Shown one piece after another: positions 1 to 35,246 of a DNA stretch of 35,246 bases. Under the pieces are notes generated by a model, which was given only the letters and a program-made list of their open reading frames with translations, was not told where the DNA came from and did not search any database. Position 1 is the stretch's first letter. Each line of letters begins with the position of its first letter. This stretch comes from a virus. The position numbers and the translations under genes were made by a program. The stretch lies in the IMG/VR virus record IMGVR_UViG_3300037481_000179, positions 1-35,246 of that record, one strand, 5' to 3'.

Positions 1-1
1 T

Positions 2-1189
2 TCGTTCGATTATTGCAATCTGAACTTTACGGAGCTGTACACGGCGGTCGGGCCGAGCGGCAACAACATCGTTTGTCCAGGAGCCGCCACCATCACCGGC
101 AATCTGACGGTGGACACCTCGACGCTGAAGGTTGATTCGACGAACAATCGGGTGGGTATTGGTACGGCGAGTCCGACTTCTGACTTGGACATTTACCGTG
201 CAAGCGGCAGCGGAATCACCTCTGGCATTTCACTGCGTACTGCCGCCGGTGCTGGCGGCGACGGCTCTTTCATCAAGTGGCTGGCAGGCGGAACCAACGA
301 AAAGGTTGCACAGATTGACGGTGTTCTAAACGGCACTGATGTCGGTTATTTGTCGTTTCTATGCGGCAACGGTGCTGATGCAATGGCGGAGCAATATCGA
401 GTTGCTTCGAGCGGTTTGTTCACTTGGTTCGACGGCGCAGGCGGCACTCGGATGACCCTCAACTCCACCGGACTTGGGGTGGGGGGAAGTCCGAACACTG
501 GATTGCTAACTGTTGGAGCTACTACCAATGCCTCCGCAACTGCAAATGCTCTTACAATATTAAGCCAACGCGCCACTTTTGTAGTCACGGCAAACGGAGC
601 TACTGATGCCGCTGGAACGACCATCAACTATGCATGGGCGAACGGTGGTCAGGGTCCGCTGATCTTCCGCAATGCGGCGATTTCCAATGTTTTGACTTTG
701 GACTCAGCGGGCAACGTCGGCATCGGAGTTACGCCGAGTGCAGGTGGTTCAGTCTTTTACAAGACGCTTGAACTTGGAAAAGCTGGTTGCGGTTTATTTG
801 CGGGAACTGCTTCGCTATCTGTTGGTTCTGAACTGATATATTTATCAGGAAACGCTGTTCTGGCTTACAATGCCGGACCTGAGTGGAAGTACGGAAACGA
901 TGGTGTTGCGGCTATCTACAGCATCGAAAACGGTGTTCACAATTGGTACAATGCTACTAGCGGAACCGCTGGAGGCGTGTTCACTCCCACCCAAGCCATG
1001 ACGCTGGATGCTCTTGGTAACCTGCTGGTGGGTCTTGCCACCGCCGGAACCACCGCTGCGAAAACAATCCAGATTGCCAACGGAACCGCTCCGACTGCGA
1101 ACGTCACTGGCGGCCAACTCTACGTCGAAGCCGGTGCGCTGAAGTACCGTGGAAGCTCCGGCACCGTCACCACCATCGCCAACGCCTAA
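2..1189 (+). CDS. Tail fibre / virion appendage protein, 5'-truncated
   Basis: The frame is open from the first base and continues upstream of the window, so only the C-terminal ~395 residues are present. A GTG at 110 lies inside the open frame and is not a convincing start. The protein is rich in Gly, Ala, Thr and Ser and carries repeats of the type NNRVGIGTASP and GNVGIGVTPS, about residues 45 and 240 of the visible part. Such VGIG repeats are typical of trimeric beta-structured phage fibres and appendages. The C-terminus (GGQLYVEAGALKYRGSSGT) is also common in fibre proteins. No S74 chaperone domain is visible. Its likely role is host attachment. It lies directly upstream of the small genes leading into lysis, and its last codons are copied in the 26-bp tandem repeat that follows. 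Fibre class is fairly sure; receptor unknown. Confidence 0.75.
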   Translation, partial: SFDYCNLNFTELYTAVGPSGNNIVCPGAATITGNLTVDTSTLKVDSTNNRVGIGTASPTSDLDIYRASGSGITSGISLRTAAGAGGDGSFIKWLAGGTNEKVAQIDGVLNGTDVGYLSFLCGNGADAMAEQYRVASSGLFTWFDGAGGTRMTLNSTGLGVGGSPNTGLLTVGATTNASATANALTILSQRATFVVTANGATDAAGTTINYAWANGGQGPLIFRNAAISNVLTLDSAGNVGIGVTPSAGGSVFYKTLELGKAGCGLFAGTASLSVGSELIYLSGNAVLAYNAGPEWKYGNDGVAAIYSIENGVHNWYNATSGTAGGVFTPTQAMTLDALGNLLVGLATAGTTAAKTIQIANGTAPTANVTGGQLYVEAGALKYRGSSGTVTTIANA

Positions 1190-1230
1190 TCAATCCCACC
1201 ATGACCAACGCCTAATCAATCCCACCATGA
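1179..1230 (+). repeat. 26-bp perfect tandem duplication at a gene junction
   Basis: Two identical 26-bp copies lie at 1179-1204 and 1205-1230, followed by 5 bases of a third. Each copy contains the end of the fibre gene (..Asn-Ala-stop), a spacer and an ATG. The first ATG (1201) opens Met-Thr-Asn-Ala-stop only. The second ATG (1227) opens the real downstream gene, which also begins Met-Thr-Asn. The array therefore duplicates a stop-to-start junction. Confidence 0.95.
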
Positions 1231-1559
1231 CCAACCTCTGGCTCATCGAACGCCTTCTCACCAAGCCTGTTGAAGGCTCCAACACCGATGTCGTAATCAC
1301 CGCCGACTGGCGTTGCAACGGTGCTGACGAAGCCTACAGCGGCACTTGCTACGGCTCCTGTTCGTTCGCTCCTCCCGCTGGTTCCGGCTTCACGCCTTAC
1401 GACCAACTGACCGAAGCGCAGGTGCTGGACTGGTGCTTCTCCAACGGCGTGGACAAGACTGCCATCGAGGCAAACGTCACCGCGCAGATCAACAACCAGA
1501 TCAACCCGCCGGTTGTTGCTTTGCCGCTGCCGTGGGTAAAGCCGGTTTTGGTTGCGTAG
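1227..1559 (+). CDS. Small conserved phage protein, fibre-associated (110 aa)
   Basis: The 110-residue product starts at the ATG in the second copy of the tandem repeat. An upstream in-frame ATG exists at 1149, but it lies inside the end of the fibre gene and is unlikely. Visible features are an N-terminal MTNLWLIERL segment, an ADW motif, three Cys in the central part, a 'YDQLTEAQVLDW' segment and a proline-rich C-terminus ending PLPWVKP. This arrangement (ADWR, then a LTEAQVLDW helix, then a LPW end) resembles small phage proteins usually found next to fibre genes. A function is not established. It is probably a structural or assembly accessory protein; an enzyme is unlikely at this size. 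Confidence 0.7.
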   Translation: MTNLWLIERLLTKPVEGSNTDVVITADWRCNGADEAYSGTCYGSCSFAPPAGSGFTPYDQLTEAQVLDWCFSNGVDKTAIEANVTAQINNQINPPVVALPLPWVKPVLVA

Positions 1560-1588
1560 AATACTGCAGTGGCTAAAGTTCTCGCGGC

Positions 1589-1753
1589 ATGATTAAAATT
1601 GAACTGACCATCGACCAAACCAACGCACTGCTGCAACTCGTCGAAATCGGAATGAAGGCCGGGAATATCAACAATATCCGAGCCGGACTTCCTCTCTACG
1701 AAATCATCCTTGAAGCTGCCAAGCAGCCGTCTCAGGAAGTCGCCGTCAACTAA
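1589..1753 (+). CDS. Hypothetical 54-aa protein
   Basis: A short gene opens at ATG 1589 and ends at TAA 1753. The product begins MIKIELTIDQTNALLQLVEIG and is predicted to be mostly helical, with a hydrophobic first half and an AAKQPSQEV tail. It sits between the fibre-associated gene and the small membrane genes on the same strand, with a short gap on each side. The upstream region has no strong Shine-Dalgarno sequence. Small proteins of this type occur near holin genes in many phages, but I do not recognise a defined function. Confidence 0.6.
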   Translation: MIKIELTIDQTNALLQLVEIGMKAGNINNIRAGLPLYEIILEAAKQPSQEVAVN

Positions 1754-1762
1754 AACAACGCC

Positions 1763-1945
1763 ATGACCGAGTCCCACTTTATGCGAGACATTATTGCGGC
1801 AGCGAGTGGACCAGTCATTGGCATTCTCGGGAACGCGATTTTCTCAGACCCGAATCTCAAGACGGCATCGCTCGCGTTAGGTGCCGTCACCGCTCTTCTC
1901 GTCTGTCTAGCAAAAGCCATCGACCTGTACCGCAAAATCAAATGA
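1763..1945 (+). CDS. Small membrane protein, possible holin (60 aa)
   Basis: The 60-residue protein has two hydrophobic stretches, about residues 10-27 (IIAAASGPVIGILGNAIF) and 36-54 (SLALGAVTALLVCLAKAI), separated by a polar turn (SDPNLK). It ends with a basic tail, YRKIK. Two short transmembrane helices and a charged C-terminus fit a class II holin, or a protein that acts with one. Its stop overlaps the start of the next small membrane gene by 4 nt (ATGA), and spanin-like genes follow, so the context is lysis. It could instead be an antiholin paired with the downstream protein. Confidence 0.6.
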   Translation: MTESHFMRDIIAAASGPVIGILGNAIFSDPNLKTASLALGAVTALLVCLAKAIDLYRKIK

Positions 1946-2121
1946 ACCCGAACATTACTTCTCTCATCCGCCATCTTCTCTCCGCTGCTGGCGGTTTCCT
2001 CGTCGCCAAAGGTTTGGCAAGTGCCGATCAAGTCGCCGAGGTTTCCGGTGCCGCAGTCAGCATCATCGGAGTCGCTTGGTCGATCTTCAATAACAAGAAG
2101 AACGCCTCGAAGGCTGAATGA
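1942..2121 (+). CDS. Putative holin, Pam3 gp28-like (59 aa)
   Basis: This 59-residue protein starts in an ATGA overlap with the previous gene. Its organisation is a polar N-terminus (MNPNITSLIRHLL), a hydrophobic segment (residues ~13-27), a short loop (SADQVAEVSG), a second hydrophobic segment (AAVSIIGVAWSIF) and a lysine-rich tail. This matches the pattern I know for the small Pam3-gp28-type putative phage holins. The expected role is formation of inner-membrane lesions at the end of infection. Its gene is followed by a 4-nt overlap into the spanin-like gene. No endolysin gene lies in this cluster. Confidence 0.65.
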   Translation: MNPNITSLIRHLLSAAGGFLVAKGLASADQVAEVSGAAVSIIGVAWSIFNNKKNASKAE

Positions 2122-2297
2122 ACTTCTTGGCCGACTTGGTGATGAAGCTGGTCATCTGGCTTCATTCACTGACGAAACAAGACATCTCAAGTGAAGACGC
2201 CAAGAAACAACCTGATCTTAAGCGCGGTCTTCTTGATCGTGTGCGCGAGCATGAGCGTAAGCTGCGCGAGCAGGGTGATTTACGTCCCCCACGGTGA
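2118..2297 (+). CDS. Possible inner-membrane spanin (Rz-like), 59 aa
   Basis: The gene starts in an ATGA overlap with the holin-like gene. The product has a short hydrophobic N-terminus (FLADLVMKLVIWLHSL) and then a highly charged helix (KRGLLDRVREHERKLREQGD). The second half of the gene contains, in another frame, the start of the lipoprotein-like gene at 2191. A membrane anchor with a charged helical tail and a nested lipoprotein is the arrangement of Rz/Rz1 spanins, which join inner and outer membranes in Gram-negative hosts. The protein is shorter than usual i-spanins, so the call rests mainly on genetic arrangement. Confidence 0.5.
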   Translation: MNFLADLVMKLVIWLHSLTKQDISSEDAKKQPDLKRGLLDRVREHERKLREQGDLRPPR

Positions 2298-2421
2298 GCC
2301 TGTGCGCCTCGCTGAGAGCGTCAAGGCGAAGGTTTGGGTGGTTGACGCGAACGGCAAAAACGTGCGTAGTAATAACCGCATCACCATCCATGAAGGTTGG
2401 TATGCACTTCCAAAAGAATGA
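2191..2421 (+). CDS. Putative outer-membrane spanin / lipoprotein (Rz1-like), 76 aa
   Basis: The product starts at GTG 2191 and overlaps the previous gene out of frame for 107 nt. Residues 1-25 form a signal peptide: basic MKTPRNN, a hydrophobic core (LILSAVFLIVCASMSV), then Ser-Cys. Cys25 could be lipidated, although the -3 residue is Ser, so the lipobox is imperfect. The mature part contains YVPHGEPVRLAE and ends IHEGWYALP; similar segments occur in small phage lipoproteins of lysis cassettes. The likely role is as the o-spanin partner of the nested upstream gene. Its stop overlaps the next start (ATGA). Confidence 0.6.
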   Translation: MKTPRNNLILSAVFLIVCASMSVSCASRVIYVPHGEPVRLAESVKAKVWVVDANGKNVRSNNRITIHEGWYALPKE

Positions 2422-2564
2422 GCAATAACGCGCCGTATAAAGGTTCTCCCGCCGTCGGTGGCAGTGGCAGCGGACCTTACAAGCAGTCTCCTCCTCCTAA
2501 GCCGCCTGTTCGACCTCAGCCTAGGCCGGTTCCGAGCGGAAGCGGTCCTTATCGAGGCAAGTAA
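2418..2564 (+). CDS. Small Pro/Gly-rich protein (48 aa)
   Basis: This 48-residue product begins in an ATGA overlap with the lipoprotein-like gene and is the last + strand gene before the terminator hairpin. It is almost entirely low complexity. A central proline-rich stretch (PPPKPPVRPQPRPVP) is flanked by two near-copies of GSGPYK/GSGPYR. It has no hydrophobic core and is likely disordered. I do not recognise a function; a link to lysis is only by position. Confidence 0.5.
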   Translation: MSNNAPYKGSPAVGGSGSGPYKQSPPPKPPVRPQPRPVPSGSGPYRGK

Positions 2565-2577
2565 TTGAAACGAAAAT

Positions 2578-2605
2578 CCCCCGGTGGCTAAGAAACCATC
2601 GGGGG
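2578..2605. terminator. Bidirectional hairpin terminator between convergent operons
   Basis: A 10-bp stem (2578-2587 with 2596-2605) has one G-T wobble and an 8-nt loop. Five C:G pairs stand at its base. On the - strand it is followed by a T-rich run (ATTTTCGTTT). On the + strand the downstream side is weaker (ATAATTGTTTT). It sits in the 51-nt gap between the convergent ends of the + strand lysis block (2564) and the - strand morphogenesis block (2616), as expected for a shared terminator. Confidence 0.85.
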
Positions 2606-2615
2606 ATAATTGTTT

Positions 2616-3779
2616 TCAGCGTCCCAACGACTTCAAGACACTCGCAACGAAGTCCTCGCTCTTGGCAGCGTTCACATTCGCCGACTTGAAGCCAGGATTC
2701 GTCGCCTTCGAGCTGACTCCCGGCTCGCTGCCTCGATACTTCGCCAATTCGGCTTGTAGGCGTTTGTTTACCTCGACCTGAGAATAGAGAAGCTCACGGT
2801 ATTTCGGTGCGGCAGCGGCCCAAAGAGCGGCCTTGGCGAGGTCTTCTTCGCTGTTCTCACCATTGAATATCTGCTTGGCAAGACCTAGACGCTGGTTCAG
2901 CTCGCCATTCCATTCCTCATCGCCCTCACGCGGTTCGAAGATTTCAAGTGCGCGAGCGTTCTCGCTCACCTTCGCCCAGGTCTTACTGGCCGACTCCAAT
3001 GCAGCCTTCGTACCCTCTTCAGTATCCTTCTGGTATTTCGAGATGACCGCATCGTAATCGGCTTTCGCCTCAGACATCTCCGCAGTCTTCTCGCCGTTAA
3101 TCTCGTCGTACTTGACGATCAGCGCGCCGAGCTTGGCCCTCTTGGCCGATGAAAGATTCTCAACGATGTCGTCGATCTGCGAGTTGCGATAGTCGTTCTC
3201 TGGCGACTTGAGTAGGCCAATGAGCCTATCGCCTTCGGTTCCGACAAGACTCTTCATCGACTCGAAGACGCCACTGATTTTGCTCTCGTACTTCTTAACG
3301 AATTCAGGATGACGCTCGATGTCCAGCAATCGAACACGCTCAGAAAGCGCGTCACGCTCTTCCTGCAACGTCTTAAGCTGCGCCTCAGAGTTCGCATTCG
3401 GAATCTTGCCAGCCTTCAGCTCCACTAATTGCTTCGCGAGCTGCGCCTTCTCCTCCTTGATCTTACGGAAAGCATCAGCGGCCTTCGTAGACTTGATCGA
3501 CTCAGGAATGTCCGAATCAGCGGCTGCTGAATCATTGGCGACTGCATCACCTTTCTTCGCGCCAAACAACCGCTCGATGTCCATCTCGGACTTGTTAGGC
3601 TTCGCCGTGCTATCAGCTTTCGGTTGCTTCTGCTCAACAACCTGCGAGGCAGAATTGGCCGACTCATCAGCCGATGCCGCATCCTCAAGACCGCTTGCCT
3701 TGAATGCGTCGATGAATGAACTGCCGAAGTCCGGCATTTTCGCCGAGTTTACCAGAGGTGTATTAAGTGGTTCTTCCAT
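2616..3779 (-). CDS. Putative head scaffolding protein (387 aa)
   Basis: The product is very hydrophilic and rich in Ala, Glu, Lys and Ser. Residues ~1-100 look disordered (SADESANSASQVVEQKQPKA region). Residues ~100-160 form a coiled coil (EEKAQLAKQLVEL to LQEERDALSERVRLL), followed by further charged helices. The C-terminus is short and basic (SEDFVASVLKSLGR). This profile and the position downstream of the portal in the same operon fit an internal scaffolding protein. Such proteins bind capsid subunits through a basic C-terminal helix. The start at ATG 3779 has no clear Shine-Dalgarno sequence. A capsid gene would normally follow, but the operon ends here at the hairpin. Confidence 0.65.
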   Translation of the reverse strand: MEEPLNTPLVNSAKMPDFGSSFIDAFKASGLEDAASADESANSASQVVEQKQPKADSTAKPNKSEMDIERLFGAKKGDAVANDSAAADSDIPESIKSTKAADAFRKIKEEKAQLAKQLVELKAGKIPNANSEAQLKTLQEERDALSERVRLLDIERHPEFVKKYESKISGVFESMKSLVGTEGDRLIGLLKSPENDYRNSQIDDIVENLSSAKRAKLGALIVKYDEINGEKTAEMSEAKADYDAVISKYQKDTEEGTKAALESASKTWAKVSENARALEIFEPREGDEEWNGELNQRLGLAKQIFNGENSEEDLAKAALWAAAAPKYRELLYSQVEVNKRLQAELAKYRGSEPGVSSKATNPGFKSANVNAAKSEDFVASVLKSLGR

Positions 3780-3787
3780 AGTGTTAG

Positions 3788-4075
3788 TTAGTATTGCTTA
3801 TCAAAGGTTGCTTCAGGTTCTTTAGTAGTGTCATTCACCGACAATTTACGAAGGTTTTCAAGACAATGCGCGTAGCCAGCGGTTACACCGGCAGCAAAAA
3901 TAATGTCCGATTCCTTGCTCACGTTAGACGGCATCGGGATAGGCATCGACTCTGCGACGATACGAATCGCCATGCGTAGAATTGGAGTTCTTAGGATCTT
4001 GCCTAGCTCAGCATGTTGATCGGAATCTATCCAATCTTGGATATTTACCTCAGGCAGCTCCATCAGGTTCTTCAC
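3788..4075 (-). CDS. Hypothetical protein upstream of scaffold (95 aa)
   Basis: The open frame reaches ATG 4120, but that start would overlap the upstream gene by 71 nt and lacks a Shine-Dalgarno sequence. GTG 4075, preceded by AAGGAG, or ATG 4063 are more likely starts. The protein contains NIQDWIDSDQHAELGKIL and TPILRMAIRIVAESMP, and ends in a polar tail. The 'W..S..H..L..IL..P' pattern is seen in small proteins encoded between portal and scaffold in related phages. No function is known. Its gene ends 8 nt before the scaffold start, so the two are probably cotranslated. Confidence 0.6.
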   Translation of the reverse strand: MKNLMELPEVNIQDWIDSDQHAELGKILRTPILRMAIRIVAESMPIPMPSNVSKESDIIFAAGVTAGYAHCLENLRKLSVNDTTKEPEATFDKQY

Positions 4076-5405
4076 TGTCTCCTTGCGGTTCTTCGTCGAG
4101 CCTCTTAGCCAGTTGATCATATCGTGTTGTTAGATGTCGTTTGAGTTTATGCCTCTGCGGAATTGGATCGAGAATGTCGTCTAGCTTCATCGGCTTCTCC
4201 TTGTTGACGACATCGCGCTTGGGACGAATCACCTTCGTCACCTCCAGCATGTCGGCCAACGGTAGCTTGATGTAGCCGCAATCAACGTCGTTGATGCCGT
4301 ACGAGACGACGAAATGATTCTTCGCGCTGTCGTAGAACGCTCCGCACGGGAAAACGACCGCAGGCAATCCCGGCCACCAGTCCTGTTGATTCGTTCCAGT
4401 GAGAAGCGGCAACGTCGTCATCCGTGCAATGCGGAACGGTGCCTTAGCCTCGAATGCGTACGCTCCCATGTAGTAACGACGCTTCTTGTTGATCCACGGC
4501 AATGAACTGTGGAAGAAGGTCCAGTACAAGCCATCGACCAGAATCGGATTCGAGCCGCCGCGCACCTCGCCAAACTTCCAGAGCGGATTGAACTCGTCGG
4601 TGACGTACTCCGCTTCCTTCTCAAGACGCCCATTAAGGCGCACTACGACATGAGGATTGGCAGAATACACCATGTGTGGCGCGTTATCGTGCGTGAAGTA
4701 GAGCCAGTTCTTCTCATGGCCATCGTTCACCATCGCCTGGGCGTAGTTGTTTCCGTAGATCGGATCGAATCGGGCGACGTTCAGGAACTGCTTGTCCAAG
4801 ACGAACATCGCCTGATGCGCGTAGCTCTTGAACGGGATAAACGTGCAGCAGCTTAGTCCGTACTTGTCGCCGAACTTGACGATGCGCGGATCTTCGAACT
4901 GCTCGTTTGGAAAATGCGAGGTAAGGTTGAGCAACGCCTTCTTGATTGCTCCAAGATCCTTGGTCAGCTCGAAGATAACGATGTCGTTCTTCTCAAGGTA
5001 AACGTCCTCATCCTTCTCGCGCTTGTTACGGCAGCGTCGGGTGAAAAGCAGGATCTGACCGCTTGGTTCCTGAACGATTGCAGGGTTGAAATAGTAGGTT
5101 CCAACCTCCTCAGGAAGCGTGATTTTGCCAACCTCCCAGTCGCATTGTTCGGCCAGCTTGGGTACGTCGTTTTTTGCGTAGCTCATTAGAAACTCTGCTG
5201 CGAATTTGATTTCGTCGTATTCAGCGAGCCAATGATCGCGTTCCTCGCGGACCTCGGTCAGATGCTCTTCGTGTTCTTTGGTTCGAATCTCAAGCGTCTT
5301 CCGCAAATCCTCGATCTGCATGAGCAAATCGGCTTGACCATCACCACCATTTGCAAATCGTTTGAGAGCTTTAAGAGACAGACTTCGGATGATGTCTTTC
5401 ATCAT
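4050..5405 (-). CDS. GH130-like beta-propeller protein with N-terminal coiled coil (451 aa)
   Basis: Residues ~25-75 form a charged coiled coil (LMQIEDLRKTLEIRTKEHEE region). Residues ~100-400 look like a five-bladed propeller of the GH130 / mannoside-phosphorylase type. An EDPRI motif is at 171-175, RGGSNPILVDGLYW starts at 282, and a late blade reads FPCGAFYD...VSYGIND. In GH130 enzymes comparable motifs line the sugar-binding site, and the family cleaves beta-mannosides by phosphorolysis or hydrolysis. Whether this copy is active cannot be told. The gene is joined to the GT25 gene by a 4-nt overlap and belongs to the glycan cassette. It may trim or bind glycan on the virion or the host surface; a non-catalytic structural role is also possible. 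Confidence 0.6.
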   Translation of the reverse strand: MMKDIIRSLSLKALKRFANGGDGQADLLMQIEDLRKTLEIRTKEHEEHLTEVREERDHWLAEYDEIKFAAEFLMSYAKNDVPKLAEQCDWEVGKITLPEEVGTYYFNPAIVQEPSGQILLFTRRCRNKREKDEDVYLEKNDIVIFELTKDLGAIKKALLNLTSHFPNEQFEDPRIVKFGDKYGLSCCTFIPFKSYAHQAMFVLDKQFLNVARFDPIYGNNYAQAMVNDGHEKNWLYFTHDNAPHMVYSANPHVVVRLNGRLEKEAEYVTDEFNPLWKFGEVRGGSNPILVDGLYWTFFHSSLPWINKKRRYYMGAYAFEAKAPFRIARMTTLPLLTGTNQQDWWPGLPAVVFPCGAFYDSAKNHFVVSYGINDVDCGYIKLPLADMLEVTKVIRPKRDVVNKEKPMKLDDILDPIPQRHKLKRHLTTRYDQLAKRLDEEPQGDSEEPDGAA

Positions 5406-6031
5406 GGATGCAATTTTGTGTTCTCCTGCGTCGCGAGCCTCGGAAGAATCCCGTAGAAGTTCATCCTAGGCATCGAATCCACCAGCATCTGGATGTCGAT
5501 TGGACACCAAACCTTCTGGTTCGTTTCGAGGAGTTTGCAGACACCTTCGTAATTTACAAGATAGCAGTGGGTACACATGCCTTGGGTCAGCTTGTAAATG
5601 TTCTGCCCAACATAGCGGTGCAGCTTCACATCGTCTGTGCAACAGCTTCCAATGTACAAGACATGCCAATCTTCAGGAAGAACTGCCAAGTTTTTTGACA
5701 ATGCAGTCTTCCAATCGGGGCATGTAAACTCAACGTCATCCTCGACGATCAGGAATGTGCGATGGTCGGTTATCTTCGACTCAACCATCCACTTGATGGC
5801 CGACCAGACAGAAAAATGGCTGAGTCCGGCGACGATTGTTTTGACCTTCGCCTTCTCTTTCTCACGCGAATGGTAGTAGTCGGTCGAGATTCCGCAGTTG
5901 TCAGACCTAAATCCGTACATCGGAACCGCATCGATTCCGAATGTCTTCATGTAGCGGATGCAGCGTCGCTCCTTCTCGCTCCCAGGCTTCGAGACGATGA
6001 AGCACGGCGTCTTTTCGAGCTGTAGTTTCAT
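5402..6031 (-). CDS. GT25-family (LPS-type) glycosyltransferase (209 aa)
   Basis: The start at ATG 6031 overlaps the previous stop (ATGA); a longer frame to 6076 is less likely. An early IVSKPGSEKERRC segment is followed by an invariant-like LSHFSVWSAIKWM helix (70-82). Then comes the acidic FLIVEDDVEF motif with Glu97-Asp98-Asp99, the metal/nucleotide-sugar signature of GT25 transferases. These enzymes add galactose or related sugars to lipooligosaccharide cores or to proteins. The length is close to that of a compact GT25 domain. The acceptor here is unknown: capsid protein, fibre, host surface glycan or DNA are all possible. It is part of the five-gene glycan cassette. Confidence 0.8.
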   Translation of the reverse strand: MKLQLEKTPCFIVSKPGSEKERRCIRYMKTFGIDAVPMYGFRSDNCGISTDYYHSREKEKAKVKTIVAGLSHFSVWSAIKWMVESKITDHRTFLIVEDDVEFTCPDWKTALSKNLAVLPEDWHVLYIGSCCTDDVKLHRYVGQNIYKLTQGMCTHCYLVNYEGVCKLLETNQKVWCPIDIQMLVDSMPRMNFYGILPRLATQENTKLHP

Positions 6032-6618
6032 CGGTTCGGGAGGATGTAGATAATTCCGCGACGCGCACCAACACATCGACTTGGATGATTGTAGTAGTAG
6101 CTGTACCCGTAGCTCTGAGTCAGCGTCTTTGCGCGGTAAATCGCGTCCAGCTTCTCCTTGATGTAGCCAAGACAGATGTCGTGTCCATTGTAACTGTCGT
6201 ATCCAAGCTGTCCGGTCGGTTCCTTGAAGTCGTGGATGGCGATAACCGGATGCAGGTCGTATTGATTGATTGCCTCAAGCTCTTCAAGCAGCGGCAGATA
6301 GTCGTTCCAGTGAGCGTCGAGAAAGAAGATCGTGTCATGTCCAACTCCGTGATGCGGGATGAACCAGTTCATGCAGGCATCGCTGCTTCCCTCGAACATC
6401 TCAACATGGACACTTTCGAGCTTGAACCTCTCCTTCGCTTTCTCGACACGATCATGGTCCAACTCGCATGAAACAACCTTGAGGAAGTTTTTTGCCAGCC
6501 AAACGGTAGTGTCAGCTTCGTGAGTGCCGGTTTCGACAGCAGTTGTCAGCCCGAAGCGTTCTTTGAGGTAAAGAAACTCCTGCTCGATGAACGTATCTCC
6601 ATTGAAAGGTGAACCCAT
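6028..6618 (-). CDS. Class I SAM-dependent methyltransferase-like protein (196 aa)
   Basis: A glycine-containing motif I, VETGTHEADTTVWLA, lies at residues ~28-42. Next comes a beta-strand ending in an acidic residue (VVSCELD, motif II), and then FFLDAHW at ~97-103, which matches the acidic strand 4. This is a Rossmann-type methyltransferase layout. The substrate is unknown; FLDAHW-type members often sit in polysaccharide or O-antigen clusters. The gene lies between another methyltransferase and the GT25 gene and overlaps the latter by 4 nt. It may methylate a sugar made or transferred by its neighbours. Confidence 0.7.
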   Translation of the reverse strand: MGSPFNGDTFIEQEFLYLKERFGLTTAVETGTHEADTTVWLAKNFLKVVSCELDHDRVEKAKERFKLESVHVEMFEGSSDACMNWFIPHHGVGHDTIFFLDAHWNDYLPLLEELEAINQYDLHPVIAIHDFKEPTGQLGYDSYNGHDICLGYIKEKLDAIYRAKTLTQSYGYSYYYNHPSRCVGARRGIIYILPNR

Positions 6619-6644
6619 AATTTTAGTCGCTCTAATTGCAAAGA

Positions 6645-7262
6645 TTACTTCAACTTACGATAAATGGCAAAAACGCTCTCATTCAGTTCAAATCGAGCAA
6701 TGAATTCGCAGCGTTTCAAGACGAACTTGAGAGCGGTCTGAGTCGATTCCCAGTTCACATCATCCATGATCAGATAACCACCAACCTTGAGCTTCGGAAG
6801 CCAGTTGACGACATCGCTAGTAGACGGCCATTCGGCGTGATTAGCGTCGATGTGGACCATATCCATGTCGGGCAGAAACCGTGACGCATCCCATGACGAC
6901 ATGCGGCAATACTGGATATGACGAACAACGCCAGCTCGAACAGTGTGGCCTACGAAAGATTCGTAATGCTTGTCCAGATCAAGTGTTGACCACCATTCTT
7001 GGTTCGCAACCGCTTCATCGTCGAGGCAGTCCTCTTTCTTCCAAGAATCAATAGCGTAAACGGTTCCGCTTCCGTTCAGCTTGCAAGCCTGGGCGAGAGC
7101 AATCGTTGACTTCCCCTCAAATACTCCAATTTCAGCGATGCGCTGAGGTTTTGTTTCGAGAACAAGTTTGGCGATTTCCAAACCTTTCTTCGCATCGCAC
7201 CAACCGCCCATCTTCGGGAAGTTATCTGCGATGAATTGAACAATGTTTTCTTCGCTCGTCAT
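6645..7262 (-). CDS. Class I SAM-dependent methyltransferase (205 aa)
   Basis: Motif I, IAEIGVFEGKSTIALA, is at ~42-57. VYAIDSW (motif II) follows, then MVHIDANHAEW (~135) and the strand VGGYLIMDDVNW. These match the Methyltransf_24 type, in which an acidic/His pair after the third strand can bind metal. Members methylate sugars, catechols or small metabolites. The gene is separated from the upstream GT2-like gene by only 5 nt and from the next methyltransferase by 26 nt. By context it probably modifies a glycan; the exact substrate cannot be read. Confidence 0.75.
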   Translation of the reverse strand: MTSEENIVQFIADNFPKMGGWCDAKKGLEIAKLVLETKPQRIAEIGVFEGKSTIALAQACKLNGSGTVYAIDSWKKEDCLDDEAVANQEWWSTLDLDKHYESFVGHTVRAGVVRHIQYCRMSSWDASRFLPDMDMVHIDANHAEWPSTSDVVNWLPKLKVGGYLIMDDVNWESTQTALKFVLKRCEFIARFELNESVFAIYRKLK

Positions 7263-7267
7263 AATTT

Positions 7268-8248
7268 TTAGATTTGATTCAAATTTTCACCGTCAAAATC
7301 AAAGTAATCACAATCGCCAACTGGCTTGAATTCTCCGGTTTTCCTGTAGAGTTCCCGCTCGCTAACTAAATCAAAATTTGTGTCAATCGTTCTAAATTTT
7401 CTATCTGCATATAAATGCTTTTGCTCAATCGCCTCCATTGTTTTGCACATGAATTCGCTAACTTCTTCATGCCGCTTGTAATCTGATTTCCAAACCCGTT
7501 TCGCATAGAATTCATCTACAGGGTTTTCCGCACACCAGTGCATCGCTTCGTCTTCTATTACGAGGCAGTTCTTGTTGTAGAAAATACGACCTCTGTAACC
7601 AGCGTTTTCAAGTCGAACACCAAGATTGCAGTCTTCACAGCCTCTACGAGCTAGAAACTCATCGTAACCGTTGATTTTTTCCAAGAACTCTACCGGGAAA
7701 CTCACGTTCTGACCAAAAACCCATCCACCTCCAATCGATATGTTTTCATCGCCAGGTTGAGCGGTCATTCTGGCGTCCATATTCTTAGCCTTGTAGCTCG
7801 CAATCTTGTTGTTCTCGATGACGATTTCCGAAACTTTGTCGTACGCACCGCAGAACACGAATTTTTCTGATGCGGCTTTCCGATGGAAATCGATCCATCC
7901 ACTTGTCAGTGCGCTGAGGTCGTCAACGAAAACAACGTGGTCGTTTTTGGCGACTAAAATCCCAGTGTTTCTGGTCGAGGAAACATCGAAGAAGTTTGTC
8001 TTCGTCTTGCGGTACTTTCCTCTCCAGATCGATGGCTTTGGCGGAATGTGAAGGTACTCGAATCTTCCGCCGACAATCTTTTCGAGCTTTTCCTTTCTGC
8101 CATCCTCGTAGTGCAAGAACGAGTCGATGAAGACAATCTGATCGGTGACAACACCTGATTCGTACTGGGAAATCAGGGTTTCAACGAACCACTGGAACAT
8201 CGGCTGGCGTCTGCACGTTACATAGTTGATCGATAATTTGTTCTCCAT
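7268..8248 (-). CDS. GT2-like (GT-A fold) glycosyltransferase (326 aa)
   Basis: The start is ATG 8248, 3 nt after the portal stop. Residues 105-110 read VVFVDD, a DXD-like acidic pair (Asp109-Asp110), followed by ALTSGWIDF. Further on come NGYDEFLARRGCEDCNLGVRL with Glu205-Asp206, the ED motif of GT2/galactosyltransferase C-terminal domains, and then NAGYRGRIFYN. The GT-A fold is therefore well supported. The substrate is unknown. By eye the gene is richer in A and T than the portal next to it (for example 7261-7420), which suggests separate acquisition. It heads the glycan cassette. Confidence 0.75.
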   Translation of the reverse strand: MENKLSINYVTCRRQPMFQWFVETLISQYESGVVTDQIVFIDSFLHYEDGRKEKLEKIVGGRFEYLHIPPKPSIWRGKYRKTKTNFFDVSSTRNTGILVAKNDHVVFVDDLSALTSGWIDFHRKAASEKFVFCGAYDKVSEIVIENNKIASYKAKNMDARMTAQPGDENISIGGGWVFGQNVSFPVEFLEKINGYDEFLARRGCEDCNLGVRLENAGYRGRIFYNKNCLVIEDEAMHWCAENPVDEFYAKRVWKSDYKRHEEVSEFMCKTMEAIEQKHLYADRKFRTIDTNFDLVSERELYRKTGEFKPVGDCDYFDFDGENLNQI

Positions 8249-8251
8249 TTT

Positions 8252-10501
8252 TCATCCCTGTCGCGCCAAGTTAGACTCGGCAGTTGCATTCGCTCGCTGA
8301 ATATCAGCGGTTGTCTTCGCATTCCGGCGAGCCAAATCTGCCATCGCCTTCGTGTTCTGACGCTGAATGTTGGCCATAGTTTCGGCGTTCTGGCGAGCGA
8401 TTTTCGATTGAACCTCTGCATTCATCACGGCTGTACGAGGATCAGAACCCTGCTGAATCGCCTGAGCCTGCTGCTGCTGCGCCATTGCCTCCTGCTGCTG
8501 CTGCAAAAGCTGACCAAGCTGCTCAACAGTCTGAACAAGCATCTGGAGCTGCTGCGCGTAGGCTTCGACCTGAGGACGACGAGTAGGATCGGTGGAGAGT
8601 CGAGCCAGATGATCCTGAACGTGCTGACCAATGCCTTGCAAAAAGAGCATAATCTCCTGCGGATTGCCGCCCTGCTGGATCGATGCAGCAGCCTCATTCG
8701 CCGCCGCAAGATGCGTGTCGATGTGAACGATTTGATTCTGCGTATCCGTGACGATTGCCATGTTTCCCTGGCGGAGCGACGAATGCTCCAGAACAGCCAG
8801 CGCGGTCTGATCTTGAACTCGCGAAGATTGGATCTGAGTCGGCAGATACCGGTCCACCATTTGTTGGCCAACCTGAGCGGCGATGTAGTCGCGCAAAAGG
8901 CTGACTTTGCCGCCCTCGGGAAGAGAGCCAAGCAGACCGAGCAAAGATCCGAGGAGTTGCTGCTTCGCGAACTGAGAACCTTGACCGACCGTGCGAGTCG
9001 CTTCAACGAAGTCGATGTCCAGCATGGCTTGAACCGGAACGCCTCGTTCAGCGCAACGACGCTGGAACTCAATCGCGTCCTTATCCGACTTAGTAATCGG
9101 ATTCAGGTTGGGATTGGAGGCTCGGTTGTACCGCTCTTCGAAGAAGGAATCGAGCTGGTTGTAATACCGACTGAGCTGCGTCTTACCGATTGCTGACTGC
9201 TGTGCCACGATGGCTTGGACTTCGGTTGCAGTACGAGGATTGCCCTGCGGCTTGTTGAGCGATTGGCGATACTGAGAGAGATTGCCTTGAAGAACATTCT
9301 CAAGGTCCGCATTGACCGCCATAGGAGCGTCAAGAACGCCAGCAATGTTCTGCTGAATGACTTCATAGTCGGGGGGAAGAATAGCATACGGTCCTTGCTG
9401 AACGACGCTTGTCTTGCTGAGAGCGTTCGGGTTGAGAGGTCGGAAGAGGATCTGCGTACGAGCGAATGCACTGTCCACCATCGAGCAGCGGAGCCGGTTC
9501 TTCAGCTCCATCGCCTGAAGCATCTTGATGCCAAGACCCTTCACACCGTGATGCTCGCCGTCACCACGGTCGTAATACATTGGATGAATGATCTGCTCCC
9601 ATCGCTTGAATCGGCGCAGCTTCCGATACATGAAGCTCTCGCTGTCGCGCTCGTCAATGATGGCGTGGCTGATCTGCCCATCGAACTCCTTGTAGAAGAT
9701 GTGGGACATCAACACGACCTCTGACCGTGCGGAGAAGGTAATGTCGTTCGAGCGAAGCTGGCGTTGGAAGAACTCCCAATCGTACTGAACACCGGAACGG
9801 TAAGGCTCAGGCATCGCGGCACGGATACGCTGGCGGACATAGTCCACATCCCAGCCAGCAGCAGTCGCCGCTTGTTCGTCTTGAATCTTCTCGAACAGAT
9901 CATCGACACCCATGCGAGTGCGAACGCAGGCCACCTTCCAATCGCTGACATTCGACTTGGTGCCGTCAGGAACGAGAAGATCCGTCGCCATGATGGCCTT
10001 GCACCGCCAGTTGGAGCCGTCTTCGAAGATCAACGGACCATCGCCAATGAGGACCATCTCACGTTGCGAAAGCTGCATGATGTAGTCGAAGTCCTTATCC
10101 ATCTTTTGAAGACGGTCGAACTCCTCGGTAATGATCTTCGACCATTCCTCACGCTTATCCATGTCGTTGCCGTAAGCGGTACGGACATTGGCGTAAGTCG
10201 GAACCTCGGCGAACACATCGTAGAAGGCTGACATGGCCAACGTGAGGAACGCTTCCGACTCACGGAAGTTGACGTTGGTGCGGAACGCTTGGTTGTTGCG
10301 CCGAAGCTCTGCCGGATTGTACGGAGGATTGCCGTCAACAAGACCACGGAGCTTTGCGCGGGTGCTATTCCGCAACTCGTCGGCCATGATGAGCTTTTGG
10401 AATATCTCGCGAGCCGATGCCGCGTCGGCAATACGAGTTTCGGGAGCTTTACCCTCCTCGTTTATGGTTTCGAGCGGCAGTTGGGCTAGGTTTCCGTACA
10501 T
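8252..10501 (-). CDS. Portal protein (749 aa)
   Basis: At 749 residues the protein has the size of podovirus-type (head-tail connector) portals and lies directly downstream of terminase. The N-terminal half holds a helical region with SAFYDVFAEVPTYANVR and EEFDRLQKMDKDFDYIMQ, then WKVACVRTRMG. The central region shows HGVKGLGIKMLQAMELKNRLRCSMVDSAF, typical of portals, followed by PQGNPRTATEVQAIV, the 'TATEV' helix motif common in portals. The last ~130 residues are Gln/Ala-rich coiled coil with a series of ARQNAETMANIQRQN-like ~11-residue repeats, perhaps a barrel or DNA-contacting crown. It forms the dodecameric DNA channel at the capsid vertex. The start overlaps the upstream gene by 16 nt. 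Confidence 0.85.
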   Translation of the reverse strand: MYGNLAQLPLETINEEGKAPETRIADAASAREIFQKLIMADELRNSTRAKLRGLVDGNPPYNPAELRRNNQAFRTNVNFRESEAFLTLAMSAFYDVFAEVPTYANVRTAYGNDMDKREEWSKIITEEFDRLQKMDKDFDYIMQLSQREMVLIGDGPLIFEDGSNWRCKAIMATDLLVPDGTKSNVSDWKVACVRTRMGVDDLFEKIQDEQAATAAGWDVDYVRQRIRAAMPEPYRSGVQYDWEFFQRQLRSNDITFSARSEVVLMSHIFYKEFDGQISHAIIDERDSESFMYRKLRRFKRWEQIIHPMYYDRGDGEHHGVKGLGIKMLQAMELKNRLRCSMVDSAFARTQILFRPLNPNALSKTSVVQQGPYAILPPDYEVIQQNIAGVLDAPMAVNADLENVLQGNLSQYRQSLNKPQGNPRTATEVQAIVAQQSAIGKTQLSRYYNQLDSFFEERYNRASNPNLNPITKSDKDAIEFQRRCAERGVPVQAMLDIDFVEATRTVGQGSQFAKQQLLGSLLGLLGSLPEGGKVSLLRDYIAAQVGQQMVDRYLPTQIQSSRVQDQTALAVLEHSSLRQGNMAIVTDTQNQIVHIDTHLAAANEAAASIQQGGNPQEIMLFLQGIGQHVQDHLARLSTDPTRRPQVEAYAQQLQMLVQTVEQLGQLLQQQQEAMAQQQQAQAIQQGSDPRTAVMNAEVQSKIARQNAETMANIQRQNTKAMADLARRNAKTTADIQRANATAESNLARQG

Positions 10502-11106
10502 GGTCGTTTTTTCCAGCAGTGAGCTGGTAGGTTTGCGTTCTCTGTAGCGTCCGTAAATTTATGGAGCGTTTCAATGGGAAACCACACCATGCTTCTGATG
10601 AAGCAACCGCAAAATTCACAGCTTTGAAGCTGTTCGTCTAGTGGCGTTGTTCCGTGTTGAGAAAGTGTTCTGACAGCATCTTTGAGGACGCGAGCGTTGC
10701 ATCCAGTACATCCAAGCGGCTTTCGGTTGAACTGACATCCAACACAGATACTCGCCCTTCGAATAGCTTCCGCTTGATCCACCTTTCCGCCACCAACAGT
10801 CAGTCCATGAAGCAGGCTCATGCTGAAGCGGATAACGTCTCCGATCTGAAGAGATTTCAAACCTGCTGGCTTAGGAATCTCAACTTCGTCATAGGAACAA
10901 TCGGCACCGTTACGACACTGATACTCGGTGATTAAAGTGTCGAGGTTGGCTGGAACCTTAACCGCGTTGGCCGTGTAATGGTTGCGGACGAACTCGCGGA
11001 GCTGCGACAATGAACCTGCCGGTATCTCGATGCCGGTTTCAGGAACTCGATAGTTCCATCCGCCAGGAATGACATTGTGTTCGTTGAGGATCTTGTAGCC
11101 GCTCAT
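10486..11106 (-). CDS. Cys-rich putative zinc-binding protein between terminase and portal (206 aa)
   Basis: The start at ATG 11106 overlaps the terminase stop (ATGA); an upstream start at 11157 is possible but unlikely. The N-terminal half (YKILNEHNVIPGGWNYRVPETG) is mixed alpha/beta. The C-terminal half has many paired cysteines: CVGCQFNRKPLGCTGC, CEFCGCF, and a last HCWKKRPC. These could bind two or more zinc ions. I do not recognise a named family. Proteins with such Cys clusters occasionally lie between terL and portal. Packaging, head assembly or DNA binding are possible roles, all by context only. Confidence 0.65.
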   Translation of the reverse strand: MSGYKILNEHNVIPGGWNYRVPETGIEIPAGSLSQLREFVRNHYTANAVKVPANLDTLITEYQCRNGADCSYDEVEIPKPAGLKSLQIGDVIRFSMSLLHGLTVGGGKVDQAEAIRRASICVGCQFNRKPLGCTGCNARVLKDAVRTLSQHGTTPLDEQLQSCEFCGCFIRSMVWFPIETLHKFTDATENANLPAHCWKKRPCTET

Positions 11107-12785
11107 ATTTCTGCGTCGTAGTAAATTGAGTCTGCGTCTCTCACCAGCTTTTCCCATACCTTGTCAGCTTTTGTTGCTCGCGGTTCAAATGAGGCGGTTT
11201 TACGCACCAGATCAAGCAAGACTACAGCAGCGTCCGCTAAGTCAGGCGATTTACCAGTCCGCTGCTTCATCACGGTCTTAGATTCGACCGATATTTTGCG
11301 CTTAGAATCGTCGAACATTCGCGCACAGAACTCCTGCAACGTCTCGATGTCCATGCCGCCGACCCGCTCCTCTACAACCCATTTACGCATCGAGAACCAG
11401 AGTTCCGTCACCTTGCGGTCGTAAGCCTCATTGCATGGCCTACTATCCTCGTCGCTAACCGGAATGGTCGATGGAGAACCGCCGAACTCGACGCGATGAA
11501 CCACACCCCATTCTCTGGTCAGAATGTCCGCCAGACCGCCGCCCTCACCGCTTGAATCGAGAGCGAACTTGTCCGGTGGAACTCCGCGCTTGTTGCATTC
11601 CTCTTTAACTCGATTGGCTATCTGGTAATGGACCGGCTCAGTGAGCTGTGCGTTAGGCGATATTTGAATGATGTCCTGAAAGAGAATGCTCAGCTTGTCG
11701 TTGGCGGTGCCGACCTTGGCAAAGCGAAGGACACATCTGTCACCTCCGAAACCCGGATCGAGAGCCGCGACAATCTGGACATTCGTAGTAAACACCAAAT
11801 TTTTTGTAGGTGTGTGCGTTTCGATGAGCGACTCAGACAGCACGGTCTTGACCATGCCGTCAGGACTCCAGAATCCGCGTGTGTACTTCCAGAACGTAGG
11901 ACTCTGCTCGCCCTCATGGCGCATCGCCGACAAGACCTGATCGTGGGTGATGAGGTACGGATACTTTGTCCTACCCTCGCTGATATTCGGCGACTTCATG
12001 CCGTCGAACCGTCGGCACATGCCCCGTTCAGTCAGCCAATGCTGGTCCTCAATCGTGACGCTGCGCCATCCCTTTGCCGGTGTGCAGAATCTGCCGTGCG
12101 GATCGAACTTTGATGCCGGATTCCCGATAACCAGCATTTTAAACTCGCGGCAACCCTTGGAGAGGTTCGTACACGCTTCGAACGCTGCTTCAGGCGTATC
12201 CGTTGCTTCGTCGATGATGACCATCACCCGCTCGGCGTGAATACCCTGAATGTTGGCCACTGCTTTCGAGGTGTTACCTTCAGCGACTGCGATAGCTGAA
12301 ATGGAGTGCCGGTCGTCACCTTTGACAGCCTGTAACGCCATCTTCGAATCGACCATGTTTCCGGGGAATCCACGCGATTTCCGAACAAGATCCTGAAGAT
12401 TAGCCCACATACGCTTTCGGATCATCTTCGCGGTCGTCGATGTCAGAACAACGGTTGTCTTGGATGGGTTGGCTAACCACCAAACCGTCGCAAAAAGCGT
12501 TGCTCCAAAGGTCTTTCCGCTCGCTCCGCATCCTGCCCATCCAACGTAGTCATGCTCGCAGAGGCTTTCGACTTGAGCTTCTAACCACGGGTTCCAACTC
12601 ATCTTTGGCCAGAGCATTTTGGTGGCGTTAACAAAATGGTTGAAAGTACCTAGACCGCCCTCATTCGGTTGGAGTCGATTACGGAAAGCGTACAGCTCCA
12701 ATTCCAGATCAGGAATTTTGACGGGTGAACGAATCCCGTACTTGTGATTTATGAGCGGTTGCTCTTGGATGTTTTGTTCTTGCAC
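11103..12785 (-). CDS. terL: Terminase large subunit (560 aa)
   Basis: This is the ATP-driven DNA packaging motor and headful/terminus nuclease. Walker A GCGASGKT is at 85-92, and Walker B VMVIIDE has Asp192-Glu193. The RNase H-like nuclease domain starts with ALDPGFGGD (Asp343), continues with ALDSSGEGGG (Asp410) and ends with SPDLADAAV (Asp515/Asp518). Length and order are normal for TerL. The start is GTG 12785, 34 nt from the divergent + strand gene. No small terminase subunit is recognisable beside it. The stop overlaps the Cys-rich gene by 4 nt. It is the first gene of the - strand head operon. Confidence 0.93.
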   Translation of the reverse strand: MQEQNIQEQPLINHKYGIRSPVKIPDLELELYAFRNRLQPNEGGLGTFNHFVNATKMLWPKMSWNPWLEAQVESLCEHDYVGWAGCGASGKTFGATLFATVWWLANPSKTTVVLTSTTAKMIRKRMWANLQDLVRKSRGFPGNMVDSKMALQAVKGDDRHSISAIAVAEGNTSKAVANIQGIHAERVMVIIDEATDTPEAAFEACTNLSKGCREFKMLVIGNPASKFDPHGRFCTPAKGWRSVTIEDQHWLTERGMCRRFDGMKSPNISEGRTKYPYLITHDQVLSAMRHEGEQSPTFWKYTRGFWSPDGMVKTVLSESLIETHTPTKNLVFTTNVQIVAALDPGFGGDRCVLRFAKVGTANDKLSILFQDIIQISPNAQLTEPVHYQIANRVKEECNKRGVPPDKFALDSSGEGGGLADILTREWGVVHRVEFGGSPSTIPVSDEDSRPCNEAYDRKVTELWFSMRKWVVEERVGGMDIETLQEFCARMFDDSKRKISVESKTVMKQRTGKSPDLADAAVVLLDLVRKTASFEPRATKADKVWEKLVRDADSIYYDAEI

Positions 12786-12819
12786 AAAAACTTAGTGGAT
12801 TCAGAGTTTTAACACGGTT
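12786..12819. promoter_or_regulatory. Divergent intergenic region between head and tail operons
   Basis: Only 34 nt separate the divergent starts of terL (-) and the first tail-side gene (+). Both operons must be initiated here or from inside their neighbours. The stretch is AT-rich (AGAGTTTTAACAC), but I see no convincing sigma70 -35/-10 pair and no good Shine-Dalgarno sequence for the + gene. A regulatory role is inferred from position alone. Confidence 0.3.
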
Positions 12820-13245
12820 ATGCCAGCGCAACCCTACTTCGGATCTTCCTGCTCATCGCCCTGCGCGACACCGGCAACCGACTGCCAACCTTCAGGTGAT
12901 GATTGCGCCATTATTGGCATAATGACCATCAAAATTGGGGAGCAGTTTGCAGTTTCGCTTTTTATTCCGGCCAACCCGCCCATTTCTTGGGCAGGAATTG
13001 TCGGGTATTCTCAGATCCGAGATTCGTCTGATGTTGTTCTCTACAACTTTGGAACCGTAGCCGGAACGGTCGATGGAAGCGGAAACGCTACGATCATATT
13101 CAACGCTCCCGGTGTGTCCACCGCGACTTGGCCTGCGGGGACTTACTACGTTGATTTCTCGTTTCAGGTTGTTGGAACCTTTGGTCCGAAAACGACCGGA
13201 ACCTACAAGCTCATCGTCTGCGATGGAATTACAGTTGTGCCATGA
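12820..13245 (+). CDS. Small beta-sandwich virion protein (141 aa)
   Basis: The product has a Cys-containing N-terminus (SSCSSPCATPATDC) and then a predicted all-beta domain: KIGEQFAVSLFIP, WAGIVGYSQIRDSSDVV, NATIIFNAPG, WPAGTYYVDFSFQV and TYKLIVCDGITVV. The sequence 'G-E-x-F ... QIRD ... AGTYYVDF ... G' resembles the small baseplate or tail-tip beta-sandwich proteins found at the start of fibre gene sets in many phages. It probably joins fibres to the tail. The next gene overlaps its stop by 4 nt (ATGA). Confidence 0.6.
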   Translation: MPAQPYFGSSCSSPCATPATDCQPSGDDCAIIGIMTIKIGEQFAVSLFIPANPPISWAGIVGYSQIRDSSDVVLYNFGTVAGTVDGSGNATIIFNAPGVSTATWPAGTYYVDFSFQVVGTFGPKTTGTYKLIVCDGITVVP

Positions 13246-13592
13246 GTAGCTACGACATTTCCATTCAATTTTCAGGAACTGGAGTCGTTTCAACGATTGC
13301 TGAAAACGAGCTGGATTACGCGCTCAACGTCGTAAACGTCGTTTACACGGCACCGACTGTAACCAGTGTGGGAGTTTCTGGCGGAAGCACTGGACTGACC
13401 GTTGCGAATTCTCCAATTACGACGAGTGGCGTGATGACCCTTGGTGGAACTCTTGCTGTTGCAAGCGGAGGTACTGGGGCGATTACGGCTGCTTCCGCTC
13501 GGTCGAATCTTGACGCTCAAAAAACCATTACAAGCGGAACCGCATCGCCAACTGGCGGATCTGACGGGGACATTTATCTTCAATACATTTAA
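13242..13592 (+). CDS. Fibre-like structural protein (116 aa)
   Basis: The 116-residue product starts in an ATGA overlap. Residues 1-40 are short beta strands. Residues ~40-95 carry the well-known fibre pattern GLTVANSPITTSGVMTLGG followed by LAVASGGTGAITAASARSNL. The C-terminus reads GGSDGDIYLQY, also common at the ends of fibre or adhesin modules. It looks like a short beta-helical fibre or an adaptor segment that trimerises with neighbours. Receptor or attachment partner is unknown. Confidence 0.65.
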   Translation: MSSYDISIQFSGTGVVSTIAENELDYALNVVNVVYTAPTVTSVGVSGGSTGLTVANSPITTSGVMTLGGTLAVASGGTGAITAASARSNLDAQKTITSGTASPTGGSDGDIYLQYI

Positions 13593-13595
13593 TCT

Positions 13596-15650
13596 ATGGC
13601 CGACAACGTAGGATACACACCTGGAACCGGAGCTACGGTAGCCGCTGATGATATTAGCGGAGTTTTGCATCAGCGCGTTAAGATTGGCGTTGGAACCGAT
13701 GGCGTAGCGGTCGATGTCTCGTCCAGCAACCCAATGCCGGTGAGTGGTACGGTTACGGCAAACACTGGGTTGAGTCAGCCGCTTACGGACGCACAGCTTA
13801 GGGCTAGTTCAGTGCCAGTTTCCGGCCCATTGACCGATACTCAGCTTCGAGCCTCGGCCGTGCCGGTGAGTGGAACCATTACGGCTAACACCGGATTGTC
13901 TCAACCGTTGACAGATGCACAGCTAAGGGCAGCAGCGGTTCCTGTCAGCGGCACATTCTTCCAAGCCATACAGCCCGTATCTGGAACATTCTTCCAAGCC
14001 ACACAGCCGGTCAGCATTGCCTCAATGCCAAGTACTCCCGTCACAGGGACATTCTGGCAAGCGACTCAACCCGTTTCTGGACCAGTGACAAATGCAGAGC
14101 TTCGAGCAACGCCAGTCGAAATTGATGCAGCCACTCTTCCGCTACCTTCCGGCGCAGCAACCGAAACCACTCTGGTAGCCGTCGAAGCAGACACCTCGGC
14201 CATTGCGACATCGACTTCCGGTATCAACGGCAAACTCGCCGCTCTAGCTACTCGCGTTCTCGACAACGAGGCATCCGGCGCACCCGTCCGAGCAATCGGT
14301 CAGGAAATCTGGAACGTGTCGTTCAGTGAGGTCGGCGCGTCGGTAATCTCCAGTCAATTTCAGACCCCGACAATCGGCACAGGTGTCTCATACAACCAAG
14401 CATCCGGCGCACTCAACATTGTTGCAGGAACAACGACCAACCAAGAATTTTTCACTCGCAGCGTCCAAAATTGGCGCGGCGCATTGCGCCTCAAGTTCTC
14501 AATCGTTGCCAGTCAACGCATTGCCAACAACAATCTGGCTGTCATGCTGGCCAACCTTGTTGGAGAAGGTCTGACCGTCACGATCAATTCGGCTACGAGC
14601 ATCACCGTTGCTCAATCGGGTCATGCGTTCACTTCAACCAGCGTCGGTCAGTTTGTTCATGTTGGAAAGATCGTTGGTGCCGCTGGCGTGCCGGGCCGCT
14701 ACGCCATCGCTTCGGTTGTCGCTGGTGTTTCTTACAATCTAACCGTTGCCGGTTGGCCTGCTTCCGGTAGCTGCACCGCGACGATTTTCGGTCATTCGTA
14801 TGTCCGCAATCTCGTCAACGGAGCCACCGCCACAGCCATCAACGTCGATGCCCAGCGTCGTGGTTGGGCGACTGGCGACACTGCTGCAACGATCAACACG
14901 ACCACATCACCCGGCACGATCATCACCTGCGAGCTAACCGGTCGTGAAGTGTTCTGGGCGGATCAGCTTCGAGCGACAACGACGACGCCTACTGTTGTCG
15001 TCCGAGCCAACCGCCTCGAAAACATCCCTGACGACAATCTGGATCTGTACCTGTTCGTCTGGTCGTTCAACAGCACAACCGCTCCAGCCTCATCGACGAC
15101 GTGGACGATGTCGTTCTGTTCCATCGAGAAGTTCGCCAATATGCCCGTCTACATTCAGGGTAATCGGGCGCAGGGCGCAATAAATCCGCTGCCGGTGACA
15201 CAATCTGGAACGGTAACCGTATCCGGTACGGTTACTGCAAATATCGGAACGGGTTCAATTGCGGCAGGTACAAACCTCATTGGTGATGTTGGCCAACAAT
15301 ATCGAGGCAACGCCACAGGTGCCGCCTCAGGAGCGCATTTAGTGAGTGCAGCAACAACCAACGCCACCATTGTCAAAGCCTCTGCTGGCCGTGTCCTAGG
15401 TTGGGCATTGGCCAACACCAACGCAGCATGGCGATATGTCAAACTCCACAACCAAATCACGACGCCGACCGCAGGGACTGGCGTTGTTCGCACAATTGCA
15501 ATCCCGCCCAATAGTGTAGCCCAAATGAAACTTGAAGGTGGAATTACGTTCGCCACTGGCATCGGACTCACGACAGTCACGGGGTCGGCCGATGCGGACA
15601 CCGCAGCAGTCGGTGTTGGCGACATCGTTGGGGACATCTTCTTTGCGTAA
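13596..15650 (+). CDS. Repeat-rich tail fibre protein (684 aa)
   Basis: The N-terminal ~190 residues consist of imperfect repeats: VSGTVTANTGLSQPLTDAQLRA appears twice, a shorter LTDTQLRA unit lies between them, and three FFQATQPVSG-like units follow. Another VSGTVTANIGTG copy lies near residue 545. The central part (~210-530) is a beta-rich domain with a YNQASGALNIVAGTTTNQEF segment. The last ~120 residues (GAASGAHLVSAATTNATIVKA onward) form a jelly-roll-like end often seen in fibre and hypothetical virion proteins. The likely role is a long fibre or decoration. The repeats are conserved in protein but differ at synonymous sites. Confidence 0.7.
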   Translation: MADNVGYTPGTGATVAADDISGVLHQRVKIGVGTDGVAVDVSSSNPMPVSGTVTANTGLSQPLTDAQLRASSVPVSGPLTDTQLRASAVPVSGTITANTGLSQPLTDAQLRAAAVPVSGTFFQAIQPVSGTFFQATQPVSIASMPSTPVTGTFWQATQPVSGPVTNAELRATPVEIDAATLPLPSGAATETTLVAVEADTSAIATSTSGINGKLAALATRVLDNEASGAPVRAIGQEIWNVSFSEVGASVISSQFQTPTIGTGVSYNQASGALNIVAGTTTNQEFFTRSVQNWRGALRLKFSIVASQRIANNNLAVMLANLVGEGLTVTINSATSITVAQSGHAFTSTSVGQFVHVGKIVGAAGVPGRYAIASVVAGVSYNLTVAGWPASGSCTATIFGHSYVRNLVNGATATAINVDAQRRGWATGDTAATINTTTSPGTIITCELTGREVFWADQLRATTTTPTVVVRANRLENIPDDNLDLYLFVWSFNSTTAPASSTTWTMSFCSIEKFANMPVYIQGNRAQGAINPLPVTQSGTVTVSGTVTANIGTGSIAAGTNLIGDVGQQYRGNATGAASGAHLVSAATTNATIVKASAGRVLGWALANTNAAWRYVKLHNQITTPTAGTGVVRTIAIPPNSVAQMKLEGGITFATGIGLTTVTGSADADTAAVGVGDIVGDIFFA
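13737..13990 (+). repeat. Diverged in-frame repeats in the fibre gene
   Basis: Two copies of a ~25-codon unit (from 13737 and from 13861) encode nearly the same VSGTVTANTG...QPLTDAQLRA segment, with many synonymous differences. A half unit stands between them, and shorter TFFQA-QPVSG units follow from 13951. They are protein-level repeats rather than fresh DNA duplications. Confidence 0.8.
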
Positions 15651-15651
15651 A

Positions 15652-15831
15652 ATGAAGATATTGCGTTTCCTTAAGGATTGCTGGGTTGGAGGCGTTTTTT
15701 ACGCAACCGACCAACCGGTTGCTTTTGGAAACCCGCCGTCTGCTGACCTAATCGCAAACGGAGACGCCATCGAAGTGACTGGCATCGGCTGCTGGACAGA
15801 CCACGACACAAATCTGGGAAGGCTGATCTAA
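15652..15831 (+). CDS. Hypothetical 59-aa protein between fibre genes
   Basis: The ATG at 15652 follows the fibre stop by 1 nt. The product begins MKILRFLKDCWVGGVFYATDQ and continues with a segment rich in Asp, Gly and Asn that ends DTNLGRLI. It looks like a small beta protein (for example FGNPPSADLIANGDAIEV). Small proteins of this sort often follow fibre genes and may be virion components. I cannot assign a function. The next gene starts directly after its stop. Confidence 0.6.
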   Translation: MKILRFLKDCWVGGVFYATDQPVAFGNPPSADLIANGDAIEVTGIGCWTDHDTNLGRLI

Positions 15832-15990
15832 ATGCTTCTCACCCTTCTTTCAAACCAAGGATCTTCGCCATCCAACAAGTTCTGGATCAAAATATCTGGA
15901 ACTTGGAAGGAAGCGGTGACTTGGATCAAGGTTTTGGGCGTTTGGAAGCAGTCTACGCCTAAGATTAAAATTGCGGGAACTTGGAGATAA
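15832..15990 (+). CDS. Small Trp-repeat virion protein (52 aa)
   Basis: The 52-residue product has the repeated pattern WIKISGTWKEAVTWIKVLGVWK, then KIKIAGTWR. That is three copies of an I-K-[IV]-x-G-[TV]-W unit, ~15 residues apart. Such 'V.VGGVWK' units are typical of phage structural proteins, in which they form small beta hairpins. The ATG immediately follows the previous stop codon. It is probably a virion or fibre-associated protein. Confidence 0.6.
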   Translation: MLLTLLSNQGSSPSNKFWIKISGTWKEAVTWIKVLGVWKQSTPKIKIAGTWR

Positions 15991-16005
15991 GAGGACCATT
16001 TTCAC

Positions 16006-17154
16006 ATGAGCTGCCCCAACCCATACGTCGTCAACATTCCAGGCCCTCGCGGTCAGGCTGGAACGAACGGAACAAATGGGACGAACGGCGTAAATTCGTT
16101 TTCTTATACGACCGCTTCGTTTTTTGTTCCGGCTCTCGGAGCATCGGTCGTTGTTCCCGTTACTAACACGAATTTTCTTCCTGAATCAGTCGCCGGACAG
16201 TTTTTCGTTTCGATTCAGGGTGTTGGGTACATGCAGGTGACAGATGTAACCGGACTCAATGTCACGCTTCTAAATCCTGCTTCTGGAGTGCTTGGAATTC
16301 CAAATGCGGTTCCTACAACTCTGATTCCCAGTAATTCACTTGTGACTTTGGCTGGCGGAGTTGGTCCTCAAGGTGCTGCCGGTGTGTCTGGCGGTGCGCC
16401 GGATGGAGCTTCATACATCTGCCGGACATCGGACGTAACTTTGACAAACGAGACAGCTCTCGACTCTTTGTCAGCCGGTTACATGAAAACCGCTGGATCT
16501 GGCGGTGCTGGTGCTGTCTCGACCGTTGCGACGGTTCCGGTCGGCGACATCAGCGGCACGTTGCCGATTGCCAAGGGTGGAACGGGCGTCACCACAGTTC
16601 CTACCAATGGCCAACTCCCAATCGGAAATGGAGCCGGATACACGGTGGCCGCATTGACGGCAGGATCTGGCGTCGCGATTACGAATGGAGCAGGAACCAT
16701 TACCATCGCGGCAACCGCCGCAGCATCGTTCAGCTACGTCACGTTTACGCGGAGGGTGACTTCGAATGCTCCGAGTATTTCGGCGGCGGCAAATCCTTTT
16801 AATTCCACCACATACCCGTTAACCACCTATTCAGGAATTGACACGGCTTCTGGTTTTACTGCTGCAAACGGTAGATTTACCGCATCAAATGCTGGATACT
16901 ATCGTTTAAGCGCGCTGGTCCATAATGGGTTTGTTGCAGGTGTTTACGATATAACTTTGGAAATCAGAAAGAACGCGACGCCTATTTACAGTGTTGGGTA
17001 TCGAATTTCAGCGGTAAATGACCCTCCCGTTGCGGTTGAGTTTTTAGATCAAGCGTCAGCATCTGATTTCTACGAACTGTTTATTGCGTCAGCGACAAAT
17101 AGTTCTCTTTTTAATACAGGTTCTTCCTTCTCCATCCAGCGTATTCAGGCTTAA
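16006..17154 (+). CDS. Tail fibre with collagen-like and C1q-like segments (382 aa)
   Basis: AGAGGA upstream of ATG 16006 supports the start. Residues ~12-30 form a short collagen-like Gly-X-Y run (GPRGQAGTNGTNGTNG). Next comes a beta domain; GPQGAAG is a second small collagen-like unit near residue 125. Residues ~175-240 carry the fibre signature LPIAKGGTGVTTVPTNGQL and AGSGVAITNGAGTITI. The C-terminal ~130 residues, with FTASNAGYYRLSALVHNG and LEIRKNATPIYS, look like a C1q/TNF-like trimeric head. The protein is probably a trimeric receptor-binding fibre with the globular head distal. Confidence 0.75.
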   Translation: MSCPNPYVVNIPGPRGQAGTNGTNGTNGVNSFSYTTASFFVPALGASVVVPVTNTNFLPESVAGQFFVSIQGVGYMQVTDVTGLNVTLLNPASGVLGIPNAVPTTLIPSNSLVTLAGGVGPQGAAGVSGGAPDGASYICRTSDVTLTNETALDSLSAGYMKTAGSGGAGAVSTVATVPVGDISGTLPIAKGGTGVTTVPTNGQLPIGNGAGYTVAALTAGSGVAITNGAGTITIAATAAASFSYVTFTRRVTSNAPSISAAANPFNSTTYPLTTYSGIDTASGFTAANGRFTASNAGYYRLSALVHNGFVAGVYDITLEIRKNATPIYSVGYRISAVNDPPVAVEFLDQASASDFYELFIASATNSSLFNTGSSFSIQRIQA

Positions 17155-17157
17155 ACC

Positions 17158-19011
17158 ATGAGCGAACGCGCACCACGCAGGTACACGGACGGATCTGTTA
17201 CCTTTGAAGGTGGCATTGATGCTAGCGTGATGCCTTCCGAGGTGGACAAGAATCAGGTTGCGTTCGCCGTCAATGCCAACTTCCGCGAAGGATTCGTTTC
17301 TCCTCGCCCCGGTTACGTTCAAAAAGACTACGACCTTTGCGTTAGTATCACCGCTGACAATGCCGAGATTACCGCAGATCAGACGAACGTTACAGCGGAC
17401 GGTTGGTCAGAAGATTGCTACGGCCCTCAAGGTCTGACCGGAACTTTCCAATGCGCGCTGCCATACATCTCGGACGATGGCCGCACGTTCATCCTGATGC
17501 TGATCAGTGGTAAAGTGTGGCTTTACGACTGCCTTCAGAATAAGGCTCAAAACATCACGCTGTCCGCTGACCTAGAGAATCCTTCCAATCTACTCGATGG
17601 TTGGATGGTTCAAGCTGAGAACTTTGTCGTCATTCAGGATGGCTTCAGCAAGCCGCTCATCTTCAACGGAACAAGCCTGCGTCGAGCGAATGACGATGAA
17701 ATCAAGTGCGGCAAAGTTATGGCCTACGTCAATGGCCGCATCTGGTACGCACTGCCAAACGGTTTTTCATTCCGAGCAACAGACATCGTTTATGGAGACG
17801 GTACGCGAGCCAGCGTTCTCAAAGAAACCGAGAACACCTTCCTCAATGAAGGCGGCGACTTTGCGGTTCCGTCGGATTCAGGCGGCATCACGGCAATGGC
17901 CGTCCCAGGCAATCCAGACACATCGCTTGGCCAAGGACCGCTTCTTGTCTTCACACCTCGCTACGTCTTCAGCGTCCAAGCTCCTGTAGACCGTGATGTT
18001 TGGAAGAACCTGAACTATCCTATTCAGGCTATCAGCTTGCTGACCAGCGGCGCGTTAGGCGCACGGTCGGCCATCACCGTCAATGGCGATGTCTTCTACC
18101 GAGCTATCGACGGCATCCGCTCGTTCATCATCGCTCGCCGGTCGTTCACCGATTGGGGCAATACTCCTATCAGCGGCGAGATGACGCCCATCGTCGAGAA
18201 CGATCAGACAAACCTTTTGTGGGCCAGCTCTGCGGTTGTCTTCGATAACCGTTTGCTGATGACCTCTCAGCCTCGTTTCAATTCAGAGGGAGTCATTCAC
18301 AAGGCTATATCCGTGTTGGATATGGAGCTTATCACTTCGATGCGGAAGAAGGCTCCTCCAGCTTGGTCAGGTATCTGGACTGGCTTGAACATCTTGCAGC
18401 TCGTCAAGACCGAGAACGCTTACGGAGACGCTTGCTTTGCGATTGCTCGCGGGTCGGACGACACGATCCAGATTTGGGAAATCACCAAAGCCGAAAGGTT
18501 CGACATAAACTTGAGTGCGACTCCCAAGAAGGAAATCGAATGGCAGGTGCAGACTCGCGCCTACAATTTCGAGGTTCCGTTTGGTCTGAAGCGACTCGAT
18601 TCCGGCGACTTGTTCATCGATGAGCTTGAAGGCGATGTCTCCTTCAATGTCACCTATCGACCGGACCAGTATCCCGGTTGGATCGAGTGGATTGACTTTG
18701 CCGAATGCGCGACTGTGACGCAGTGCTTGGATCTTTGTCCGATTACGAACTTCAAGCCGCAGTACCGGCCTAAGATGCGTTTCCCGACTCCATCGGATTC
18801 GCCGTGTAACGCGACGATCAGCACTCCCGCTCGCAATCTTTACGAGGTTCAGGTCATGCTGACCATCATGGGATATTGCCGTATCAAGAGTCTTCGAGTT
18901 CACGCCTACGACATTCAGGAATCGAGTGTTGGCGAGTGCCGGACGGTATTCCCTGCTTGCACACCGCTTGATGTCTGCGATGTCAATCCTCTGACCTACT
19001 CGTCGGAATAA
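17158..19011 (+). CDS. Large virion structural protein (617 aa)
   Basis: The 617-residue product begins MSERAPRRYTDGSVTFEGGID. It contains a DKNQVAFAVNANFREGFVSPRPGY segment, seen in large tail-associated phage proteins where the gene product describes 'virgin' residues of a propeller-like fold. The long central part alternates beta strands (VWLYDCLQNKAQNITL, ENFVVIQDGFSKPLIFNG). Several Cys pairs (TVTQCLDLC, CRTVFPACTPLDVC) lie toward the C-terminus. It may be a tail-tube or nozzle protein comparable in position to podovirus tubular protein B, but I cannot prove this. It is followed by a collar-like protein and the adaptor. Confidence 0.6.
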   Translation: MSERAPRRYTDGSVTFEGGIDASVMPSEVDKNQVAFAVNANFREGFVSPRPGYVQKDYDLCVSITADNAEITADQTNVTADGWSEDCYGPQGLTGTFQCALPYISDDGRTFILMLISGKVWLYDCLQNKAQNITLSADLENPSNLLDGWMVQAENFVVIQDGFSKPLIFNGTSLRRANDDEIKCGKVMAYVNGRIWYALPNGFSFRATDIVYGDGTRASVLKETENTFLNEGGDFAVPSDSGGITAMAVPGNPDTSLGQGPLLVFTPRYVFSVQAPVDRDVWKNLNYPIQAISLLTSGALGARSAITVNGDVFYRAIDGIRSFIIARRSFTDWGNTPISGEMTPIVENDQTNLLWASSAVVFDNRLLMTSQPRFNSEGVIHKAISVLDMELITSMRKKAPPAWSGIWTGLNILQLVKTENAYGDACFAIARGSDDTIQIWEITKAERFDINLSATPKKEIEWQVQTRAYNFEVPFGLKRLDSGDLFIDELEGDVSFNVTYRPDQYPGWIEWIDFAECATVTQCLDLCPITNFKPQYRPKMRFPTPSDSPCNATISTPARNLYEVQVMLTIMGYCRIKSLRVHAYDIQESSVGECRTVFPACTPLDVCDVNPLTYSSE

Positions 19012-19021
19012 CCTTAGAATT

Positions 19022-19822
19022 ATGCCAAACCTTACTCTCATCACTCTTACTCCGCCGAGTCTGCCGGTATCATATTGTCCGCTCAATTACCAGAACTTGG
19101 CCAACGACATCATCAGCGGCACTCAAGCGACGTTCAACAGCTCGATTGGAAACTCGTTCTTCAATTACGGAGCATCGACGCCTGCGCTAAACAATCAGGT
19201 TTATCCGTGGTTGGACGAGAACGGTGAGTGGTGGGTTCGCGTCAGTGGATACTGGGCGAGAAAGAATCCTATTCCTGCCAACGGTCCTGAGCGTCGTATC
19301 TTCGTTGGTACTGCTGCTGATGTCCTAAGCTACGACGGTGGCGATGGAACCGTGACGGCTACTAATACGACCGGCCCAATGTGGGAGGTTGACACAGCTT
19401 TCGATGCTCGGTTCCCGGTTGGCGTTGGAGCGTTTGCGGCGAGCGGTACGGTGAATGTCAATGGAACGACGACGACCACATCTGTTGCTGGTGAAGATAA
19501 GCATACGCTGACCGTTCCTGAAACCGCATTCAACGAACACACTCACGGTGTCGCTCAACTGATTGCGCCTGCAAACGACGATTACTACCTCGTCAACAAG
19601 TCATGGACTGGACTTGGTTCGTACCCGACACAGATCCTTCAAGGTGCTGCGGGAAGCGGCGGCGGCGGTTCTGGGCCGAGTATCACGACCGGAGATGTCG
19701 GAACAACGAACGCTGACAAGACTGGCAACGACAGTCAGAACGCCATCGGCCATAACAATCTTCCGCCTTTTTACGGTGTTTACTTTATCAAGCGAACGGC
19801 CCGAGTCTACTACACCAAATGA
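19022..19822 (+). CDS. Tail-collar / fibre-tip-like protein (266 aa)
   Basis: The second half has features of tail-collar domain proteins: EHTHGVAQLIAP (a His-containing loop), a flexible Gly/Ser-rich stretch (GAAGSGGGGSGPS) and the C-terminal HNNLPPFYGVYFIKRTARVYY. This 'NLPP...YFIKR' end is typical of phage collar and microcystin-dependent-protein-like domains. The N-terminal half includes PWLDENGEWWVRVSGYWARK. It likely sits at the tail tip or fibre end and contacts the host. Its stop overlaps the next start (ATGA). Confidence 0.65.
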   Translation: MPNLTLITLTPPSLPVSYCPLNYQNLANDIISGTQATFNSSIGNSFFNYGASTPALNNQVYPWLDENGEWWVRVSGYWARKNPIPANGPERRIFVGTAADVLSYDGGDGTVTATNTTGPMWEVDTAFDARFPVGVGAFAASGTVNVNGTTTTTSVAGEDKHTLTVPETAFNEHTHGVAQLIAPANDDYYLVNKSWTGLGSYPTQILQGAAGSGGGGSGPSITTGDVGTTNADKTGNDSQNAIGHNNLPPFYGVYFIKRTARVYYTK

Positions 19823-20790
19823 AGCTCATCGTTCAGGACATCCGCTCGACAATCGCTCGGGTTATCGGCACATGTGTCGATGATCAGCGCGTTTACGACT
19901 ACATCAACCAAGCGTGTCGAAGGCTTCTACACAAGGGCTTGTGGGCGGGTTCTTACGGACGTTTCACCGTTTGTACCGTAGACGGTTGCATCACTTGGCC
20001 TCGTTCAATCGAAACCATCGAAGCCGTTGCAGACTGCTGCGGAACAGGATCTGTTCGCAACCAATGGTATGAATTCCAAGAAACCGGATTCGGACTCCTC
20101 AGCGGCTGCAACCCGTGCGCAGGAAAACAGCTCGTTGATCGTGGTACTGTTGTTTCATATCGCGATATGTCTGGCGGCATCAATAGCTACATTCGAGTTT
20201 ATCCTGGCGATGCTTCAGATGTCGGCAAAACCATAACGCTCCAAGGCTACGACTCGAATGGCCAATGGATTCGCACCCAATCCGGTGGTCTATGGATTGA
20301 CGGCGAAAAGCTGACGCTCGCTTTGCCGTACGTTCAGTCTTCCAAGAAATTTACCGCACTGACCGGCGTAATCAGGGAGGCAACAAATACCGCATCGCGG
20401 TTGTACGAGTTCAATCAAACAATTTTTGCTGAGATTGATCTGGCAGTTTACGACCCTGATGAAACTTTGCCGCAGTATCGTCGGAGCTTCTGGACTGGTC
20501 GGAACAGCGATTCATGCACTCAGACCGTCACGGTGATTGGCAAGATGCGCCATATCAACGCGACGAGCGTCAATGACTACCTCATTCCTCCGTGTCCTGA
20601 TGCCATCAAGCTGATGGTCATGGCGATTCGCAAGGAGGAGAACGATTTGATTCAGGAAGCAGTGGCCTACGAAGCCAAAGCGGTTCAAGCTGTTCAGGAG
20701 CAGACGATGCAGTATCTGGGCGATGCGGTTGCGACGATACGCATGGTCGGTGTAGGATTAAATGGCGGTGGATTCTCGCAATGGTTCTGA
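19819..20790 (+). CDS. Putative head-tail adaptor / tail tubular protein A-like (323 aa)
   Basis: The N-terminus (MKLIVQDIRSTIARVIGTCVDDQRVYDYINQACRRLL) is a helical bundle like that of podovirus adaptor proteins. It is followed by Cys-containing beta regions (YGRFTVCTVDGCITWPRSIETIEA), a FQETGFGLLSGC segment and a helical C-terminal part (LMVMAIRKEENDLIQEAVAYEAKAVQAVQ). The size and the helical-beta-helical plan fit a gatekeeper/adaptor that joins portal and tail nozzle. Sequence similarity is not obvious enough to be certain. It sits upstream of the ejection-type genes. Confidence 0.5.
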   Translation: MKLIVQDIRSTIARVIGTCVDDQRVYDYINQACRRLLHKGLWAGSYGRFTVCTVDGCITWPRSIETIEAVADCCGTGSVRNQWYEFQETGFGLLSGCNPCAGKQLVDRGTVVSYRDMSGGINSYIRVYPGDASDVGKTITLQGYDSNGQWIRTQSGGLWIDGEKLTLALPYVQSSKKFTALTGVIREATNTASRLYEFNQTIFAEIDLAVYDPDETLPQYRRSFWTGRNSDSCTQTVTVIGKMRHINATSVNDYLIPPCPDAIKLMVMAIRKEENDLIQEAVAYEAKAVQAVQEQTMQYLGDAVATIRMVGVGLNGGGFSQWF

Positions 20791-20806
20791 ACCAAAAGGA
20801 TAATTT

Positions 20807-21673
20807 ATGGCAATAGCAGCGGCAATTTTGGGCGGAGCAGGAATCTCGGCAGCGGGAAGTCTGCTCGGCGGACTGTTCGGCGGAAAGAAGCCGAAGGTTC
20901 CTGAGCTGAAGCCGATTGATTTCGCTAAGGAGCAGCAGCAGGCGATTCAGCAGAACATCGCCGCGCTTCAACCTGCCACCGAGCTGGCGCAAAAGACAAC
21001 TGCCGCTGAACAATCTCAGCTTGAGACGCAGCTTCGTCGTGCGATTCCTGGCTATGACCAGCTTGTTTCTCAGGCTGGAGCGAACATTGGGGCAGCATTG
21101 CGTGGTGAAATTTCTCCTGAGGTTTCCGCTCAGGTTCAGCGTTCGACCGCTGGACGCGCTTTGTCTGGAGGATTTGGCGCAGGATCTGGATTTGGTCGTG
21201 CGCTGACCGCTCGCGACTTGGGCCTGACCGGCATGCAGATTCAGAATCAGGGTCTTGCTCAAGCGCAGAACTTCATCCAGCAGCAGCGGACGTTCGGCAT
21301 GGTTCAGCCGTTCTCAGTGAGCAGCATGTTCATCAGTCCTTCTCAGCGTATCAATGCGTTGGCGCAGCAGAATCAACTTCAGTACGGTCGTGATTTGACT
21401 GCCGCTCAGGTTGCTGCCGCTCCTTCTCCGATGCAGCAGGCGGCGCAGACTGCGCTTACCAACTTTGGCGGTGTTGCCGGTGGCGCGCTGTCGCAGTACG
21501 GAATGTATCAGGGGTTGATGGCTGGCCAACGTGGGCCGTCGCCTTCGTACAATCCGCAGAACGATCCTGAGCTTTACGCCAATCTCTACCCTACGCCCAC
21601 CACTACGTCTGAATTTTTCCAGCAATCTACCAGCCTATTCCCAGAGTACGGCTCTTCAATCTACGGACGCTAA
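20807..21673 (+). CDS. Internal virion / ejection-type protein (288 aa)
   Basis: AAGGA lies upstream of ATG 20807. The N-terminus is a Gly/Ala-rich hydrophobic stretch (AAAILGGAGISAAGSLLGGLFGG) that could insert into membrane. Next come Gln/Ala-rich helices (KEQQQAIQQNIAALQPATELAQ), a Gly-rich loop (GGFGAGSGFGRAL) and a polar C-terminal tail. This profile resembles the first internal virion or DNA-transfer protein of podoviruses. It is followed by two similar, larger genes. Role inferred from composition and order. Confidence 0.55.
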   Translation: MAIAAAILGGAGISAAGSLLGGLFGGKKPKVPELKPIDFAKEQQQAIQQNIAALQPATELAQKTTAAEQSQLETQLRRAIPGYDQLVSQAGANIGAALRGEISPEVSAQVQRSTAGRALSGGFGAGSGFGRALTARDLGLTGMQIQNQGLAQAQNFIQQQRTFGMVQPFSVSSMFISPSQRINALAQQNQLQYGRDLTAAQVAAAPSPMQQAAQTALTNFGGVAGGALSQYGMYQGLMAGQRGPSPSYNPQNDPELYANLYPTPTTTSEFFQQSTSLFPEYGSSIYGR

Positions 21674-21677
21674 TCTT

Positions 21678-23051
21678 ATGGCCGACCAATCTCTTCAAGC
21701 ATTTCAGCTAGGCGCATCGCTGTTCGACCGCGCACAGACGCAGCAGCGGATGATGGAGCAGATAAAACTCCAGACTGCGGATCAGATTATGCGGCAGCGT
21801 CAGTACGATCTTCAGAACAAGATCCAGTCGAATGCTTATGCTCAGGCGTTGGCGGAGCAAGAAGCGCAGACTGCCGAGTACGATACTTTTCAGGCGTTCA
21901 ATCAGCAGGTTTCTGACTTCTTGAATAACGAGACTGAGGGTGGTACGATGCCAGCTCTCCCAAGATTCAAGTCGAAGCAGTTCAATCAGCAAGCGACTCA
22001 GATTATCAACGGATTGGAGCCGTATTCTGCTCGCGCAAAACTCATCAAAGAACAGGCAAAACTTGCCGCGTTTACTGATCAGCTTGAAGCAGGCAGAATA
22101 ACGGAGGCTAGAAAGTACAACGCTCTAACGCGCACTTCTGACGGAAAATATGTCATTGATGATGGGTTGATTGCGCAGAAGAAGTCTGAAGAAGAGCAAC
22201 TTGGAAAAGCCTCCAAGTTGAGTTCGTTTGCTCGACTTGGAAAAGACACTGTTCAGAGCATGATTGATGCTGGGCAGATTCCTCAAGAAATTGCGCCTCA
22301 AGCTCTTTTGGCTGCTGAAGCTGGAGAGAAATCAAAGATTGGTGCAGTTGGTAAAAACACCGAACTTTTCATTCAAGCAGCTAAGGCTAAGGCCAAGGCT
22401 TCTGGACAAGAACTTTCGCCAGCTAAAGAAGCTGAATTGAGACAGACATTTATCGGAGGGGGCGGACGGCTTAAACCGCTTGAAGCTAAGACAGCGACAA
22501 AGCTGGAGGATGAATTTGCTGTCATGGAGACGATTGATTCTCTTCAAGACGGAATCGCCGAATTTGAATCCCGTTATCCCGGCAAGAAATTCACTGATTT
22601 TCTTGGAGCGATACCTACAACTGAAATCAAGATTCGCTCCCTAGTTCAGACCGAGAAAGATCCAATGAAGCAGGACGCTCTGGAGTTGCTGGCCGACTTC
22701 ATGGGCGTTGTAAATCGAACCGCAAGAACCACGTCTGGTCTGAACGTCACTGAAAGCGAAGGCAAGCGAATCGCTCAGGAAATCGGTGGATCGTTCGATA
22801 AGAACTCCATTATCAAGCTCGATCAGTTTAGGAAGCGGATTGAGCGGAGTGCGCGGGGGACGATTGGTCGAAACATCGACAAGTCTCTTCCGTCGTTCTA
22901 TGAACGATGGTCTACGACACCATTTGGAACTAGAACTACCGCTGCGTATTCGGCTTCGGCTGTTCCGTTTCAGTCGAATGCTCAGTCCACAGAGTTGATG
23001 AGCCTTCAGGAAATGCAGCGGTTAATCCAAGAGCTGGAAGCGAAGCAATAA
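21678..23051 (+). CDS. Internal virion / ejection-type protein (457 aa)
   Basis: The ATG at 21678 follows the previous stop by 4 nt; the open frame extends further upstream into the preceding gene but lacks reason to start there. The product is Gln/Ala/Lys-rich with long helices (MMEQIKLQTADQIMRQRQY, EQEAQTAEYDTFQAFNQQV) and an extended region ~180-300. The C-terminal part has LQEMQRLIQELEAKQ. No catalytic motif is visible. Together with its neighbours it probably forms the set of capsid-internal proteins ejected with DNA. Confidence 0.55.
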   Translation: MADQSLQAFQLGASLFDRAQTQQRMMEQIKLQTADQIMRQRQYDLQNKIQSNAYAQALAEQEAQTAEYDTFQAFNQQVSDFLNNETEGGTMPALPRFKSKQFNQQATQIINGLEPYSARAKLIKEQAKLAAFTDQLEAGRITEARKYNALTRTSDGKYVIDDGLIAQKKSEEEQLGKASKLSSFARLGKDTVQSMIDAGQIPQEIAPQALLAAEAGEKSKIGAVGKNTELFIQAAKAKAKASGQELSPAKEAELRQTFIGGGGRLKPLEAKTATKLEDEFAVMETIDSLQDGIAEFESRYPGKKFTDFLGAIPTTEIKIRSLVQTEKDPMKQDALELLADFMGVVNRTARTTSGLNVTESEGKRIAQEIGGSFDKNSIIKLDQFRKRIERSARGTIGRNIDKSLPSFYERWSTTPFGTRTTAAYSASAVPFQSNAQSTELMSLQEMQRLIQELEAKQ

Positions 23052-23054
23052 TTT

Positions 23055-26000
23055 ATGCCACTTTCCCAACAAGAATCTGAGCTTCTTCAGAGCCTTAAAG
23101 CCGAAGTCGCTCGGCGAATGGAATCGAGCAATGCTGTTCCCGTTCAACCTTCTGTTCCTCAAGTAGAAGCCGCTGCTGCTGTCGGATCGACCGCTCAGTT
23201 GAATCGAGCTGTGCAGCAGTCGGCCACTGTTGGCGAAATGCGCCGTCGTGAAGAGCAGGGTCTTGTTTCTGCTCTTTCTCCAGAGCAGATCAGGCAAGCG
23301 ACAATGAGTGACGCTGCTCGGTTGGGCGAGGCGATGCAGCAGGAAGAATCTCGCCTTGCTGCCGCTGGTGCGCCATCGATGTTTGATGAAACTGCACCAG
23401 AACCTTCCCAAATGCTACCTCTTGCCGGAAGACTTGCTCCAGCATTGGCTGTTGCTCCGTTTACCGGAGGAATGTCGGTTCCAGCAATGATGGGAGCTGG
23501 CGCATTATCGTCCGCGATTGGAGAAGCGGTTGGGCAAACCTTAGAAAAACTTCTTGGTCAAAGGCAGGAATTTTCTGGCCGTGAAATGGCTGCTGCTGGA
23601 GCAATGGGGGCAGCTCCGATTCTTCGTGGCGGTGGCGTTTTGAAACCTGCTGCAAACATCGCAATGCAAGGTGCTGGAGGTGTGGCAGGAGAAGCTGTTA
23701 GAACCGGGGAATTCAAGCCTGAAGCAGGACTGCTTCCTGCGGCATTGACTGGAGCATTTCAGATTCCAGCGGCTGTTGCTGGAAGAACTGGAGCGGGTTT
23801 TGAACGTGCGGCTGAACGCGCTGCTACGGTAGAGAAAATCGGTGCTGGTGTTCAACCCACGTTCGGTCAGGCGATGCCTCGTTTTGCTGGGCTTGAATCC
23901 AGAATTGAATCGCGCGCTGGGATGCGTCCGGTAACAGAACAGTTGGCTCGACAGGGAGAGCAGATTAAGACCGCTGTTCAACGGCTTACGGGAGTCGCTG
24001 CTGAGGGTGCCGACACCATCACCCGCAAACTTCTTGGCGCACTCAATGCCAATGAAATCGATGACATTGCCAACGCTTCTGCAAATCTAAAAAACGCAGA
24101 GTCAATTCTTGAATCGGCAAGGGGAGAGGCGCAGAAACAAGCGCAACAACGTGCTGTTGATCAGGCGCGGAAAGAATACCAGAACACGATTAGAAACACT
24201 CTTTTCAAAGGTCAGGATGTTTCTGCGTTCCGTGTTGTTCCTGCTGGCCAACAGATTGAATCGATTGCAGAACAATCAAAGAACGCAATCAAAGCTGAGG
24301 CAAACAGGCTCTATGGAAAGGCCAATGAGTTTGAAAACGTTGCTGCATTTGACTTGTTTTCTGCGCCTTCTGGACAGCAATCGTTTGCATCTCAAGCGAA
24401 CGATCTTTTGAGCAGGATTCCCGATATTCCTGCCGGAGGTCTTACAGAGGCTAAGAAAATTCTGTCTAGGAGACAGACCGTTGCAGCCCCTCCGTCGCCA
24501 GATCCTACCGCACCGCTTACCGTTTCAATTCCTCAGAAAGCCACGTTGAAAGAGCTGAAGGGAATTAGAGACGAACTTTACGACTTTGCAGATTACGCAG
24601 GAGAGGCGATTGGAAACAACGCGCAGCGTGAAGTTCGCAACCTCGCAAAAAAACTTTCAGATACAATCTCTCAACAAGCTCCGTCTTCGATTGGTCAAGA
24701 AGCGGCAAGTTCGATTGTTGCTGGAGATGAGTTTTATGCTGCTGCTCGTCCAAAACTAAATTTGTTTGGCGTTCGTCGGGCATTCGCTCCAGAGACGATG
24801 GAGCGTGGACAACTTGGGCAATCACTTGTTAGCGGTGTAAAAGCTCAGGGTCTTCTTGCGCCAGAGTTCGCCAATCTCGAAGATTTAATCAACACACTAA
24901 AATCTAGGATTCCTCAAAAAGTTTCCCGTTCAGAAACTATCGAAGATTTAGTTTCTGCTACTGTTCAACCGTACAAAGGGGGTGAGGTTTTTGAAGGTCC
25001 GCTTCACGCATTGGCGTATGAAAAAATGTCCAAAAAGTATCCAAACATAGACCCTGAGGCTACGATTGCTGGATTCAAAACAACAAAAGGAAGGGTTGTT
25101 TCACGATACGAAGCAGCTCAGCTTAAAAATCTCAAAAAAAGCTATTCAATAAGCGAAAACTTTACTTTTGCCGATATTCCTGAAAACGTTGTTAAAATTC
25201 CAGATCTTGAGGATGTCTATTCTTCCATTCGTTCTGGAATAGTTAGTGATGCAACCGATGTTGCGACTGGGGCCATCGATTACAAAAAGCTCGCTGGCAC
25301 AATCAACAACATTGAAATACAAAGCCCAGGAGCTTTGCAGAAAATTGGCCTTGGAACATCCGACCAGCTTTCAAAGTTTGTAGATTTCCTTCAATCGACA
25401 GGACAAAAGCAAGGTCCGCAAGCGTTGTTGGATATCTTGAACACAAAGACTCCAGCCGGATTTGCATTGGCTTCTGATGCTGTTCAGCTTCTTCCAAACG
25501 TGAAAGATGTTGGATCGGTTATTCGATATCTTGAGCGTGAGTCTATCGCTGGAAACAAGTTGGCCAAGGAGGCTTTGATTTCTACTCGCGCAAAACAAAT
25601 TGAAGATTTGCTTCTTGCTGAGACTGCGGCTGGAACAGGTCCGAAGCTGGAACCGATGTCCAAGATCAAACGCTCTGAACAGATACTTGGACCTACTTTG
25701 TACAAGCAGATCGTTGATGACATAATTCCAGGATACAAAACGATCCTGAATGCTCAACGCGCTGCCGGTGGTGGCGGTGGATTGGTTGTTGGCCAAGCTG
25801 CTGAGGAGCTTGTTTCTGGAATACCTCAAGCCGCTCTTAAGACTGCTGCTGGTAAGCCTGTTGAAGGATTCATGGGATTGATGGCTGACGCTGTAAACGC
25901 CGGATTCTACAGTGTTGCGGCAAAAGCGTTAGCTCGCGCATCTGGATCTGCTGGATATCGAAGCGCGGCTGAAACCGCTCGCATCATGGAGAAATTCGCA

Positions 26001-26069
26001 AATCTTCCTCGCGCTTCTGTTTACGATGCGTTGAGCAAGTACGCTGACACCGGAGAACTTCCGAAATGA
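23055..26069 (+). CDS. Large internal virion / ejection protein (1004 aa)
   Basis: This is the longest gene of the window and encodes an Ala/Gln-rich 1004-residue protein. Residues ~1-115 are charged helices. Residues ~120-250 are a Gly/Ala-rich hydrophobic region (PLAGRLAPALAVAPFTGGM, GAGALSSAIGEAVGQ, GAMGAAPILRGGGVL) that could form membrane-spanning helices during DNA entry. Long helical regions follow to the end. I see no lysozyme or lytic transglycosylase motif. Size, composition and position at the end of the tail block fit the large ejection protein of podoviruses. Its stop overlaps the next start (ATGA). Confidence 0.6.
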   Translation: MPLSQQESELLQSLKAEVARRMESSNAVPVQPSVPQVEAAAAVGSTAQLNRAVQQSATVGEMRRREEQGLVSALSPEQIRQATMSDAARLGEAMQQEESRLAAAGAPSMFDETAPEPSQMLPLAGRLAPALAVAPFTGGMSVPAMMGAGALSSAIGEAVGQTLEKLLGQRQEFSGREMAAAGAMGAAPILRGGGVLKPAANIAMQGAGGVAGEAVRTGEFKPEAGLLPAALTGAFQIPAAVAGRTGAGFERAAERAATVEKIGAGVQPTFGQAMPRFAGLESRIESRAGMRPVTEQLARQGEQIKTAVQRLTGVAAEGADTITRKLLGALNANEIDDIANASANLKNAESILESARGEAQKQAQQRAVDQARKEYQNTIRNTLFKGQDVSAFRVVPAGQQIESIAEQSKNAIKAEANRLYGKANEFENVAAFDLFSAPSGQQSFASQANDLLSRIPDIPAGGLTEAKKILSRRQTVAAPPSPDPTAPLTVSIPQKATLKELKGIRDELYDFADYAGEAIGNNAQREVRNLAKKLSDTISQQAPSSIGQEAASSIVAGDEFYAAARPKLNLFGVRRAFAPETMERGQLGQSLVSGVKAQGLLAPEFANLEDLINTLKSRIPQKVSRSETIEDLVSATVQPYKGGEVFEGPLHALAYEKMSKKYPNIDPEATIAGFKTTKGRVVSRYEAAQLKNLKKSYSISENFTFADIPENVVKIPDLEDVYSSIRSGIVSDATDVATGAIDYKKLAGTINNIEIQSPGALQKIGLGTSDQLSKFVDFLQSTGQKQGPQALLDILNTKTPAGFALASDAVQLLPNVKDVGSVIRYLERESIAGNKLAKEALISTRAKQIEDLLLAETAAGTGPKLEPMSKIKRSEQILGPTLYKQIVDDIIPGYKTILNAQRAAGGGGGLVVGQAAEELVSGIPQAALKTAAGKPVEGFMGLMADAVNAGFYSVAAKALARASGSAGYRSAAETARIMEKFANLPRASVYDALSKYADTGELPK

Positions 26070-26335
26070 AAACCTCCCTCTCCAAGAAAGGTAACACCTA
26101 TCAGGGTAAGAAGGTGACGCTCAACAAGCCGTTCTACACGCCGGGAGAGCGGAAGAAGAGTGCTGTCTACGTTAAGAACGACAACGGCAACGTCATCAAA
26201 GTTCGATTCGGTGATGCGAACATGACGATCAAGAAGTCGAATCCCGAGCGTCGTAAGAACTTCCGTGCGCGGCATAACTGTGCGACAGCGACGGACAAGA
26301 CGACGCCTCGGCACTGGAGTTGCCGAGCTTGGTAG
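26066..26335 (+). CDS. Small basic conserved phage protein (89 aa)
   Basis: The product is strongly basic and starts MKTSLSKKGNTYQGKKVTLNKP. A KVRFGDANMTIKKSNPERRK segment is followed by FRARHNC and a C-terminal RHWSCRAW, giving two Cys and two His in a possible zinc site. This C-terminal signature (RARHNC...WSCRAW) recurs in many unrelated phages near structural genes, sometimes fused to head proteins; its function is unknown. The gene is the last of the + tail block. Its stop codon abuts that of the convergent primase-helicase gene with no bases between. Confidence 0.75.
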   Translation: MKTSLSKKGNTYQGKKVTLNKPFYTPGERKKSAVYVKNDNGNVIKVRFGDANMTIKKSNPERRKNFRARHNCATATDKTTPRHWSCRAW

Positions 26336-28147
26336 CTAACGCCTAGGTCGTCCGCCCCACGGCTTCTTAGCTGCCGCCTTATCGACTACGAATACTTCAG
26401 GCGGTGCGTAGTCCCAGGATATGGTTCCTACACCTCGCTGGATGACAATGGAGCCGGTTTTGTTTCCGTTCTTGTCCTTCAGTCCTGACCTGTCTCCGCG
26501 CTTCGCCATTCCGAGCATGAAGCGTCGTGGCTGATTGAATCCGACCTCCTTCAGCACAATTACTTCTCTCGCCCAGTTGGTCAGGTCAGACGATCCGAAT
26601 CCTGAGTAGGCCATATCTGCCACGCTCTCCGGTTTGTCGTCTTTACCCTTCGGCTTGGGGAAGTGATGAACCAGTACGATGACGACACCCGTCTCCATCA
26701 TAATCGGCTGGAGCAGATGCCGCGTGAAGTTCGCGCAGACCTCGATGTCCGATGGATTGCCGCCAATGTAAGAGAGCAGAGGGTCGATGTAGACAATGTC
26801 TACTTTCGTCTTTCGGATGAGACGACGCAGCATGGTCGTGAAATCTACGCCGGTTCGAACTGCCTCGCGAAAGAACAGCATGTCTGCACGACGCAATCCA
26901 TTCTGCCAATCGCTTCCAAAGACCATCTGCGCGGCTCCCTTCAGTGCATCATGCTGATCGGCAATGTCGTTCTCAGCTTGAACGTAGGCCACCTTAAGCG
27001 GTCGTACCGGCTGACAACCGAACCAATCCGAACCAATGGCCCACCTCAGTCCTTGATAGAACGCCATCGAGCTTTTGCCGCATCCGCTTTGCCCGACAAA
27101 GAGAACCGATGAACCGCGCCGAATCCATCTGTCGCCGATCAGGTTGTCAGGGTCATTCTCAGGATCGTAATCGATGATGCTCTGGAGCGTGAACTCCTGA
27201 GGCATGTCCTGAGACTCCAGATAGTCCGTGAACGCATCCCAGTTCACGACGCCCACATTGATGGCGACAAGCCTCTGCTCCTTGCCATCGCGCATCACAC
27301 CTGCAAGGCGACTGAACCTGCTCGCGTTCTTGTTCTTCGGATCGATGCCGAGAGCTTCCAGATGGCGATAAACAACGTCGCGACGCTCGTTCCATTCTTC
27401 CTTGTTCGCCGCTTCGACGCGCACCCAGCCGTGCAAGCTCTTGCCGCCGGAATCAATGACGACCGATAGCGGCAGCTTCGAATCCTTCAGGATCGTCCAT
27501 TGCTCGTCCTTCGTCTTCTCGTCCATCTCGACCAGCACATGGCGGAATGCTGATACACCGGAATCCGATCCTGTCTCATCCAAGCACGGATTGATGCGGA
27601 CGTATGCGCCACGGCTCTCATCGCTCGTCCACATGCCACTGATGGGCGGCGTGAAGTGTTTCTCAATCCATTCGTCGCGCTTGAGGAACGTACCCTTGGA
27701 CGCTGGCCTACCTTTACCTTCCTCGTCGCAGATGATGTCGTTGCAGATGCATACAACTTCATCCTGCTCGAAGCAGGCTTTGAGAAAGTCGATAGTTGTA
27801 AATCGGGATTCCGGTTGCGGAATTGCTTGGATCTTCTGGACGACGAACTTGCCGGTCGTTGATACGGGCGTTCCGCTCTGTGCTGAGAGAAGCCATCCCT
27901 TCGGCTTGTCGTGCGCTACATTCATCGCCTGATTCACCTTGTGGGCCAATTCGTTGGTCTTCCACGGTGGAACGCACTTCGCATTGTATTCGGCGAGCAG
28001 ATCTTCGGCAGATCCTCGCGACAGCTCAAAGCCGTGAACGAGAGCGGTAGCTACTGCGAAGGTTGCGTTATGACCGCCTTGGCCGCTGACGGCGCCGGGG
28101 GTGTTGCGAAGCCATGCTCTTGCACGGTCGATATTTGAATTGCTCAT
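26336..28147 (-). CDS. Primase-helicase fusion (PriCT-like / RepA-like AAA, 603 aa)
   Basis: The protein looks modular. Residues ~1-90 resemble a primase-associated helical (PriCT) domain (ARAWLRNTPGAVSGQGGHNAT). Residues ~155-300 resemble an archaeo-eukaryotic-type primase fold, with VLVEMDE (205-210), SVVIDSGGKSLHGWV (228-242) and SRFSRLAGVMR (276-286). Residues ~340-580 form a RecA-like RepA/DnaB-type helicase, with Walker A VGQSGCGKSS (351-360), IVYIDPLL (Asp455) and VLVHHFPKPKG. Such fused enzymes prime and unwind the replication fork. With no phage polymerase in view, host polymerase probably does synthesis. The start overlaps the preceding gene by 4 nt. Confidence 0.85.
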   Translation of the reverse strand: MSNSNIDRARAWLRNTPGAVSGQGGHNATFAVATALVHGFELSRGSAEDLLAEYNAKCVPPWKTNELAHKVNQAMNVAHDKPKGWLLSAQSGTPVSTTGKFVVQKIQAIPQPESRFTTIDFLKACFEQDEVVCICNDIICDEEGKGRPASKGTFLKRDEWIEKHFTPPISGMWTSDESRGAYVRINPCLDETGSDSGVSAFRHVLVEMDEKTKDEQWTILKDSKLPLSVVIDSGGKSLHGWVRVEAANKEEWNERRDVVYRHLEALGIDPKNKNASRFSRLAGVMRDGKEQRLVAINVGVVNWDAFTDYLESQDMPQEFTLQSIIDYDPENDPDNLIGDRWIRRGSSVLFVGQSGCGKSSMAFYQGLRWAIGSDWFGCQPVRPLKVAYVQAENDIADQHDALKGAAQMVFGSDWQNGLRRADMLFFREAVRTGVDFTTMLRRLIRKTKVDIVYIDPLLSYIGGNPSDIEVCANFTRHLLQPIMMETGVVIVLVHHFPKPKGKDDKPESVADMAYSGFGSSDLTNWAREVIVLKEVGFNQPRRFMLGMAKRGDRSGLKDKNGNKTGSIVIQRGVGTISWDYAPPEVFVVDKAAAKKPWGGRPRR

Positions 28148-28368
28148 TCGATTCCAAGTTGTTTTCTCGCGAGTTCTCCAGACTTGCCAAGGTCAGTCGT
28201 GGCTATCTCTTGAAGAACAGAATTTGATTTCTCTAGCTTCTGAAAAAGGAGAGCAAGCTCTTTGGGAGTCATCAGGTACTTGCTCCATTGTTGAATGGGT
28301 ATGGAGCGAGACTTGAACTTCGCAAAGAGCTGCTCTTGTGCGGCGATGTAATGTTTAGGGCTTCGCAT
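28144..28368 (-). CDS. Hypothetical helical protein (74 aa)
   Basis: This 74-residue protein is predicted all-helical. It contains AAQEQLFAKFKSRSIPIQQW, then KELALLFQKLEKSNSVLQEIATTDLG, and ends ELARKQLGIE. The stop overlaps the start of the primase-helicase (ATGA), and its own start overlaps the end of the upstream gene by 14 nt, so it is translated with the replication genes. A role as a small replication accessory is possible but unsupported by sequence similarity. Confidence 0.6.
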   Translation of the reverse strand: MRSPKHYIAAQEQLFAKFKSRSIPIQQWSKYLMTPKELALLFQKLEKSNSVLQEIATTDLGKSGELARKQLGIE

Positions 28369-28540
28369 CTAGCAGGACGAACTTGGCATTGAATTCAGCC
28401 TTCGTTCGAACGTAGAGCTTTCGTTTGCCTTCCCGCATGTAGACAACTCCCGACCACTTGGTTTCTCCGATTCGTATCTCTACGTCGTCGGAGAGGAGTT
28501 CAACCTGCACCGAGCTGTTTCCTAAGTTCTTGTATCTCAT
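28355..28540 (-). CDS. Hypothetical small beta protein (61 aa)
   Basis: The most likely start is ATG 28540 (MRYKNLGNSSVQVELL); a GTG at 28588 would extend it into the upstream gene. The product is rich in beta strands (VQVELLSDDVEIRIGETKW, GVVYMREGKRKLYVRTKAEF), like a small SH3-like or similar barrel. It overlaps both neighbours out of frame, 41 nt upstream and 14 nt downstream. No function is recognised. Confidence 0.6.
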   Translation of the reverse strand: MRYKNLGNSSVQVELLSDDVEIRIGETKWSGVVYMREGKRKLYVRTKAEFNAKFVLLDAKP

Positions 28541-28700
28541 CTTCGGAAGCGTTGTCGAGATGACCGGAACCGCTCGCATGCCAGACACCGTCTGGGTTTC
28601 GCTGAGGCTTCGGCTTGCTCATCCATCCACGGAGGATGGCATACTCAATCAACTGAGGGGCTTCCTTCAACAACTGTTGTCGCGTGATTTCAGAGTTCAT
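28500..28700 (-). CDS. Hypothetical protein (66 aa)
   Basis: The product starts MNSEITRQQLLKEAPQLIEYAIL and ends with a charged helix, NASEDEIQELRKQLGAG. Between them is RGWMSKPKPQRNPDGVWHASGSGH. It may be a small regulatory protein. The start overlaps the end of the upstream gene by 11 nt, and the end is overlapped by the downstream gene. No family is recognised. Confidence 0.55.
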   Translation of the reverse strand: MNSEITRQQLLKEAPQLIEYAILRGWMSKPKPQRNPDGVWHASGSGHLDNASEDEIQELRKQLGAG

Positions 28701-28890
28701 CGGGTAGAGTCCGTTTGCCGCGTCGTTTATTGGGCCGTTTCATTCCGAATGCTCCGCCAATTTCATCGCCGAATCCACGGCGAATGAGCCATTCCTTGTA
28801 CTTCTGATCGAAGTAATCGAAGTCGATTCGGATTGGTGTTTCATCGGCATCTGCCACACGGATCGTTGCGGGTTTGTTGAGGTTGGTCAT
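28690..28890 (-). CDS. Hypothetical basic protein (66 aa)
   Basis: The likely start is ATG 28890, in an ATGA overlap with the upstream gene; the open frame further upstream to 29094 overlaps that gene in another frame. The product contains IRIDFDYFDQKYKEWLIRRGFGDEIGGAFGM and a basic C-terminus (KRPNKRRGKRTLP). The aromatic-rich centre and basic tail could bind nucleic acid, but there is no recognised domain. Confidence 0.6.
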   Translation of the reverse strand: MTNLNKPATIRVADADETPIRIDFDYFDQKYKEWLIRRGFGDEIGGAFGMKRPNKRRGKRTLPDEL

Positions 28891-29081
28891 TTGTATATCT
28901 CGGTTATGTGTTTGTATTGTTGCTCGGCTTGGCCGCAGTGGTAACAGAGGTCTTCCCCCCCGCCACAATTGCAGCCGACAGTCTTGAAGAGAACCTTGGC
29001 CAAGAATTGGTATTCTTCGATGGCATTCCGCAGTGTTGCGATGTCGGTTTCTTCTGCTAACAGTTTTGTTTGTTCGCTCAT
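28887..29081 (-). CDS. Small zinc-ribbon-like protein (64 aa)
   Basis: The likely start is ATG 29081. The first 40 residues are a charged helix (LLAEETDIATLRNAIEEYQFLAKV). Then follows a Cys cluster: CNCGGGEDLCYHC, four Cys and one His, which could hold one zinc ion. The rest is short (GQAEQQYKHITEIYK). Small zinc ribbons of this kind are common in phage early regions. Function unknown. The gene is the first of this - strand stretch; a lone + strand gene starts 46 nt away on the other side. Confidence 0.6.
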   Translation of the reverse strand: MSEQTKLLAEETDIATLRNAIEEYQFLAKVLFKTVGCNCGGGEDLCYHCGQAEQQYKHITEIYK

Positions 29082-29127
29082 TTTTATCTGGCACTTGGTG
29101 TTTGATGATGACGACGATTGAAACGCC

Positions 29128-29367
29128 ATGAGGATCAAAGTCGTTGAAAAAAGGCTAGGTCGGATAAAGGCTTATGGTCAGGCTTTTCAAGGCGAGAACC
29201 TGATCGAGATAGATCCTCGGCAATCTGAAAAGGAACGGATCGATACGCTGATCCATGAGTTGCTTCACTTGGCTAAACCTGAGTACGAAGAGGAGGAGAT
29301 AATTCGAATCTCGCGCATCGTTTCAACGCATGTTTGGAAGTGCGGTTATCGAAGAATTCATCGGTGA
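29128..29367 (+). CDS. Small HExxH putative metallopeptidase, lone + strand gene (79 aa)
   Basis: The product has the zincin-like motif HELLH at residues 43-47, followed by the acidic PEYEEEEIIRISRIVS, in which a Glu might serve as third zinc ligand. The N-terminus MRIKVVEKRLGRIKAYGQAF and the ENLIEIDPRQSEKERIDTLIHELLH segment resemble SprT-like or other minimal phage metallopeptidases. A full enzyme of this size would be unusually small. It is the only + strand gene in a 9-kb - strand region, and its stop lies 1 nt from the stop of the convergent RuvC-like gene. Gene reality is likely; activity uncertain. Confidence 0.7.
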   Translation: MRIKVVEKRLGRIKAYGQAFQGENLIEIDPRQSEKERIDTLIHELLHLAKPEYEEEEIIRISRIVSTHVWKCGYRRIHR

Positions 29368-29368
29368 A

Positions 29369-29830
29369 TTACCTTCCGCCTCCTAGGGCATAGTGAAGGA
29401 TCAGAAGCGCATCACAGTTGCTCAAGGTGACTTCAAGGTTCGGATAGAGTTCCTGCGCCTTAGACCTCAGCTTACGCTTCCATTCTGGCCCTGTCGCACA
29501 GGATTTGCGTCCGCCTAAACCAAGCGGTTCCTGCCAGACCTTCGGCTCGACTCGATGCAGCGCGTAGCCTTGAGCGTAGCCAAGACCCTGAATGATGCCG
29601 TAGTTCTCATGGAGCGTCGCCATGCTCGCGGACGATGTGAGCTTGCTCACGAACTTAGGAACCTTTTCGACCCAGAGATGGCTATCTGCTAATTTGAACT
29701 CCATTAGTAGTTTGGCCATGTCGGGCAATGACTCAGGCATCGAGAAAAGGAAAATGCCATGATTCGTGTTCACGGCTAATCCTCCGCCAACGCCAGGATC
29801 GACCGCTACGATTGATTGATTTGTTTTCAT
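29369..29830 (-). CDS. RuvC-like Holliday junction resolvase (153 aa)
   Basis: AGGAGG six bases before ATG 29830 fixes the start; an earlier start at 29872 is not needed. The motif AVDPGVGGGLAV places the first catalytic acid at Asp11. HLWVEKVPKF gives Glu55, and CDALLILHYALGG gives Asp140 near the C-terminus. The order and spacing match RuvC/RNase H-fold resolvases. It should cut four-way junctions or branched replication intermediates before packaging. It lies next to an HTH protein (4-nt overlap) and SSB. Confidence 0.8.
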   Translation of the reverse strand: MKTNQSIVAVDPGVGGGLAVNTNHGIFLFSMPESLPDMAKLLMEFKLADSHLWVEKVPKFVSKLTSSASMATLHENYGIIQGLGYAQGYALHRVEPKVWQEPLGLGGRKSCATGPEWKRKLRSKAQELYPNLEVTLSNCDALLILHYALGGGR

Positions 29831-30000
29831 TGATTCCTCCTGATCTGACCGCGCTTCACCTTCGAAATCCATCCAAGGCTGACAGCGTAGTCTTCAACAA
29901 TTTGTCGATATGTCTTTCCACCTTTGAGGTCTTGCAAAACCTCCTCAACTACTGCATTCGGAATGTGTCCGTTCAATGGGACGTAAGTATTTGTTTTCAT
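29827..30000 (-). CDS. Small helix-turn-helix protein (57 aa)
   Basis: The product begins MKTNTYVPLNGHIPNAVVEEVL. The centre, GGKTYRQIVEDYAVSLGWISKVKRGQI, reads as a helix-turn-helix like those of Hin/resolvase or transposase DNA-binding domains: 'GKTYRQIVEDYAVS' then 'GWISKVKRG'. The stop overlaps the RuvC-like start. Interestingly the first four residues match those of the RuvC-like protein (MKTN). It may be a transcriptional regulator of the replication genes. It lies 4 nt from the SSB stop. Confidence 0.65.
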   Translation of the reverse strand: MKTNTYVPLNGHIPNAVVEEVLQDLKGGKTYRQIVEDYAVSLGWISKVKRGQIRRNQ

Positions 30001-30004
30001 GTTG

Positions 30005-30364
30005 TTAATAGCACAGGATTGTTACTTGTTCTGCTGCGATTCGAACCGCTGATTTTGTTGCTCCGTCCTCGCTCCATTTCTCGACCTTTACACGGCCTTT
30101 GACACGCACCAGCGCGCCATTGGCGACTTCCATAATCTTCTCAGCCACTTGACCCCACGATGACAGCTCGAACTCATCGAAGTCTTCGTGGAATCGGCCA
30201 TCTGCATCCGTCCAATGCCGAGCGATTGAGATGACCCGTCGGACCATCAATGCTCCGCTCTTGGTTTCTGTCTGTCGGCTGATGCCTCGTAGTTCTCCGA
30301 TCAGATAAACTACGTTCTCGGTGGGCGTGGCAGTATCATTTGCTGTCGTATTTGATGCACTCAT
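30005..30364 (-). CDS. ssb: Single-stranded DNA-binding protein-like OB-fold (119 aa)
   Basis: The start at ATG 30364 overlaps the helicase stop (ATGA). Residues ~15-115 match an SSB OB-fold: NVVYLIGELRGISRQTETKSG, then RRVISIARHW, FDEFELSSWGQVAEKIMEV, and LVRVKGRVKVEKWSEDG. The 'WGQVAEK..' and 'G.L V.V.G.' motifs are clear. The C-terminus ends VTILCY and lacks the acidic DDDIPF-type tip that bacterial SSB uses to recruit partners. It protects ssDNA during phage replication and recombination. Confidence 0.8.
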   Translation of the reverse strand: MSASNTTANDTATPTENVVYLIGELRGISRQTETKSGALMVRRVISIARHWTDADGRFHEDFDEFELSSWGQVAEKIMEVANGALVRVKGRVKVEKWSEDGATKSAVRIAAEQVTILCY

Positions 30365-31437
30365 TGGAAAACGCAACCTAGTTGACGGTAGCACTCCATT
30401 CGCTTCTTTGCGTGGTATGCTCCGATGGGGTGGAACTTGTCAGAAAAGTCCACGATTGTCGCACAGTTTTTGGAATCTGTTTTCCGTAATGCGCGGCTCG
30501 CTCGCTGGATCGTCTTCTGCGATGACCGCCCTCCGCTGACCATGATCAGAAGCTCGACATTCGGCAGATCGAGTCCTTCGTCGGCCAATGATGTGGCAAT
30601 CATGGTTCGAAGATTACCTGCCTTGAACTCTTCCATCGCTGCCTTGCGCTGCTTCTTGCCGATCTTCGAATGGACGAGGAGCGAACGTGGAATGGCAGCT
30701 TCGTATTCCTCGCCAAGCGTGATGCGCGGGATGAGGATGAGCGTCTGCATGTCGAGGTGTTCTATCGCGTAGTCGATGGCGTACTGATTGCGCGCATCAT
30801 TCTGGCAGATACCGATGTCCACTAGCGATTCCCAGGCGCACATGCGTTTTAATTCGTCGTCACTTATCCGCATGTACCGCCGTCTTGTCGTGAACAGCCG
30901 GTCGATGTTGTCGTCGATCTTCTGCTTGAGGTTCAGATCGGTGGCGTCGGAGAGGTGGAGATAAGCGTCGGCCAATGAATCGCCGATGTCGCTTCGCTTG
31001 ATTTCGTAGGTGCGGTTGTAGAAAAGATTTCGTGTCACCGTGTTCCGGTCTGGATCGTCGCCCCACGGCGTAGCGTCGAATCCGTAGTGCAGCCCGTTAC
31101 AGGACGCGATGATGCGACGCCATCCAGCGGCAGGGCTGTGCTTCGCTTCGTCCACTATAAGAAGGTTCTTCTCGCTGAAGTCTACCGATTCATGCGGACA
31201 ACGAACGTCTACGATGCTGTCTGCAATTCCCGCGACTCTCAACGATGTGCGCGCTTGCTGGCATGTCTCGCGTGTTGGAGCAAGCCAGCCAAACCACATG
31301 TTAGGATATAATTCGTGGTAATGCTGGATAATGCTCGCAGCAATCCATGTCTTGCCGCTGCCAGCCGGTGCGATAATCAGGCCGTCGTTAGTTTTTGCCC
31401 ACTCTACTGCTTTCTTTTGGTATTCTCTCAGATTCAT
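30361..31437 (-). CDS. SF2 DNA/RNA helicase (358 aa)
   Basis: Motif I APAGSGKT is at 23-30. APTRETCQQA (motif Ia region) is at ~53-62. Motif II reads VDEAKH (95-100), i.e. DEAK rather than the usual DEAH/DECH. Then come the motif III-like GFDATPWGDDPDR, and in the second RecA domain VHSKIGKKQRKAAM, TSLADEGLDLPNVELLI (motif V) and QRASRALRK (motif VI). This is a small SF2 helicase of the type found in many phages, acting in replication, repair or recombination. It precedes SSB and follows the RHH gene. Confidence 0.85.
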   Translation of the reverse strand: MNLREYQKKAVEWAKTNDGLIIAPAGSGKTWIAASIIQHYHELYPNMWFGWLAPTRETCQQARTSLRVAGIADSIVDVRCPHESVDFSEKNLLIVDEAKHSPAAGWRRIIASCNGLHYGFDATPWGDDPDRNTVTRNLFYNRTYEIKRSDIGDSLADAYLHLSDATDLNLKQKIDDNIDRLFTTRRRYMRISDDELKRMCAWESLVDIGICQNDARNQYAIDYAIEHLDMQTLILIPRITLGEEYEAAIPRSLLVHSKIGKKQRKAAMEEFKAGNLRTMIATSLADEGLDLPNVELLIMVSGGRSSQKTIQRASRALRKTDSKNCATIVDFSDKFHPIGAYHAKKRMECYRQLGCVFQ

Positions 31438-31441
31438 AGTT

Positions 31442-31522
31442 TTAGGAAATTTGCCCCTCCGCCCACTGCTTCATAGCGAGCGAAGGGTATTGTGCCGCCC
31501 ACACGGGTGGCTTCGCCGTCAA
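31442..31522 (-). CDS. Possible 26-aa micro-ORF
   Basis: A frame opens at TTG 31522, overlapping the RHH gene's TGA (TTGA), and ends at TAA 31442, just before the helicase start. The product would be MTAKPPVWAAQYPSLA plus MKQWAEGQIS. It fills the otherwise empty gap in a tightly packed operon. Its length, weak start and lack of homology make it doubtful. Confidence 0.25.
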   Translation of the reverse strand: MTAKPPVWAAQYPSLAMKQWAEGQIS

Positions 31523-31701
31523 GCGTTAGATGCCGATGAAGTGCGTGGTTCTTGCGTGACACGCTTTCCATCGATCATCTTTCGCAACGCTTGGGTAGCG
31601 AGAAAGCCGATTTTGATTCCGTTATCTTCGCAGTATTTGCGAATCTCTTCATGCAGATCGGAATCGATGGTGATGACTGTCTTCTTGTTTTTGGTTTTCA
31701 T
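31519..31701 (-). CDS. Ribbon-helix-helix-like protein (60 aa)
   Basis: The 60-residue product has a lysine-rich start (MKTKNKKT), a beta strand VITIDSDL, then helices EEIRKYCEDNGIK and FLATQALRKMIDGK. Such a strand-helix-helix pattern is that of RHH/CopG-family DNA-binding proteins. It could repress the accessory operon or the replication genes, or be an orphan antitoxin; there is no obvious toxin next to it. The start overlaps the upstream stop (ATGA), with AAGGAG just upstream. Confidence 0.6.
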   Translation of the reverse strand: MKTKNKKTVITIDSDLHEEIRKYCEDNGIKIGFLATQALRKMIDGKRVTQEPRTSSASNA

Positions 31702-31928
31702 GGTTTTTGCTCCTTACACTGCTTCATTGCTGCGTCGATTGCGGCTCGAAGCGTCGGCCAATCAGATGGATTGATTCCGATCTTCCCATAGCCTTCCATG
31801 CTTTGAGATATTTCTACGAACTCTCCTGCGGATTCATCGACTATTTCGATTTCGGTTGCTGACTCTGCAAAGAGTGGACTTCCGTCTGGCACGACTGACC
31901 ACTTAATCGGTCGGGTTATGAGTTTCAT
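31698..31928 (-). CDS. Hypothetical acidic protein (76 aa)
   Basis: The product MKLITRPIKWSVVPDGSPLF continues with an acidic beta-rich part (ATEIEIVDESAGEFVEISQ) and a helical C-terminal end (DWPTLRAAIDAAMKQCKEQKP). A DNA-mimic character is possible from the acidity but is not shown. The last codons carry the Shine-Dalgarno sequence for the RHH gene, giving the KEQKP end. The start is an ATGA overlap with the upstream gene. Confidence 0.6.
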   Translation of the reverse strand: MKLITRPIKWSVVPDGSPLFAESATEIEIVDESAGEFVEISQSMEGYGKIGINPSDWPTLRAAIDAAMKQCKEQKP

Positions 31929-32245
31929 GGTTTCAACGCCTTTTCGGCTATCTGAGATTCGGTCGAACGATTGCCTCGGTAGTCCTGATTTGCGATTCGG
32001 CGGAGGGCTTCCTCCAGTCTCCTGATCCGATCAACTAGATTGAGAGTGTGTATGTTCAGCTTCTTGAACGATTCATTCGCCGCTTTCAGTTCTTGCTGAG
32101 CCTTGTCATTCTGTTTCTCTAGGCAGAATGCGTAGTCGTTTTGATAGTATTTTCGGCCACAATGCATTGGCGTTCCGTCCTCCTGCTCTGTCATTGGCCA
32201 GCCGCATTTTTCGCAGGTATCGCCCACTTTGATCTGTGTGTTCAC
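31925..32245 (-). CDS. Zn-ribbon plus coiled-coil small protein (106 aa)
   Basis: The GTG start at 32245 overlaps the upstream stop (GTGA), with GGAGG before it. Residues ~10-30 hold CEKCGWPM and, further on, HCGRKY and a fourth Cys, a possible zinc ribbon. Residues ~45-90 form a coiled coil (KQNDKAQQELKAANESFKKL, then DRIRRLEEALRRI). The RIRRLEEA segment is shared with neighbouring genes. No defined function. Confidence 0.6.
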   Translation of the reverse strand: MNTQIKVGDTCEKCGWPMTEQEDGTPMHCGRKYYQNDYAFCLEKQNDKAQQELKAANESFKKLNIHTLNLVDRIRRLEEALRRIANQDYRGNRSTESQIAEKALKP

Positions 32246-32604
32246 GGCTTCACCTCCTTATCCCATGCTTCGACAATAGCGTCTGCTCGCTCAATCCAAC
32301 GAGAGTCGTCACTTGATGTCCATCCAAGCTGTCTAGCACATTCGCGGAGTTGGTGGCCAAGTTCTTCCAACCGCTTTATCCGCTTCTGAGTGCCAATCAA
32401 TTCTCGCTTGAGCAATCCCATGACATTTGTGCCAAGCAGGTCTGGCCGCTCGCCGGGGATTCCTTCGTACATTTCTTCCAACTGCTTGATCCGATCCTCC
32501 CGCTTACGGACTTCGAGAGCGATGGCGCGGAGTTCTTTTCCTTCCCAAGAAGGTTTATCGCACCCTTCTTCAATGAAGTTCAGTATTCGTTCTTCGATGC
32601 TCAC
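32242..32604 (-). CDS. Coiled-coil accessory protein (120 aa)
   Basis: The likely start is GTG 32604, preceded by GGAGG at proper spacing; the longer frame to 32655 would overlap the upstream gene. Two related segments, DRIKQLEEMYEG and KRIKRLEELGHQL, lie at ~40 and ~80. A helical C-terminal part reads WIERADAIVEAWDKEVKP. The final codons contain the Shine-Dalgarno sequence of the next gene. The heptad-like units match those in adjacent genes. Function unknown. Confidence 0.6.
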   Translation of the reverse strand: MSIEERILNFIEEGCDKPSWEGKELRAIALEVRKREDRIKQLEEMYEGIPGERPDLLGTNVMGLLKRELIGTQKRIKRLEELGHQLRECARQLGWTSSDDSRWIERADAIVEAWDKEVKP

Positions 32605-32732
32605 AGCTTGTCCTCCTTCAACGCGATGTACAATCCGTATGCGTAAGTCGCCCACACGATGAACATCTCTGGTTGTCGCTTATGAAACTCCCACTCCTCC
32701 TTCATGTATCCGCACCATTCTTTAAAGCTCAC
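32601..32732 (-). CDS. Very small protein (43 aa)
   Basis: A 43-residue gene runs from GTG 32732 to TGA 32601. It overlaps the genes on both sides by 4 nt (GTGA each), and both junctions carry the motif GGAGG..AAGCTGTGAGC. The product MSFKEWCGYMKEEWEFHK is followed by PEMFIVWATYAYGLYIALKEDKL, with a hydrophobic centre that could be a short membrane helix. The exact overlaps on both sides are the main evidence that it is translated. Confidence 0.6.
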   Translation of the reverse strand: MSFKEWCGYMKEEWEFHKRQPEMFIVWATYAYGLYIALKEDKL

Positions 32733-32941
32733 AGCTTGGCCTCCTTGGCTTTGTTCCACTGCTTAATGGCTTCCGATTGCAGGAAACTGATGTCTCCCGT
32801 GTTTTTTGGACAGAAGTACCAAAGCAACGCATTACCCGCCTCCTCCAACCGCTTGATGCGGGCTTTCAAAGCAATGATTTCTTGGCTTTGTAGAGCGTTC
32901 AGTTTATTGCATTTTATCCATTCGTTTTGTTCAGATTTCAT
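32729..32941 (-). CDS. Coiled-coil accessory protein (70 aa)
   Basis: The start at ATG 32941 overlaps the upstream stop (ATGA). Residues ~15-40 form a coiled coil, QSQEIIALKARIKRLEEAG, with the RIKRLEEAG unit shared with its neighbours. An aromatic part (LLWYFCPKNTGDI) and a helical end (EAIKQWNKAKEAKL) follow. Function unknown. Confidence 0.6.
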   Translation of the reverse strand: MKSEQNEWIKCNKLNALQSQEIIALKARIKRLEEAGNALLWYFCPKNTGDISFLQSEAIKQWNKAKEAKL

Positions 32942-33375
32942 AACTTAACATCCTTGGCTTTGCACCAGTGGTATGCCAACCGTGAACTATTTACACACCC
33001 TTGAGCCATCTCATCCCCCGCCTCCTCCAGCCGCTTGATGCGCTGTTTCAGTGCGTCATTCTCCTTCTGTAGGTCCAAGCCAATGCTGTAGTTCAATGCT
33101 GCATCTCCAGCCTCCATCCGCTTGATGCGGTCTTGTAGCTCGCGGATCTTAGTAGCCTGCGGATCGTACGCTTTTTCACTGACCATAGTACTAAGTACGT
33201 CCGAGTGTATGGTGAGATAGGTTTTATCAATCGGTCGGCCATCGTACACTCCTGACGTCTCGATTTCCTCGATGAGTTTATTGGCTGCGTTGAGTTGTCG
33301 CTCCAACCTCCTGATCTGCATACCCAGATCGGCTACGTTGTGCGGTGTTGAGTCTGATATTGGGGTGTCGCTCAT
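32938..33375 (-). CDS. Coiled-coil accessory protein (145 aa)
   Basis: The likely start is ATG 33375, in an ATGA overlap (the open frame continues to 33390). There are three heptad-like regions: DLGMQIRRLERQLNAANKLI (~20), KIRELQDRIKRMEAGDAAL (~80) and LQKENDALKQRIKRLEEAG (~110). The last two look like duplicated copies of the unit seen in the neighbouring genes. The C-terminus AYHWCKAKDVKL carries the next gene's ribosome-binding context. It may oligomerise; no family is known to me. Confidence 0.6.
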   Translation of the reverse strand: MSDTPISDSTPHNVADLGMQIRRLERQLNAANKLIEEIETSGVYDGRPIDKTYLTIHSDVLSTMVSEKAYDPQATKIRELQDRIKRMEAGDAALNYSIGLDLQKENDALKQRIKRLEEAGDEMAQGCVNSSRLAYHWCKAKDVKL

Positions 33376-33560
33376 TTGCACTCCTTCCATTTGAACTGCG
33401 CCTTACCGCTCGCGTCGGCCACCCATTCGGCATGGCCAGCGCGGATGGCGGCTTCCCTCATATCATCTATTCCGTTCATTCTTCCACAGAGGTTTGAAAC
33501 GACACACGCAAAGATAACCAAGATGACGCATGGGATTATGAACCCAAAATAGTCTCTCAT
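33372..33560 (-). CDS. Small single-pass membrane protein (62 aa)
   Basis: The likely start is ATG 33560, inside the repeat GGAGGCGAAATGA. Residues 5-26 (FGFIIPCVILVIFACVVSNLC) form a clear transmembrane helix. Then follows a soluble part (DDMREAAIRAGHAEWVADASGKAQFKW). The 'AAIRAGHAEWVAD..GKAQFKWK' tail is seen in various short phage proteins. Function unknown; membrane location likely. Confidence 0.65.
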   Translation of the reverse strand: MRDYFGFIIPCVILVIFACVVSNLCGRMNGIDDMREAAIRAGHAEWVADASGKAQFKWKECK

Positions 33561-33940
33561 TTCGCCTCCCTCGCTTTGAGCATTGCGTCGGCGCAAAGGT
33601 ATGCGTGCTTTGCGTAATCCTCACACAATCCTTCACGCTGCGGATCAGCTAACATGCCCTGCAACGCCGCTGCTGCAAGCCGTTCGCGATTCGACTGGAC
33701 AATCATCTTGTCCAGCCACGGCAGACCGCTGTCAGGTACGCACAGCTTGATTGCGGCGTATTGGCGGATGGTCATGCCGTTGTTCACGGCGAGTGAAGGA
33801 ACCGGAAAGGCGGGTTCGCTTCCTCGCTTCAACTGCGAGCATGATTGCACATCGCTTTCCACAGCATTTTTGCCTTCCTCTATGGTTTGGGTCTTTTGTG
33901 AACTGCACTGCGCATCTGATGCATTTTGCGTGTGTTTCAT
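33557..33940 (-). pseudogene. C-terminal part of an accessory gene split by the HNH insertion
   Basis: From about 33815 down to 33557 the frame encodes PAFPVPSLAVNNGMTIRQYAAIKL, then AALQGMLADPQREGLC and YAKHAYLCADAMLKAREAK. This matches the usual small phage protein with a DGGPAFP-x(n)-GMT-x-R-x-Y-A-A-K layout, except that its normal N-terminus is missing. Upstream of ~33815 the frame runs antiphase through the HNH gene to an ATG at 33940, giving a Ser/Gln/Asn-rich leader unlike the family. The missing N-terminus (MSQPINDGGP) is found on the far side of the HNH gene (34298-34327). It may be expressed as a fragment, via an internal start, or by splicing; the last is unproven. Confidence 0.55.
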
Positions 33941-34256
33941 AGATTCTTCTTTTTCTGTTTCGTTCTGCCAGCATCCAAGAATGATGGCTTATCTGGTGTT
34001 GTTGTGGTGTTGTTAACTCAAGATTCTGACGCCTATTATCAAGTTTGTTCCCATTGATGTGATGCACTTCTTCCCCTTGTTTTGCACCCATTATGATTCG
34101 GTGCATGAGACATTGTGCGCCACGCTTCCTGTATCCAGATTTGTAAGCATATCCATTTGACCCCAATCTCCATTTTGAATCTGAAATGAGTTCAAAGTCT
34201 TCATCTGAAATCAAAGAGTATGATTCAATCGGTGCAATGATCGTGATTTGTTTCAC
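33732..34256 (-). CDS. HNH homing-type endonuclease (174 aa)
   Basis: The likely start is GTG 34256, overlapping the 24-aa gene's stop (GTGA); the frame is open to 34277. N-terminal residues ISDEDFELISDSKWRLGSNGYAYKSG match the region preceding HNH domains in phage homing nucleases. The HNH core is MHRIIMG, GEEVHHINGNKLDNRRQNLELTT. A zinc-ribbon-like C-terminal part has CIRC and CCGKRC. The final ~30 residues are read out of frame from the interrupted host gene and are not part of the conserved enzyme. Free-standing HNH genes cut nearby alleles and spread by homing. It is inserted in the accessory array. Confidence 0.8.
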   Translation of the reverse strand: MKQITIIAPIESYSLISDEDFELISDSKWRLGSNGYAYKSGYRKRGAQCLMHRIIMGAKQGEEVHHINGNKLDNRRQNLELTTPQQHQISHHSWMLAERNRKRRIYETHAKCIRCAVQFTKDPNHRGRQKCCGKRCAIMLAVEARKRTRLSGSFTRREQRHDHPPIRRNQAVRT

Positions 34257-34327
34257 GCGCTCACTTTGGCAAACCAAACCGCAAAGTCAACGGAAAACGG
34301 TCCTCCGTCGTTGATTGGTTGGCTCAT
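34253..34327 (-). pseudogene. 24-aa N-terminal fragment of the split accessory gene
   Basis: The start at ATG 34327 lies in the repeat GGAGGCGAAATGA, so it is well placed for translation. The first ten residues, MSQPINDGGP, are the normal start of a small phage protein family that continues AFPV. Here the frame continues FSVDFAVWFAKVSA and stops 4 nt inside the HNH gene start. The missing AFPVPSLAVNNGMT continuation is found ~480 nt away. Reads as the 5' part of a gene interrupted by the HNH gene. Confidence 0.6.
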
Positions 34328-34620
34328 TTCGCCTCCTCCCATTTTCCAATCGTGCGAAGGAAAGCCTCTGCGCGTTGGGATGCGGTGGAGTGGATAGCCC
34401 AGTAAACGCCGTGATTGGGCTTGTGTAGGATGTTGCAATAAACCTCCAACTGCTCATTGGTCAGCACCTTCTCCACCTCATGCATGGCGTTGAGGTCGAA
34501 CGGGTAGTTGGGGATTCCCGCTGAGCCGTAATCTTTACCTATTGGGAACCATGAACCATCAGGCCGTTGGACTCGGCCATGCGCTTCCGCGATAGCAATT
34601 TGTTGCTGTTCTGGATTCAT
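34324..34620 (-). CDS. Conserved small phage protein (98 aa)
   Basis: The product begins MNPEQQQIAIAEAHGRVQRPDGSWFP. A DLNAMHEVEKVLTNEQLEVYCNIL segment is followed by the C-terminal STASQRAEAFLRTIGKWEEAK. The layout 'IAIAEA-G ... DLNAMHEAEK-L ... A-ASQRAEAFLRTLGKW' is well known in small proteins of many phages, without known function. ATG 34620 is preceded by GGAGGAGGCGAA, supporting the start. The end carries the next gene's ribosome-binding site. Confidence 0.75.
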   Translation of the reverse strand: MNPEQQQIAIAEAHGRVQRPDGSWFPIGKDYGSAGIPNYPFDLNAMHEVEKVLTNEQLEVYCNILHKPNHGVYWAIHSTASQRAEAFLRTIGKWEEAK

Positions 34621-34784
34621 TTCGCCTCCTCCTTATTAAACAGTTCAAACAGTTCGTTTCTTAAGCGATATTTTACACGCTCCTCAATCAATCCTCCGTC
34701 AAGGTAATCTCTCGTTTTTGCAGACTGTGCGTCGATTGCTGCGTCAATGTATTCCAATAGTTTGGTCAGTAGTTCTTCGTTCAT
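34617..34784 (-). CDS. Hypothetical helical protein (55 aa)
   Basis: The likely start is ATG 34784 in the repeat GGAGGAGGCGAAATGA; the longer frame (to 34817) overlaps the upstream gene. The product MNEELLTKLLEYIDAAIDAQ continues with LDGGLIEERVKYRLRNELFELFNKEEAK, a short helical protein rich in charged residues. No known domain. It ends with the EEAK tail described in the findings. Confidence 0.6.
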   Translation of the reverse strand: MNEELLTKLLEYIDAAIDAQSAKTRDYLDGGLIEERVKYRLRNELFELFNKEEAK

Positions 34785-35131
34785 TTCGCCTCCTCCAAGA
34801 CCCCACACGGGAGCCACGTTTTACCGCCGTCGGTGCTGTGTTCGTATCCGTTCAGCCAGCCTTCTCGATGCATAGAGCTTCCCGATGTAGTAATCAGCGA
34901 ACGATGATCTGGATGATATGATTTGCTTCTGACTTGCGCACCCAGCGGCACCTCATCCGCAGTCCACGGGCGAAGGACAGTGGTGGGTTTGATGCGGTAT
35001 TCTGTGTTATCCCAGTCCCACCTCGGTAAATAAATCTTTACCCACTTTCCGTTATACCGATGTTCCACTTCCTTCCCATCCGCAAACGCTTGCATGACGC
35101 GGATGGCTTCTTTGGTTTGTTCGATGTTCAC
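34781..35131 (-). CDS. Hypothetical accessory protein (116 aa)
   Basis: The likely start is GTG 35131, preceded by AAAGGA and overlapping the upstream stop (GTGA); the frame is open to 35200. The product has an N-terminal helix, IEQTKEAIRVMQAFADGKEV, and then a beta-rich part: EHRYNGKWVKIYLPRWDWDNTEYRI, then TTVLRPWTADEVPLG. The 'VLRPWTADEVPLGA' segment and 'WLNGYEHSTDGGKTW' are often seen in small phage proteins with unknown function. It ends VLEEAK. Confidence 0.65.
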   Translation of the reverse strand: MNIEQTKEAIRVMQAFADGKEVEHRYNGKWVKIYLPRWDWDNTEYRIKPTTVLRPWTADEVPLGAQVRSKSYHPDHRSLITTSGSSMHREGWLNGYEHSTDGGKTWLPCGVLEEAK

Positions 35132-35246
35132 TTTGGTTCCTTTCGCTTGAGAAATTTTTGAATAGCTTCGTCGGCCACGCCTTGCATGTTGTAGCCCCAA
35201 TTTTTCGCGTACGCTTTCAACTCGGCATGAGTCTCAGGACTGACCA
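35128..35246 (-). CDS. C-terminal end of a small accessory gene (truncated by window edge)
   Basis: Only the last 38 codons are in the window. They read VSPETHAELKAYAKNWGYNM, then QGVADEAIQKFLKRKEPK. It looks like a small helical protein. The stop overlaps the next gene's GTG start. Its last codons carry the ribosome-binding site of the next gene, as in the rest of the array. Confidence 0.55.
   Translation of the reverse strand, partial: VSPETHAELKAYAKNWGYNMQGVADEAIQKFLKRKEPK

Follow-up and report, generated by a model that had tools for sequence, protein, structure and literature searches.

A probable optional and exchangeable appendage cassette upstream of a conserved fibre gene in an uncultured phage lineage

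Introduction

How does a phage come to carry several fibre-type genes in a row, and does each of them encode a fibre of its own? The window analysed here, which is the entire IMG/VR virus record IMGVR_UViG_3300037481_000179 (35,246 bases), raises this question through a stretch of plus-strand genes that the original prediction read as many short fibres. It represents an uncultured lineage of viruses of bacteria. We report that positions 12820-15990 probably constitute an optional, exchangeable receptor-binding appendage cassette, located upstream of a kept fibre, g382, with a C1q-like head. The products look like parts of one or two appendages more than independent short fibres. Exchange of binding modules between unrelated phages has already been published (excerpts of PMC10579305, PMC10684548, PMC6872550 and PMC10674732). 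Fibre-module exchange itself is well known, and the window cassette adds a new example.

Results

Gene content of the cassette

Minus-strand genes run from 2616 and include a portal-sized gene and the terminase (TerL), which starts at 12785. The plus-strand run spans 12820-26335, and minus-strand genes thereafter extend to the window end. TerL matched a PHROG profile (phrog_2, 2.2e-22) and 22 of 50,697 phage records, with 22-31% identity among the 20 matches listed. The gene at 8252-10501 is presumably the 'portal', given its size and place; it had no PHROG or Pfam match. Positions 1-25000 had no near DNA match in INPHARED (50,697 phage records), these records held nothing for g617, g382 or g141, and a search of genome contigs with TerL and the g684 core found no relative. 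The features of interest are the following:

2..1189, plus strand: partial gene, fibre-like and truncated at the start of the record; a modular locus of its own
12820..13245, plus strand: g141 (141 aa), first cassette gene, with a Cys-containing N-terminal tag; proposed docking adaptor
13242..13592, plus strand: g116 (116 aa), linker with kept ends and, in the window, an SGGTG middle
13596..15650, plus strand: g684 (684 aa), with 50 conserved residues at its start, then PVSG-repeat shaft, core domain and distal form A
14283..15164, plus strand: g684 core domain, common to other phage types
15652..15831, plus strand: g59 (59 aa), putative partner gene after distal form A
15832..15990, plus strand: g52 (52 aa), with hairpin repeats that contain Trp; a swap seam lies at its start
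16006..17154, plus strand: g382 (382 aa), fibre present in cassette and cassette-less phages, with a short collagen-like tract, a stem and an exchangeable, predicted C1q-like head

All ORFs named in the original prediction are present where it placed them; g59 had been missed and g266 (19022-19822) left out. Compared with the window, dN/dS is 0.02-0.13 for g141, 0.06-0.29 for g116, 0.08-0.33 for the g684 core, 0.04-0.09 for g59 and 0.06-0.62 for the short g52. These values reflect purifying selection and thus indicate that the cassette ORFs are real genes.

Profile searches connected part of the cassette to tails: g116 matched tail-fibre profiles (best phrog_14064, 4.2e-6) and g52 weakly matched a minor tail protein (phrog_6977, 3.6e-4). 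No fibre signature was found in g141, to which one had been ascribed (best PHROG E 0.1, no Pfam match), and a PDB sequence search returned nothing for it. Neither g684 (best PHROG E 0.027, no Pfam match) nor g59 had a convincing family match, and a longer ORF containing g59 (15532-15831) gave only a weak PHROG match (0.012). The sole PDB sequence match of the g684 profile, glutamate racemase at E 0.029, is at chance level and was discarded. For g141, g116, g684 and g52 there was no Pfam match at E up to 1, and their PHROG matches were to families other than T4gp10-like.

The cassette is present or absent among close relatives

We scanned viral contigs with TerL, g617 and a divergent TerL; these gave 204, 291 and 210 matching stretches, respectively, of which the best 80 per scan were kept. 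The loci of the TerL and g617 scans plus the window comprise 126 loci with both anchors, some on the same contig, and 85 distinct intervals from TerL (12785, minus) to g617 (17158). Among these IMG/VR intervals from the best 80 per scan, 77 of 85 measure 1,245-1,287 bases and hold a g382 homologue only. The other 8, window included, measure 4,281-4,730 bases, with an additional cassette of ~3 kb that comprises g141, g116, g684, in some cases g59, and g52. Because they come from the best 80 per scan, the counts of 77 and 8 are not natural frequencies.

We mapped cassette state onto quick trees with SH-aLRT support only, on which change counts are blind to gain versus loss; for loci undecided by TerL, g52 was counted as a sign of the cassette. 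Seven state changes are needed on the TerL tree (96 rows: 79 short, 17 cassette), at least 6 of them forced by starred branches. The portal tree (68 rows: 52 short, 16 cassette) needs 7, with 7 forced, and the g617 tree (102 rows: 83 short, 19 cassette) needs 6, with 6 forced. Cassette state is clustered on these trees: shuffled labels average 14.5-17.7 changes, and none of 500 shuffles needed so few.

It is a real possibility, if one that we lean against, that the cassette is ancestral and its distribution reflects many losses, not gains, with ordinary recombination among the phages that kept it accounting for the internal swapping. In the TerL tree a deep branch with L181 and L190 also carries the cassette, g141 was found only in this lineage, and the tree counts fit loss as well as gain. 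Against this, cassette-less rows are the majority (79 of 96, from uneven sampling) and occur on either side of the midpoint root, so that loss alone needs many events. The choice concerns history only and leaves the proposed function unaffected.

A docking tag may have been handed from fibre to adaptor

A scan of IMG/VR viral contigs with g141 found 25 loci, and g141 adjoins TerL in every one of them that extends to TerL. In all 79 cassette-less rows, g382 starts with MPSQL and a GCCQPC tag. In cassette rows it is g141 that starts with MP[AS]Q (17 of 17) and carries SC.SPC (15 of 17), and g382 starts with MSC or MSG in the 13 rows that reach it. The resemblance between the two tags is modest, with 26 of 20,000 peptide shuffles scoring as high for one chosen pair; for the tag DNA with its leader, again in one chosen pair, 0 of 2,000 mononucleotide shuffles did. 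A common origin of the g141 and cassette-less g382 gene starts is plausible, and since the g141 tag resembles the start of cassette-less g382, g141 may perhaps take over that docking site. We regard as rather doubtful a fuller scenario, in which the lineage repeatedly passed between a one-fibre virion and a stacked appendage of two specificities, in either direction, with the docking peptide moved from fibre to adaptor and the added fibre drawn from a pool shared across tail types.

Parts are exchanged at recurrent seams

Within the cassette, linker type changes at least 3 times among 17 rows of the TerL tree, and distal form 6 times among 13. The window groups with L002, L003 and L019 in a single starred TerL clade (100), in which no two of the four combine linker, shaft and distal form in the same way. 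The window and L019 are similar in DNA as far as 13342, again at 13520-13742, and then from 15832 on, where g52 starts; similarity to the window resumes at 15831 in L163 and at 15832 in L085. Between the window and L003, dS is 0.15-0.37 in TerL, g141, g116, g52 and g617, rises to 1.46-2.30 in the core, distal domain and g59, and is 0.82 in g382. The middle of g116 is either SGGTG or collagen-like in cassette phages, with the same ends in most. Such comparisons show sharp seams, at the ends of g116, the starts of g684 and g52, and the edges of the g382 head. At the level of sequence, presence and absence of the cassette, swapping of its parts, the seams and the sharing of the core with other phages described below are established. 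The mosaicism that had been anticipated for this fibre region thus takes the form of a presence/absence cassette with swapped internal parts; we looked among related phages for the opposite, a fully conserved region free of mosaicism, and found the cassette present or absent and its parts swapped.

The g684 protein varies most visibly. Its first 50 residues are conserved (82-98% where compared, 71% in two loci of other phages), and in the window it carries 8 P[VIAL][STNQ]G motifs and direct repeats with spacings of 126, 33 and 63 nt, each a multiple of three. Complete g684 proteins of cassette phages range from 131 to 974 aa, with 0-11 such motifs and three distal forms, and L165 and L167 have the same core type and distal form, yet upstream of the core their lengths are a net 126 aa apart. 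This size range and this pair back the earlier suggestion that in-frame repeats allow the protein to change length. A structure model of g684, built from 9 sequences, was of low confidence (pLDDT 28.9).

Distal forms differ in the gene that follows them. Form A (9 distinct rows) is followed by g59 in 5 rows, by another 58-aa ORF in L181 and L190 and by a 147-aa ORF in L275; in the remaining row the contig end cuts the next gene, leaving the first 30 residues of g59 visible. No g59 follows form B (0 of 7 distinct rows) or forms B and C together (0 of 12). A separate ORF of 476-538 aa comes next in all 5 distinct form C rows; two of these ORFs were scanned, one giving weak Kelch matches (best 6.4e-5) and the other none (0.16).

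The kept fibre g382 has a predicted C1q-like head

The middle of g382 matched a tail-fibre profile (phrog_31660, 3e-7). A collagen-like Gly-X-Y character had been proposed for the fibre genes. In g382 the tract is short, and its Pfam Collagen match (residues 13-28, E 0.91) scores 9.8 bits where the cut-off is 27.2. Relatives, but not the window, have long collagen-like linkers. The earlier proposal of a C1q-like head is supported. Modelled from 41 sequences, the head (approximately residues 243-382) had pLDDT mostly of 78-96, while the first 30 residues and the middle were poorly predicted. A search of PDB by sequence profile gave no g382 match; compared with PDB structures, the predicted head matched the C1q/TNF fold from E 2.4e-6. 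Apart from one phage protein, the phi812 central spike, the matches listed are C1q and TNF family domains (C1QL1, C1QL3, C1QTNF5, BclA, collagen X, RANKL). Target-normalised TM scores among the 50 matches listed are mostly 0.66-0.79, at 8-18% identity. The head is therefore predicted to be a C1q/TNF jelly roll. It resembles C1q/TNF trimers with collagen stems (C1QL, BclA, collagen X), with which the predicted head aligns, and differs from the solved trimers in its 8-18% identity, in a short collagen tract under the Pfam cut-off and in having been predicted as a single chain.

When 40 g382 homologues are aligned with the window, stem identity is 61-86% and head identity 23-93%, and the closest of these 40 heads (93%) belongs to a cassette-less phage, L031. 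In L003, L085, L019 and L091 a different head occupies the stretch from 16584 or 16761 to 17125 or 17151. Very variable C-terminal heads atop a conserved stem could also be the work of a diversity-generating retroelement, which we consider highly improbable: the heads change as whole blocks with sharp edges, and the window, an incomplete record, gave no match to the reverse transcriptase family PF00078, in a search positive in 3 of 14 control genomes, and no near-identical template repeat.

The g684 core is shared with other phage types

Nineteen IMG/VR loci contained the g684 core. Nine of the 18 compared (L261-L278; 8 contigs) lack the window portal, TerL, g141, g116, g52, g382, g617, g266 and g323, an absence that means little in L265, L273 and L275 because these contigs are short. 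Core DNA identity is 80-81% in L265-L267 and L269-L271, 76% in L273 and L274, and 73% over part of the core in L275. Form A with g59 also occurs in L269, L271, L273 and L274, and form B in L266 and L267. L274 encodes another terminase (phrog_15, 6e-120) and another portal (phrog_21, 5.8e-62), and its fibre module lies after the portal and before a gene that we take, from its motif, to be protease-like. L266 has a phrog_21 portal with the fibre module directly after it, and L271 a tape-measure protein (phrog_9483, 6.4e-16). A TerL search of the records of five core-sharing loci gave one weak match (26% over residues 428-530). In L269-L271, homologues of several window genes from 2-2421 stand just upstream of the fibre module, so that two blocks are shared with that phage type.

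Among named phages, the core is shared with Mae-JY24, a Microcystis phage that matches 77% of g684 at 54%; another Microcystis phage matches 34% at 71.5%, and seven further records match smaller parts. In a Mae-JY24 stretch of 17 genes, the window has a single strong match, to the fibre gene, and the other matches are weak (E 7e-4 or worse, low-complexity filter off). For this reason we did not adopt Microcystis as host of the window phage. The g684 core is thus a fibre part common to otherwise unrelated phages.

The module of L274 and L266 lies among head genes, where a head fibre would fit too, and gene order does not fix the place of a product on the virion. We considered whether the cassette products might be fibres of the head, or decorations of the capsid, that adhere to surfaces or slime, and would be optional for that reason, rather than receptor-binding proteins used in infection. 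We judge this unlikely. It agrees with the gene neighbourhoods in L274 and L266, with the start of the window cassette beside the terminase gene, and with weak head-decoration or cement matches of a linker next to the fibre in L271 (phrog_122, 5.9e-4; PF09956, E 0.043). That same linker, however, scores better on tail profiles (phrog_14, 2.8e-10), g116 matches tail-fibre profiles, and in the window the cassette runs on into the structural genes of the plus strand, from g617 onward.

Discussion

We favour an exchangeable receptor-binding appendage and propose the following arrangement. The adaptor g141 would dock on the virion through its N-terminal tag, g116 would serve as linker, and g684 would provide shaft, receptor-binding core and distal domain. 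Of the small proteins, g59 would be a partner of distal form A and g52 an accessory, while g382 would form a second fibre with its predicted C1q-like head. We infer a place on the virion, trimeric assembly and receptor binding for these products. The lineage would have, lack or re-assort the parts through recombination at conserved seams, altering what the virion binds and leaving its core untouched; cassette exchange would thereby probably change which cells the virus can grip.

Several published systems are comparable, as far as the excerpts cited describe them. Alteromonas phages A5, V22 and P24 share a host-recognition module (PMC10579305), and, as here, a fibre and the next gene are common to phages of different tail type that share little else. 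In that module the second gene is a characterised chaperone (DUF4376; PMC10579305), whereas g59 follows one distal form only; furthermore, near relatives of the window also occur without the whole block. Domain mosaicism of receptor-binding proteins (RBPs) likewise combines a conserved N-terminal part with exchangeable distal domains (PMC10684548), but in our single lineage exchange extends to several adjacent genes and to a whole optional cassette. Klebsiella phages with one or two RBPs are similar in that relatives differ in the number of binding proteins, which are connected by N-terminal anchor or branching domains and undergo strong distal exchange (PMC6872550). Unlike these proteins, the window products have no T4gp10-like or depolymerase match (PHROG, Pfam), and the proposed anchor is a separate small protein.

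This uncultured lineage offers a view of how a phage can have or lack a whole second appendage, with the parts re-assorted at fixed seams. Both the shared core and these seams offer a means of finding phages that exchange binding parts before any of them is cultured, and such phages probably meet in overlapping hosts.

Variation also extends to window genes outside the cassette: the partial gene at 2..1189 has a match in 8 of 11 larger related records, as ORFs of 282-473 aa, and g266 varies in length among relatives (192-267 aa in 85 distinct ORFs).

A second modular locus and a contig with two fibres

The partial fibre-like gene at 2-1189 (+), which is cut by the record start, is a second modular locus. 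It has a match in 8 of the 11 larger related records (ORFs of 282-473 aa), and these matches are often confined to the ends of the gene. A 26-base tandem repeat at 1170-1235 (2.5 copies, 95% matches) covers its stop and the beginning of the gene behind it. Small genes follow at 1149-2564 (+), including:

1942-2121 (+), holin-like gene (phrog_565, 0.0019)

In L269-L271, IMG/VR loci with the core of the 684-aa fibre-type gene (g684) in phages of another type, homologues of several of these small genes are found immediately upstream of that module of fibre genes. Two loci with this core, L267 and L270, belong to one contig of 55,471 bases carrying two g684-type fibres, one per end, with similar cores and different distal forms (B and A). 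Near the first of these fibres lies a beta-helix protein (PF13229, 1.1e-6).

Other variable and accessory genes

The gene g266 (19022-19822, +) may be another appendage gene. Its length ranges from 192 to 267 aa among 85 distinct ORFs, its identity varies independently of that of g617, the right anchor of the fibre cassette, and no Pfam family matched it at E up to 1.

Between 2616-3779 and the minus-strand, portal-sized gene lies a block of glycan-modifying genes at 4050-8248 (-), which could decorate virion proteins or DNA.

Genes within 4050-8248, with profile matches
(-), GH130-like gene, 1e-8
(-), GT25-like gene, 4e-4 (below cut-off)
(-), methyltransferase gene, 6.6e-20
(-), GT7C-like gene, 3e-5

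At 32590-33137, two families of 44-nt DNA repeats, with three copies each, sit among small ORFs that follow one another on the minus strand. These ORFs have a RIKRLEEAG-like segment in common which, together with the repeats, suggests tandem duplication.
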